Assembly (NCBI GenBank): GCA_021292165.1 | Contig: CM037876.1 | Span: 36,291,075 to 36,355,074, forward strand | Direction: 5' to 3' | Length of the DNA stretch: 64,000 bases | Source: Shinisaurus crocodilurus | Lineage: Eukaryota; Chordata; Lepidosauria; Squamata; Shinisauridae | In this document: piece by piece, positions 1 through 64,000 of the stretch | Position numbering within the stretch: the first letter of the stretch is position 1 | Layout: each line of letters begins with the position of its first letter | Translations under genes and position numbers: made by a program | Notes under the pieces: model-generated | What the model was told of the DNA's origin: nothing | The model's database searches: none | Seen by the model: the letters and a program-made list of their open reading frames with translations, nothing else

Positions 1-2290
1 AAATAAATTTTCATAGAGATGTTTAACAGAGCAATCCTATGGCTTCTCAAACTGCATCTGAGGAGCCATTAGAAGGTGCGGAACACCCACGCCACCCCAA
101 GGCCACAGACACAGCTACGAGCTTAGTGGCAGGAATCTGAGTGTGGATTTTTCTGCCTCTGTGCTACCCACACCCTTTGCAACCATCATGGAAAGCACTG
201 CAGTGTCTTCTCTTTGAGAACACAAGAATGTCCTTGGAAGAGGTTGGGGAGTATGAAAGGGGGGGATTCCAGTGGGCAGGGACGGGAGAAAGAAAGGCCT
301 GGATCTGCTCAATCCAAGAGCCTCTCTGTCACCGTCTCCACTCTCTACTTGGTGAGTCAGCTAGATCGGCTGAGAGGCCTGTCTAGCTGAAAATGTTTTC
401 AACAGAGGAATGGAAGGCTTTTAAGGCCTCCTCCCACCCTACCTGGCTCTTGAATGTTTGAATCTTTGCACTGCAATGCTAGAATTGCAGTGTTTAAAAG
501 TTCATGCCTAACATGACCCATCAAGCTCAACAGAGTGTATCAACTATGTATGACAGTCCTCCAAAGACTTGATAAAACTCTTATTTTCCTGCCTTCCTGG
601 GAATGCAAAAACAGGGGCTGTTAAGCACTTGGCAGGCCACAGTACACGTGGCTTAGTGAATCACAAGTTGTGCAGGCCTAGTTTAAACTGTATAAACCTT
701 GTTATGTATGCATTGGTACATTTCAAAGTCACACTGCAGCAGTGCAGCATGGGATTTAGAAACCAGATGTGATGAGACAGCCTGGTGTAAACAAGATCGG
801 AAAGAAAATATTGTTATGTAATATGCACTTCCAGCTGAGACCATGCGATCCCTTAGTGTCAGGTGGAGTTTCCCTAAAGAGGTTATTGGCCACAGGATAA
901 TTCACATTCCCAGATCTGAGGTCAGAGACAGCTTTCGGACCTAGGAGCTGGGAATCGGAGCTCCAACCCCACCCCACCCCCCACACACAGCCGGCATGGA
1001 AAGAACTGTGCCAGCTGCTCTCTGAGGTTGTGAAAGCGTCCTCAGGGAGTGGGTGGGGAGAGGAGGAGACTGGAGAGGTCAGAATATGAGCTATCCTGAG
1101 GTCTCCCCAGCCTCCTTCCCTCCCACTCCAAAGCACCTCAGCTAGATGGGCAAAAAAGCCCGCCCTGCATAGGAAGACCATAAGCCTCTGAGTCCAGGGG
1201 CTTACGAGCATCACTATAGGGTTGCGTCCAAGTAATATAAAATAATATAATATAGAAATGCAATTTAAAATAAGATCCATGTATAAATTAGCATATGTTA
1301 TGACCTATGGTCATACATTAAATGTATATACATTAATACTACAAACTAACATGAGAACACATCAAGATTCCTTCTAATACCAATTCAAGTTTTTCTGCGC
1401 TCATGTGAATGTAACCAAAACTGCACCATCCATGCACAAGAGCAGGGTATCAGCAGACTTGGAGTAACCTCAAGGTTTGCAGGGGTACAAAAAATCCTGT
1501 GGGGTTGTCCCCCCCCCCCCCAAATTCCAATGATAATTCAGTGGCACAGGATGTTGACAGGCTGAGGGGAAAAAATCCTGACAAATGGATGGGATGGGTA
1601 ATGAAATGGAGTGGCGGGTGTGTGTGAAAACCAGGTGGGATGGGGAATAGAATGAGAGTGGATGGACAGGAAGACAGAGGATGTACATGTATACAGAGAT
1701 AAACATGTATACCAAACCATCTTATTGTCTGGATAGATCATTTCTTGGTTCACACTGAGGAACTATATTAAAATGTTCCTAGGGACAGAAGTGAGAGTTC
1801 CCCATAAACATCAGTGAAGAAACCCAGGATTTTAATGTAGCCATGGTTGGGCACCAGTTTGTCTACCCCAACACCCCAAAATGTAGGAGCAAAGAAAATA
1901 GTTTCTGGTCTAACTCAGTGCTTATTTAGGTTAAACATTTTAAAACTAGCCCTGGTAGTGCAAATTCCAAAGCAAATCCAGTCAATAGTCCCAATATTTG
2001 AGGTTGAAAAGGACTGTGGCTGGGAGAGTGTGTCCTATGGCAACCCTGAATATAGTCTACTTTTAATACTGCAGGTCAGAGGTGGGACTGAAGCTGGTTT
2101 GGATTTCCAGTAAAAACAACAACAACACATACCTCTCAAGTTGCAATAAAGGTTAGGTCAATCTATTTAAATTGTCCCCTCAGACCTCCTCCCAGGCCAA
2201 ACCCAGCACTCACTTGCATCGTAGAAGCCTCAGGTTCAATTTACTTGCATGCAGACTGATTTGATTTTTAAGTGTTCAAAAACTAAAACA
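1..2290. other. No recognised feature
   Basis: I see no gene or assignable repeat here. Open frames are short and lack any family motif. There is a C-run near 1510-1520 and an A/T-rich stretch near 1235-1280. Old repeats too decayed to read by eye may be present. Confidence 0.5.
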
Positions 2291-3200
2291 AAATTTTTGC
2301 TCATTTATTTATTTATTGAAAGAATTTCTAGATCACCCTTCATCCTAACAGATTCTAGGGCAGTTTACAGTAATAAAAGTAGATTAAATAAAAAACATAT
2401 ATCACTTAATCTGTCATATAACATAAAACTGAGAGGCAACAAAACCAGAAAACTGTAGAGAGATAATAAAACCAATTTAAAATGCCTAGGCCAGTGTTCT
2501 CCAACCTTGGGTCCCCAGATGTTTTTGGCCTACAACTACTGGCTGGGGCATGCTGGGAGTTGTAGGCCAAATACATCTGAGGACCCAAGGTTGGAGAACA
2601 CTGGCCTAGGTAAATAAGGCATTAAGTATGCCTTGACCTGGCACCTAAAAGATTGTAATGCCTTTGCCAGTCAAACTTCCTTAGAGAAGGTGTTCCAAAG
2701 TCAGGGCACCAGTACAGAAAAGCCCCTCTCCTTTGTACAAGCATAATACACTTCACAAAATAACAGTACTTGGAGAGGGGTGTCATCTGAAGATCTTAAT
2801 ATCTTCAGGCAGGGTGGTATGAGAGGAGGTTCTTCCTCGGGTATTTGGGTCTCAAGCTGTTTACCGCTTTAAAAGTAAGCACCAGCACCTTGATTTGGGT
2901 TCAGGAACAAATAGGCAGCCAATGCAATTCTTTAAGAATTGGCATAGCATCAGTATGGCTCCACCTAGCTAAACCAGTCAGAATTCTAGCAGTTGAATTC
3001 TGAACTAATCGAAGCTTCTGAGTTGTCTTCAACGGCAGCTGCACACATATAATGCATTACAGTAATCCAACTGGGAGGTAACCAGAGCATGTATCACTAT
3101 AGCCAAGCATGTATCACTGTAGCCAGGAAAGAACACAGTTGGCCAACCAGCCAAAGGTGGTTGTGCATGGGTGCAGGCTACACTGAAACCTCCCACCTCC
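2291..3200 (-). mobile_element. L2-type LINE 3' end, degraded, minus strand
   Basis: A T-rich (TTTA)n start near 2300 is followed by sequence that on the minus strand ends a LINE. The minus-strand translation near 3035-3100 contains ALVTSQLDYCNALY, a signature of the L2/CR1-group reverse transcriptase C-terminal half that recurs in the better copy at 29.3-29.8 kb. The rest is out of frame and decayed. A hAT-like MITE (2492-2603) interrupts it. The L2 label comes from the motif; CR1-group LINEs share parts of it. Confidence 0.65.
2492..2603. mobile_element. Palindromic hAT-like MITE, 112 bp
   Basis: It begins CAGTGTTCTCCAACCTTGGG and ends with the inverse, CCCAAGGTTGGAGAACACTG, giving an almost perfect fold-back. 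Flanks GCCTAGGC (2484-2491) and GCCTAGGT (2604-2611) match at 7 of 8 bases, as expected for the 8-bp duplication made by hAT transposases. It lies in an L2-type LINE tail, so it is younger than that LINE. Relatives lie at 35892 and 46251. Confidence 0.85.
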
Positions 3201-3229
3201 ATAGGTTCCATAATAAAAGATATATACAC

Positions 3230-4420
3230 TCTTTATGCCAATCAAAATAATACTTTACTTTAGCTTCATCAAGAAAAGTATAAGGTTTCCAGGTAAATTA
3301 TGCAAGTAAGTTTAAACTTGTATCTTTTGGCCCTAAATCAGGATGTTTTTTCACGTTACAGTGCTGAAGATTACTGGACTAACATTTTTATAGGCTTCTT
3401 CTTCCAGGGATCCTTTGCTTCCTCCCACATTGGAAGAACCACAAACAGCACTGGACTCTTCTAGGTCTCTGCAAACATTCCCCCCACTAGATCTACTATT
3501 GTCACACCCAGAACTGGAACCAACATTTTTTATTCCAGTTATATTTTGTGTAGTGGTATAGTTGGGAATCATACAATAATTTTTTTCTTCACATAGAGGC
3601 AAAGTTTGAGAAATCCAGACTACAGTGCAGTGGGCTGCCAAAAAACATCAAGTGTCTCCCCTGTAACTCTACTAGGGTGAAATGTGGCAAGGAAAAAATA
3701 CTGTCTATGTTTCCACCAAGCCATGATTAGATCCTGCTAACTGCTATAGGATATGATGACAGGGACTAAGGGATACAATTTGAAGTATTGTATAAACACC
3801 CACTAAGGCTCAGCTGTAATGTACCTCAGCAATGAATCACTCTAAATAAAAAAAAGCATTACTTGTTCACTTCCGTTCTCCTTCCTCAATCTCCTTGGTA
3901 AGATTATCTGCAGGGCAGTAATGAAGGCCCGCATTAACCTTGTTTGGAGTTTATCCATCTTCAAAACAGAGGGGAAGAAGACGGCTGCATGCAAAGAACG
4001 TCAGTTCTGGAGAACATGCTGTATTCGCTGCTGGTATGCTGTCCTCAGTATTGTACAGTGTTTATAGATAGAAAGAGAGGGATCTATGAGTTACATTTTC
4101 CACTTGATTCACATAGCAATTTCCATTAACATGCCAAGAGCTAAACTCGAGTTTCAAGCAGAGACAGTTACAAGTAAATGCAAGCTATCTATAAGCACAC
4201 ATCAGCAAAGTTTGATAACACCTGTGGGAATCAGGATTTTTAGTGGTTTGCAGTACTTCGATAACCCATAAATATATGTATGTACCACTTATAACTAAAT
4301 TTATCCTTCTTTATGACATGCACAGCTTCTACTGTTTTCAGGGCCACTCACAGTCACATGAAGTAAAACAGTGGCCTGTAACTTTGCTATTTGGGAATCA
4401 TTATGGATGTGTTATAAAGC
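3230..4420. other. No recognised feature
   Basis: Mixed-composition sequence without a readable gene, tandem repeat or familiar repeat end. Short open frames show no recognisable domain. Confidence 0.45.
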
Positions 4421-4429
4421 ATTACAGCT

Positions 4430-5157
4430 CAGGGATCCCCAACTTTTTTGGACTTGTGGGCATATTTGGGAATTTGAGAAACTGCTGTGGCCACCACCAC
4501 AAAATGGCTCCCATGGAGGATGTGGCTAGTCATATAATGGCTGCTGTGTGGGGGCCTGGCTAGTCAAAAGAGATGGTGTGGGGAGAGAAATAGCAAGGCT
4601 AGAGGCTGGGAGGGGTGTATAATGAGGCGAAAGGACAGAGGGGAGAGAAAGAGCGAGGCTAGAAGTGGGGGAGAAACAGTGAAATAAAGAGGTGGAGGGG
4701 GAGAAATAGCAAGGCTAGAGGCTGAGAGTGGAGAGAAACAGCAAGATAAAGGGGTGAGTGGGAGAGAGCTAGGCTACGGGCTAGGAAGGGAGAGAAAGAA
4801 GGCTAGGGATGGGGAAGGGAGTGAGATAATGGGGAAAGGGGTTGGGTGAAGAAAAATAGCAAGGCTGGAGGCTGGGAGTGGAGAGAGAGGGGGAGGGGGA
4901 GGGGGAGAGAGAGAGAGAGAACAAACAAAGGGGAAATGGCTGTGTGGATGGAAGAAGATTGGGTGGAGCCAGGCAGCAACTCTTTCCTTCTCTTTCTGCC
5001 CGCTGAACAGCTGAGCAATGGCAGGTTCAGGAACAGGAAGGAGAACCTGGCACCCTAACATTTTTCAATTTTTTAAAATTAATAATTAATGGTTGAAGGA
5101 GGCAAAGAGTGGAGAGCTTCGCAGGCACCGCATTGGGGGGGCCCTGTATTAGTTGGA
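4430..5157. mobile_element. hAT-like non-autonomous element with internal GA-rich minisatellite
   Basis: The left end reads CAGGGATCCCCAACTTTTTT and the right end near 5140-5155 reads GCATTGGGGGGGCCCTG, compatible with inverted CAGGG...CCCTG ends. Between them, about 4565-4915 holds imperfect tandem units of roughly 55-90 bp carrying the core GCAAGGCTAGAGGCTGG and GAGAGAAA runs. I could not read a clean 8-bp target duplication, so the superfamily call is tentative. The open frames across it are products of the purine bias. Confidence 0.5.
4565..4915 (+). repeat. GA-rich minisatellite
   Basis: Variants of GAGAGAAATAGCAAGGCTAG recur about five times at irregular 55-90 bp spacing, ending in a GGGAGGGGGAGGGGGAGAGAG run near 4880-4918. 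It is the variable core of the surrounding element. Confidence 0.65.
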
Positions 5158-5159
5158 GC

Positions 5160-5538
5160 CAACAGCTTTCTCACTGCATGAAATGATAAGTGAAATGAGG
5201 TGAATGGAGAAGGTGGGTACAGTTAACATGCTCACCAACCAGTTTTTCAGGTTTATTGATTGCGTGGGTTTGTGGGGAAACGGGAGGAGAATTCCCTATA
5301 CATGGATGGAAAAACATATCTCATGGAAGACAGAAAGCTAGGATGTGATTTGGCCCACACCAAGGTAGTTCATTGTCTATTATACCTGGTACTTTATTGT
5401 TGCCATCAAAAATCACTGCTGCAAGATCAGGGCTCCAATGGCTACTAGTCATTATAGCTATGAGCTATATGTGACTTCAAGGATCAGAAGCAGCATGCAT
5501 CTAAATAACAGTTGCCTATGGAATAATCATGAGAGAAG
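5160..5538. other. No recognised feature
   Basis: Unique-looking sequence between the hAT-like element and a CR1 tail. No gene or repeat was recognised. Confidence 0.4.
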
Positions 5539-5539
5539 G

Positions 5540-5645
5540 CTATTGTGCTCATGTCCTGCTTGTAGGTTTCCCACAGGTATCTCAAATACTAGTAGGATAC
5601 TAGACAGGTTTGATCCAGCTGGGCTCTTCTTACGTTATGCTCATA
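5540..5645 (+). mobile_element. CR1 3' end fragment, plus strand
   Basis: Contains the phrases GCTCATGTCCTGCTTGTAGG and GATCCAGCTGGGCTCTTCTT, which match the terminal untranslated part of reptile CR1 LINEs; the same segment is better preserved at 40860-41015. Only the last ~100 bp survive. Confidence 0.6.
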
Positions 5646-5816
5646 TGTCCCATACGGATCCAGTGGATTGACCTGGGAAGTACCCATGACAGTACTAGGA
5701 TACTTCCCATGTAATCCAGTGGCTCCATGTGGGAACAGGACTTAATTCTTGCACTAACATGAAGCCCCAATTGCAAAGCAGTGATTTTCATAGGCAACTA
5801 CATTGCTTATCAAATA

Positions 5817-6076
5817 CAGTAATACCTTGGATTGCAAGCATAATTCGTTCCGGAACCGTGCTTATAATCCCAAACACTTTTATATCAAAGCGAGTCTCTG
5901 GCGGGCATGAGCGGGGCTGATTTCGACCCGCTACGCCCGCTCGAGGCGAGCAGTTACATCCCTACACTTGTATTGCAAGACGTTGCTTGTTTATCAAGTC
6001 AAAATGTATATTTAAAAAATTGCTCGTCTTGCAAAATGCTCTCAGACCAAGTTACTTGCAATCCAAGGTATTGCTG
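5817..6076 (-). mobile_element. Tc1/mariner-like MITE, copy A
   Basis: Inverted ends CAGTAATACCTTGGATTGCA and TGCAATCCAAGGTATTGCTG lie between TA dinucleotides (5815-5816 and 6077-6078), the target duplication of Tc1/mariner elements. It has no coding capacity. It shares its layout with copies at 10681, 42602 and 54704 and is inverted relative to 10681 and 54704. Unlike those it has a CpG-rich core at about 5888-5950 (GCGGGCATGAGCGGGG), suggesting a separate or less decayed subfamily. Confidence 0.85.
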
Positions 6077-6269
6077 TATGTAAGTGCTTGGAAGGGGTTT
6101 CTAAACTTACTTCAACTCATTGCCACCAGCTTCAAACTCAATTTATCTTACTGCACTAACACATCAATTCCAAAACTGGTTTGGTAGCAATGTAGTAAGT
6201 GTAAGTTGAGCTTTGAGCATCAGCAGACTCAAAGCCTCACTGCTTCATTATGCAGTCAGCTGCAGCACT

Positions 6270-6475
6270 GGGGAGCAGGGCATAGCTCCGTGGTAGAGCT
6301 TTACATTTAGAAGGGCTCCAGGCTCAGTCCTGGGCATCTTCAGTGAAATGGATCAGATAGCAAGTTCTGGGAAAGATCTCTTCTCGGAAAGCCACTACCA
6401 GTTGAAGTAGACAATACTGGGCTAGATGGACCAATGCCTGACAGGAACACCATTTCTTATGGGTTGTGTGATTCT
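6270..6475 (+). mobile_element. tRNA-derived SINE, plus strand
   Basis: The head GGGCATAGCTCCGTGGTAGA resembles an A box and the following GGCTCAGTCCTGGGCATC resembles a B box, so it derives from a tRNA gene. The body includes GACAATACTGGGCTAGATGG and GACCAATG, also present in the copy at 49835-50020. The damaged boxes and missing cloverleaf make a working tRNA unlikely. Confidence 0.7.
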
Positions 6476-6479
6476 GCAA

Positions 6480-7038
6480 CATTTGTTCCCAAATAATTTG
6501 TGTGCTTCCAAATGGAGGGCTCCTAGTGCTAATGCTCAAAATGCATTGTGCAGTTATTCTGTCTTTTCTTCCTAAACAGATTTTTTTCTGGTAAGAAAAA
6601 ACCCAGAAGAAGTGGTGGGAAAACATGGGAGGGCTACAAACCAAAGGTACTGTCTGGACCCCCACATACAATTCTGCAGTTGCAGAATAAAGCTTCATCT
6701 GGAAGCACCTCCAAAATATTAGTGATGTATAATTCCACAAATTGGAATTGTCTGCAGAAGAAGAAGGTGCTCAACTAAGAAAAGAATAGTTATCTGGTCC
6801 TCACTGGGGATTTCCTTCTAACATAAAATAATATCAACACAATTACTCATTCACTGAACTGGAACATTCATTTTATTATGAGGTGAACAAAATTAAATAC
6901 AAATATAAACAGAAAGCCTCGTGGGTTCGCTGTGTCATTACAATATTGCTTCACTTTGTAGGAACAAGATATAAAAGAAACACATAAAATCAATGAAGAA
7001 TTTTTTCATAAAGTAACATAGTACACTTCATAACTTCT
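6480..7038. other. No recognised feature
   Basis: AT-rich sequence between two SINEs. No gene or repeat was recognised. Confidence 0.4.
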
Positions 7039-7039
7039 A

Positions 7040-7240
7040 TGAAAGTTGAACTAGGACTGGGGAGACCTGGGTTCAAATCTCCTCAGCCATGAAGCTCACC
7101 AGGTGACCTTGGGCAGTCATTCTCTCTCAGCCTAACCTACCTCACAGGGTTGTTGTGTGGATAAACTTGGGAATAAACTTTTGAGCTCCATGGAGGAAAG
7201 GTGGGGTATATATGCAATAACTATATAAATATAATCATAT
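7040..7240 (+). mobile_element. tRNA-headed SINE (Sauria-SINE-like), plus strand
   Basis: The segment carries GAGACCTGGGTTCAAATCTC (B-box region), AGCTCACCAGGTGACCTTGG, CCTAACCTACCTCACAGGGT and the 3' part GGAGGAAAGGTGGGGTATAT. This order matches the SINE class that in lizards shares its tail with a BovB/RTE LINE, which would supply the reverse transcriptase. The family name is from memory. The 5' head is truncated or decayed. Confidence 0.65.
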
Positions 7241-7244
7241 GCAA

Positions 7245-8134
7245 AGGAGCAAACTACATTCTACACCGATGTCTGTGTAACTTTTCCCCAATTTTTTTTA
7301 TTGATAACGCAGCTGCTGAATGGTGCAATCAGGAAAGGTGGGTGGAGAAGGATGCTTAATCCTTCAAACGGTTTTTGCCCCTACAGAAAAAAAACATATT
7401 GGATCCCTTTGGGGAGAAGAGAAATTTCAAGAGGATAATCTGGCTGGCAGTGTAAGGGTTGAGCATCCCTCCCTACCAGACCTTCCTCTGCTCCTCATTT
7501 CAGCCTCTACTTGCTGCTTTTCATTCAAAAAAAATACTGGAGGGAGAGTTACCTGGAACTCCATGGAACGAACATACAGTCTGCCCCTATCCTGACAGAG
7601 AACAAATCCCTGCACAATAAAATGTCCAAGAGCCAAAAAGAGTTGTTATTCATGCCTTGAGGGATTTTTCAGGTATGCAACTAGTAACACACTTCTTTGG
7701 AACCTGGCTTTTATGTTTTATGCCTAATGGTTCTTGCTTCAGATTCCAAAATTATTTTGAAAATGACAAGAAAAGCTTTCACAAATCAACCACAATATTC
7801 TCTCTACTCCCCCTCTCCACACAAAACTGAGGAGGAATACACAGAATACAAGTTGTCCTGAGCAGGAAAAAATATATTGTTGACTGTACTCCCCAATACT
7901 TCAACACATGTAACTGATGTTGATGAAAATGTTTTGGGTTGGTTTTTTTTTTCCCCATTACAGGGTATCAAAGGGTTTTGTAAACCGATGCCTTCCTCAC
8001 TGTCTTCCATACAGAGAAAAGGAATTGAAGAAGTAGACAGGTGGATCTGTTAAGTGGAAGACTTTGATGCCACTGCATGACTAATGGATACAGCAATAAA
8101 AAAATCTAATCCAGTAAAGTCTGTAATCTATTTA
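7245..8134. other. No recognised feature
   Basis: No gene or named repeat was read. There are short A and T runs near 7385 and 7945. Confidence 0.4.
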
Positions 8135-8135
8135 G

Positions 8136-8158
8136 CACACACACACACACACACACAC
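8136..8158. repeat. (CA)n microsatellite
   Basis: An uninterrupted CA dinucleotide tract of about 11 units. Confidence 0.95.
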
Positions 8159-8203
8159 CTTTGCAAAGAGAACACCACCACTTCATGATGCAACACTATA
8201 ATG

Positions 8204-8339
8204 CAGCCTTCCCCAACCTGATGACCCACAGGTGTTTTGGGCTACAACTCCCATCATTCCTGACCATTGGCCATGCTGACTGGGGCTCATGGGAATTGAA
8301 GTCCAAAATATTTGGAGGGCACTGGGTTGGGAAAGGCTG
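8204..8339. mobile_element. Palindromic hAT-like MITE, 136 bp
   Basis: Ends CAGCCTTCCCCAACCTGATG and GGTTGGGAAAGGCTG are inverted, and the centre contains TGGCCATGCTGACTGGGGCT. It is flanked by a perfect 8-bp duplication CTATAATG (8196-8203 and 8340-8347), diagnostic of hAT-type transposition. The same family forms the outer element at 34824-35311 and lies at 62872-62998. Confidence 0.92.
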
Positions 8340-8490
8340 CTATAATGGAATAATCTGATCAGAATAAAAAAATATCAGTAAGAATTGAGCAGCTGATAAT
8401 ATATTGTACATCACTACGCATTCTGTTGAGGAGATTTTGGTATTGTTACATACTTCTGGGGTAGAAACTATTACTACATGGGCCTGCATT

Positions 8491-9175
8491 AGAATCATAG
8501 ACCTAGTTTGCACATGATGACAAACCCTGGTTTAATTAACCATGGTTTGCTGGGTTGTCATTATGTGTGTACCTGTAACTGTAGGTTAACTATGGGTTGT
8601 TAACCACAAACAACCCATGAAGATAACTCATAGTTTGTTGTTGGGTTGTGAACTATGGATTGTTTAAACCATGGGTTGCCATTACATGCAAACCCAGAAT
8701 TGTGGGCTGTTCATGGGTTGTTTAGCCAGGCTACAGAGGCAGCGGGCAAGAGTGGTTAAAAAAAAACCCCAACCTCTTAACATGCCAGTACTGCAGTGCC
8801 ACAAAGGCATTTGGGAGTCAGGGAGGGAGCAGACGAAGGAGGAGGGAAACAAACAACCCAGGGACTGAGAAAAAAAACCATGGTTTGTTCAATTGTCCAC
8901 CAGACAAACCCTGGATAGGGTAACAAACTGTGGTTTAAATAACATTACATGAAAACCAGGCCATTGAGTTTAATAGTGCTACATGCAAACCAGGCCATTT
9001 GAGTTAGAAGGAACTTGGATATCATCTAATCCAACCCCCTACTCAATGCATGGTCTGCAATGCAGAATACAACTACAGCATCCCTGACAGATGGTCCTCC
9101 AGCCACTGCTTAAATATTGCCACCAAAGACCTCACCACCCCTAGAGTTAAACTCTTTCGTTATCAAACAGCTCTT
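8491..9175 (-). mobile_element. CR1 3' end, minus strand, split by a MITE
   Basis: AGAATCATAG at 8491-8500 is the inverted CR1 3' terminal repeat. The continuation, TTTGAGTTAGAAGGAACTTG and then ATCTAATCCAACCCCCTACT, resumes at about 8997. The intervening 0.5 kb is a MITE complex (8502-8996). Sequence to about 9175 resembles CR1 terminal coding and untranslated DNA but is more diverged than the copies at 44396 and 53709. Confidence 0.65.
8502..8996. mobile_element. AACCATGGTT-rich MITE inside a CR1 end
   Basis: The left end CCTAGTTTGCACATGATGAC and the right end near 8940-8962 (ACATGAAAACCAGGCC) are inverted versions of one terminal sequence. Subterminal and internal AACCATGGTTTG and GGGTTGT motifs repeat in both orientations. 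A second terminal scrap (8971-8996, ACATGCAAACCAGGCC) follows after ATTGAGTT. There is no coding capacity. The many subterminal repeats suggest a hAT-type transposase, but I could not read an 8-bp duplication with confidence. Confidence 0.6.
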
Positions 9176-9179
9176 TTCA

Positions 9180-10363
9180 CTTAGATATTTCTAGCACTAT
9201 GTTTAAACAGTGCTTTTATTCTGACTCATGACTGAAAGCCATGATGTGAGGATCTCCTTCTAATATTCTTCCTGATTACTTTACCAAAAGGAATCATCTA
9301 CCACAGTAATAAAAAATAAAAAATAAAAGGTTCTATTCTGTTATTCTGCAGTTTTAGCCCCAATTTTTTTTTAAAAAAAAAAGTCAGTTTATGATTAATC
9401 ATTGATACAGTTCCATCAATTTTAACAAAGATATTCATTATTAATATTTATATGCCACTGTCAATTTCACCACAAAAATGTGCATTTTCATCTGGTTTGT
9501 CAATATTTAAGTCAAATTATATATTCATTATCTTGCCAGGCATATGACAAGATACAAAATACTGACATTCTAACAGGCAATTATTAAGACCCAGTTGAGC
9601 CACTATTCTTTGTTACCCATACCTTAAGAATGCGCACAATACCTTGGTTCAGGATTCCCTACACACTATACTGGTCAGACATAATTGACCAAAGTTCAAT
9701 AGTCAAACTTACTGTGGTCAAAGGGGCACTTTGAAAACTATGCGTGTTGCAGGTTGGGCAGCCTGCTCAAGTATAAACGGCCCATTCCAGTGCTGCAGGC
9801 AATAACATCTACCCCTACAGTGTCCAAATGGGAAGATTAACACTGGGGCAACAATTAGAAGTAATGTGACAAAAGTATCTCCTCCTCAGTAACCAATTGT
9901 TGATTTCTGGTAATTAGAGCACCCTTGCCATTTGCCAAATCAACCACAAGGGTGAGGACTTATGTGCACCACCAGATTTTAGAGACCTCAGCCACCGTTG
10001 TCCTTGAATAATTTGCTAACCTTGATGTTCATGGACATTCACAGTGTATACAGGGCTACCTAAGAAAGGATGCCTGAGAGACTTGGAAGACATGGACTGG
10101 CTCAGCAGGCATGATTGTGCCTTTAACCCTCCTCAGGCAGGGTGGCTGCCCACAGCAGGCAAGACTCCCTGCCTGAGGAACTGTGACAGGAGTCCTTAGG
10201 CACTGACTAGGCTGTGGCCTTATCTTGAGCTCAGGCTCAGGTAATGGCCTTACTGGGGTTTTGTTCCATGCTTCTTCACCCTCCTATTTTATGTGCGAGC
10301 ATATGCACATGCCGTTGGCTTCTCCCCTGTTTGGAGATCTTTGGGCCCCTCTTTCTTTCATTT
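9180..10363. other. No recognised feature
   Basis: Mostly AT-rich. A short T/A run at 9365-9382 is the only low-complexity tract. No gene or assignable repeat was seen. Confidence 0.4.
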
Positions 10364-10365
10364 TT

Positions 10366-10480
10366 AAAAACAATTTTTATGAATGTCTGCAAACACCAGG
10401 GTTGCCCCCAAACCTGCTGATTCATAAAAACAATTTTTATGAATTTCTGCAAACACCAGGGTTGCCCCCAAACCCTCTTG
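10366..10480 (+). repeat. Two-copy tandem duplication, 60-bp period
   Basis: The unit beginning AAAAACAATTTTTATGAATG occurs at 10366 and again 60 bases later (AAAAACAATTTTTATGAATT). Each copy continues with CTGCAAACACCAGGGTTGCC. Only about one mismatch separates them over ~49 bases, so the duplication is recent. Confidence 0.9.
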
Positions 10481-10680
10481 TGCATGGGTGGTGTTGCCAT
10501 TTTGGCTATATAAGCATCAGCACATCATGTGACATTGGGAAATAGAGCTAATTATAGTATAAGATTTCTCTCTCTCTTTCTCTGACATGTTGCTATTCAA
10601 ATAATTGTTTCCATTTTCTCTCCAGAAAAGCCACCCCTGGACCACCTAACATAACCAGCAGCATGGAGCTAATTAATATA

Positions 10681-10927
10681 CAGTAATACCTTGGATTGCA
10701 AGTAACTTGGTTTGAGAGCGTTTTGCAAGACAAGCAAATTTTAAAATATTTATTTATTTATTTACTTGATATACAAGTGATGTCTTGCAATACAAGTACT
10801 GTAGTACAGCTTAAATTAAAAATCTCTGTACAAATTTTTTTGGGGGAATTTCGTTTTGATATAAGAGTGTTTTGGATTACAAGCAGGTTTCCGGAACGAA
10901 TTATGCTCTCAATCCAAGGCATGACTG
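10681..10927 (+). mobile_element. Tc1/mariner-like MITE, copy B
   Basis: Starts CAGTAATACCTTGGATTGCA and ends CAATCCAAGGCATGACTG, flanked by TA at 10679-10680 and 10928-10929. Internal phrases CAAGACAAGCAAATTTT, ATACAAGTACTGTAGTAC and CGGAACGAATTATGCT match copies A, C and D. It is non-coding and depends on an unseen transposase. Confidence 0.9.
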
Positions 10928-11129
10928 TATCTGTACGAATACCCAGCATATAGCCATCTAATTTAGTACCAATGACTCTGCCAAACTACCAGCACAGAGA
11001 AATTAGGAATTGTAGTTAAATAACAACAGAGGTTTGACAAAGAGAAAGAAATTAGTTAGCTAATATTCCCTAGGGAAAGTATCAGGCTCTGACACTATTA
11101 TGCAACTGTGGAGTTTCCTCTCCCTCTTT

Positions 11130-11290
11130 CTCCACCTTTATTTATTTGTTTATTATGTATTTATCTGAAATATTTTTATGCCACTCCTCAGCCAAAAAGG
11201 CTCCCTGGGCGGCCTACATATAATCAATTAAACAAGACAGTCCCTGACCGCAGTCTTACAGTCTGAAAAGTCAAAACACACAAGGAAAAA
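11130..11290 (-). mobile_element. LINE or SINE 3' tail, minus strand, degraded
   Basis: TTATTTATTTGTTTATT followed by TATGCCACTCCTCAGCC and CTCCCTGGGCGGCCTACATA resembles the antisense 3' tail shared by several reptile LINEs and their SINEs. The family is not resolved. Confidence 0.4.
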
Positions 11291-11433
11291 GGAATGGGGG
11301 AGGGGAGAGGGGGTGGGGAATAATTCTTTCAGTAGAGCTAGAAGACTGGCCCTGTTCCCCCTCCCATCTCCACCATCCCTTGACACATCTAAAAAATGTA
11401 ATGGAAGCTATTATGCAACCAGATATCAGGAAG

Positions 11434-11523
11434 TTTTGAACTGTATCCAATGTTATCCTAATTTAAGTCCCATCCATTTCAATGGGTCTACTCTCAGTAG
11501 AATTAACAATGGATAGGATACAC
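11434..11523. mobile_element. GCAATCCTA-type palindromic element, diverged
   Basis: Carries TTATCCTAATTTAAGTCCCA, CCATTTCAATGGGTCTACTC and the inverted end GGATAGGATACA. It matches the layout of the clearer copies at 13329, 31736 and 44990, with several differences. Confidence 0.55.
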
Positions 11524-11524
11524 C

Positions 11525-12425
11525 CCTTAGAAGTGAATTCAGGCACACACTTACTTTGATTAGTCTTTCCCCCTGATTTTGCCTTTTCCTTTTCCTTTTC
11601 TTTTTTTTTTTTTTAGCACAGTGGGAAGTTGTATGCTTACAGCTCTTTAAATCCAGCTTTACCAGCATTATTATTGATTAAACTATAGAATGCAGAGCTA
11701 GTAAGTAATGGTTTAAAGAGAAACAAGCCTTAAAAGTATGAGAATCTTTGCAAAGCCTTTCAGGTCACTCCTACATTGGAACGTCTGTCCAGATTGACAT
11801 GCCTATACATCAACTATAATGTCCTATTACAGAGCAGAAGGGAACTTATGTTCTCACTCTTTGCTTTTTGCCTCAAGCAAAGCTGGGTGGAGAAAATCCT
11901 GCACTGCCTTCAGGAAAAGGGCCTACAGTTTTCCTGGCTCATTTGCAAACTGGTCAAGGGGGAGTACAAAGGCTCCTCACATATCTTCACATCATAAGTG
12001 AGCAACCACATAAGACCAGTCCAAGTCTTGCTCCTTAGGCTTTTTATTTATTATCTTTCAACAGATTACTGGGGTAGTAATGATAATCTCGGCTTTCATT
12101 TGTGCATGCTAGTGAGTATTACAGAAAAAGCCATCAATTCAGTGTGGCCAAAAACCTAATAAGCCAGGGAGGCAGAACCATTTTTCCTTATGTATCATAT
12201 CAGGCCTGCTCAACTTGTGATCCACCAAGTTGAATGCAGCAATGCACGATGGCCCACCAGGAGTTGGAAAAATGTCCTGGTGTTGCTGATTTCTGGAGAG
12301 TGCAAAATGTGTTGGCAGAGTATGAAGCACCCAGCAGGATATATGCCTTGTGTTCTCCAGTAATCGATCACATGTACAGGCCTGATCTTTATATTAGAAT
12401 ACATCTATATGGGATGGGTTAGCTC
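11525..12425. other. Mostly unassigned; possible hAT-like end at about 12205
   Basis: A C/T tract lies at 11575-11615. CAGGCCTGCTCAACTTGTGA at 12202 resembles the start of reptile hAT elements, and an inverted CAGGCCTGA lies near 12378, but the pair is too short to be sure. No gene was seen. Confidence 0.3.
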
Positions 12426-12429
12426 TCTG

Positions 12430-12740
12430 TGGAAACTCAGATCACTGTTACAGTTGGAAATGTCAGTCAGTCCAAAACAGAGCTGCTTAGGCTACTAACT
12501 GGGACAAATCAATATAACCACGCGACATCAATACTTCATGAACTGCACTGGCTTCCAGTCCATTTCCAGGCCCAATTCAAAGTGTTGGTTTTGACCTTAA
12601 AAGCCCTAAATAACTTGGAGCCAGACTAGCTAAAGGAACATCTCCTCCCATATGTACCTGCCAAGACCCTTAGATCATCTTTGCAGGCCCCCCTCTGGGT
12701 GCCCCCACCAAATAAAGTTGGGGATTTTTTAACTGTCCAT
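12430..12740 (+). pseudogene. L2-type LINE ORF2 fragment, plus strand
   Basis: The translation of 12429-12629 contains the stretch LHELHWLPVHFQAQFKVLV followed by LTLKALNNLEP, the C-terminal region of L2-type reverse transcriptases; compare LKELHWLPVACPAEFKVLV at 29271-29762. A stop follows and the frame continues as LKEHLLPYVP. It is truncated on both sides and cannot make a working enzyme. Confidence 0.75.
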
Positions 12741-12905
12741 TGAGCGTTGGAGTGGCTGCTTCTATATATTTTATACTGTACTTTCATCTCCTGTACTGAA
12801 TATTGTTACTGGTCTTTTTTATTGTGTACCGTGTTTTTATTCTTCTACTATCAAGTAGTCCTCCCCTGTTTCCAATATCTCAGATTCAGAGGTATATTGC
12901 CCCTG

Positions 12906-12990
12906 TCATCATCAGGCGATCACTCGTGACCGAGTAAGATTGTCTTCCGGGATAAAAGGAGGAAATTGTCTTCCGGGATAAAAGGAGGAA
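12906..12990 (-). mobile_element. Terminal scrap of a Vingi/Ingi-like LINE, minus strand
   Basis: TCATCATCAGGCGATCACTC through GATTGTCTTCCGGGATAA is the reverse complement of the 3' end of the LINE at 30178-31642, including the start of its TGATGATG tail. This copy is cut back to ~55 bp. Its inner 26-bp unit (ATTGTCTTCCGGGATAAAAG...) is duplicated in tandem at 12939-12964 and 12965-12990. Confidence 0.8.
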
Positions 12991-13328
12991 ATTCTGTAGT
13001 GAACATTCCATTTAGCTAACATGGCTAATAGCCATTGATAGACTATGCTCTGGGACCGTGCCCCTGGACCATACTCCAGGAGACTAAAATTTCCTTTTAA
13101 AACCATCTAAGCCAGTGACCATAGTGATAACTGTGGCAGAGAATTCCAGACACTGCATCACATACTTTCTTTTCTCTGTTCTGAATCTATTGTCAATGAA
13201 TTTCACTATATGACCTCAAGTACTCCTATTATGGGAGAGGGAGGGGGGGAAACCCTGTATTTACTTTGTCCATATAATGCATAATTGCAAACACCTCTAT
13301 CAAATCCCCACCATCAGCACCACCTTAG

Positions 13329-13416
13329 GCTGCAATCCTATGCACACTTAACTGGGAGTAAGCCCCAGTGAATTGAATGGTACTTACTTCTGAGTAGACA
13401 AGAATAGGATTGCTCT
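13329..13416. mobile_element. GCAATCCTA-type palindromic element
   Basis: Runs from TGCAATCCTATGCACACTTA through GGGAGTAAGCCCCAGTGAAT to GAGTAGACAAGAATAGGATT, so its ends are inverted copies. It is about 88 bp and non-coding. This is the best copy of the commonest short repeat in the window. Confidence 0.8.
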
Positions 13417-13419
13417 TAC

Positions 13420-14095
13420 CCCAAGGGAACTGAAAGATCACCTAAACTCAATATGAACAGAAGTCTACTACACCCCTCAAAAATATGTTTTTGTTGCTGC
13501 ATATCAACAACAACGTATTAAGTATAGTTTATAGTTTTCACATCCTATGACATAAGAAAAAGAACATTTCCGGTGACTGGGAGTTGAACAGTTACTTTAA
13601 GCATGGATAAGAACTTACATATGCTCAGTGTAAGTTTTCTTTCCCAGATAGCTCCCAGATAATATCACAAATTGCCATTGTAATTCTCGTGAGTTCAAGC
13701 GCTGTGGATAAATCATATGTTTCTTTGGATTGAGGCCATTGTATTTTGACCAAGCAATGTTCTCCAGGAATAGTGCACTGTTAATGTATCAGATACCATA
13801 ATTAAAGGTCACTGTTCAGAAAGATGCAAATATTAGTGTGAAATAAAGTCTCATTAATGAGGTTTATTATACTATAAATAAAAGTATTGATGATGGCACA
13901 AATGTGTATACCTACTTATTTCATAAAGAAACAATTGGACATTAAATGCAATGCATGAATGCAATGTTAATTCATAAGAATGGTGAGCAGAATTTGGATA
14001 TTCTGACTGTATTAAAAATATTCTGAATAAAATTCACTATTTTATGGTGGGGAAGGGGAGCTGAGACAGACAACAAAACTCTAGCCAGCAAAAGC
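13420..14095. other. No recognised feature
   Basis: AT-rich sequence. No gene, tandem repeat or recognisable repeat end was seen. Confidence 0.4.
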
Positions 14096-14099
14096 ATGT

Positions 14100-14715
14100 T
14101 GTTTGCTGTTGCAGCTTCTTAAAGATTTGGTATAGCACAAGACATTTATTTTTATTATAAATACAAATGGTTTTTATTCCTTTATGAAGAATGTAATTTA
14201 CAATCACTAATTAAATTAAAGGCTAATAAATTCTACTTGGGGAACAAGTCCTTTCAGTCTTTTTGTCTGCATCTCATTTTAGGCATTTCATAAACCATAA
14301 AAACATCAGAGGGCGTCTTTAAAAATCATTACATTAAAATATTTGTTTAATAGAAAGTGATGGCTTAAATGTTACAACATGTTGCCAGACTATCTTCACA
14401 TTAAATAGTAATTGAAGAAAAAGCCTCCTGGATCTGCTCAAGGGCATGTCCCACAAAGATCCTCATTATTGTAATTTCCAACTTGGAAGCCAAACTAAAT
14501 AACAAGAAGTAATTTGCCAATTAGAACTTCCTGCTCTTTTCCCTTTATTCCTTAAACACCATTCAGAGCCTGAATCAGTCAAACACTTTTAGCTTCAAAA
14601 CTGCAACTGAAAGAATTTAATTTGTGTCTCTCTGTGGTGAACCTGTCAAGAGGCAGCAGTGATGCATACCATGTCTTGACAAACAATTTCCCTTAAATAC
14701 ACAGAAATGGATTTC
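14100..14715. other. Repeat-poor AT-rich block; candidate conserved non-coding element
   Basis: About 600 bp free of the repeat families that fill the rest of the window, with homeodomain-like AT-rich words such as AATTAAATTAAAGGCTAATA and balanced low-complexity-free sequence. This is only a reason to test conservation; I have no alignment. Confidence 0.25.
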
Positions 14716-14912
14716 CATGCAGTTGCGATATTTGGGGTTTCCTTTCCTCATTTCCTATCATTTTGCTACTATTTGGGGTGGAAAAAGGACACCCAAAATA
14801 AGATGCTCTGCTCTAAGATTTCATATCTGTGATTTCTGGCATACAGAAATGTATCATGGTAAAAACATGATCTTTAAACTACAAATTCTTAGTAGCAAAT
14901 AGTAAAATAAAG

Positions 14913-14970
14913 TACATACCAACTAAAGAGGTGATAGCATGTAAAAGCAGTGTTTACTTTTTAATTTAAC
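14913..14970. repeat. Left arm of a 58-bp inverted repeat
   Basis: This 58-bp segment (TACATACCAACTAAAGAGGT ...) is the reverse complement of 18694-18751 with a single difference (57 of 58). Both outer ends read TA then CATACC inward, so the pair could be the terminal inverted repeats of a non-autonomous Tc1/mariner-like element about 0.9 kb long before the L1 inserted. The alternative is a local inverted duplication. Confidence 0.85.
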
Positions 14971-15304
14971 AGTATTTTAATTTTTTTAATGTGAAATACT
15001 TTTGAACCAAATACTAAGATAAAAGGAAGAAAAGAAACTGACAAATGGGTTTGAGTCCATGAACTTCTCATATTCACACACCCCATATAGATGATAAAAA
15101 ATACTATCATAGGATAGTTGTTATCATGGGCAATTGCACCTTTTTAAAGTCATCTGTTATACTCTTCATAGATATCAGGATGGAGTCAGAATCAGTGGTG
15201 AAAGCAGGCAGGATTGAAATGAATTAGTATAGAGTACCAGCAAAGTTTTTATATTCACATTAATAACTAAATATAGAGTAATATGAAGGAATCAGAAAAA
15301 AAAT

Positions 15305-15440
15305 TCCACTCCCATCTACTTCTAGAGGGGTAGCCATGTTAGTTTATTGCAGCAAAAACAACAGTTTTGCAGCACCTTAAAAAACTTCAATTGGAGGCAA
15401 GATCTACTCCCATCTGCTTTCATCTCTGGAGAGAATATGT
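15305..15440. repeat. Old interspersed repeat, family unsure
   Basis: GTAGCCATGTTAGTTTATTG, CAGCAAAAACAACAGTTTTG and CAGCACCTTAAAAAACTTC resemble a widespread amniote repeat phrase whose family I cannot name safely. It lies between the 58-bp inverted arms. Confidence 0.4.
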
Positions 15441-15894
15441 TCAAAGTGCAAACTTCATTTTCTAATCTTACAATGCTGTACTCAGGACTAGAAATGTCTT
15501 TTATGTAGCCTTTGCACTCACTGTACAAATTGCTAAAACTAATGTACAAAGATATCAAAAGAACTCAAAGAGGCCAGCTTCTGAATGCAGCTTTGAATAG
15601 TTTGCAAAGAGTTGGGTCCAAGTGCAGGAAATCAGAGGGACTTTCAAAGTACAATATGAATTGTGCATATTCATAGAAATTGAAGGCCTGCCATATACCC
15701 AAGGACTGATCTAGTTGATCTAACAGACTTTTCACACTGGTTCACAATTATTTCACATAAAAAACTTAATGTTTTTTTTAAATATGTTTTATTGAATTTT
15801 TCCAATCATACAGCTACTAAAGAATAAAACAAAAATACAACATAAACATTGTGCACCCCCTCCCCACCTCTTGGGACCAAGTTATATTTCTCCC

Positions 15895-15930
<36 letters not shown>

Positions 15931-16191
15931 ATTATTCTATATTCCAAAAATATAGCAAATCTTGACAAGATTCGTTCCCCTTCACCAACACATAATCCAA
16001 AAATTTACTCAAATGTTCACAAAAGTGTTTTTCTCCAATTGTCCTTTTTGACACTTAATATTACAAGTTAATTTATCATTTAGCGCGATATCCCATACCT
16101 CTTTATACCACTCAGTAATTGGAAAGACATGTTGAACTTTCCATTTCCTAGCTATCATTAATTTAGCTGCTGTTAACAAATTCACAATAAG

Positions 16192-16545
16192 TTATTTTGT
16201 GTTTTTTAAACAAACTAACTTTTCTGTTATTGTTAACAATGCTAATTTTGGGCAGACTTCTAATTCCATTCCAATTATTTCTGATATCTCTGCAAACACT
16301 TTCTGCCAAAATTCCAGAACATTTTTGCAGCTCCACCACATCTGGGCATATGTACCTTTTTCATTACACCCTCTCCAACACAATGCAGAGCAATTGTTAT
16401 CGATCCGATTTAATCTTACTGGAGTTAGATACCATCTCCATACCACTTTATAAAAATTCTCTTTTATCCTAGTTGACATAACTCTTACAATACGTCTATC
16501 CCAAATATTTTTCCAACTTTGTTGTATGGCAAGGGAAAAAACCAC
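16192..16545 (-). pseudogene. L1 ORF2 C-terminal fragment, minus strand
   Basis: The frame contains RIKENFYKVVWRWYLTPVRL, then CWRGCNEKGTYAQMWWSCKN with the Cys residues and WW-C spacing of the L1 ORF2 C-terminal cysteine region, then FWQKVFAEISEI. It ends in LKNTK. The first residues of the open frame come from the target duplication and the nested L1, so the ATG is not a real start. The reverse transcriptase and endonuclease are missing, so it is inactive. Confidence 0.88.
16501..16522. repeat. 22-bp target-site duplication of the nested L1, left copy
   Basis: The 22 bases starting CCAAATATTTTTCCAACTTT recur exactly at 18563-18584. They flank the plus-strand L1 and belong to the minus-strand L1 that was its target. 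Confidence 0.95.
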
Positions 16546-17013
16546 GGGTTAAGTTTAAGATTTTACAGGATGCAAAAGAAAGAGGGGGGTTGGGTCTACC
16601 TGACCTGAAGTTATATTTTGCTGCTTGTTGTTTAGTATGGATCAAAGAATGGGTTTTGTTGAAAAATAGTCGATTACGGTATTAGATTTAGAGGGATATG
16701 ATTTGAGATTTGGATGGCATGGGTACATGTGGTATGATAAAGTTAAAGTGAATGTAGAATTTAATAATCACTGTGTTAGAAGTGCCATTTTGAAAATTTG
16801 GAATAAATATAAACCTAGGTTTTGTCAGAGAGTACCATTGTGGCTATCAGCACAAGAAGCCCATCATAGAAGAGAAATGTTAAGTAAAAATGTTAAGTAA
16901 ATGTTAAGTAAATGTTAAGTAAATGTTAAGTTGACATATCATGATTTGCTGAATTTTTCACAAGATGAATGTAAAATAAAATCAAGAGAATAACTGATAA
17001 AAGAAGGTCATAC

Positions 17014-17712
17014 ATGTCAATGGTTCTCCTATTTAAGATGGTAGAAAGGTTTAAAGTTGATAAAAGGTTGTATGATTTTGAACAGAGTGTATCTGACTTT
17101 GAAAGGGAATTATGTCTAAATGATGAACATCTTATTTCAAGAATGTATAAGCTTTTGTTGAAATTTGAAACTGAGGAAGAGCAAGTGAAGGAATGTATGA
17201 TAAAATGGGCTCAAAATTTTGGCTATAATATATTAATGACACAATGGGAAAATATGTGGTTAAAAGGTTTGAAATTTACTTTATGCTCTAGTCTTAAAGA
17301 GAATTTTTATAAGATGATGTATCGTTGGTACTTGTCGCCGGAGAAACTGGCTAGAATGTATAGCGGTGCATCAGATATATGTTGGAAATGTGAACAGGAA
17401 GGAACCTTTTATCATATATGGTGGACATGTAAGAAAGCTAAAAGATTTTGGGTTGAAATTCATTTATTAATGCAAAAGATTTTAAGGATTACTTTTCAAT
17501 TGAAACCAGAGGCTTTTCTATTGGGAATAATGGACAGTCAGCTAGAAGGAAGATATGGAACTTTATTTTTATACATGACAACGGCAGCGAGACTACTATA
17601 TGCACAGAAATGGAAAGGTCCAGCAGTGCCTACGATAGAAGAATGGTGGGTCAAGATGCTGGAGCTGGCAGAGATGGCCAAACTAACATCACTAATTAGA
17701 GAACAGACTTCC
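17014..17712 (+). pseudogene. L1 ORF2 C-terminal fragment, plus strand
   Basis: Open for about 230 codons. Motifs in order: KENFYKMMYRWYLSPEKLAR; CWKCEQEGTFYHIWWTCKKA, an L1 C-terminal cysteine motif with both Cys pairs kept; then FWVEIHLLMQKILRI. Translation matches the minus-strand fragment at 16192-16545 motif by motif, so they are related subfamilies. The open frame runs on to 17820 only because it reads into the LTR-like insert. The ATG at 17014 is internal; upstream L1 coding continues to 16540 with frameshifts. Confidence 0.9.
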
Positions 17713-18297
17713 ACTGGCCCCTCACCTGGGGCCGGGGAGAAGATTTGCGAGTGGGGGAGGAGAGAGGAGTCAGGTAACAGGTCAGGTTGGTCACAGGTAC
17801 TGAGCCAATGGCTCAACTAGGGCGGGGACACAGGAAAGGGCTTATTTAGGCACCTGGGTTGGCGGGAAGTGCGGGATTAGGCAGTATGGCTTAAGCTTAT
17901 GGTGATCATCCAGTGGCACCTTTCAAGGTGACTGACGTTTACCCAAGGCTGCCCTCGCTAATGCCCTGAGGCTTGCCAGGAGGGAGATTGGGACGTCTTT
18001 GGGGTTTTGCCTTTCTCGCCTACATTGGGTGCCTGGAGGCGTCAAAGTAAGGTGACGATGGTAAAGCCCTCCAGCTCCACATGGAGGGCAACTGGCTGGG
18101 GGCGGACCAACCCGCCTCCGGTGCGGTTAGGATGTATTCGCCCAAATATTGGTTTTTTCCCGGCCAATGGCCGGGCTAGGTTAGTACCGCACTTCGCCCT
18201 TCACAGATCTTCAATTCAATAAATGTGGCCCTGATTTGAAACCATATACTCTGTGTCTGACTCTTCTTTATCTCACCCATACACTCGCAAAGGACAA
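17713..18297 (+). mobile_element. Probable solo LTR inserted in L1 ORF2
   Basis: A GC-richer ~580-bp block interrupts ORF2 between the codons for REQTS and SVFIIEWKPL. It has LTR-like order: TTCAATTCAATAAATGTGGC (poly-A signal) followed by a T/C-rich ACTCTGTGTCTGACTCTTCT tail near the right end. A 10-bp inverted pair, TTTGCGAGTG (17744-17753) and CACTCGCAAA (18282-18291), lies just inside the ends. No internal coding region is present. I could not fix the borders or target duplication exactly, so a retroviral versus Ty3-type LTR cannot be told apart. Confidence 0.6.
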
Positions 18298-18693
18298 CAT
18301 CTGTGTTTATTATTGAGTGGAAACCTCTAATTGACTTTTTGCAGAGACTGGAAAATAATGATTTGTTTGTTTGTGGATTTATGGAATAATAAGTGAATTT
18401 GGGACAATGGGAAGAAAGAGATTTCTCATTTGGATTATCGAGTAAGAAAAATTATTGTTACCTGTATTTGCTGTAGAAGAAAATCGGAGGTCTATTTTGT
18501 TTTGTTAATTGTTATATGTTTGATATTATGTGTTTGTTTTATATAGAAATAAAAATTGGACGCCAAATATTTTTCCAACTTTGTATCGATATTTCCTCAT
18601 CAAATTCATTATCCCATAACAGTTTAAGAGAATCTTTATGCTCTTCTTCTTTTTGTAACATCGTATATAAAACCTTTGTTGTAAAAACTTAAT

Positions 18694-18751
18694 GTTAAAT
18701 TAAAAAGTAAACACTGCTTTTACATGCTATCACCTTTTTAGTTGGTATGTA
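18694..18751. repeat. Right arm of the 58-bp inverted repeat
   Basis: Reverse complement of 14913-14970 with one mismatch. It starts inside the right target duplication of the minus-strand L1 (18683-18696), meaning the L1 landed at the inner edge of this arm. Confidence 0.85.
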
Positions 18752-19393
18752 TGGACCCAACCCTGGGATGACTTCTAAAAACACAGATTAATAGAGTAGA
18801 CCAATTTTCACATTCATTTAGGGTAACTCTGTCTTTGTTTCTATTTAACATTTGATAAGTTTTAAAAAGCTAAATTGCCATTATATTAACGTTTCCTTAT
18901 CCCACTCACCTAACTCATAGGCCCTCTCCATTCATACTCCTTGACATTATTTCCTGGATCCATATTCAACACTAGTGATCCATTACTAGCTTTGCCTACT
19001 GCTTCTCCTTCCAGATGCTATGGGCCTTTATAACTAAATAACACAAGAATAATAAACAGAATTAGACAATAACAACAACGGCAACAACAAATGTAAAGAA
19101 GAAAGGGGGAAGGAGGGAAAACATCTACTGCTTATTTATATCTAAAAACTGACATGGTGCCTATATAACCTTTGATTATTTAACTCAGGTAGCTTTATTT
19201 ATACTCTCAATATCCACTAAAGAATGTTCCAGACAGTCCCACCATTCAAAAGATTGTACTCCAAGTAGAATAGAACCAAACAGACTGAGGCATATGTGGA
19301 TCTCAGACTAGAACTTCTGAATCCTCAAGGCAAGCCTTGGGAATATTCATAAACAAAGAAAGGGGGAACAAATTCAATGAATAATAAAGTCCA
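18752..19393. other. No recognised feature
   Basis: Ordinary sequence with a short ACAACAACGGCAACAACAA tract near 19070. No gene or repeat family was recognised. Confidence 0.4.
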
Positions 19394-19699
19394 TTATTGT
19401 GGATGCAGACTTCTGTTGGCCTTTCCTTTCCGCAGGGGTGAGGAACCTTTTAGGATGGTCTGCTCCCACAGGCTGGTGGAATCTGTGGGACCTTGAAGGC
19501 CTTGTGGAGTTTTCAATTGGCATGACTAGCGCTGCTGTCAAAGCCCTAGTTTTTGGAATGCAGAGATCACTTGGAAGGTTGGCACAGTGACTCCTAAGTG
19601 TCCTCTCTATGGGAGTTTTGTGCAATGAAGCAATTTGGGAGATGACTAGAACACAAGTGGTGGAAAATTCACAGAAAGTATGATAAAACACAGATCAGG

Positions 19700-20640
19700 G
19701 AGGGTCCATTATCGGGCCTACTTGGTGGTGGCAATGGCGAGGAAGGCAAAGTACTTCTCCACCATCATTGCATCCTTGAAGTGTCATTCAGTGGAGGGTT
19801 TCATGTGGTGAGGGGCCTACTCCACGTGATCTGATGCAGGAACTCTCAAAAGCACATTGCGACAGGTTTGCAAAACACTTTGAGGATAACCTCGTTCATA
19901 TCCGGTCTGATAGGCAGGGCTAGCCCAAGACATTTGCTGCCTGAAATGGAGGCCATGATGGTGCCCACTCCCATTCCATGTACAAAAGCTGACCAGACTG
20001 GCAGTTGAATCTTACTTCTACACTGATGATGGGATAGCATCTTCCACTACAGCTGAGGGCAGCAGGCTAGCTTAGGGGGTGCAGGGGAGGTTGCACCCAT
20101 CACCTGAGGCAGCCACCTCAACTCTGCCTAATGGTAGGGCTGGCCCTGCTGATAGACACAATGGTTGGGGCAATCAGTCAGTGAATGTTTCCAGAGCACT
20201 ATCTGGTCTAGTTATGTGTGATGAATTTCAGTTGCTGTGTCCTGAGGGTGTAGGCAAGATTCTGGGAGGGGTATGACCTACCACCTGTTTGTTTGTCCCT
20301 TGCCCTCCATTGCGAATATCATCCATGAAGGAGGGATTGACTGGTTGGGTTTAGGAGGTGATTAATGCCTCGTTATGACAGAGGGCACCCCGGGCTGGCT
20401 AGAAGAAGGCAGTGGTGCAACTACTTCTTAAAAATCCCTCCCCACAACCTGCAGATGATGATAACTATTGGTCAGTTACAAATATGGCCTGTTTGGACAA
20501 AGCACTACAACATGTGGTAACTCCAGGGGCTCTTGGAGGAAATGCATTTTCTCTAGACCCATTTCAATTTGTTTTCATGCCTGGAAACTGTCCTGGTAAT
20601 CCTGATGGGTTTGGGACCCAGGTACCTTGAATTGAGCTCA
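19700..20640 (+). pseudogene. Old L2-type LINE reverse transcriptase remnant, plus strand
   Basis: Translation around 20412-20580 gives LLKNPSPQPADDDNYWSVTN and later LDPFQFVFMPG, corresponding to the LLKKP...NYRPVS...LDPFQSGFRPG blocks of L2-type reverse transcriptases. Upstream sequence from roughly 19700 has the right composition, but its frame is shattered. Nothing here can be functional; the 5' border is a guess. Confidence 0.6.
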
Positions 20641-20835
20641 GAACCCAGTGTTCCCAACTTTCTCCCAGTTAACATCCTGGCCACTATATTTTAAACTAAC
20701 TGAAGGTTCTGAACCATCTTCAAGAGCAGACCCAGACCCATTACAGTAGTCTAAACCATCCAGCCCACTGTCAAGGTACAGGAAAGGCTGATTATGGAGG
20801 TCCCCATGTGCTAAAATGAACCTGGGACATGATGC
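20641..20835 (-). mobile_element. Old L2-type LINE fragment, minus strand
   Basis: AACCATCTTCAAGAGCAGAC and CATTACAGTAGTCTAAACCA parallel ACCGTCTTCAAGGGTAACCC and CATTACAGTAGTCTAGGC in the minus-strand LINE at 29.7 kb. It is oriented opposite to the L2 fragment just before it. Confidence 0.55.
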
Positions 20836-21232
20836 TGCAGCACCCAAATTAACTCCCCTGGAGCTGCATGTGCCTGGAACCTTTCACATCATGCCATTAC
20901 TAGAACTGGATGACAATCTCCATCTGGAGATTGCCAGAGAAAATATCCATGATTATTTTGGAGGGGTCTCTCAGCAGTTTCTGACACTGTGGACTATCAC
21001 ATTCTAATACATTCTGTTCAAGGATTCCATTAAACATAAGAAGAGCCATGCTGGATCAGACCAAGGGTCCATCTAGTCCAGCATTCTGTTCACACAGTGA
21101 CCAACCAGCTGCCCACAGGATCCCACAAGCAGGACATGAGTGCAACAGCATCTTCCTGCCCATGTTCCCCAGCAACTGGAGAACTTAGGCATACTGCCTC
21201 TGATTGTGGAGGAAGCATATAACCAATCAGGA

Positions 21233-21493
21233 CTAGTAGCCATTGGTAACCTTATCCTCCATGAATTTGTCCACTCCACTTTTAAAGCCATCCAAATTGG
21301 TGGACATCTCTACATCTTGTGGAAGTGAATTCCATAGTTTAACTATATGCTGTGTGAAGAAGTACTTCCTTTTATCCGTCATGAATCTCCCACCAATCAG
21401 CTTCATGGGATGACCCTGGGTTCTAGTAGTATGAGAGAGGGAGAAAAATGTCTCTCTGTCCACTTTCTCCACACTATGCATAATTTTGTACAC
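21233..21493 (-). pseudogene. CR1 ORF2 C-terminal fragment
   Basis: Contains RETFFSLSHTTRTQGHPMKL, GGRFMTDKRKYFFTQHIVKL and WNSLPQDVEMSTNLDGFKSG, the canonical CR1 ORF2 tail (R-Y-FF-Q-R-V-x-LWNSLP). Upstream coding is out of frame. The family product is a reverse transcriptase/endonuclease; this piece lacks both active sites. Confidence 0.9.
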
Positions 21494-21935
21494 TTCTATC
21501 CTGTCTCCCCTTACTCACCTTTTTTCTAAGCTAAACAATCCCAGCTATGGAATCTTTCCTCATAGAGGAGTTGCTCCAGTCCCTTGATCTTTTAATTGCC
21601 CTTTTCTACAACTAACTACAGTTCTGGTGCAGTGATCAGAACTGTACACAGTATTCTAAGTGCGGTCACACACTATAGATTTGTATAAGGGCAGTATGAT
21701 CTTGGCAGATTTATTTTTAATTCCTTTCCTAATCATGCCTAACATGGGGTTTGCCTTTTTCACAGCAGCTGCACACTGGGTTGACATTTTCATTGAGCTG
21801 TCCACCACATCCCTAATTTCTGATCTCTTTCTTGGTCAGTCACCGCTAGCTCAGATCCCATCAGCTTATACTTGAAGTTGGGGTTGTTGTTTTTTTGCCC
21901 CAACATGCATTACTTTACACTTGCTTATATTGAAC

Positions 21936-21946
21936 CACATTTGCCA
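21936..21946. repeat. 11-bp target duplication, left copy
   Basis: CACATTTGCCA at 21936-21946 recurs exactly at 22813-22823. The bases are part of the CR1, whose uninterrupted relatives run straight on from here into CCCATTCTCCCAGTTTGGAG. Confidence 0.85.
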
Positions 21947-22812
21947 TTTTCTCAACTGACGCCATAACATTCTGTACTTTATGGAAGCTCACAGATCTGT
22001 GTCAGTCTGGGTTTTTTTTGGGGGGGGGCTGTCTTTAAATTCTTTTTCCTTAAGAAGTTCTATAACTTTTGAGTACCTAAGGAATCATCCAAGTATGTAG
22101 AAACCCCACCCTATTTTTGTGTGGCCCAGTTGTGCTCTCAAACTGATAGGCACTGAGACACTCATATTTGTTATTAGAAGGAATTATTTAATTCTGAAGT
22201 GCTTGTAACTGGAAATGTTACATTTATAAGAAGAAATGAAAACAATTTTACATTGTAGTATTTGTTATTTTAGGGCTGTATAGCTATCTGCAAAACATTT
22301 GGTACTGACAGTACTGCATTCTGTAATCAGTCTTGCAGGACCTGAAAATCAGGAGAAATCTTAAAAGTAACAGCAATAAGTACATATGATAGTACTGAGA
22401 AAGTACTTGGATTTGTAAGAAAATTAGCAGCATGCCTTCTTCTTGCACAATTTTTCCTTACAAGCACATGTTCCTAGCTCTGTAAGCACTTCAACATCTT
22501 AACATATGTTCCATCCTAAACAATAAATGGTTAAATTAATTTTATGTAATAATAATACAAGAGTCATTTGACAGATACTTTTAATAAAGTAAGGTGTTAA
22601 AATCTCTTTCTGTACAGATCTATATTATCCCTGCATTACCCACTTGGAAAACTTTAAAATACAGATAATTCATTTTAATGAATGGGATTATGTAAGCACA
22701 TGTGTTTTGGGACTTAATATTTTACTAGAATGTAACACAGTTATGTTCTATGTTTTTAGCAGATTGAATTACATTAAATTCAATCTTTTTATGAAGGATT
22801 GTACAGATTGTA
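21947..22812 (-). repeat. Left arm of a ~0.86-kb, ~99% inverted duplication, inserted in CR1
   Basis: From 21948 to 22808 this is the reverse complement of 25044-25908. I could count only about five substitutions and a few 1-2 base length differences (e.g. a homopolymer near 22013-22030) by eye. It is bounded by an 11-bp target duplication and begins with TTTT, a possible short antisense A-tail, so it looks like a retroposed copy of minus-strand sense. The apparent 60-codon shared open frame (22644 on) has no recognisable domain. The alternative is a template-switching duplication. Confidence 0.88.
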
Positions 22813-23122
22813 CACATTTGCCACATGATGCCCATTCTCCCAGTTTGGAGAGATCCCTTTGGAACTCCTCACAATCCTTTTTTTGTTTTCACCACCCAAA
22901 ATAATTTGGTGTCATCAGCAAACTTGGCCACTTCACTGCTCACTCCTGATTCCAGATCATTTATAAATAAGTTGAAACGCATTAGTCCCAATACAGATTC
23001 CTGTGGGACCCCACTGTTTACATCCCTCCATTGGGAGAATTTACCATTTATTCCTACCCCCTGCTTCCTGTTCTTTAACCATAAGAGGACCTCCCCTCTT
23101 CTTCCGGGACGGCCAAGTTTGC

Positions 23123-23724
23123 TCAGGAGTCTTTGGTGAGGGTCTTTCTCAAAGCCTTTTGGAAGTCCAAGTAAACAATGTCTACCAGATCACCCCTGTC
23201 CACATGTTTATTGGCACTCTCAAACAACTCTAAAAGGTTAGTGAAATAGGGCTTACCTTTGCAGAAGCCATGTTGATTCTTTCTCAGCAAGGCTTGTCCT
23301 TCTATATGCTTACTGATTTTATCTTTAATAACGCTTTCAACCAATTTACCCAGAACAGACATTAAGCTAACTGGCCTGTAATTTCCCACAGCCTCCCTGG
23401 ATCCTTTTTTTTTTTTTTTAATGGTCTTACATTGGCCATTCTCCAGTCCTCTGATACAGAGGGTGATCTTAGGGACATATTACATATTTTTGTTAGAAGA
23501 TCAGCAATTTCATATCTGAGTTCTTTAAGAACTCTAGGATGGATACCACCTGGGTCTGGTGATTTATTGACTCTCAATTTGTCAATAAGGTTGAGAATTT
23601 CATCTTTTGTCACCACTATTTGCCTCAATTCCTCAGACTCCTCTCCTGAAAACATCAATTCAGGCATTGGTCCTGTGTTTTCTGCAGTGAAGACAGATGA
23701 AAATAATTCATTCAGTTTCTCCAC
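23123..23724 (-). pseudogene. CR1 ORF2 reverse transcriptase fragment
   Basis: Two overlapping minus frames carry VNKSPDPGGIHPRVLKEL, EDWRMANVRPLKKKKKDPG, NYRPVSLMSVLGKLVES, KNQHGFCKGKPYFTNLLEL and IVYLDFQKA, i.e. reverse transcriptase blocks up to the motif A region. A frameshift at the K-run (T-run in the plus strand, ~23405) divides them. The catalytic Asp of motif A is visible (YLDF), but motif C (the FADD-type block) is not. Confidence 0.92.
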
Positions 23725-24262
23725 AATCCCCTTATCCTCCTTTAGTGCCCCCTTAACTCCATTATTGTCCAGTGGTCCCGCTGCCTCAGTTCGGAAGGGA
23801 AATCCCCCCTCAGTGTGGGATGGGTTTCACAAATTGCCCTGAGCATGTGGAATGTACATCTCATTGGGATGTACAAATTAATCTTATCACCTGCCTCTAG
23901 GGAGATATGTAAAATATATTTGTTTCCACAGTCATTTCAGGGGGCACCAAAATGAAGGCTGCTGTGATTTTATGCTCCAATGGTTGTTTGAGTTTATGGC
24001 TGTTATAATTTGTATTGTTATGGCTCTGTTTTTACTGTGGCCTTTTGGTGGTGACCTTTCAGTGCCATGTTCTATTATATGTTGATTTTCTGTTGTAAGC
24101 ATCCTTCAGCTTAATGGAGCAAGGTGAAGTACTAACCGTTAAAATAAATTTTTCACAGGAAAGCTGTGCCACTAGAAGTAATCCCATGTCATTCTGACTA
24201 TAGATAGCCTTTTCAATATACGCAATACAAGTAGAAGGTAGCTAATTATTAACTCTCAGCTT

Positions 24263-24343
24263 CAAACCTATGCACATGTACCTCAGAGTAAGTGCCATTG
24301 AACTCAATGGAATTTACTTCTGATAGACATGCATAGGATAACA
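24263..24343. mobile_element. GCAATCCTA-type palindromic element
   Basis: Includes CATGTACCTCAGAGTAAGTG, CATTGAACTCAATGGAATTT and GACATGCATAGGATAACACT, matching the internal part and right end of the family; the left end is decayed. Confidence 0.7.
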
Positions 24344-24372
24344 CTGTTAATATCGCATGAATGGTTCAAATG

Positions 24373-24729
24373 TGTCGAAAACTCTGCTGCCGCCACACGT
24401 AGCAAAGATAGGAGTTGTGTGCAAGCTCGACGAATAACGAGGAGAAGTGAGCTTATCAGTAGAAACTTTTACTGAGGTTTTTCCACGCATAGACTCATTA
24501 CAGCTATACAATCAGTGCAAGGCTCCCATGCACAGCACAAAAAGCAGCATAGAGATAAAGACTAGTGGGGAGAGAATATTACAGCATATAACTCCTCCCC
24601 TCTCATCACTCTGTTTATGACCTTGGGCACACTGCCCATCTTTAACAAGTTACACTCCCAAATAGAACTTCTGTTCACAGGTGCTCTGCTGTAGTCCTTT
24701 CTGCTTCAAGGACACATTACACTCTGACA
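24373..24729 (-). mobile_element. Solo LTR, 357 bp, with 5-bp target duplication
   Basis: Begins TGTCGAAAACTCTGC and ends CACTCTGACA, thus TG...CA, and is flanked by AAATG at 24368-24372 and 24730-24734. A 5-bp duplication fits Ty3-type or retroviral integrases. On the minus strand CAGTAAAAGTTTCTACTG and then a T/C-rich segment could be the poly-A signal region and R/U5, so minus orientation is preferred. No internal region remains, so it arose by LTR-LTR recombination. Confidence 0.75.
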
Positions 24730-25043
24730 AAATGGATACAATCTAACTAAATATACAATCTGGATTATTTGCAATTATTTTATATTGTGACAATAATGTT
24801 CTGTGTTCTTATTTCAGTGCTATTTTATGGCTAATGAACTGGGAGCTTCATGGCAGGGGATCACTCTGCTGCCTTAGGAAACACCAAAGTGAACAAGCAT
24901 ACAGTAATTGAATAATGTGGCAGAACATCAAGAGGATACAGTTAAAATTGAATAGGCAAATCTCACTCAGATATTTGGTTTTACAAAATCTTTTGTTGCT
25001 ATGCTTTAGCTCTAGTGAGACCTTTTCTATATTTTATGCATAT

Positions 25044-25908
25044 ATCTGTACAATCCTTCATAAAAAGATTGAATTTAATGTAATTCAATCTGCCAAAAAC
25101 ATAGAACATAACTGTGTTACATTCTAGTAAAATATTAAGTCCCAAAACACATGTGCTTACATAATCCCATTCATTAAAATGAATTATCTGTATTTTAAAG
25201 TTTTCCAAGTGGGTAATGCAGGGATAATATAGATCATGTACAGAAAGAGATTTTAACACCATACTTTATTAAAAGTATCTGTCAAATGACTCTTGTATTA
25301 TTATTACATAAAATTAATTTAACCATTTATTGTTTAGGATGGAACATATGTTAAGATGTTGAAGTGCTTACAGAGCTAGGAACATGTGCTTGTAAGGAAA
25401 AATTGTGCAAGAAGAAGGCATGCTGCTAATTTTCTTACAAATCCAAGTACTTTCTCAGTACTATCATATGTACTTATTGCTGTTACTTTTAAGATTTCTC
25501 CTGATTTTCAGGTCCTGCAAGACTGATTACAGAATGCAGTACTGTCAGTACCAAATGTTTTGCAGATAGCTATACAGCCCTAAGATAACAAATACTACAA
25601 TGTAAAATTGTTTTCATTTCTTCTTATAAATGTAACATTTCCAGTTACAAGCACTTCAGAATTAAATAATTCCTTCTAATAACAAATATGAGTGTCTCAG
25701 TGCCTATCAGTTTGAGAGCACAACTGGGCCACACAAAAATAGGGTGGGGTTTCTACATACTTGGATGATTCCTTAGGTACTCAAAAGTTATAGAACTTCT
25801 TAAGGAAAAAGAATTTAAAGACAACCCCCCCCCCAAAAAAAAACCCCAGCCTGACACAGATCTGTGAGCTTCCATAAAGTACAGAATGTTATGGCGTCAG
25901 TTGAGAAA
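25044..25908 (+). repeat. Right arm of the ~0.86-kb inverted duplication
   Basis: Near-identical reverse complement of 21948-22808. No target duplication is visible around this copy (left flank TTTTATGCATAT, right flank AGAGAGGGAAAG), so it is more likely the donor. It contains no gene I recognise; both arms share AT-rich sequence and a C/A homopolymer zone (25827-25848). Confidence 0.88.
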
Positions 25909-27215
25909 GAGAGGGAAAGGGTACTGGAAGTGGTGGGGAAGGAAGAGGAAATTAGCCTGCTCAAGCCCCTGACCATTTATAGTAGGTAGGTAGCCTGGAA
26001 GGAAGAATCAGGGGTGTGTGAATGTGTGTTCTGAGGTTTAAAATCACCTTCTGTGTACTATACAGGGATGTTCCAGGAGTAAAGCCAGGGGAAAGGGGCA
26101 CAGTTTCCTTCCCCACTCTCCAGACTAGAGATGTAAAGTTTCCAGAAATGTTGAAGCCATGGGGAACACACACCCCCCCCGGAGGTTTCCCATTGTCCCA
26201 CTCCCTGGAAAAAAGGACATTTTAGTACAAATTGAAAAAGATGCAATACTTATTTTTTAAGCACTCTTTACAGATCTAAAGTTACTTTAGGAACATAAAA
26301 TTTATTATACATAACTTGGTTTGCTAATTAAATTATCATTAAAATTAAAAACATTTAAAAGTAAATTCCATAATTTTGTAATTATTGTCTGAATAAATGA
26401 TACTTTTAAATTTAATATAACAAATATGATAATTTTATGAGCAAACCAAGTTATACACAATACATTTAAGGTTCCTATTTTATCTCTGACCAGAGGGAAC
26501 TTCAGCAAGTAGTCCCTGAAACATCAGACTATAATCCTAGAAGCCAAAAGATCTGGAAGCAGAGGAAGATTTGCATCTGACTTCTTTTCCTGTTTGTGAG
26601 GAATTGGTTGGGATGGGGTTTAGGGGAATCTAGTCTGAAGGGAAAGCTATTGAGAGCTTATTTAGCTGGGGAAGACTCTCTTACCTATTAGGAATGTTAA
26701 TCAAGCATATTAATTTAAGAACCTTTAAGCAATCTCAACCTATTGTTTGAGCAGTGACATTTTTATTCCCTTTTGTAAATAATTCCCATTAATGAACATC
26801 TTAATTTCTGTTCATTTTGAAAGGTTGCTTTCAATGGTCATGTAAATCCCATGTCTATACCACAGGAACCAGGCTGATGAGTGTCTTTTAGGTATGGAGA
26901 GTTAAAGGATTTATAGCTGAGGCAGCGTTACCTAATAGTGAGCCTCAACGTTTTTCTTGGTTTTTTAAAACATAGGTGGGATAACCCTCGTGTTCCACTG
27001 CATGTGGTGGCAGTGGCGAACTAACCTATGGAATTTTTCTCACATGTGAATTTTAGAACTACATTCATTGACTGCTACAGCACCGAACCAGAACAGGCCC
27101 AGAAACACAGGACTGTGTAGAACAAAACCCAAACTGTCAAGAATGCACATTTTACTATGATATGGTGACTCTAAATTGAGCATGACTTGAAATCTTTATC
27201 AGTCAAAAATACATT
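25909..27215. other. Unassigned, with one AT-rich fold-back
   Basis: No gene was seen. At 26307-26330 (ATTATACATAACTTGGTTTGC) and 26440-26462 (GAGCAAACCAAGTTATACAC) there is an inverted pair around AT-rich DNA, which could be an old palindromic MITE. Confidence 0.4.
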
Positions 27216-27216
27216 A

Positions 27217-27648
27217 GGAGCGCAGTCCTATGGGGATGCCCGTAACCCTCCGAACTCAGAGGATTATGGGTATCCTATGCAGGGAGGGAGGAGTGTAGAG
27301 GCAAAGGTAACCTCTGTGCTCCTACTGCTCTGCAAAACTGCTAAAAGGCCAATTTCGGCTGTCTAACTGCAGCGCTTTGGAGAGGGAGGGAAGGAGGCTG
27401 AGGCACCAGCAGGATACCGAGTATCTTGGCAGCGCTGGTCTCCTCCCATTCCTGCTGCCTGGAACGCCCACTAAATCCATTCTCTGAAGTTGCAGAGAAG
27501 CAGCTGGCACAGTTCTTTCTGTGCCAGCTGCGATGGGGGGAGGGCGCAACAAGCTGGACTCCCAGCTCCGAGGTTGGAGCAATTTTCCAACATCGGAGCT
27601 GGGACTCCAAAAAACCCTATGACCCCCTATGTCTAGGATTGCTCTGTA
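27217..27648. repeat. GC-richer repeat with CAGTCCTA/AGGATTGC ends
   Basis: Opens GAGCGCAGTCCTATGGGGAT and closes CTATGTCTAGGATTGCTCTG, which are roughly inverted. The interior is distinctly GC-richer than its surroundings and includes the small hairpin CTGGCACAGTTC...GTGCCAGCTG near 27510-27530. It may be a larger relative of the GCAATCCTA elements. Open frames on both strands are a composition effect. Confidence 0.4.
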
Positions 27649-27649
27649 G

Positions 27650-29128
27650 GTCCATCATTTAAGAAATTACTACGCTGGGAATCTTACAAAGAAAATTAAA
27701 TCCCATGGCTTCAAAATTTCCAGAAATTTTATATCTATAGTCTCAGGTAAAATTCTTCTGTTATGTAGTTTATAGAAATAATTTTGGAGGCAGTAAAGGC
27801 TGGGTAGCAATATACAAACACCTTGGCTTAAAGATTTTATTCTCCATATTATCCCAAATTGTTCAATTTTTCCATTTTTTTGTGGGGGTGGGGGAGGAAA
27901 GAAACTGGGGGGGGGAGAGGAAAAATACATCCCCCTCCCAAATTTTTCTGGTTCTTTTCAGCAAACAAGAGCTGTGTAGTGCTACAGAAACACAGGAAAC
28001 TGCCTTAAACCAGGTCAGATTACATGTCTACATGTCCTATTATTGTCTACTCTGACTGAGAGAGGTTCTCCAGGATGTCAGGTGGAGGACTATCCTGTGT
28101 TTTTTTTTTTTTTTTAGCATAGCAGGAACAGGCCTCAGAGGGGTGGAGGGGAAAAAAAGGTTTCCAATCCATGAAGTCTGAAGTACAAGGTGCCTGTTCC
28201 AGGGTGGCTGTGGTGCAAGGTCTCTCACCACCTGAGGAGAGAGAGAAGGTGTGCTGCCACTACCCCTTTCCCCCGGCACGGTGCTGCAGGAAGAAGTGGC
28301 TGCAGGGCTCTCATGGGGAGTTGCGCAGGTCTCGCGAGACCTTGCAGGCAGAGACAGTGTTAGGGACGGCCCACTAGGTCCCCAAATCTTTCATTTGGAG
28401 CCCCGAATCTCTGGGAGGTCATCTTCCCCACCACCCTGCTGCCCATGGGCACTTGCTTAAATAAAGGTACGGGGGCCCTGATGATCTCTGTTGCATCTAA
28501 TCTCCTTGGATTAGCTGGCTTTTGCCCACATGTGCTTTACCTCCTGCTGCTTCCCCCCTGAATTTTTCTGCCTGAGTTTTTTTCTAAAATAAAATGCCCT
28601 CTCGCTGTGGCAAATGCCATGGCAGGAGAGTGGCTGGTGGGGTTTTCCAGAGCACCTGCTGGAGGCTGTGGTGATGGGCCCTCCTGGCCAGCGGAGTGGG
28701 CTAATTCACCGCTTCTCCCTCTCCGCCACCTGATGTGGGAGCCACACCCTGCTTCATGGATGAGCCTGCCCTCGCTGGAAGAGCCCTGGATAGGAGCACT
28801 CCTCTTAGGGCTGGGGATACAGTACAGCATTTTGTTGCAGTCCCAGTTGCACATCTTAAACTGGGCCAGAAATGGAAAACCTATTGCTGATCCAAACCCC
28901 CAAATTAATTCCAATTAGTTTTAGTGACCACTGACCACAACTTTGTCTGGTATTTTATCATAGGTTTACATACCTGTTCACCTTAAAGAGTGCTATATGA
29001 ACTAAAATCAATGTCTTGAATCCTTCATTTGATCTCTCCTCTCCTCTTCCTGGCATTTGAATCCCTTTTTGCCCAAGGATGCCAATCACGGAATCCCCCC
29101 AATAGCATATAATAGCTTCAGGAGAGGG
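27650..29128. other. No recognised feature
   Basis: Holds T-runs at 28100-28118 and G/T tracts at 27880-27920. The region 28170-28920 is GC-richer with longer open frames on both strands, but none has a recognisable motif or codon signature I could defend. Confidence 0.4.
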
Positions 29129-29270
29129 GAGGAAAGGGTTATTATTTATTTATTTATTATTTACATTTATTAATCACCCATCTGGCCGGCAACCGACCAC
29201 CCTGGGCGATGTACATAGGCTAAAAACAAGATAAAATACATTTAAAACATTATAAATTTAAAAAAAAAAC

Positions 29271-29762
29271 TTAATGCACCCCATATTCCCGCCTGAACAG
29301 CCAGGTTTTTAATAAATGATGGAAGCTCAGCAGAGAGGGGGCATGGCGGAGGTCACTCGGGAGAGAGTTCCACAGTACGGGGGCCGCCACAGAAAAGGCC
29401 CTCTTCCTCGTCCCCAGCAGTCTAGCTGCTCTGGCTGAAGGGACAAGGAGAAGGCCATCTGTGGCAGATCTCATTAAGCAGCCCACTTGGTGTTGCTGGA
29501 GACGCTCCTTGAGATAGACTGGACCGGAGCCGTATAGGGTTTTAAAGGTCAAAACCAACACCTTGAATTCAGCTGGGCAAGCAACTGGTAGCCAGTGCAG
29601 CTCCTTGAGCACTGGCGTGATGTGGTCCCGCCAGCAGCTGCCTTTAACCAGGCGAGCTGCCGCGTTCTGTACCAGCTGTAGCTTCCGAACCGTCTTCAAG
29701 GGTAACCCCACGTAGAGCGCATTACAGTAGTCTAGGCGAGAGGAGACCAAGGCATGAACCAC
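29271..29762 (-). pseudogene. L2-type LINE ORF2 C-terminal part
   Basis: An open frame of 163 codons with motifs in order: SSRLDYCNALYVGLP, KLQLVQNAAARLV, HITPVLKELHWLPV, FKVLVLTFKTLYGSGPVYL, RAFSVAAPVLWNSLPSDLR and HLLKTWLFRREYGVH. This is the region after the reverse transcriptase fingers/palm in L2-type LINEs. It is not a host gene. A frame break near 29765-29778 separates it from the upstream block. Confidence 0.92.
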
Positions 29763-29778
29763 TGATGGGAGCAGATGA

Positions 29779-30012
29779 TTAGGAAGGTAGGGGCGCAGCT
29801 GCCGCTATCAGATGGAGTTGATACAGCGCTGCCCGGCTCACAGCTGCCACCTGAGCCTCCATGGACAGCTGGGAGTCTAGAATGACCCCCAAGCTGCGGA
29901 CCTGGTCCTTCAGGGGTAAATGTACCCCATTCAGTACCAGGTCAACATCCCCTAACCTCCCCTTGTCCCCCACCAGAAGTACCTCGGTCTTGCCGGGGTT
30001 CAGTTTCAGCAT
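29779..30012 (-). pseudogene. L2-type LINE ORF2, block upstream of the C-terminal part
   Basis: Begins LKLNPGKTEVLLVG, a hallmark following the YADD-type catalytic block, then VRSLGVILDSQLSMEAQV and AALYQLHLI. The catalytic motifs themselves are lost by 5' truncation, so this copy never had activity at this site. Confidence 0.92.
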
Positions 30013-30137
30013 GCATCCTCCACACCTGCTCTGATCCTATTAATTATCAGCACACACAGGTGGCTGATGCAATTTGTATTTTTAAAAATGTATATGTTAT
30101 CTGAATGTAGTTTGGCCCTCAGCTTTATTCCTAATGT

Positions 30138-30177
30138 ATAATGTACAACTAATGGCTTGAGCAAATAGCAGTCAACT
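30138..30177. repeat. 40-bp target duplication, left copy
   Basis: The 40 bases starting ATAATGTACAACTAATGGCT recur exactly at 31643-31682 on either side of the Vingi-like LINE. This is unusually long for a target-site duplication. Confidence 0.95.
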
Positions 30178-30180
30178 TTA

Positions 30181-31140
30181 TATGGCATCTATTGATCTGG
30201 CTAAGGCATTTGATACTGTAGACTGAACAGCTCTCTGGACTATCCTTATGAAAATTGGATGCCCCAATAAATTTGTGACTATCTTGCGACTTCTCCATGA
30301 CAACATGACGGCAACGGTTTTGGACAACAACGGCTCTCATGGTGCTCCATTTAAAGTGGGATCAGGTGTTAAACAGGGATGTGTTATCGCCCCAACATTA
30401 TTTGCTATTTTCATCGCCATGATTTTATATCTTGTCGAGGGGAAACTTCCCACTGGTGTGGGAATTAGGGTATATATCGAACAGATGGAAAGCTTTTTAA
30501 TCTCAGCAGGCTGAAAGCAAAAAGTAAGGTAATTACAACCTCCGTTGTGGAACTTCAGTATGCTGATGATAATGTGGTCTCCGCACATTCAGAGGATGAT
30601 CTCCAAACTATCCTAAATGCTTTTGCAGAAGCATACGAAAAACTTGGTTCCTCACTTAACATCAAAAAAACCAAAGTGCTTCATCAGCAAATGCAAGCTA
30701 ACCCTTTGGTGATGCCATCTATCCAGCTTGGCAGGGCAATACTGGAAAATGTCGATCGTTTTCTCTATCTTGGCAGCTATCTTTCTGTTACCGCTAACAT
30801 CGACAGTGAAATCCAGCATCGTTTGAGCTCCGCAAGTGCTGCGTTTTCTCGAATGAAACACAGAGTGTTCGAGGATCGGGATATTTGTAAGAAGACCAAA
30901 ACACTGGTTTATGAAGCCATTGTATTACCAACTTTATTGTATGCCTGCGAAACATGGACTATCTATAAACGTCACTTCCACCTCCTTGAAAGATTTCATC
31001 AACGTTGCCTCCGGAAAATCCTGCGAATTACTTGGGAAGATAGGTGAACAAATGTCAGTGTACTGAAAGAAGCAAAGACTACTAGCGTTGAAAAAATGAT
31101 CCTTCAACGCCAACTTCAGTGGACCGGTCATGTTGTTCGA
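30181..31140 (+). pseudogene. Reverse transcriptase of the Vingi-like LINE, few disabling changes
   Basis: Motif A is IDLAKAFDTVD. A TGA follows three codons later where Arg is expected. VGSGVKQGCVIAPTLFAIFI is the motif B block (GxxQG), with one frameshift near 30470. LQYADDNVVSAHSEDDLQ at 30547 carries the YADD catalytic Asp pair. Then FLYLGSYLSVTANIDSEI, LLYACETWTIY and RCLRKILRITWEDR, where a TGA interrupts. Two stops and one frameshift over ~320 codons suggest a moderately young insertion. The palm domain start is missing, so it is inactive. Confidence 0.88.
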
Positions 31141-31307
31141 ATGCCTGACTGCCAAAGCAGTTACTTTATTCCCAACTCAAGGATGGAAAGCGGAATATCA
31201 GTGGTCAATATAAGAGGTTTAAAGATGTTCATAAGGCTAATCTAAAAAAATGCAATATAAACATCGAAAACTGGGAAGCTCTGGCCCATGAACGATCTAA
31301 CTGGAGG

Positions 31308-31556
31308 TTGGCCTTTCACAAAGGTTCTATGGACTTTGAAGAAGCCCGAGTGCAAGGTGAAAGGAAGAAACGTGCTAAGCGAAAAGCACATCAAATGAAT
31401 CCTTTACAGGACCATCTTCCATCTGGTAACCTGTGTCCTCACTGTGGGAAGCTGTGTGGATCTAGAATTGGCCTCCACAGTCACTTACTGGACCCATCGC
31501 TAGAGTCTACACAATTTTCTTTAGAATTTCCTCCTTTTAAAATCTCCTTTTTGTAA
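31308..31556 (+). pseudogene. C-terminal end of the Vingi-like LINE ORF with zinc finger
   Basis: FEEARVQGERKKRAKRKAHQ is a basic stretch; it is followed by LCPHCGKLCGSRIGLHSHL, a CxxC...HxxxL/H finger of the kind at the end of these LINE proteins, likely for nucleic acid binding. It is in a different frame from the reverse transcriptase, so one or more frameshifts lie between 31140 and 31300. Confidence 0.8.
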
Positions 31557-31601
31557 ATTTTTATCCTGGAAGACAATCTTACTCGGTCACGAGTGATCGC
31601 C

Positions 31602-31644
<43 letters not shown>

Positions 31645-31735
31645 AATGTACAACTAATGGCTTGAGCAAATAGCAGTCAACTGCACGTATACAAGGGTAT
31701 TACAGATGAGCCCAAATCATATTAAAGTTACAGAC

Positions 31736-31822
31736 AGTGCAATCCTATACATATCTACTCAAAAGTAAACCCCATTGAGTACAATGAGACTTACTCCCTG
31801 GTAAATGTGTAAAGGATTGCAA
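31736..31822. mobile_element. GCAATCCTA-type palindromic element
   Basis: Runs TGCAATCCTATACATATCTA ... CCCATTGAGTACAATGAGAC ... GTAAAGGATTGCAATC, with inverted ends. About 87 bp. Confidence 0.8.
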
Positions 31823-31824
31823 TC

Positions 31825-32710
31825 TAAGATGGCTATTATAAGAAATCAGGATTGTAAATTGCAGAATCAAGTTTGTCAATAATGCAGGGTGCCTTTGCCA
31901 GTAGAGCTGGCTTCCTGCTTAAGATGTTCAGCCTCCATAATAAGGGGGATGGCAGAGAGGGGCCATCAGAAATGTGATGGAGGGGGTGGGGCCAGCAAGC
32001 ATGTCCTCACTCTCCCCCTCACATGACGGGCAACATGCAAGGGAGAATGCCTGAATGGTGCTACAGCAGAGTTGGGATTTAGCATAATAAAAATCAATCA
32101 ACATATGTCTAACTTCTTACACAGACTTAGTTAAGAATGATATATTTGAAACAGGATTTTACAGCTTGCTTACTTAATAGTACAAAAAAAGAGAGATCAT
32201 AGTTACCTAGCTCAATCCATTTTACCTAGCCCTGGATTCAGGGTAAAAGACCACAACAATTTCTGATTTAGGGAACAGCTGCAACATTTTTTTTTGAAGA
32301 TCACAAAATTAACTGTGGCCATTTAGAATCAAATTAGATTCCATCTCCCTAAAGCCCACCATTGTATTGGGATATGCCTCATCATATCAAATAGCTAGCA
32401 ACCTGAGAAGTCTGTTATCATCAAGGCTATTTGCTTTAACCAATCCAAATCTAAGTGGATTTTTAGAGCCCAGTTAGGACATGTATGTGTTTAGGTACAG
32501 CCAATTCTGACCACTAACTTGGCAACCTTACCTTCAGTTAACAATGAAGCTGCAATGCTAGGCATACTTATGTGGAAATAAGTCCCAAGTAAACATGTAG
32601 AGGGCTAGGCTATTAGCTGATCAAAAAGCAAGTAATTTAGGGAGACCACCTGATGCCATTCTCCATCTTCCCCCATGGCAGCAGCCTTATCTCTCTCTTT
32701 CTCTCTCTGA
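31825..32710. other. Mostly unassigned; one diverged GCAATCCTA-type scrap
   Basis: CTGCAATGCTAGGCATACTT with AAGTCCCAAGTAAACATGTA at 32550-32600 resembles the GCAATCCTA family. Nothing else was recognised. Confidence 0.4.
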
Positions 32711-32712
32711 CT

Positions 32713-33050
32713 GGCTGGGTTCAGACAACATGATAAACCACACTCAAGGGCTGAGTATGGGTTGCCATTCAACTGTGGGTTGTTGAAACACAGGTTATCG
32801 TGTTGTCTGAACCCAGCCTCACTAACAAACCATCATTTATAAACCATGAACAACCCACAGTTCACAACCCAACAACAAACCATGGGTTCTCTTCATAGGT
32901 TGTTCATGGTTAACAAACCATGGTTTGTTAGCAAAGCTGGGTTCAGACAGAACATGATAACCCACATTTCAACAACAAACCACTGTTCAACAACAAACCA
33001 CACTCAACCCATACTCAACCCTTGAGTATGGAGTTATCATGTCTGAACCC
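32713..33050. mobile_element. Composite palindromic MITE, TTCAGACAACA ends
   Basis: Unit 1 (32713-32818) opens GGCTGGGTTCAGACAACATG and closes GTTGTCTGAACCCAGCC. Then comes an AACCATGGTT-rich block (32819-32936). A third part (32937-33050) opens GCTGGGTTCAGACAGAACAT and closes CATGTCTGAACCCC. The same order (small palindrome, then AACCATGGTT block) is seen at 36711-37020, so the composite is probably one family. No coding capacity. Confidence 0.75.
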
Positions 33051-33052
33051 CG

Positions 33053-33062
33053 TCTGTCTCTG

Positions 33063-33094
<32 letters not shown>
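33053..33094. repeat. (TCTCTG)n / (TC)n microsatellite
   Basis: About six TCTCTG-type units followed by a TC run. Confidence 0.9.
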
Positions 33095-34325
33095 CAGGTA
33101 CAAAAGCAAGAGGCAGTAGGTAGAAGTTTGGGACTCAAACCTCCAGTCTGCTAAGAGGAAAAACTGGTTAGATATGGACAAGGGCAGATTCAGAAAAACT
33201 AGTTTCGGGGAGCAAAGGGTTGCCGAAGACCCTTGTTGGGGAAGCAAGGAAAATAGCCATGTTACAGAAGACCTGAATAAAGTAAAGGCCAGGGGAGAAA
33301 ATGTGGTAGTGGGATATATGGGGGGGGGCACCTGCTACCCTTACCACCCCTTGAAGATATCCTTAGGAAGATCATAGAGAAAAGAGAAGGATGCCTCTTT
33401 CACATATTTCTCTCCCTCCCTGAAACTATTACAACTCCCTCTGTGGCCATGCTTTCGGCGTGCAATTTTGGACAGGGAATAAATCAGATGAATCAAATGA
33501 CTGCTTTGCCGTCAGCAGAAAGTCTGCTGGTACAAATGGCCTTTCACAACCCTTCACATTCCAGCTACCAAAAATTATTTTGCTGCATGTTTTACAAGAG
33601 AAATCACTTACCAACAGGGATCTCCCTGTCACGCTATGCCAAGCTGTTGGCTATAATTTTATATAAAACATGTCCATAATAAATGTTATTACTGTGTCCA
33701 TTAAAAACTTTCCACTGGAAAAACTAATTATGAAGTACATAACTGTTTAAAAGATAGAGTAATACATTTGCATTTACAGAAAGACTCATTCTCTGTTGCT
33801 TCAAGTCAGTCTAATAAATTGGTGGTCTTAAGCTCAGCTCACACTCGGCACCTGGATTTATGCAACAACAACCCCCCAAAATTATGGGGACATCATAATA
33901 AGGAGTTTGTTGGCTGGCTCTGTGAGGAGAACAGTGACTAGCATAGAGTATGAATTAACCTCAGTCCTAGAGCTTCTTATTCCAGAACATGATTCAGGCA
34001 TACTGGAAAGGTGATGGGTGGAAATTTCCTCTAATTTTTTTTTGTTGCTGCTAAAATGTACTTAAGCATATGCCTGATTTTATATGAGTTCTACCGTACT
34101 TGTTATCTCATAGAAATGTATGTTTGAGTTTGTGTTCACACTCATTTTCAGGCAGGCTATCTTTGTAAAACTTGGTGTCCTGCAATATTTCATCCAGTTT
34201 CTTTCATGACTTTCTACAGGCTACCTGAACCTATGCTTCTATTGAATGTCAACTGTATTCTTTATGTAATGGAGAGAAATACAATGGTTAGAAATGGTTA
34301 GAAATACAAGGACGGGTCCAGGGGA
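33095..34325. other. No recognised feature
   Basis: Ordinary unique-looking sequence, with short G and T runs near 33320 and 34035. No gene was recognised. Confidence 0.4.
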
Positions 34326-34328
34326 GAC

Positions 34329-34507
34329 TGGTGACTCCTATGTCAGTGGGGCTCCTTATCCATTGCAGCTTTTATTCTGAGGTTTATAGGAGCTATCCAT
34401 GGTGCTGTACTCCATCCCCAAAATAGGTTCAACCACCATGGAGCTCCTATAAAGCTCAGAATAAAAGCTGCAATGGATAAGGAGCCCCAATGACATAGGT
34501 GTGACCA
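34329..34507. repeat. Foldback element: 74-76 bp arms around a 29-base loop
   Basis: The left arm 34329-34404 and right arm 34434-34507 pair with about five mismatches and a 2-base gap; the centre of the arms (GGCTCCTTATCCATTGCAGC ... TTTTATTCTGAG) is perfect over more than 30 bases. It could be a foldback MITE. A transcript would form a long stable hairpin. No flanking duplication was seen. Confidence 0.9.
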
Positions 34508-34823
34508 GCCTCTACTGGACAGGTCCCCTATTAGCTTTCCACATACTGTATATACCATACACGTGGAGAGAGAAGTGGGACCACCCTGGTTGCTGCCCCC
34601 AACACATATTCCAGTCCACCCCACAACACCTGCATCTTCAGCAACATGCTGGGAAAGTGTAGGTACCTCCTCAGAAAAATTAAGAACTGGAAAGAAAAGA
34701 TAAGAAAACAAGGAAGGAAAATTAAAAGTAAATACCAAAAACAAATAGGCTAGGTCAGGAAATAGGAAGAGCTAGCAGACAGGCCTTAACCCATACTTAC
34801 CCCTAGGCAGGAAGATACTAGAC

Positions 34824-35311
34824 TAGCCTTCCCCAATCTGGTGCCCTCCAATTTTTTTTTGGGGGGGGGGCTACAACTCTCATCAGCCCCAGCTAGCCAA
34901 TGGTCAGGGATGACAGGAGTTGTAGTCCAAAACATCTAGAGCAGGGGTTCTTAACCTGTGGGGTACACTTCCCCAGGGGAGGTTTGGACTGACTCCAGGG
35001 GAGGTGTGAGTAGCCCCTCAACTATAAATTGTTTATTTTACAAGTACATAGCAGCGCAGCTTGGCGGTTGGCCCAACCTTATTTCTTTCTACTAATCTTG
35101 GGAGCTACACCATTCATGTAATTGAATATGCATTTTTTTTTAGTCCAGAGACAGAGCATAAACTAAAAAATGCAAACTCGTCCTGCCTAAACCTAAATTT
35201 TGGGCTATTAACACATGGGAGGCATGGGTCATAAGATTTTTCACAAGGGAGGTGTGACACCAAAAAGGTTAAGAACCACTGATCTAGAGGGCACCAGACT
35301 GGGGAAGGCTG
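34824..35311. mobile_element. Palindromic hAT-like MITE interrupted by a second hAT-like MITE
   Basis: Outer ends TAGCCTTCCCCAATCTGGTG and CCAGACTGGGGAAGGCTG are inverted and match the family at 8204. The left half has a T/G homopolymer scar (34849-34870). The inner element (34942-35281) occupies the right half. The outer target duplication was not legible. Confidence 0.85.
34942..35281. mobile_element. Inner hAT-like MITE, 340 bp, TTCTTAACC ends
   Basis: Opens CAGGGGTTCTTAACCTGTGG and closes AAAAGGTTAAGAACCACTG. Flanked by a perfect 8-bp duplication ATCTAGAG (34934-34941 and 35282-35289). It inserted after the outer MITE. It is non-coding and of the Charlie-like end type, from memory. Confidence 0.9.
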
Positions 35312-35705
35312 AACTGGAGTTTAGGAGCCTAATTCCTCAGAAAAGCATTTCTTTACTTCCTACCTTCAGCGCCCCAAGGAAAGGAACATCCCATTTCTGA
35401 GATGCCTATCTCATATGTCAACACTACGTGTTACCTTCATTACGTAGCGTGCAGCTGCCTCTCTTGGTGTTTTTCTCTTTTACTCCAAAGTAAGTGCACA
35501 GGCCCCCAGTCCATATTGGGACCAACACACTTACTTTGGAGTCAAAAAGAAGACGACGAGGAGCAGCTGGACATTACATACTTAACATGATATGTAGGTT
35601 GACCTGAGCTATTTCTGTCACTCATTTGGTGTAGTTCCATGTTTTCTGACTTGCACTGTTGGCCCAGGATAATGAAGTGGCTCCCAAAACACATGCATGG
35701 AGTTA

Positions 35706-35890
35706 ATGATGGCATTTATTCATTTATATGAAATATTTTTTTCCTTCCAAGGAGCCCAAGGCAGCGTACAGGATCCTCCTCCATTTAATCCTCACAAGAA
35801 CCCTGTAAGGTAGGTTAGGCTGAGGGTCACTGATTGGCTCAAAGTCACCCAGTGAGCTTCATGGTAGAATCCTAGTCCAAACACTCTAAC
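35706..35890 (-). mobile_element. tRNA-headed SINE, minus strand
   Basis: Antisense order: TTTATTCATTTATATGAAAT tail, CAAGGAGCCCAAGGCAGCGT, AACCCTGTAAGGTAGGTTAG, TCACCCAGTGAGCTTCATGG, then CCTAGTCCAAACACTCTAAC near the tRNA-like head. It is the reverse complement of the SINE class at 7040. It abuts the MITE at 35892, which inserted at its head. Confidence 0.7.
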
Positions 35891-35891
35891 C

Positions 35892-36025
35892 CAGTGTTCT
35901 CCAACCTTGGGTCCCCAGATGTTTTTGGCCTACAACTCCCAGCATGCCCCAGCCAGCAGCTGGCTGGGGCATGCTGGGAGTTGTAGGCCTAAAAACATCT
36001 GGGGACCCAGGGTTGGAGGACACTG
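35892..36025. mobile_element. Palindromic hAT-like MITE, 134 bp
   Basis: Ends CAGTGTTCTCCAACCTTGGG and GGGTTGGAGGACACTG; a near-perfect palindrome around GCCCCAGCCAGCAGCTGGCT. Flanks CTCTAACC (35884-35891) and CTCTAATC (36026-36033) match 7 of 8. Confidence 0.92.
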
Positions 36026-36029
36026 CTCT

Positions 36030-36708
36030 AATCAGACTGGCTGTCTCTAATGGCACCACAATGGCTATCTCTATTCAGTTCATTTCTAAATTAATTGGCA
36101 TTTCTTCACATTTTACTTCTAGGCTTGGCAAGGCCTAGTTTCAATACTAGGACAGAATATAATTTCTTCTGTCTTTATTATTTAATATATTTTATATAAA
36201 AGGCAGTTAATATTTGTGATGTTGTAGAAGCCACTGGGGTGCCCTCTCACTTCCAGCACTCCATTATCCTGCTGGCTCGTGCTTCATCTGCAGCACCGCA
36301 ACAAGCATTGGGTGTACAGGGAGGTCAAGTGCTCCCCCTTTGTGCCACTTGGCTCATCCAACATGCCTAAGTTAGACATAAAATTGGCATTCAGTGATGA
36401 CACTAATAAAACAAAACCCAAAGAGGTATGATCAAGGACCCCAAAAAGTCACTGTGGAAAACAGAGAAGCATTTATGAAAAGCAAGGCAATTAAGGTAGC
36501 AACATTTAACATTTCTGAGAAAGTTGCACAACAGATGGCTAATCCATAGCCTAGTTGAATTAGTGCACTTGGATTTCAGCCCATTTAGTCCCATGGGATG
36601 TAGATAAAGTTTACTGGAAGGGGGGAGGGAGAAGGCAAACATGCCCAAAGTTTAAACTAGAACAAGAAAAAAGCCCTTTCTTGAATAAACCAGCATTCTC
36701 TTTATACA
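36030..36708. other. No recognised feature
   Basis: No gene or repeat family was recognised. Confidence 0.4.
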
Positions 36709-36710
36709 GT

Positions 36711-37480
36711 GGCTGGGTTTACACAACATGATAACCCACACTCAGTGTTAAGTATGGGTTGATTGTGGGTTGTCATTGACCTGTGGGTTGTTGTTAAACC
36801 ATGGGTTGTTGTGTTGTGTGAACCCAGCTGTGCTAACCAGCGATGGTTTGTTAACCATGAACAACCCACAAAGAGAACCCATGATTTGTTGCTGGGTTGT
36901 GAACTGTGGGTTGTTTGTGGTTAACAAACCATGGTGAGTGACTGTGTTCACATGACACGACAAACCATTGTGGGCAGCTAGCCATGATGGGTTGTTGCGT
37001 CATCCAAACCCAGGCCAGTTTCTGCATGGTGGCTTAATTTTCAGGAACAAGCCACGCTGACAATCCATGGCTTGTTCTAGAGGGTTATCATACCCACGAT
37101 AGGTTGTCATGGAGTCCAAACCCGGGAGAGCAATTTTATCATGGGTTGCTGGCATTGGATACAGAGCTGTTCGGCAAGAGTGGCAAAAACCACTTAGCAA
37201 GGTAATCGTGTTACTTACGGTAAGTTGCGCAAAACTCTCCTTTTACTTCCCTGCCTTTAAATTTACGTAAGAATTTACAACAGTTTAGAACCACCACCAC
37301 CCGCAGTAACTGCAGTAGTAACTGCTCTGAAAGGGAGACACAAAAGGAGGGAGAGAACCAATCTCTCCCCTTTTCAGACTTGCTGGAGACTTGGAGAAGT
37401 GTTGAAAGCAAGCAGGTTACAAGTGACAGTTCAACACTTAAAAGTGAGAGGATTACCTTGCTAAGTGGGAGATATTATTC
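36711..37480. mobile_element. Composite AACCATGGTT-rich MITE, long form
   Basis: 36711-36829 is a small palindrome (GGCTGGGTTTACACAACATG ... GTGTGAACCCAGC). 36830-37020 repeats GGTTTGTTAACCATGAACAA and GGGTTGTGAACTGTGGGTTG in both orientations. Beyond it, ACCACTTAGCAAGGTAATC (37188-37207) is inverted at GATTACCTTGCTAAGTGG (37450-37468), so a longer inner inverted pair extends the structure. It may be one large element or two adjacent ones. Confidence 0.6.
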
Positions 37481-37481
37481 T

Positions 37482-38435
37482 CCCCCCCCCTTTTTTTTTG
37501 GTGCACCTACATCTCCTGCTTCCCCCTTTGTTTCTTCTCCCTTAGTATCAGTTTTCCACCAGTCCTTAGCAAGTGTGCACAAATTTGCCTATATGCAGTC
37601 GCTCTTTGTCAATTTCCTTGATTTTTACCTACTGCACTTCGCTCCCTTTGGCAGCTGTAACTTACAGGGACATGGAAAAGACAAGAATACACATATCGGA
37701 CAGCCATAAGTGCGCAGTTGTTCACCTGCACTGTGTAGCTTATTTGCAGGGTGGCTTACCGTGACATGTAAATGGGGTCAATGAAACCAAGGCAGTCCAG
37801 TGAAAAAGGAAGAGCATCTGTACAGCCTGACCAACTTTCACAGCTAACCTTCAATCTACAAGAAAAAGGCAGCATGCATTCCAGACTCTGTTTATCACTC
37901 TGTTTTAGAGAACATAAATGACTTGCTGTTCTTTAAATTAATGGAACATTAATAAATGTGAATAAAACAAATTATTCAACTTCAAACATAAGTCATATTC
38001 CAAAGCAGTCCTGAAACCATTGGGACTACTCCAGTGTAAGTTATTTGAGGATTGTGGTAACAAAGGTTATTCCATTTCCCATGCAGGTCAGCCTATCCAT
38101 TTTCTAAATTTGTCTACATGTAGATATGTCTACTGGTCTTATCATGTTTTCTGAACAGGTTCTTAATTTCTGCAGTGTATTTTTAAAAAGTAGAGTGCAA
38201 GATGGGCACATGCTGGCTGGGGAATGCTGAGAGTTGTAAGACTTTTTTCTGTCTAAACATGCATAGGATTGCACCCTAAACTGGCTTAACTATTATTGTT
38301 GGCTATGCAGTTTCTAATCATTAGTAGTCTTATGGATCCTTAGCATACCACTGTGGATTTTTTTGTCTAGGCAGTGAAAATGCAACAACAGTTCATTGGG
38401 TAAAGCTCTTGAACCATTTGTCCATATGTGTGTGA
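37482..38435. other. Mostly unassigned
   Basis: C/T homopolymers lie at 37480-37500. A GCAATCCTA-type right end (ACATGCATAGGATTGCACCC) lies at 38258-38278. Nothing else was recognised. Confidence 0.4.
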
Positions 38436-38439
38436 GAGG

Positions 38440-38586
38440 CAGGGCTTTTTTTTCTGGTGGAACTCACCGGAACTGAGTTCCAGCACCTTTTCTTCTATTA
38501 ATTACATTACAATTTAATCGCCATCTACTCCCGAGGAAATGTAATCCAAGAGTTCCGGTACCCTTTTCTCCAGAAAAAAAGCACTG
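38440..38586. mobile_element. hAT-like MITE, 147 bp, GGGCTTTTTTT ends
   Basis: Opens CAGGGCTTTTTTTTCTGGTG and closes CCAGAAAAAAAGCACTG; the interior carries inverted GAACTCACCGGAACTGAG sequence. Flanks GTGAGAGG (38432-38439) and GTGAGAGT (38587-38594) match 7 of 8, as for hAT. Confidence 0.88.
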
Positions 38587-38589
38587 GTG

Positions 38590-39584
38590 AGAGTGAATAT
38601 TACTTCTTAACCAATAAATAATTGGTACATACTAAAATAAAGGTTATCAAATTGTATGGGCAGTATCCAAACAAACACTGCCACTAACATGAATTATGTT
38701 GCACTAGAGTAAGCAACTTTTAGCACAATGCCACTAATGTTTGCTGGCATTATGGGTTTTCTGGGGGAATCTGTTGCACCAGCAAACACTATAGGTGCTA
38801 TGGTAGAGGTCGCTTCCACTAGCAAAAAAAATTCCATTAGATTTAGATGCTACTCTATGTAAGTATGTATCTATGTGTGTATGCAAGGATGCTTGAGCTT
38901 CATTTACGTATAAATGAGTTTTACTGGCTCTGGAGCAAATTCAGTTTCCAAACTTTCCCAGTAATCAGAGTGCCTTTGGCTACATATGTACTAATTTTCA
39001 GGGGGTGGGGGTGGGGCGTTGGCCTGAAATCTAGCAAAATTAACAATTTTGATATCTTGCGAGTGAGGTTGCTCCATTCACATGCTTTATCTTAGATTGG
39101 GGAGACAGGATTTCTGTGGAACAATAAGCTTGTTTGAATTAGTTCAAACTATGTACTGTCAGGGTCAGAGTGTTTATGAAAATTATGTCTAAAAAGGACT
39201 TCCAAGCTTGAGGTGCCTTCTGTAGCTCAAGAGGCAGAACAGACAGAGCCCAGACTGCCAACTATTCCAGAGAGATGAGCTTCAGTTTGACCCTCTTGAG
39301 AAAGCAAGGCAATTAGAAATGTATAAAAGGAACCATTTAGACATGGTTCTCTGGGACACAAGCTGACCTACTGTGTAGGTGTCAAGTGAAAGTAAAAGCT
39401 GGAAGAGTTTTCTAAAGGCTTTTGTTTCTTCTGGATAAAAGCTAAAGACCTTTTGAGAATCAGCTTTTGAATTAGGCTTCCTAGAATGAGACTGAGTGCA
39501 ATGGGACATTAAAAAAACCCACTTGGAATTGGTTTCATAAGTATTAAAAGAAATAATAATTGGGTGCAACTGGTAAAAGGTTTC
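38590..39584. other. No recognised feature
   Basis: No gene or assignable repeat was seen; a G-rich GGGGGTGGGGGTGGGG tract lies at 39001-39016. Confidence 0.4.
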
Positions 39585-39585
39585 T

Positions 39586-40725
39586 GAGTTTATGCTGCAA
39601 AAATCAAATTCACTTTATTCTCTGTTTTAAATGTACAACTTTTTCTTTTGTTTGGTCTTCAAGTCCCTCGAGAATTGTCCCCATAGGGTAGAATTATACC
39701 CTATGTACCCATTACAGTCACCACCCAAATCTTTAAATTGTGGCACGTGTCATGCCCCTTCTGCACACTTAGAGCAAATGTCATGCTTGAAACACTAAAT
39801 AAATGTGTTTAGACTCAGGGTGCAAGATATTTTGCACATTTCAAAGACACAGAATTTCACTCAACACAACAAGTAATCAGTTTACAATGCTACATATTAG
39901 AAACTCACTCCTGGGTCTGATTAGATTGCTTTTGACATCCCTTCCATAACAGTTGATCTAAAATTTCACTTCCTACTAAGCAACTATGATTTGTAGTCAA
40001 AAAGTTTTGCCCAGAGGCAAATAGACAGCATGTTCAGGCCGACTGCATATGCTTTTATCCGGGGTTCAATTACTGCCAATCTTCTACCCCTATACCCTCA
40101 AGCTGAAACAAACTTAGCTTACTTTATGCTGGGAATGCAGTATGATAATGCTGTAGATTATGGCTGCAATCCTACACACGCTTACTTCAAAGTATGTCCC
40201 ATTGAACAAAATAGGGTTCACTACTGAATAAACATGGAAAGGGCAGTAATTTCTCCTCCAGCCAGAAGCGTGTAGAATGCTAGATTCTCCAATTATTTAG
40301 CAATATATACAGGAATGAACTCCACTGAAAGGCGCACATTTCGTAAATGAAGCAACACTAACGTGAACCATTCGAAAGAACATAACTGCACATAAAGTGC
40401 CATTTTAACACAAATTACTTGGTTTTCTAGTTGTAGATTTGCTACCAGCAATGTGCTATTTTGCACTTGATGAAGAAGAAGAATCGGTAAACTAATATAA
40501 TAATTTCATAATATTAGAATATTGTGTGCTTTTACTAAGTATTGATGTACATAGTTTTAAAGAATCTATCCTGTGAAAATTGTATATATTTAGAAATAAA
40601 GAAGATTATCTTGTGGAGTTGCAAAGATAAGCATTAAGGAACTTGGACCACAGTCTGGTGTTTCAGATTGTAGTTCACTATTTTCAGTGAAGAGTTTATG
40701 CTGCAAAAATCAAATTCACTTTATT
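39586..40725. repeat. 1.07-kb unidentified insert between 34-bp direct repeats
   Basis: The 34 bases starting GAGTTTATGCTGCAAAAATC occur exactly at 39586-39619 and 40692-40725. That is the pattern of a long target duplication around an insertion of 1072 bp (39620-40691). The insert has no clear poly-A, inverted ends or coding frame; it holds a GCAATCCTA-type element at about 40160-40245. A partial tandem duplication followed by decay is less likely, since the flanks agree only in these 34 bases. Confidence 0.75.
40160..40245. mobile_element. GCAATCCTA-type palindromic element
   Basis: GGCTGCAATCCTACACACGC, TATGTCCCATTGAACAAAAT and GAATAAACATGGAAAGGGCA follow the family order; the right end is decayed. 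Confidence 0.65.
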
Positions 40726-40790
40726 TGGAGTTAATTTGCCCTGTAAACTATTAACAATTCTAAAATTACATGATTAAGTTCAAGTAAAAG

Positions 40791-41015
40791 GAACATAGGA
40801 AGCTGCCTTATGCTGTCAGACCACTGATCCAGCTTGGTTATCAGGTATCCAGTATCAGAATATACCAGTTGCTGGAGAACATGAGTGGGAAGGGGCTGTT
40901 GCACTCATGTCCTGCTTGTGGACTTCACATAGGTAGCTGGTTGGCCACTGTGTAAACAGAATGCTGGACAAGACAGGCATTTGGTCTGATCCAGTATGAC
41001 TGTTCTTATGTTCTA
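40791..41015 (+). mobile_element. SINE tail joined to a CR1 3' end
   Basis: GGAACATAGGAAGCTGCCTT (40791) is the antisense SINE 3' end also seen at 49995-50018. It is followed by CR1 3' UTR phrases CTCATGTCCTGCTTGTGGAC, GGTAGCTGGTTGGCCACTGT and GATCCAGTATGACTGTTCTT in plus orientation. Whether this is one chimeric element or two adjacent insertions is unclear. Confidence 0.6.
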
Positions 41016-41179
41016 GGTCAGTACTGTCAATACTGACTGGCAGTGGCTCTCCAGGGGTAGACGATGTAGTATTTACCCACAAGGCATGTACCAGTTTCAG
41101 AGGAGTGGTTTTCTTCAGGACCAGAGCAGGGGAGGAAAGGGCTAAATCCCACTCCACACCTGCGGCAATACCAATAATT

Positions 41180-41204
41180 CACACACACACACACACACAC
41201 ACAC
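41180..41204. repeat. (CA)n microsatellite
   Basis: About 12 uninterrupted CA units. Confidence 0.95.
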
Positions 41205-41345
41205 CCAAGCTGGTGCCACTTGCATTCTTTAAAACCTGCATATTAAATGCAAACATGAATTAACATCACATCTAGTTTGGTCCTGAGCTACATCCGTTCC
41301 CTGCACAATCCTTTGAAAATGAAACACAGCCAGGAGCTCCTTCAA

Positions 41346-41530
41346 GCCTATGAAATAGGGGTGGACAACTTCCAGGGTTCTGGGTTCCAATTTCCTCTCC
41401 CATAGAACCCATCAGGGACCGCCACACTCCTGCTGCCACTGTCCTGACACCAAAACTTGTGGGCAGTGGGGACTGCACAAAAGCCCATGGGACTACATGC
41501 AGCCCATGGGCCACGTGTTGCCTACTCCGC
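41346..41530. mobile_element. Probable hAT-like MITE
   Basis: GGGGTGGACAACTTCCAGGG at the left and GGGCCACGTGTTGCCTACTC at the right are roughly inverted ends of the GTGGGCAACTTGTGGCCC type also seen at 62720. No target duplication was read. Confidence 0.5.
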
Positions 41531-41531
41531 T

Positions 41532-42013
41532 ATAAAACAACTGTTATACTTTATAGCCTCCTTGAGTCGATGCTCTCAATAGGATTGTTAGTAAACACTG
41601 GCAAATTCAGAACTTTCAAGAATTGATCAATTGGAAAAGACTTATTCTTCATCAGTCTACCTAACATAATGGGATTTCACACACCTGGATATCAAGTATT
41701 TTTAATATCAGGTTCTGAAACATTTTGAGCTAAGATACGTAATCCTCATCAAGGGACAGTAAGAATGGTGGAAGGAAGATAAATAGTATCCTCAAGACCT
41801 CAACACTTTGGTTTGGGAGTAACCTGGTCAGATTTGTGGAGCTAGACTTATTAAAAGCAGTTGTTGTTTATACAGTTGTTTCAGCCACAACCGAGTTGAA
41901 AACTTCCTTATACATCCTCATCACTCAGATGGTCAGACCTTCCAGAATGGTGAACAGGCACATTTTCCAGGACCAGGAGCGATCAGGATTGGAGAAGTAG
42001 TGAGTAGAAGAGA
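41532..42013. other. No recognised feature
   Basis: No gene or repeat family was recognised. Confidence 0.4.
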
Positions 42014-42015
42014 AT

Positions 42016-42575
42016 GGCTGGGTTCAGGCACCATGATAACCCACACTCAAGGGTTAAGTATTATTATTATTGTTGTTGTTGTATTTGTATTTATTTATAA
42101 CCTGCCTTTCCCCCAGTATTGGGACTCAAGGCGGCTTTACAACATTAAAATGTGTACAGTTAAAACTTATAAACAGAGAAATACAAAAGTTAAAAATATA
42201 ATTAAATCAGCAATAGTATTAAAATTATATAAAATATCAAAGCTAAAAACAACAATAACTATAGGAATAGTGCAAATCCATCGCTTTCTCATAGGTCCAA
42301 ATTTATTCCTCGAAGGCCTGCCGGAACAAGAAAGTTTTTGCCTGCCTTCAAAAACATACCAATGAGGGTGCCAATCTAGCCTCCCTGGGAAGGGAATTCC
42401 AGAGTGTTGGAGCAACCACCGAGAAGGCCCTCTGCCGAGTTCCTGCCAGGCGTGCCTTAGATGGTGGCGGAACTAAGAGAAGGGCCTCTTAGTATGGGTT
42501 GAACTTGAATGTGGGTTGTCATTGAACTGTGGGTTGTTGTTGAAACATGGGTTATTGTGTTGTCTGAACCCAGCC
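42016..42575. mobile_element. TTCAGACAACA-type MITE split by an L2-type LINE tail
   Basis: Starts GGCTGGGTTCAGGCACCATG and ends TTGTGTTGTCTGAACCCAGC. The natural interior (GGGTTAAGTATGGGTTG) is broken at TTAAGTA by about 0.43 kb of LINE tail (42061-42490), after which GTATGGGTTGAACTTGAATG resumes. A possible duplication TTAAGTAT/CTTAGTAT marks the junction. Confidence 0.75.
42061..42490 (-). mobile_element. L2-type LINE 3' end, minus strand, nested in a MITE
   Basis: TTTATTTATAACCTGCCTTT, then GGACTCAAGGCGGCTTTACA, later GAATTCCAGAGTGTTGGAGC and GAGAAGGCCCTCTGCCGAGT resemble antisense 3' coding/untranslated sequence of the L2-type LINEs here (compare CACAGAAAAGGCCCTCTTCC near 29390). The family call is moderate. 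Confidence 0.55.
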
Positions 42576-42601
42576 GATATATATATATATATATATATAT
42601 A

Positions 42602-42847
42602 CAGTCATGCCTTGGATTGAGAGCATAATTTGTTCCAGAAACATGCTTGTAATCCAAAACACTGTTATATCAAAATGAAATCCCCCCGAAAAAAATTGTA
42701 CAGAGATTTTTAATTTAAGCCGTACTACAGTACTTGTATTGCAAAGATGTTGCTTGTATATCAAGTCAATTTTTAAAAAATAAATATTTAAAAATTGCTT
42801 GTCTTGCAAAATGCTCTCAAAGTTACTTGCAATCCAAGGTATTACTG
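42602..42847 (-). mobile_element. Tc1/mariner-like MITE, copy C, inside a (TA)n tract
   Basis: Starts CAGTCATGCCTTGGATTGAG and ends CAATCCAAGGTATTACTG. It is flanked by TA that continues on both sides as (TA)n microsatellite (42577-42600 and 42850-42870), so the element probably hit a pre-existing TA tract, its preferred target. It has the same orientation as copy A. Confidence 0.9.
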
Positions 42848-42849
42848 TA

Positions 42850-44393
42850 AATATATATATATATATATATGCATTGAAATTGATATATTCAAATCTATGT
42901 GGCCACATTTTTTCTTTCTTTTTCTTTCTTTTCTTTTGTCGAAATTTTATATATATAAAAAAGTTTTTTTTTAAAAAAAAAAACCAACCCAAACTATCTG
43001 CCCATTCCCAGACATAATCCAAGGATCCACATGCCCAGCAGCAAACTCTTGCCCTTATGGAGCCCACCCCTGAGCCCTCCTGCCTGCCGGGGCGGGGGGG
43101 AAGTAAGTGGAGGCTCTCTCTTTGCCATCATTGTTTCCTAGGAAGAAAGAGGAAGGATATCCATGAGTGTTAGTACATTAGTCTATAGTAATAATAAACT
43201 ATTTTGGTAGGCCACCATAATAAACTATTTATAGTACCATTATAAATTAGAGGGGGGAAACCCTGCACTGATAATTCTGTACAATCTGTTAGCAATCACA
43301 GTCTGTTACAGTCTGTTAGAATTCAGATTCTACAAAAGTAGTAGGATATTAATAGTTCACTTGCACAATCTAACAAATATAACCCTTAAAAGATTAAATA
43401 AAAACACTGCTTCTATCAAATTATGGCTTCTATTAGTTTTTGAAACTAAAATATAATTATTGCTCATAGATGGCACTTTGTTTATAAAGCATACCCTTCA
43501 TTATAAAAATTTTTGTTTCTGGGGATTAGTGCATGCATTATTTAGGATGCCTTTTCACTATAATTGTTTCTGCTTACCTAGATTATCCACAAATCAAAAT
43601 CAGTCTAAACATTACTGGTACAGCTTCTTGTTGCATGCATTTGATTTCACACAAGTAAGAATCAAGCTGGCACCAAGTACAAACCCATGTGGCCAACACT
43701 GACACGCCATGTTTAAATAATGCTGTTCCATTCCCGACGCTGCAGTATAGTATCAAAGGCATGGACATAAGTGAAATGCTGCAGCCTGTGTACTAAAGCT
43801 TCTAAATACCTCCATATAAAATTACAGTTATGGTATGTTGACAAGCCACCTGTTGGGCTGAAAAAAAACCTGGGCAACATTGTGCCCTTGTGAGGCCACC
43901 TTTCATTGCATGCCTTTGTAAAGCGTTCCTTGCAATGCTCTTTTTCTCTCCACACAGCCTGGGTCCAAAGGTGTAAAATGCACGTGGCTTTAAGTCTCAG
44001 AGGTGTGGAGGCACACATCCCCAGATGTGGATTTTCCCCTAATACACAGTAGTCACAGGACAAGTTGCAGTGCTATAAAAAAGAAAAGAAAATCCTCCTT
44101 CTGCAGTCCCTTGGTAAAAAAAAAAACCTCTTGAAAACTGGTATAGTACTGTTGTGGCTAAGAGACTGAGCTGGGAACTGGAGCCCTCTACCCGCCCCCA
44201 CCCAGAGTGTGGTCTTATGCAATGGTATGCTATCTCTTAGCCTCAGCCCCAATCTATAATATCAAAATAGTAGTACTGGCCTGCTCCCAGTAGTCTTGTA
44301 GAATCACTGAGATGTCTGCAATATGAGTGAGCAATGAGAAATACCACTATATATTTAAAAATAAATACAACATTGAATTTAGTTGATGGGGTC
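42850..44393. other. Mostly unassigned
   Basis: Low-complexity TTTC and T/A tracts at 42910-42985 and a G-run at 43090-43101. A SINE-head-like GTTGTGGCTAAGAGACTGAG lies near 44150 but is too short to assign. Confidence 0.4.
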
Positions 44394-44395
44394 CT

Positions 44396-44600
44396 AGAAT
44401 CATAGAACAGTAGAGTTGGAAGGGGCCTACAAGGCCATCGAGTCCAACCCCCTGCTCAGTGCAGGAATCCAGGTCAAAGCATCCCTGACAGATGGCTTGA
44501 ATTCCTCCAGAGTGGGAGAGCCCACCACCTCCTTAGGTAGTTGGTTCCATTGTCTTATTGCTCTAACACTCAGGTGGCCTGGTGGCTTCGGGGGAAATAA
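44396..44600 (-). mobile_element. CR1 3' end, minus strand
   Basis: AGAATCATAGAACAGTAGAG, AAGGCCATCGAGTCCAACCC and CATCCCTGACAGATGGCTTG give the CR1 end. The minus frame reads VRAIRQWNQLPKEVVGSPTL, matching the copy at 53.8 kb (VRAIRQWNQLPREVVGSPNL). A deletion removed the interval between AGATGGCT and TTGAATTCCTCC, and the 5' side is cut near 44575. Confidence 0.85.
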
Positions 44601-44989
44601 AGGAAGCACGTGGAATCCAGGGCTACAGGTTGTACACCCCTGCTTAAGAGCATCTATAAAATAATTTTAGGATGTTAAAAACATCATTTGATACCTAACA
44701 TCCACTAAAAGCAATGTTATGTACAGAAGGTGTCATTTGGCAAAGTTACTCACCATGTCTCATTTGTTTTAAAGAGGATACTGTACTAGATATTCGGTGG
44801 CTCTAAAATGCATCTGATTAATATTACAGAATATTTATTTTCTGTCACATCTACCTAACGGACGACTAACATGATAATTTGAAACCAGTTACAATGTATT
44901 TTCTTAGATTTTTAACCTACATATATAACCTTTATATATACTGAGAATCGTTCCACTTTTACCCCCAAATTTCCTTTTTTAATGATTAT

Positions 44990-45082
44990 CAGTGCAATCC
45001 TATACATGTTTACTCAGATGTAAGCCCCAGGCAATTCAATGGGGACTTACTCCAACATAAGTATGTACAGAATTGCAGCCTT
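44990..45082. mobile_element. GCAATCCTA-type palindromic element
   Basis: TGCAATCCTATACATGTTTA, GTAAGCCCCAGGCAATTCAA and GTATGTACAGAATTGCAGCC mark a full-length copy with a mutated right end. Confidence 0.75.
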
Positions 45083-45724
45083 AGTAATGTTAAGATTGTT
45101 TGTTAATCTCAAGGTTAAAATAAGCTTTGTTGAGTGCAGGGTGGAGCGGGGCAGGGGGAGAAACCTGATCAGCTGAGGAATGTGTGATATATGGATGCCT
45201 AAGAGATTTCTTAAAAGATGACTGGTATAACCTTTAAGTTAATACTGTATACACTTTTATCAATGTATTTTTAAGTAGTCTTGAGAATGTTGCACAGTGT
45301 ATTGAAAGGATCTATTGTGGATATAAAATTGATATTTCTGATTTAAAGTTTTTTGTTGGTCTTCTGGTATCTTTGGGTGCTTCCAGACGAGGCTTTTATT
45401 GTGCAATTGCCCTGTTTCATTCATGGAATTTTACTAGGAATCCAGACAACATAATCTCCAATTTGTAACTCTCCTTTTCCCACCACTTATTCCATCTTTT
45501 TTTCTCTGTTAAGGAGGGAAAGATGGAATAGCTGCACAATGACTTTTGATTGATAGTGCTAGGAGCCATCTGCCTGGAAGCAACCCAAATAGAAAATAAT
45601 AATAATAATGGCCTTGCCATCAAAATGAAGTGTTAGAACACTTCATAGGTATCAACTGTGCCATTCCCTGAATCTTCTTATTTCATTAAAGAACAGGACA
45701 TGACATACAAGTTTCAAGACACCA
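45083..45724. other. No recognised feature
   Basis: AT-rich, with an AATAATAAT tract at 45596-45610. No gene was recognised. Confidence 0.4.
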
Positions 45725-45725
45725 G

Positions 45726-47228
45726 TTAGAAACATGCCTTAACATAACCACCTCTGTGTTGAGTACAACTAAAGATGCAGAGAGAATTCGAAGAAGGGGT
45801 CTTCTCGGTCTCACCACCCTCATCTTCTAGGGCTTCACCGATACGAGCAAGGGACTGCATGAATAGCTTGTCTAGATCAGCAACACTGTGACATGTCCAC
45901 TGCTGCTCCTCCTCTGGAGACAGGTGCCTGGGCAGAACAGGTGGGAGAAGCCTACTCTCTTGAGGGCCAAAACCTTCTATGGGGAGGTCCAGCTCCAACT
46001 GCATTTCCCTTTGAAAAGTACTCCAGACCGCTTCCCGAATGGCACTTCTCATGTCCTTTCTTTTAGATGGAGCTCATGTAGCACGTTAGAGGGCCAGGTT
46101 GCTTTTCTCGCAGCAGGAGGAAAATATGTTGGGCTGCTTTTACTTGAGGAATATGCAGTTGGTGAACTTGTCCACAAGTGGAGTGGGCACCTTGCAGGGA
46201 CAGCAAGGATGGACTCATGGGGTTTATTTTAGTTCCCAAATGCTTTAGACCAGGGCTCTCCAACCTTGGGTCCCTAGATGTTGCTGGACTACAGCTCCCA
46301 GAATCCCTTGCCATTAGCCATGCTGGCTGGGTATGCTGGGAGCTGTAGACCAGCAACATCTGGGCACCCAAGGTCAGAGAGCCCTGCTTTAGACAGAACA
46401 CTTTCTGGGGTGGGCCAGCATCTGGGGGTCTTGAAATAGTTGCAGATGGGAAGCTGTGTGGCTTGGCGTACTGGATATGGATGGCCATCCAGTATAGGGT
46501 TCAACACATCTTGACATGCCTGGAGTCAGGGAGGAGGAATCTTGTGTTGAAGAGTGGCAGGTCTTCATGGGATGATACCTGACTCTCTGAGGTTGGGGCA
46601 AGGCAATCCCGCTGCCAGTGGTATAACTGGCATCACATCACTCTGACCAACCAGGATAGTCACCAGCTTGTCATAGAACAGCATGATGTGTGGTTTGACC
46701 CCAGAGCACTTGTTGTAAGTTGTGATTTCCTTAAATGAAGTTTAAATCCTTCAGGCCATGAAGTTTTTCCTTGCACTGTGAAGGGAAGTGCATGAAGCCT
46801 CGTATTAACATTTGCTCTGAAAACCAGAGGAAAAGGTTATTGTGCTTGGTGCTCTGCAGATATTCCTGTGCATCTAGACTTATCCAGAGATCTATGAATG
46901 TGCCAAGTTCAGGCTCAGTCCAGAAATGTGCCTAAACTCTCTGATGCTGTTGGGCTCCCTCCACCTCAGTTGGGGGCCCAGATGCATTCCAAGCCCATTC
47001 TTGCAATGCTTCTGTTGAAGGACCTTGAGTGGGTGACAATAGTGGGGGCGAGGACTCAATGTCCACATCCTCTGAGGGATCCATCATGGGGTGTGATGAA
47101 AAATGCACTATACCAGAGAAAGGTGGTCTAACTATGCCTGTTACAGTACCTGGAGCAAATGCTGCACTAGTTCTGGGTGTATCTGTTCCTAGCCTGGGGG
47201 ACGGATGACGGGCCATGGGTTCCCACAT
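45726..47228 (-). pseudogene. Myb/SANT-like (trihelix) domain gene copy, decayed
   Basis: Minus strand, N to C. 47228-46935 is a Ser/Pro/acidic leader (MDPSEDVDIESSPPLL). After a TAG at 46932-46934 comes FWTEPELGTFIDLWISLDA, then PSQCKEKLHGLK: the W-E-..-LW and QC-K-K pattern of a Myb/SANT-like DNA-binding domain. A frameshift follows, then NKCSGVKPHIMLFYDKLVTI, the domain's last helix. A hAT MITE lies at 46251-46386. The C-terminal part SKRKDMRSAIREAVWST ... LDKLFMQSLARIGEALEDE ends at about 45800. At least two stops, one frameshift and the insertion rule out function. Such genes derive from transposon-like or ZSCAN/MSANTD-type proteins; which one is unknown. Confidence 0.6.
46251..46386. 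mobile_element. Palindromic hAT-like MITE, 136 bp, in the Myb/SANT pseudogene
   Basis: Ends CAGGGCTCTCCAACCTTGGG and AAGGTCAGAGAGCCCTG are inverted. A perfect 8-bp duplication CTTTAGAC (46243-46250 and 46387-46394) flanks it. Confidence 0.95.
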
Positions 47229-47229
47229 A

Positions 47230-47775
47230 CAGACAAGGCCACTCGGGAGGGCGGAGAGATTCAGATTCTATTTACTGGGAGGAATAGGCAAGCAATGGTG
47301 GGAAGACTTCACAAAAGGTTGTGTGTTAATCTTGGTACAGATCTGTTTCACAAACGAAATGAAATTTTACACACTCGATCATTTTAATGCATTTTACAAG
47401 ATGAAGGGTCAAAGTACTGGCTACATTACATCGGTTAAAAAATTAGAGGCTTCTTCTCCAGGAGCCTTTCAGAAACCTTGCTCTAGGTGTGTGGAGGCAG
47501 GGCGCAACGAAGGCAAAACTAAACTTGGCAGAACTGCAGGCTCCTTCAAGGTTGCTGTGTAGATTACACACAGCTGGCTCACAAGGGAAAGAAAGAAAAG
47601 AAAGGTTGCTGACAAGTGAAGCGGCAAAATCGTGTTGGGAGGGGAGGAGAATGCCAAGGGAGGATGGAGGCTACAGCACCGCAGTCTGCTGCTTGGCAGA
47701 GTTTGGAAAATGAGATCGCTCGTGAGGAGCAGCGCGTTTTGGGGGCACTCTTGCCGAGCGACTCTGTAGCCCTTT
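47230..47775. other. No recognised feature
   Basis: Open frames on both strands lack recognisable motifs. This could include further 5' sequence of the Myb/SANT pseudogene, but I could not show it. Confidence 0.4.
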
Positions 47776-47777
47776 TC

Positions 47778-47995
47778 AACAACCCATGGTGAAATAACCC
47801 TGCTGAGTTTGGAAAACACAACAAGCTACCATGGGTATGAAGTAACTCTAAAACAAGCCATGGATTCTCAAGGTGGCTTGTTTGAGGAAAAATTAGCCAC
47901 CTTACTGAAACTGTGCCAGGTTTGGACGACACAACAACCCACCATGGCTGATCACCCATGGTGGGTTGCAGTGTTGTTTGAACCACGCCACTGAC
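47778..47995. mobile_element. AACCATGGTT-type MITE remnant
   Basis: ACAACCCATGGTGAAATAAC, ACAAGCCATGGATTCTCAAG and ACCATGGCTGATCACCCATG with inverted GTTTGGACGACACAACAACC/GTTGTTTGAACC ends fit the family. Borders are approximate. Confidence 0.5.
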
Positions 47996-47999
47996 CTGA

Positions 48000-49830
48000 A
48001 TGGCTGTCGATGAATTAGTGCCCTGACCTCTAAATGAGTAGGGAGAACACTTTAACAGGGTCATTATGATTAATAGTTTTCCCAGACAATCCTTCATATT
48101 TTTCCTGAGTAGGCGTAGAGGCAAGGAGGAAATTAAATAAGTATTCTTATACACATTTTCCTGATGTTTTCCTCATCATGGAGAAGTTAAATTACACTTA
48201 GTTCCTCAACCAGACCAACAAATTATGGCATTAAGATCACGGTTCCTAAAATATGTCTCCACATGCAATGACAGTCATTTCAAGCATTTTATGTTTAGTG
48301 CAGCTAATATGCATAAAACAAGGAGAAAGGTAAGAATTTGGAATTAATAATATAAAATATTAATATTATACTTACATTTTACTAGGTAAATAGAGGTAGG
48401 GACCTTTTGGGTTTTAAATCTTTTGAAGTCCATTTGATAAGAGAAAAAAGGCCTTGGAGGGAACAAATTAATGCACCGGGTGAAGCACACAGAGCATGGG
48501 TAAAAGGCCCAGGGAAGGTGCAGTTTAATCCCTGGCTCCTGTATTGCTCAGGGGAAAGGACTTGGAGGAGACAAGGTGAGATCTGAAGAGCACAGGTAGA
48601 GGAAAAAGAGAGAGAAGGCCCTATACCCTAGGCCTCACTCCTGCAAAGTGGCCAAAAGGGTGCAATACTGACTGACCTCTCACCCTTCTCCAAGCCTTTT
48701 AAAAAGCCTCCTCTTTTTTCTCTCTGCCCTGGGCTTGTGTTTGTTCCTTTTTGGTTGAGCCTGCGCTTTCCTCTCCATACTTTTCAAACCAATTAGGCAG
48801 CTCCCCCTCCATGCTTCCCCAGGAGTCTCTTTCTAGCTTTCTGTCATGCATGCCAGATACTTCCTTTTTTGCCACCGCGGCACCTGCACCCAATGAGAGG
48901 GTAGGGATTTCCTGGTCTGTTAGCATCTCAGGGAAGATGCCAGAGCTGCAAAAAGCATGGATACCTTTGTTGGCTCAACAAAGGAGCTGCAACTGACCCG
49001 TCAAAGAGCAGCATGTGGCTCCTGAGCCACAGTTTGGCTAACCCTGGAACACGGGGCATTTACACGTGGGTTGGGGTGGCTTTTTATTTGCTTTTTAAAG
49101 CAGAAGCCACATCTATTCCAGATGTGGCTCCTATAACTCAGGAGAGTTTTAGAAACACTTTTTTTATGTGATCTCGTGGGGGTGGCCAGGTGTCCTCTTT
49201 TACAGGCTTCAATTTTAAGGGCTGCAACAGTCTTCAATTTTAAGAAGTAAATCTCAGCTGGAACCAGGTGACCCGTGTGCCTGCTCAGTCTGCCGTCCAG
49301 CGGTTAACCGTTGAAGGGCCACTTCAAGGCCCCTGTTCTCCCTCCTTATAGGTTTTTGGTTTTAAAATGGGCTTGGACTGGACTGCCCTTCAACTGGAGG
49401 ACACTTTCAAATAAGGGACTGTCCTCTGACAGCCCTTCAAATAAAGGACTCTCCTCTATAATGCAGGATATATCGCCATATAATTCCTCAGATTTCTATA
49501 ATCAAGATGAGGAGAGGCAAACTGCAATCTTTCAAAAGACACACCAATTAAATATCTAACAATATTTACCTAACTTTGGGATTTTCAGTAAGCAGCACTA
49601 TAACTAATAATAAATAGAACTACATAAGCCAAATGCAAACAATCCTGATTCTAAAACACAGTTAATTACAGATATAGTGCTACTGTGTCTGTGAATGGCA
49701 GTGCAATCACTTTCAGAGTTATTTGGACTCCTATTGCTGACCTCTGCTCCTGAGTCATGCCACTCAGGTTAAAAGTTACTCTGGCTCTCCCTCTTTCTCT
49801 TCACTACTCTGCTGCTTCCGCTGAACTTGG
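48000..49830. other. Mostly unassigned; possible hAT-like end at about 48990-49047
   Basis: CAAAGAGCAGCATGTGGCTC and GCCACAGTTTGGCTAACCCT resemble an antisense hAT-like end. A small direct repeat AAGGGACTGTCCTCTGACAG / AAAGGACTCTCCTCTATAAT lies at 49414-49462. No gene was recognised. Confidence 0.35.
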
Positions 49831-49834
49831 AGGG

Positions 49835-50020
49835 TCTGTGGAAGAGCACTTGCTTTGCATGCAGAAGGTCCCGGATTCAACTCCTAGCATTTCCAAGCAG
49901 GGCTAGGAAAGAATCCTGCCTGAAACTGCCTGGGGCGCTGTTGTCAGCCGGTGTCAATACTGGGCTGGATGGACCAATGGCCCGATTCCATAGCAGGCAG
50001 CTTCCTATGTTCCTATGATC
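49835..50020 (+). mobile_element. tRNA-derived SINE, plus strand
   Basis: TTGCATGCAGAAGGTCCCGG and ATTCAACTCCTAGCATTTCC represent the anticodon-arm/B-box side of a tRNA-like head (A box lost). GTCAATACTGGGCTGGATGG and GGCAGCTTCCTATGTTCCTA form the body and tail. Same family as 6270. Confidence 0.75.
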
Positions 50021-50295
50021 TTCCTTCTCACTGGCTCCACTTCATTCTGCTGCCGCCTTCTTTTGTCTTTCTCCTCAGCTGCTCCTATCAGCTTCTTCTC
50101 CAATCATTTTACTCTCCTTCCTCCTCCTCCTCCTTCTTCCCCAGCATAAACAGTCACTTTTTAGAACTCATCCCATTCTCCCTTCTCTCCATTATGTGCC
50201 CCTCCTACTTTATGCACCCCACATTCCAAGGCCCTTCGAGGCAGGTATTATGGCCACCTGTAGTCTGTCTACCTGCCCAGTGCACACATAATACT

Positions 50296-50445
50296 AAGCC
50301 ATGGTGTGATTTGTTGAAATCTGGCTTGTTGCTGCGTCCCAACCCATCCCTGCAAACAAACCATAGTTTGTTAACCAGCTACAAACCATGAATAGGCCTG
50401 GTCCAGATGTCACAACAACCCTTTTTTAAAAAAAAAACCCTGGGT
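50296..50445. mobile_element. AACCATGGTT-type MITE fragment
   Basis: AAGCCATGGTGTGATTTGTT, AACAAACCATAGTTTGTTAA and GGTCCAGATGTCACAACAAC fit the subterminal repeats of the family; inverted TGGGTTGTTGCGAG follows near 50442. Confidence 0.5.
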
Positions 50446-50446
50446 T

Positions 50447-51625
50447 GTTGCGAGCGAGCGAGCATGTTGGCACACACTGCCCAATCACTCCTGCTGCGAG
50501 CAGCAGTGACTGAACAACCCAGGGGTGGGGGTGGAATTTCAGGGCGGGAAGGTTAATCCTTCCCTCCCAAGGTGGGCTGGTCCTGATCTGAATCACGACC
50601 GCACACAGTTGCACTGGAGTAAAGAAAAATATCAGGCTCAACTACACCTACAAGATTAGCAGAACATGTAGTTTGTCTTCAGGCTTAGGCAGGGACAGTG
50701 GCTAGAACAATGTTTGTGTACCTGCTTGCTTGCATTCTCCCTGGCAGCCTAGCTCTTGTTCCACTGGACCCCCTCTCTTGCACCACCAGACCTTGGACTG
50801 CCTTGTGATTCTGTATTTGTGACTTGCCCTTGCCTAGATACCAGCTCTCTGTTTCGGCCCTGCTAACTCAGACCTTGGACTGCCTAGTAACCCTGCTCTT
50901 GGAACTTACACAGCCATGGCCTTGTCTGAAGCAGGACAAGCCCCTAGAAATGATCCCATGTGATGGCAGCTCTGCACGGTAGCCAGGCATGTGAGAGCCA
51001 TTCACACATATGGATCCCACCCCTTGCATAGAAAGTCTCTAGTCATTCCTGTCATGGCCACGTGAATGGTCTTATGTTTGGGGATAAATGTAGTGACAGT
51101 TTACTAGAACTGCATAATGATGGGCCAATGTTCTGTACTAGTCTGTTCCTGCCCACTCTCACCACTGAATATGTCTATTTTATGTATACCAGGGCTTGGG
51201 TGCGGAACTCTCATCTTCTAGTTTCTCTCCTAACAGTTTATTTCATTTTCATATATATGAACAGGAAAGAAAATGGTTTACAGGCTTTTAAAGTTTTCCT
51301 GAGGGAGATAAACAAGAAAAAGCTTTCCTGAAGGAGATGACAAACAGCAAGCCTTTTAAAAAGCATCACACGGAGCAGTCTAATTGCTTACAATTCTTTT
51401 GAACAAAAAGGAATTATGAGTCAGCCTCTTGGACTATAGAGGACAGATTTATAAAAATATCCATCACAAAAAATGCATAGTAGTTATATTCTTTCCTGCT
51501 CAGGATTATACTGAGGTTTGTCAGCCACAGGTGCTTACACAGTTCCCAGTGATACACCAATTCTCTGTTATACAAACTCGTTATTCAAAAGAGCTGGTAA
51601 TAAGCTGTCTTCTAAGAGACTTCTG
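50447..51625. other. No recognised feature
   Basis: No gene was recognised. A local duplication (AAGCTTTCCTGA-like phrases, 51285-51340) and ACCTTGGACTGCCT repeated at 50790 and 50873 are the only internal similarities seen. Confidence 0.4.
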
Positions 51626-51635
51626 AACCTTTGCC

Positions 51636-51964
51636 CAGGGCTGGTGTCAAGGGTTGGGATCGTCAGGCACTTACTGAGGGCCCACATCCCAGCAGCCCCC
51701 TGCTCTTCACCACTGTAAACTGCTTGTTCAGCTGCCTTTTGCTCTGGCCCAGACAACAGCGGTGATGAGGAGGCACAGTGGATTCCACTGCCTGCTTGCT
51801 CACTAGCTGGCTGTCAAGCATTCAGTTGGTAGCAATGATGAGAAGGAGGATGAGGAGCAATAGCATCCACTGATAATAGCAGTGAGAAGCTAAGACTCAT
51901 TGAGGGAGTAGGCCCATTCATGATGCCTCGCACAAGGGCCCTCAAAAACCTGGAGCTGGCACTG
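51636..51964. mobile_element. hAT-like MITE, 329 bp, CAGGGCTGGTGTC ends
   Basis: Opens CAGGGCTGGTGTCAAGGGTT and closes AACCTGGAGCTGGCACTG. It is flanked by a perfect 8-bp duplication CCTTTGCC (51628-51635 and 51965-51972). The interior includes GATGAGGAGGCACAGTGG. A second copy lies at 61253-61603. Confidence 0.93.
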
Positions 51965-51997
51965 CCTTTGCCCTACTTCTAAATAAAGAGGCCCAGT

Positions 51998-52318
51998 TGA
52001 AACTTAATGAGAAACCATGGTTTCCCACTATGTGAATGAGCTTGCATGCTCCCTCTCCTCTCTCCTCTTTTGTGTTTGCAATGAGGAGTTTAGAAGATTT
52101 TCCTACCAATTTTAAACAAACCACAGCTCCCCATGATACCCGAACTCAGGGAACTGTGGTATATTTTAACTATGGTTAGTGAGAACAAGTCAAGTTCAAA
52201 CTGTGGTTTAAATCCTGGCTTGCTCTTAAGTCAGAGTTTAACCAAACCATCGTTCCATGAGTTTGGACATTTGAGGGTTTAACGAAACCATCGTTCCATG
52301 AGTTTGGACATCTCAGGG
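51998..52318. mobile_element. AACCATGGTT-type MITE with internal 40-bp tandem duplication
   Basis: GAGAAACCATGGTTTCCCAC, GTGGTATATTTTAACTATGG and CAAACTGTGGTTTAAATCCT are family-like. The phrase AACCATCGTTCCATGAGTTT occurs twice at about 40-base spacing (52245 and 52285). Confidence 0.5.
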
Positions 52319-52559
52319 ATTAGTATTAAAAGCAGAAGCTTCCAAACTCCTCCTCTAGTGCAGAAAAAGGGGCATATGGGCCCATGGTTCTCTCCAGCAT
52401 AATGGTTTGCTGCTGTGTGTCAGAACCAGGCCAGAATTTAGTCCTCTCAAGGAAAATGCTGTAGGTACTATCTGCTATCAATACTGCCCACGTGTTTTGT
52501 TTCAGGCCAACTTTATCTTGTGAGTTAACTGGAGGTGACAAGCCTGGTAGTCCATGAAT

Positions 52560-53560
52560 TGTCTCTGCATGATTGATTTAGACCAGATCCATGTTAATGA
52601 GGATGTGACAGCTCACAACAAAAACATTTTTCTGAATAATTGAAAATTTCAAAGCTTGATGTAGCAGATAATGCAATTCATTGTTTAATTACCAAACAAG
52701 CAGCTACTACACTTTTGTGCATCTACAGCATACGTTAGAGCAATTTAAAAATAAGAAAACTTGCCTGCTGTCAAAAGTAATTTCATAAATAATGCAAAAA
52801 CAGGAAATCTATTAAGGCTGTATTAGCAGAGAGCCAGTGTTTGCCTTTCTCTCTATAGGAAGCCATTTCAATAAAGCTGAGTAGTCTCTGAAATGTGTGA
52901 CTCTTCAAAAATTAACATAATCTAAGCAAAATGCAATTAAAACACAGCAGTTGCTATTTTGAATACAAGCACATCCTAATATTTATTGTTTGCAGAGATC
53001 ACAAATGTCAGTTTGGTATTTAAATCTTTTGTCTCAGTATTATTGACTGTGATCTATGTCCTGGCCTCCTGTGAGCCTACATGAATAAATCATGTTGATT
53101 GGGCAAAATCACATTCTACAATTCATTGGGGATTCTGCTCTAAGACAGTCATCTGGAAAGTGTGGCAACAACTGTCCTAAGATGATGTGGGAAGTTACCA
53201 GGGAAAGGTGCTTGCAGTTTCAGTCCAATTTTTGAATATGTTTTAGCTGGGCCAGGAGGGCAAAGGGGTCTCGGAACCTCCTAATTAGTGCAGAGTGGAG
53301 AGATGTGTGTTTTTGAAGTGGGGGGGGGGGGAGAATAGCACCCAAGCCATCCAAATCTTCATTTTTGCTTTGTTTTCCCTGTGGCTCTTCTCTCTCTCCC
53401 TCTCTCTCTTGGTTGATTTGCATGCTCTCAAACCCCAGTGAAAAGTAAATGCTAACAGCCTTGCAGTATATGTCTTTTTGGTTTACCTTAGCAGGGAGTT
53501 CACACAAGCATGTGATAAAAGAGAAGTTATCACCTAGTGACTTAAAGTATGAAACTGCCA
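52560..53560. other. Repeat-poor AT-rich block; candidate conserved non-coding element
   Basis: Roughly 1 kb without any repeat family seen elsewhere, dense in AT-rich words such as TGCAATTCATTGTTTAATTA and ATGCAATTAAAACACAGCAG. There is no coding frame. A G-run and TC tract at 53318-53412 fall near its end. This is a prompt to test conservation, nothing more. Confidence 0.3.
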
Positions 53561-53708
53561 TCATGAATGTTAATGATCATTTATAACCGAACACTGCTTT
53601 TAGCCTTGACAATTATCCAACAATGGCTGTAGTCTGAAGTAATGGTAATCTATGGTTTATCATTACAGGAACAAGCATAGGCAAGCCTCGGGCTCACATG
53701 TTCCCCTT

Positions 53709-54175
53709 AGAATCATAGAATCATAGAAAAGTAGAGTTGGAAGGGGCCTACAAGGTCATCGAGTCCAACCCCCTGCCCAATGCAGGAATCCAGGTCAAAG
53801 CATCCCTGACAGATGGCTGTCCAGTCTTTGCTTGAATGCCTCCAGATTGGGAGAGCCCACCACCTCCCTAGGTAGTTGGTTCCATTGTCTTATTGCTCTG
53901 ACAATCAGGAAATTTTTCCTGATGTTTCGGTGGAATCTGGGTTCCTGTAACTTGAGCCCATTATTCCGTGTCCTGCAAACTGGGATGATTGAGAAGAGAT
54001 CCTGGCCCTCCTCTGTGTGACAACCCTTTAAGTACTGGAAGAGTGCTATCATATCTCCCCTCAGTCTCCTCTTCTGAAGGCTAAACATGCCCAGTTCTTT
54101 CAGTCTTTCCTCATAGGGCCTTGTTTCCAATCCCTTTATCATCCTTCCCCTTTCCTCTTCTGGTGCAGCCACAAG
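53709..54175 (-). mobile_element. CR1 LINE 3' end, minus strand, well preserved
   Basis: The terminal AGAATCATAGAATCATAG repeat at 53709-53728 is the CR1 3' octamer array in antisense. It is followed by GAGTTGGAAGGGGCCTACAA and coding sequence to 54172, where it is 5'-truncated. It is among the best preserved CR1 copies here. Confidence 0.95.
53795..54172 (-). pseudogene. CR1 ORF2 C-terminal fragment, frame intact
   Basis: Motifs: YEERLKELGMFSLQKRRLRG, DMIALFQYLKGC, RTRNNGLKLQEPRFHRNIRK, RAIRQWNQLPREVVGSPNL and FKQRLDSHL. This is the CR1 ORF2 tail of about 125 residues without a stop. The catalytic domain is missing, so it is inert. Initial residues may be host sequence at the truncation point. 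Confidence 0.93.
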
Positions 54176-54180
54176 CTAAC

Positions 54181-54530
54181 TGGAAGCTCCCACTTCTGTT
54201 TTTGACTAACCATAGTTTTGTGTCCAAATCCGGAAAAACAGCAGTTAGTCTTACTCTGGTTTACTGAAATAAGCCAATGTCAAACCTTGATCTATGAAGC
54301 TGGCTTGTTTTAACAAACCATAGTTAAGATTAACTACAGTTCAGGATTTGGATATAATGCTAAACTGTAGTTAATCAAAAATGGAAGCAAAAGCTTCCAA
54401 TCTCCTCTTTGTGGCCATGCTAGAGGATGGGAGGAGTGTGGAAGGAGAAACGTGCAAGCCCAAGGCTTGCCTAGCTCATTCCCATAACGATAAACCATAT
54501 TAATTGTTACATCTGAATGCAGCTAATGTT
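54181..54530. mobile_element. AACCATAG-type MITE
   Basis: GACTAACCATAGTTTTGTGT near the left, AACAAACCATAGTTAAGATT and AACTGTAGTTAATCAAAAAT inside, and TGTTACATCTGAATGCAGC at the right form inverted repeats. Related in layout to the element at 59810. Confidence 0.5.
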
Positions 54531-54540
54531 TATACTATCA

Positions 54541-55430
54541 GATTTTTAATTAATTTTTTATTGTACAATTTCAACAAAACAAAGTAAAACCATAAAAAGG
54601 AAAAGAAAATGTAGTTACATAGAGTTGAATATCTCAGTTTCAATACATACAAATGAAACATGTATGTTTGTATGTATATGAAAATACAGTTTTCTAAGAA
54701 GTACAGTAAAACCTTGGATTGCAAGTAACTTGGTCTGCAAGTGTTTTGCAAGACAAGCAAATTTTTAAAATAAATTTTAACTTGATAAACAAGCGATGTC
54801 TTGCAATACAAGTACTGTAGTACGGTCGAGAAAAATGAAGACTTTCCACTATCATTCTTTATTGCAGCTTAAATTAAAAATATGTGTACAAATTTCTTAT
54901 GGGGAATTTCGCTTTGCTATACAAGTGCTTTGGATTACAAGCACATTTCCGGAACGAATTATGCTTGCAATCCAAGGTATTACCGTATACATAAACTTCA
55001 ATAAAGGCAGATCAAATATCCATAACTGACCATTCGCAAGTGGCAAATTGTGTACCACCTGTTCAAATGTTGAAAGTGTTTTTAGGTCCTCAATCCATTG
55101 TATTATAGGAGGTGAGTGTTTATCTTTCCAATGTTGTAATAGCAATCTTTTAGCTGTTAAAAGGGTGTGGAAAATTCATTTGCACTGACCGTATGTTAAC
55201 TTCCAGGAAGCAGGTAGATAATGTAAGAGGACATGCACATCAGTAAATATTAAAGAGTATTTCAGTACAAGGTTTATCCATATAATAACCTCCTCTGAAA
55301 AAGAGGCAACTATTGGGCATTGCCAAAACAAATGGTTAAAGGAAGCCTGCAGCCTACATTAATTCTGCAAATTCGGCATATTTGTATTTTAATTCTTACC
55401 TTGCATGATTTATCTGCAATTCTTACTATT
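54541..55430 (-). mobile_element. L1 LINE 3' end, minus strand, split by a mariner MITE
   Basis: The antisense 3' end is TTAATTTTTTATTGTACAAT; downstream CAATGTTGTAATAGCAATCT and TTTTAGCTGTTAAAAGGGTG parallel TAGCTATCATTAATTTAGCT in the L1 at 16.15 kb. The Tc1/mariner MITE (54704-54985) is inserted in it. No intact frame remains. Confidence 0.65.
54704..54985 (+). mobile_element. Tc1/mariner-like MITE, copy D
   Basis: Starts CAGTAAAACCTTGGATTGCA and ends CAATCCAAGGTATTACCG, flanked by TA (54702-54703 and 54986-54987). It carries about 40 extra bases at about 54824-54865 (GAAAAATGAAGACTTTCCAC...) absent from copies A-C. Confidence 0.9.
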
Positions 55431-55431
55431 T

Positions 55432-58222
55432 TAGATCATTTATTCTGCTAGTCATGGGGAGGAATAAGGATCTACACAAGAGCCCTGAAGTCCCGTTTCC
55501 TAGCCATGGAAGATATTATTCAGCCACCCTCCTTTCAATTCTATGGCTTTGTTCACAAACTTCATCAGGTCTAGAAAACTGCTTTCAAAAGCACATTCGG
55601 CACCCTTTCTGCACCCCCACTGAATCACAGTATACATACAGGCCTGGGTATAGGAAAAAGGTAGCCAGTGGAATAGTTCAGCAAATAAAGAGGAACAGCT
55701 CAGTGGCTGATCCAAGCAATTATGTTGCTCCTTCATGAGGAGCTGGAAATCTAGTCTGGCTCCGCATCAGTCCCCTGACTTCAGCAAATTCTGCCCAGCA
55801 GTGTCAGCTAGCTGCCCTGAAGTGAAAGCAGATGCTCACTAAATTCCAGCATCAAGACCCATGATGCTCAATATGCAACATTCAAGCCAAAGCAGTGCAT
55901 GATGGATAGTCATCTCCTGATGTTTAGTTCAAACATCTAATGCTGGGTTTGTGTTTAGTCTAATACTGATTAAACCTCTTGAGCAAATTTATTGGAAAGC
56001 TGCAGAAACAAAGAAGTTACTAATATATCAATATTCATTAATGGAAACCCTGGATGTGAGCTTCAAAAATGTTGTAATCTAGGGCAACTAGCCGGAAATA
56101 GTCAGCCTACAAAACAAACAAACAAACCTCCTTCTGTTCCCTAGCCTCCAACAAACTGCTCATAAATGCTTTGGGGTAAAGATAACGGTCCAACTCTGGT
56201 CCATGTTATCACCATCATAATAAATCATTTTCTCAGATCTTGCCAGTGTCATGTTGCTAGCCAAGCGTGATGTATCAAGCCAAGCAATGATGCCACTGCC
56301 TAGGGACCGTTTCACACATCCGATAGGCCCAAGTTAAAACAGCTTTTTTGACTGTGCATTGTTTGCTTGTTTGCTTTTGACTACTATTATTTTCAGCCAC
56401 TGAGTTAACAACACCCAGGAGACTCAGTCATGGACTTGGTTCTCATTATTCCAGCTGTCTGCCAACAGATTACACAGTGAAAGTTACATTCTAAGAATGG
56501 CTTTGCTCATTCTAAAGAAGTGAGAGAGCAAAAGGAAGAAAGTGCAAGTGAGTTGCACTTTCTTTTCCAATGTGTCCAACATAATGTCCCAAACAAAACA
56601 AAACAAAACAAAACATGCACAAACTATTTCTCTTATATGGTGCTTGTGCATTTAGATGCTGTATGTTTCCCCTCATATGTTATTCTAAACATGGTGAGTA
56701 GAAACAGAATTCACTTCATCATGTCTGAAGGTATCCTTTCTAAGTAAACATCCAGGCTATAGGAAGTGACAACAGACAAAATGGTAAGTTATACTGCAAT
56801 ATATAAAAAGCAGTGGTCACAGCATAGGCAATGGGAAACAAATAAACTACTATGAAAAGGAACAGATTATTTATATATTTCCCACACATATCTTATATCA
56901 CCACTGTGTACCTGTGTGTTCAAAGTATACCCTGCTCTTCCACTTGGTTTACTTTGTAAATGAATATACAGACAGGATTTAAAGAAGAAATTGAAGCTAT
57001 GTATGTAGACACACACTTTGGACAATCTGATGCTGCTTGCTGTGCTGTGACAGAAAGAGCTTGGCATGTATCTATAAATTCCCATAACTCAGACATGGCA
57101 AGCTTAGCTATGTTAGATGCTTTAATCGACAGGGTCAGGCAACTGTTGGGGATTTTATAACTACTCATTTCACATAGTACAGGTTGTGTAAATGAAGCTC
57201 TCATACAGTAACCATGGGTTTGTCTGTGGTATGCTGTTGTTATTCAACAATAACATGTTAGCCCTGAAAAGGGTAAAATAGGCTCTCCTTAAAACATGTA
57301 TTGTTGTTTCCACTTCAGTTCTATTTATTACATTTTTACAACTGGTACCAGATCTGGAGCCCTCCCAAACCATTCAGAGAATCCAAATCAAGGAGCTTCC
57401 AGACCGGTTCTTGACAATCCCCAGCTTTTATAACATGCAGCATGACTAATGTGTCACTTCTTTTAGTCATTTATAAGAGGAAGGTCAATGTTTAACATCC
57501 TCAGAATGTCTTCTGCCACCCTGATCTAGGAATGCAGAGTGTCATATCCTCAAATCCTTGTTAGCATGTGCCAGAGACTCCAAGTTTGCTCTAACTACAA
57601 CATGACCACCAAAGGTGACACCATCTGTGTCCTGCTAGATTAATGTCCTGGGCAGCTGATCTTGGAATTTCTCCAAGCTGGCAAGAGCAGCACATCCTCC
57701 GCCACGTCATAGCTAGCCTTCCATACAATCCAGCTTGACTGGCCCCAGTTGCACCTGACACAACAACTGTTTGGACAGCTCCAACCAGCCCTGCTGATTT
57801 CAAAGCCCTGTACGGTTAAACTATGCACATTGGTCTCATCCTGGTTACACTACTGTTATCCGAGCCCTCTGATACACTGTCATGATCTCAAACATTTGCT
57901 GCAATTTCTTTTGACTTTGGAAACTTTATCCTGTTATGAAAGCTGAATATGTATCCATAAATGCAATATATTTTCAGTCAATTTCATGTACTGCATTCCC
58001 TAATATCTGTGATGCAACAAGTTCAGTTGATTCTGTGATTGATGGAATTGTCCTCATAGGTATTACTTAAAATAATAAACCCCAAATAGGAAAATGCACT
58101 TTACTTTTCCTTTTGTATCACTTATAGCCTTGAGATTAAAAAGTCTCAAAAAATGAAGGTTTACATTTTTGTTTGTAATCCCAAAGTGGGGTACAAAACC
58201 AATAAAACACAATAAAATCATA
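55432..58222. other. No recognised feature
   Basis: Holds an (AAAAC)n tract at 56594-56613 and an AACA tract near 56112-56126. The GC-richer stretch 57590-57850 has open frames on both strands but no motif I recognise. No gene was supported. Confidence 0.4.
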
Positions 58223-58224
58223 CA

Positions 58225-58432
58225 ATATCTCCGTGATGAGCTTCCGCTGTGCATTAAAAACATGGCTGTTCAGGCGGGAATATGGGGTGGGTTAGGTTTT
58301 TAATGAGAATTTTTTATATTGTTTTAATTATTATATTTTATTGTGTTTTACTGTATTTTAATTGTACATCGCCCAGGGTGGCCGGGTGGCCGGCCAGATG
58401 GGCGATTGATAAATATAATAAATAAATAAATA
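58225..58432 (+). mobile_element. L2-type LINE 3' end, plus strand
   Basis: AAAACATGGCTGTTCAGGCG is the last coding block (the LKTWLFRREYG equivalent), followed by the UTR ATCGCCCAGGGTGGCCGGGT and GGCCAGATGGGCGATTGATA, then an (AATA)n tail to 58432. It matches the antisense copy at 29.15 kb. Confidence 0.88.
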
Positions 58433-58960
58433 ACAATATCAACCAATAAAATAGTAAAACGGGGGAGAACAGAAAGTAAGTATACAAAACACAGCAACAC
58501 AGATTCAATCAAAAGCCTGAATGAACAAATAGGTCTTTAGTTGGCACCTTTAGTTGTAAGACTCAGCACTGACCATACATGATGTGGGTGGGAGTTCCAC
58601 AATTGTGGTGCCTGTATCAAGAATGGCCTCTTTTGGGTTGCCGCATATTGAACCCAAGGCAACTATGGCACCATCAAGGGAGCATTTCCACTAGATCTGA
58701 ATATCTGGGCAGGTAAATCAGAGAGAAGGCACTCCATCAGGTATGCAAGTCCTAAGCCATATAGGACTTTATATTTAGAACAAGCCAACAAGCTTGGCTC
58801 GGTAGCTTATTGGTAGCCAGTGCAGCTCCTTCAGAATTGGCACAATATGTGTTACCGGTAGACTGTCTCAGCAATCTAGCCACATCATTTTGCACTAGCT
58901 GCAGCTTCCGGGCCAGCCTCAAAGACAACACCACATAAAGTGCATTCCAACAATCCAGTC
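58433..58960 (-). mobile_element. Older L2-type LINE end, minus strand
   Basis: GGTAGCCAGTGCAGCTCCTT, GCACTAGCTGCAGCTTCCGG and CACCACATAAAGTGCATTCC match the antisense L2-type coding region. The minus frame gives LARKLQLVQNDVARLL. The plus-strand tail before it abuts or was inserted next to it. Confidence 0.8.
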
Positions 58961-58961
58961 T

Positions 58962-59808
58962 TGAGGTTATATTTATACTTCCAATTTTGGGAAGCCCAGT
59001 GGCTGCAATCCAGCACTTTGTTACAATTATTTAAGTACCGTTGAGATGCACAGATCTAACAAGTCCATTTCTGTGGACTTCCTCCTTTTCCCTCTCCAAG
59101 TGCGTCCCATGCCAGTTCTCGTCCAAGATCATTTCTCCTCCCCAAAAAATCAGTACATATTTTTGTGCACATTTTTCAAATGGATGCATTAATGGACGTG
59201 TTGACTAAAGCATGTTTATGTGCATTTTAGAAATGTACAGTGTTGTTGTTTTTTGCACATTTTTCAAATGTGCAAATGTTGCCAAATGCTTTTTTTCTTT
59301 TCTTTTGCAGAACACATTGCAAGCCTGGAGATGTTTGGATTTCTTACTGTAAATTGTGTCCATTTCTTCATTCAGTTTGGGGAGGTGCGGATCGAGTAAA
59401 TCCATTAAAAAACCCTCAATTGAGCTAATTTCTCACCCATCCCTACGATTGTGTGCTGGATTGTAGCAGCTGAATGTTGCCTTTCTATAACAAAGGAAGC
59501 TGGTAATGGCTTTAGACAAACATTCTTCAAAACCTTCTCAGTCCCTTGATAAAGGACAGGAACTATTTTTTGAGCTTCTTCACAGCAATCATATTCAGTA
59601 CTACAAATTTCAGTGGAAAGAGATGTCATGAACATCTTATGATGCAGTCTGTGCTCTTCCAGTAAAATGGAGACGGCCAATGCTTATTATGAGTTGGAAC
59701 TTTCCCTATCATCGTACAGATAATCCTTCATTTTAGCAGTTCTATACTTTGTGTCATGTTGAGCTTCCTCAAGTCAAAGGTACACTACTCCCTAAGTCCA
59801 AGAAACCT
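58962..59808. other. No recognised feature
   Basis: Contains the near-repeat GCACATTTTTCAAATG at 59167 and 59256 with a TTGTTGTTTTTT run. No gene was recognised. Confidence 0.4.
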
Positions 59809-59817
59809 CCCACATTG

Positions 59818-60305
59818 GCCACATTTGGATGTAACTTTTTAAACCATAATTTAGCACTGCAGAAATGAGCCTGGGCAAACCTTGAGAACAAGCATTTCCC
59901 CTTCCCTTCCTCCCGTGTAGCCACAAGGGTGAGATCGGAAGAATTTACTTCCATTTTCAACTATCCATAGCTTGTTGTTATGCCTGAACTGACAAAAACT
60001 GTGGTAATTTTAATTATGGATCATTCAAAGAAGCCAACTTCAAAATGTGGTTCTTGATCCCAATTTGTTTGGATAAATTATAGTCACCCACTTTTTGTGG
60101 GAGAAGGATGGTCTAGAAATGTGTAAATAAAAAATCAAATCAAATCACAGTTTTAAATTCAGACCACAGACAGTTGAAAACAGAATCATATGCTTCTGAT
60201 CCCCTTTCATGCCAGAGTGGGAGAGGGATTCTATGAGCCCAAGACTTGCTCAGGCTTATTCCTGTAGCATTAACTATGATTTAATGTTACATCCTAATGA
60301 GGCCA
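59818..60305. mobile_element. Large MITE with GGATGTAAC ends
   Basis: Left GGCCACATTTGGATGTAACT and TTTAAACCATAATTTAGC; right ACTATGATTTAATGTTACAT and CCTAATGAGGCC, i.e. inverted ends. The interior is non-coding with GAGGGATTCTATGAGCCCAA. It resembles 54181 in end sequence. Confidence 0.6.
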
Positions 60306-60306
60306 A

Positions 60307-61250
60307 AATGTCTTATAAAACTTGTACAAGCTTACCAAAAAGAAAAAGAAAAAGATAGGGTTATTATCTCTAGTGACAGTTTAATTATTTTTTCGCAGAT
60401 TTATGCAAGACCCAAACAAGGATATTTTCACGTTCTTCATGGCTGTTCACTAGACTATGATGAGATCTGCATTTAGTGCCACACCCATTTGAGAAATGGA
60501 TTATGGACTGATGCATATTTTGTGCACATAGTGCTAGCCAGACTTGGGTTAGGCTTGGTCCATAACAAGCTTGGAAGGAACAACCTGGAATCCCTCTTTG
60601 ATAAGGCTGGAAGCTCCATACACATGCTGGAATCTGAATTTCTACCCTCTTAGGAGAGGAGAACACTGTAAGCAATGGTGTTTGGAAGATTGTTGTTTTT
60701 AATGACTCATGCACAAAAGCAGCAGTAAAAGACTGTGCATCTGTGACAAAGCGATGTGAGAGAAGAAAGTGTGAGCTGTAGGAAAACATGGGCTGAAATA
60801 ATAGCCCATTGAATTTTAAGGAAAGAAAATGTTAAGGACAGAGGGAGTAATCAAAAGAAAATAATGTTGTTAGTAGAATCTTCAAGGCAGAGCAATGTCA
60901 GAGAGAAACGTCTTGAGTCACGAGGGAAAGGGTACTTATTAAGCAGAAATGTCCACAGAAATCAGTCTGTGTGTGTTTAAATAGAAACTTGCTCCTTATA
61001 CAGTAGGTGTACTGCAGAGACTTTGTCAAATGCAAAGGGACATGCAACCAGAAAGGTTATATGCTGCAGTTTTCTTGCCTGCAGGTGTCCAAATTCATTT
61101 CAAATATCAGTTGAGTGAAATTCAATGACAACTTTTAAGCCTACCACTCTTTTTCCTCAGGAATCATAGCTAAGACACTCAAGATATCTTGTCAAGTTTC
61201 CATTGTGAGGTGTTCGTACCTTTTTATTTTACTCTCTCCCTACTATCATT
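60307..61250. other. No recognised feature
   Basis: No gene or assignable repeat was recognised. Confidence 0.4.
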
Positions 61251-61603
61251 AGCAGGGCCAGCGTCAAGGGTAGGCATGGTCAGGCACCTGCCAGGGCCCA
61301 CACCCCAGCAGGGGTCCACTGAAAAGAGCCTCCTGGACTTCCTCCTTTTCACCACTGCAGCCTGCTTGTTCACCTGCCTCTCACTTTGGCCCCAACAACA
61401 GTAGTGGTGAGAAGGAGGAGCAGCAGATGCCACTTCCTGCTTGCTCACTGGCTCTCTGCCTGTCATGAAAGCAATAATGAGAAACAGAACAAGGAGCAAT
61501 AGCAACTGGTAATGATGCTGATGAGAAGGTAGACTCATTGAAGGAGGGGCCCCATTCAGGGAATTTTGCCCAAGGGCCCTCCAAAACCTGGAGCCAGCAC
61601 AAA
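61251..61603. mobile_element. hAT-like MITE, second copy of the 51636 family
   Basis: Opens CAGGGCCAGCGTCAAGGGTA and closes CCTCCAAAACCTGGAGCCAG. It aligns with 51636-51964 along its length with an extra ~25 bp (61318-61345). The target duplication is not clear, so the right border is approximate. Confidence 0.8.
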
Positions 61604-61604
61604 C

Positions 61605-62718
61605 ATTAAGCAGGGTGTTACCATGTTTGCTTAGGCCATGTGTCTCTATATATGCCTGAAGCCTATTTTTCCATGTTCAGTGAACAAGCCCTTCTGAAAC
61701 ATGATTCACTGGGGTGAATTTAACTCCAGTTCTAAAGGAACCTTTTTCGTCCACAGCTCTGGATCTATTCTGCCAGATGACAGTCTGCCATCAGTCTGGT
61801 AGAGCTGGCCCAGAAATTAGCACACTTACCAAAATACGCAGGACTACAGCAGCATGCACAGATTTAGGACCTTTAGTCTAGAATAGTAGAATGCTCTCAT
61901 AAGGTATTTGGGAGGGAGCAACAGAGATGGGATCAGAGCTTTTCCAGAAATTGTTGTTTGTTTGTTGGTTTGTTTGTTTTAAAATTGAGAAAGTAAAACA
62001 AAAGACAATTTACAGGTTAATTATTGAAGACTGCCCCAGAGAAAGAAAGAATAGAGGTGGAATGAGAAGTGAGAAGGTGGCAAGCCAAAGGAGGCTGCAC
62101 AGTGATGCTTTAGGATTTGGGGGGAAAGGGTGGGAGGTAAGTAGAGGAAGCTGGTAAGCAGTCAAGAGAGAAAGAAGGGGAGGAGGAGAGTTATACCTTT
62201 TCTTCCCTATGATCTGTCCAAAAACATGTCAGTGGGAGGCAAAGCAAGAATCCTTAGCAGAAAAAAGCAGGTGCCCCTCAGGAAAGAAGGCAGGAAAAGC
62301 AGGTGTCCCTCAGCCAAGCCCAGGCTTTACTGGGCAGGGATTGCTAGACAAGGGGATGAACCCAAAATTGGGAGCTCCAGGAATCAGTCAAGCTGAGTTT
62401 ATCCCAGCACAACTAATCTCCTAGAATAACACTGCTTGTGGGAGCTCATGGAGTCTCACTCAGTTCAAGGGACTAATACCAGTTTTAATTTTAGAAATAC
62501 AAAATGAACAAAAGACGAGAGCGGCAACTGGACAGAAGATCTCCAGGTGCAGCAACGGGGAAGATGATCGACTATCCTTGACAAAGGAGGATGCTTGACT
62601 CTAGGTGGGTGTGTTTCAGCACTAACTGGAAGGTCATACAAGAACTTGGGGCTCTCAATAGCCAATTGACAAATGATATAGTTTTGTCTTGATTGAGTAG
62701 ATGAGATTATATTTTAGA
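61605..62718. other. No recognised feature
   Basis: A TTTG microsatellite-like tract lies at 61952-61980. A duplicated phrase AGCAGGTGCCCCTCAGGAAA / AGCAGGTGTCCCTCAGCCAA (62266 and 62297) is a small local repeat. No gene was recognised. Confidence 0.4.
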
Positions 62719-62719
62719 G

Positions 62720-62831
62720 CAGCAGTGGGCAACTTGTGGCCCACCAGATGTTTTGCCCTATAACTCCCATCAGGTGAGTGATGAGGGGAGTTGTAGGCCC
62801 AAACATCTGAAGGGCTGCAAGTTGCCCAACC
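62720..62831. mobile_element. Palindromic hAT-like MITE
   Basis: CAGCAGTGGGCAACTTGTGG at the left and GGGCTGCAAGTTGCCCAAC at the right are inverted. The flanking ATTTTAGAG and ATATTTAGAG may be the diverged target duplication. Confidence 0.7.
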
Positions 62832-62871
62832 AATATTTAGAGTCCAAGAGTTCCCAAGTCAGCATATAGAG

Positions 62872-62998
62872 CAGCCTTTCCCAAGCTGGTGTCCTCCTGT
62901 CCTGATGTGCTGGACTGCAACTCCCATTACTCCCAGCAATCATGGCCAATGGGAATTGCAGACCAACACATCCGCAGGACACCAGGTTGGGGAAGGCA
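62872..62998. mobile_element. Palindromic hAT-like MITE, 8204 family
   Basis: Opens CAGCCTTTCCCAAGCTGGTG and closes GACACCAGGTTGGGGAAGGC; the centre CTCCCAGCAATCATGGCCAA resembles the family. No clear target duplication. Confidence 0.78.
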
Positions 62999-62999
62999 G

Positions 63000-64000
63000 G
63001 GACAGAGGATGGGGCTGGGGAGGATCCTTTTCTAATTCAATAGAAGATGCCACCAGAACCTGCAAATGCATTCTGTCCTAACTTATGAAAATTTGCCAGC
63101 TAACATTTCCAGACAAAATGGAGACTTTGACCCAAGTGTTAATGTGGGAACACAAAATGGAGGCAGAATGATGTTCTGTGACAACAAGAGTATGAAGGTA
63201 GCCTGAAGTCAAGACACAGGCATTTTATTATATAACCCCTGGGGTTATATAGGCATGGCTAATAGAGAATGCCTCCAACACAAAACAAGAAAGGGACACC
63301 GGAGGTTAATTAGAATGTTCTTACATGCTATCTATGGGGAAAGAATAGAAGTGCTTTGGATACAGATATAACATTTTAAATCAATTACAATACATTCTAA
63401 CTAATACATTTTAAGCCAATGCAAACTTTATGTTTGAATTATGGATGCAAAATGATTTAAGCGTCATGTATGAAGGTGGCCTCCACTCACTGATCAGTCA
63501 AATTGGTAGAAATAATCTTGAAGTCTACTTCTGAGCTACACTCACATATAAAGAGAAACCTAGCTGCTTCGAAACACGTAGCAAAATATTTTCACCCAGC
63601 AGGAAAAGGCTGAATGTTTTTTCTATCACCTCCTACCATCAGCACCGAACACTGAAAGTGAGCAAACCTATCCTGGAGATAAACATCATCATACAGACAG
63701 AAAGAGCCATCAGGATTGTGTCTCACCTAACTTATAGAGGTAAATAATGAACACATTTAAATAAAACAGGTGTTTGTTTTTCATAAAATATACTGGGGTG
63801 GGTGGGAGTTGTACGGTACTGCCATGAGATATAGCAATGGCTAAATAGTATTACTAGGTTTAAAGGGCAGGGGACAGCTAAAGGTAGACTAATTGATGGA
63901 TTACAGAAACTTCAAAGAGAATTATGTAGTATAGAGAGGGTATACATCTCTCTTATCAGAGGTCCCCAAGCATTTGGCTGTCCATCACAATGGACTAACT
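63000..64000. other. Mostly unassigned; possible decayed LTR at 63120-63260
   Basis: A 21-bp palindrome with a single-base centre (ATATAACCCC T GGGGTTATAT, 63230-63250) sits beside TTTTATT. On the minus strand this gives TATATAA, then AATAAAA, then a T/C-rich stretch ending TTGTTGTCACA, as in an LTR. No ends were fixed. No gene was recognised. Confidence 0.3.

What the first reader, a model, noticed from the sequence alone, without database searches (positions are those of the whole stretch)
21936..25908. Very young 0.86-kb inverted duplication, left copy inside a CR1 with an 11-bp target duplication
21948-22808 and 25044-25908 are reverse complements with only a handful of differences, far younger than the surrounding repeats. 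The left copy is flanked by CACATTTGCCA on both sides and starts with TTTT, as a LINE-made retrocopy would; the right copy has no such flanks and may be the donor. Retroposition of an RNA from a site 2.2 kb away is odd, so template switching during repair is a real alternative. The arms could also form a large cruciform or a long double-stranded RNA.
Basis: partly seen in the sequence, partly recalled or inferred. Interest (0 to 1): 0.75.

Follow-up and report, generated by a model that had tools for sequence, protein, structure and literature searches.

The report
Break-repair copy of nearby DNA
A stretch of about 860 bases was recently copied, flipped, into an old mobile-element fossil 2.2 kb away, most likely while the cell was mending broken DNA; it is a clear example of a known kind of mutation rather than a new mobile element.

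Summary
The inverted duplication is real: 21948-22808 and 25044-25908 are reverse complements, with 6 substitutions in 861 aligned bases plus 4 gap columns. The genome search (2.19 Gb) found no other long copy. The right arm is the donor: its end at 25908 cuts through an old dispersed repeat that runs on past it. The left arm is the insert, in a CR1-like LINE.

The retrocopy argument is weakened. All 11 LINE relatives fetched carry TTTTGA at the insertion site (8 read exactly GCCA|TTTTGATGCCC). So the "TTTT" is best read as host sequence overlapping the donor's TTT (3-bp microhomology), not an A-tail. The 11-bp repeat is then not a clean target duplication: the right side reads CACATTTGCCA-CA-TGATGCCC, found once in the genome, against 1,427 exact copies with TTTT. 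That junction parses as two 9-bp slips on 3-bp matches (GAT, CCA).

Best explanation: microhomology-mediated template switching during break repair, copying an inverted donor 2.2 kb away. Rivals: a DNA patch captured at a staggered break with a true 11-bp duplication, and a tailless L1 retrocopy (TTTT/G is L1-like). Five other clustered changes in the same host copy keep the first rival alive. It is a new example of a known kind.

The parts
21251..23405 (-). Host: degenerate CR1-like LINE (reverse-transcriptase region) on the minus strand, interrupted by the insert; it may run further on both sides
Evidence: The two flanks align end to end (at least 1,270 of 1,278 bases) with 8 of 11 fetched relatives, 3 shorter; RVT_1 match E=1.2e-6 for 23126-23398 (28.9 bits, just under the 29.6 cutoff); 39 long matches at 87-91% to 22824-23424 (40 of 5,743 candidates scored).
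21936..21946 (+). Left copy of CACATTTGCCA, host LINE sequence
   Evidence: same or closely similar letters in the fetched relatives
21947..21950 (+). TTTT, most likely of the host LINE; its last three T overlap the donor's TTT (3-bp microhomology at the left junction)
   Evidence: 11 of 11 relatives carry TTTTGA here: 8 GCCATTTTGATG, 2 GCCATTTTGAAG, 1 GACATTTTGATG; donor reads CTCTCTTTCTCAACTG
21948..22808 (-). Inserted arm: inverted copy of 25044-25908
22809..22825 (+). Junction patch TGTA|CACATTTGCCA|CA: TGTACA repeats the sequence 9 bp upstream; 11 bp repeat the left flank; CA(T) repeats the left flank after a second slip on CCA
   Evidence: the CA variant occurs once in the genome
25044..25908 (+). 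Donor arm
   Evidence: no flanking repeat found
25666..26340 (+). Old dispersed repeat in the donor that continues past the arm end at 25908, showing that the right arm is the original
   Evidence: single matches to L003 (25666-25930) and L008 (25849-26125) cross 25908; same-orientation pieces in the right order beyond it in L004 and L006, so 4 of 6 family loci (L005 and L007: only chance-level matches beyond the edge, E 0.05 or worse); a loose local alignment to L003 reaches 26340

Best explanation
A local templated insertion made during DNA break repair. A break opened inside the LINE's CCATTTT/GATG. The left end (...CCATTTT) annealed through TTT to DNA 2.2 kb downstream and copied about 860 bases of the opposite strand, giving an inverted copy. 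Synthesis ended at GAT, slipped back 9 bp on GAT to re-copy TGTACA, switched to the left flank for CACATTTGCCA, slipped again 9 bp on CCA to add CAT, and was joined to the right end (GATGCCC). Shown: the arms, which arm is the donor, the junction letters, and the site in paralogous LINE copies. Inferred: the site at this locus before insertion, the break, the order of switches, and the pathway (synthesis-dependent annealing, MMBIR or polymerase-theta-type joining).
For: No third long copy was found, and the two lie 2.2 kb apart. The donor edge cuts through an old repeat, so the copied block follows no element boundary. The longest stop-free frame in the block is 74 aa, and no Rfam match fell inside it at E 0.1. 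Site in relatives: TTTTGA in 11 of 11; in 10 of 11 the LINE frame reads EWASKWQ(M/L), or GWASKWQM in one, straight through TTTT, whereas CA shifts it by one base; 1,427 exact genome copies with TTTT. Left junction: TTT microhomology, no extra base needed. Right junction: CA occurs once and is 1 of 18 copies with one base fewer (14 TTT, 2 ATT, 1 GTT, 1 CAT), as the CCA slip predicts; TGTACA repeats 9 bp upstream (a random 6-mer does so within 60 nt with P about 0.013). The 17-nt patch shares 11 nt with nearby sequence; 8 of 5,000 shuffles did as well or better.
Against: The slip parse was made after seeing the letters and rests on short pieces. The reconstructed site TTTT/G resembles an L1 endonuclease target. 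The host copy has other clustered changes: against the majority of 11 relatives it differs at 108 of 1,201 columns, with 5 places besides the junction that have 3 or more differences within 4 columns, so the CA could be an older, unrelated change (roughly 2% by position). The other four local pairs in the sample lack a flanking repeat of 6 bp or more, so such a repeat is not general in local copies here. No orthologous empty site or population data were available.
Confidence: 0.74

Rival explanations
1. A DNA (or cDNA) patch captured by end joining into a staggered break with an 11-nt overhang; the host copy already carried CACATGATG, so CACATTTGCCA is a true target duplication and one T is untemplated.
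For: Captured mitochondrial DNA in primates shows target duplications of 1-11 nt in 17 of 71 events (PMC2567098, section 8). The 11-bp repeat is exact on both sides. The host copy carries 5 other clustered changes, so an older TTTT-to-CAT change is possible.
Against: It needs that change exactly at the insertion site beforehand: no other copy of this CA variant with these flanks, against 1,427 with TTTT. None of the 39 long relatives matches the CA (all begin at query base 3). The first T is then coincidentally the relatives' letter.
Confidence: 0.13
2. Tailless LINE (L1) retrocopy: an RNA from 25044 to 25908 with 3' end GAGAAA primed on TTTT at an L1-like nick (TTTT/GATG), giving a 15-bp target duplication CACATTTGCCATTTT.
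For: The reconstructed nick TTTT/G, equal to TC/AAAA on the other strand, is L1-like. Tailless retropseudogenes lack A-tails and use sites complementary to the last 2-18 nt of the RNA (PMC5322556, passages). A weak CATAAA hexamer ends 30 nt before the donor end (25873-25878). An L1-like ORF lies at 16975-17817 (recognised from memory).
Against: In target-primed insertion the right copy is the parental strand (established mechanism, recalled) and should read CACATTTGCCATTTTGATG; it reads CACATTTGCCACATGATG. The donor lies 2.2 kb away, whereas random landing that close in 2.19 Gb has odds near 2 in a million (arithmetic; the pair was noticed because both arms are in one window, so this overstates the case). 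The block follows no element boundary.
Confidence: 0.1
3. Assembly artefact: one copy placed twice.
For: No reads could be examined.
Against: The arms differ at 6 bases and 4 gap columns, the host is interrupted precisely, and the junction carries patch sequence. The place lies inside a 321-Mb assembled sequence.
Confidence: 0.02

Closest known systems
Templated sequence insertion (TSIP) class 2, human (PMC5110952; abstract and passages seen)
   Same: Copy of a genomic segment inserted at a break; microhomology and added bases; no poly(A)
   Different: Human cases come from distant loci and are thought RNA-derived, and lack target duplications; this donor is 2.2 kb away and inverted, and there is an 11-bp repeat
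Microhomology-mediated template switching / MMBIR (PMC2621351 search listing; PMC7954356 passages; PMC11724301 abstract and outline)
   Same: Inverted nearby template, switches on short microhomology
   Different: Short-range hominid switches have median 12 and maximum 128 nt (PMC7954356 passage), and yeast local foldback insertions are mostly 5-34 bp (PMC11724301 abstract); this tract is about 860
Tailless L1 retropseudogenes (PMC5322556; passages)
   Same: No A-tail; short complementarity at the insertion site; L1-like TTTT
   Different: No known RNA source; right copy altered; donor adjacent
Bov-B/Sauria SINE insertions of squamates (PMC13295347; abstract and passages)
   Same: Short direct repeats
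   Different: No Tn-TA signature, no terminal microsatellite

Membership tests
Class 1 TSIP / LINE retrocopy | Non-templated A-tail (10-40 A) | tested here: not met
   At most 4 A, of which 3 are in the donor and all fit host LINE sequence
Class 1 TSIP / LINE retrocopy | L1-like target TTTT/A or TT/AAAA | tested here: inconclusive
   TTTT/G if the relatives' site is ancestral; CCA/CATG if not
Class 1 TSIP / LINE retrocopy | Clean target-site duplication | tested here: inconclusive
   11 bp exact, but the relatives' adjoining TTTT is CA(T) on the right
Class 1 TSIP / LINE retrocopy | Poly(A) signal 10-30 nt before the end | tested here: inconclusive
   Of six hexamers sought in the last 60 nt only CATAAA is present, ending 30 nt before 25908; no AATAAA
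Bov-B type insertion | TTT about 10 nt upstream of a duplication starting with A (LINE) or T (SINE), at a TA step | tested here: not met
   Read by eye against PMC13295347: the base before the repeat is G or C, not T, and no TTT lies about 10 nt upstream, in either orientation or with the 15-bp reading
Templated insertion by template switching | Identifiable single-copy donor | tested here: met
   one donor locus for the full length; its last 240 bp or so also belong to an old repeat
Templated insertion by template switching | Microhomology at switch points | tested here: met
   TTT, GAT and CCA; short, parsed after the fact, and TTT as host-donor overlap depends on the relatives' site being ancestral
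Templated insertion by template switching | Event seen against an empty ancestral site in the same lineage | not testable with these tools
   No related genome is held; only paralogous LINE copies were used
Dispersed repeat family | Many full copies | tested here: not met
   2 long copies

The most novel reading that the evidence does not exclude
The patch was copied from a nascent non-coding RNA of the same locus (local RNA-templated break repair, or a tailless LINE copy acting in cis), which would explain both the nearness of the donor and the priming of AAA on TTTT.
Probability: 0.07. Interest if true: 0.6.

Novelty: new member of a known kind. Interest (0 to 1): 0.28.

Why it matters
The host is a repeat with over a thousand copies of the same site, so the likely pre-insertion sequence can be read without a sister species. 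That turns an apparent LINE signature (TTTT plus an 11-bp duplication) into junction microhomology plus patch DNA, a caution for annotating retrocopies from flanks alone. The fresh 0.86-kb inverted pair could in principle form a hairpin RNA; nothing here tests that.

Tried and rejected
Retrocopy with A-tail: rejected. Repeat family: rejected. Coding or structured-RNA unit: longest stop-free frame 74 aa; Rfam over 20000-28000 gave one match, MIR8139 at 27560-27606, far below its cutoff and outside the arms. A local-duplication survey of 264 kb (window plus one 200-kb block; pairs of 28 bp or more, 93% or more, under 30 kb apart) listed 17 low-copy pairs after 62 multi-copy pairs were dropped: 7 tandem-like (238 bp apart or less), 2 LTR-like, 3 more than 16 kb apart, and 5 at 0.6-3.7 kb, the finding included. 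None of the other 4 has a flanking repeat of 6 bp or more (one has a 5-bp one). Their genome-wide copy number was asked for two of them and not answered. The sample is too small for a rate. Age: 4 substitutions in about 840 bases suggest a few million years at rates recalled from memory; not calibrated. The wider search with 25640-26140 never ran, so on six held loci stands in for it.

My first flank join used wrong edges and was replaced. In one search the 11-bp-repeat join does not restore the LINE frame from upstream; the relatives do read through with TTTT. Papers: those named with passages or sections were seen in those parts only; also seen but not used in the argument: PMC8355091 (outline and passages), PMC2912911 (abstract and passages).

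Full report
The duplication. The arms 21948-22808 and 25044-25908 are reverse complements, differing by 6 substitutions in 861 aligned bases and 4 gap columns; 4 of the 6 substitutions lie outside a T/G tract at 22010-22032. The 39 long relatives of the host LINE's right part are 87-91% identical to it (40 of 5,743 candidates scored), so the insertion looks far younger than its host. A search of the window's own 2.19-Gb genome listed 40 matches, the 40 scored of 103 candidates: two long copies, both here, and 38 partial matches at 67-87% identity.

Which arm is the original. The partial matches lie within donor positions 610 to 865. Six of these loci were examined against the extended donor. 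In L003 and L008 a single match crosses the arm end at 25908; in L004 and L006 same-orientation pieces lie beyond it in the right order (4 of 6 loci). L005 and L007 gave only chance-level matches beyond the edge (E 0.05 or worse). So the right arm sits in an uninterrupted old repeat, and the arm end is an arbitrary cut through it. The left arm interrupts a minus-strand LINE reverse-transcriptase region (RVT_1 E=1.2e-6, just under Pfam's cutoff); the two flanks together align nearly end to end with 8 of 11 fetched relatives.

The pre-insertion site. Because the LINE has many relatives, the site before insertion can be inferred. All 11 fetched relatives carry TTTTGA there; 8 read exactly GCCA|TTTTGATGCCC. 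In 10 of 11 the LINE frame runs WASKWQ(M/L) through the TTTT; L038 did not match that motif. The exact 20-mer CATTTGCCATTTTGATGCCC occurs 1,427 times in the genome. The window's right flank, CATTTGCCACATGATGCCC, occurs once: here. With two free bases the one-shorter site occurs 18 times: 14 TTT, 2 ATT, 1 GTT and this one CAT. If the site was ordinary, two things follow. First, the TTTT after the left repeat is host sequence; its last three T coincide with the donor's TTT, a 3-bp microhomology with no extra base and no A-tail. Second, the right-hand 11-bp repeat is followed by letters that are neither the ordinary host site nor donor, so it is not a plain target-site duplication.

A control against this. 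The host copy differs from the majority of its 11 relatives at 108 of 1,201 columns, 45 of them gaps, and has 5 places besides the junction with 3 or more differences within 4 columns. The junction change has the same form, so an older change at this spot is possible; that it should fall exactly here by chance is roughly 2%.

The right junction. From the donor end it reads GATTGTACAGAT|TGTA|CACATTTGCCA|CA|TGATGCCC. TGTACA repeats the bases 9 bp upstream, beginning after a GAT that occurs at both places. CACATTTGCCA repeats the left flank. CCA-CAT repeats the left flank's CCA-CAT, again 9 bp back. Two slips of the same size on 3-bp matches are what a polymerase that falls off and re-anneals would leave. 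By shuffling, 8 of 5,000 patches share 11 or more bases with the surroundings. The parse was made after the fact and its pieces are short.

Mechanism. I favour break repair by template switching, with a local inverted donor and a patched right end (0.74). The closest described classes are class 2 templated insertions (PMC5110952) and microhomology-mediated template switching. A patch captured at a staggered break with an 11-nt overhang is documented for mitochondrial DNA (17 of 71 primate events with 1-11 nt duplications, PMC2567098), but needs the older host change (0.13). A tailless L1 retrocopy (0.1) is favoured by TTTT/G and by RNA ending in AAA (PMC5322556), but does not give the altered right copy and needs a landing 2.2 kb from its source. 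Bov-B is not supported by its published signature (PMC13295347).

Setting. In 264 kb I found four further low-copy, near-identical local pairs of 34 to 128 bp (39586/40692, 30138/31643, 14913/18690, and one in the 200-kb block), none with a flanking repeat of 6 bp or more. Local copying may thus not be rare here; this event is the longest of the five and the only one whose empty site I worked out.

Limits. No related species, reads or expression data were available. The ancestral site rests on paralogous LINE copies. Genome counts of repeats are lower bounds by the tool's own statement.

Noticed in passing
14913-14974 and 18690-18751: 62-bp inverted near-identical pair (97%), 3.7 kb apart, low-copy in the 264-kb sample; another possible local templated copy.
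   Followed up: partly
39586-39619 and 40692-40725: 34-bp identical direct pair 1.07 kb apart, low-copy in the 264-kb sample.
   Followed up: partly
30138-30177 and 31643-31682: 40-bp identical direct pair; the second copy abuts a (GAT)n run whose other side (31559-31610) matches 12906-12957 inverted, possibly a chain of copied pieces.
   Followed up: no
L009-L028 joined: 177419-177546 and 178183-178309: 128-bp inverted pair, 97.7% identical, 637 bp apart.
   Followed up: partly
L009-L028 joined: 36233-42450 and 46678-51913: Two likely young LTR-type elements, judged only by direct terminal pairs of 99.9% and 99.5% identity; located only.
   Followed up: no
window 2491-2604, 35891-36025, 46238-46374: Foldback-type repeat family (ACTCCCAGCATGCCCCAGC...) in several copies.
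   Followed up: no
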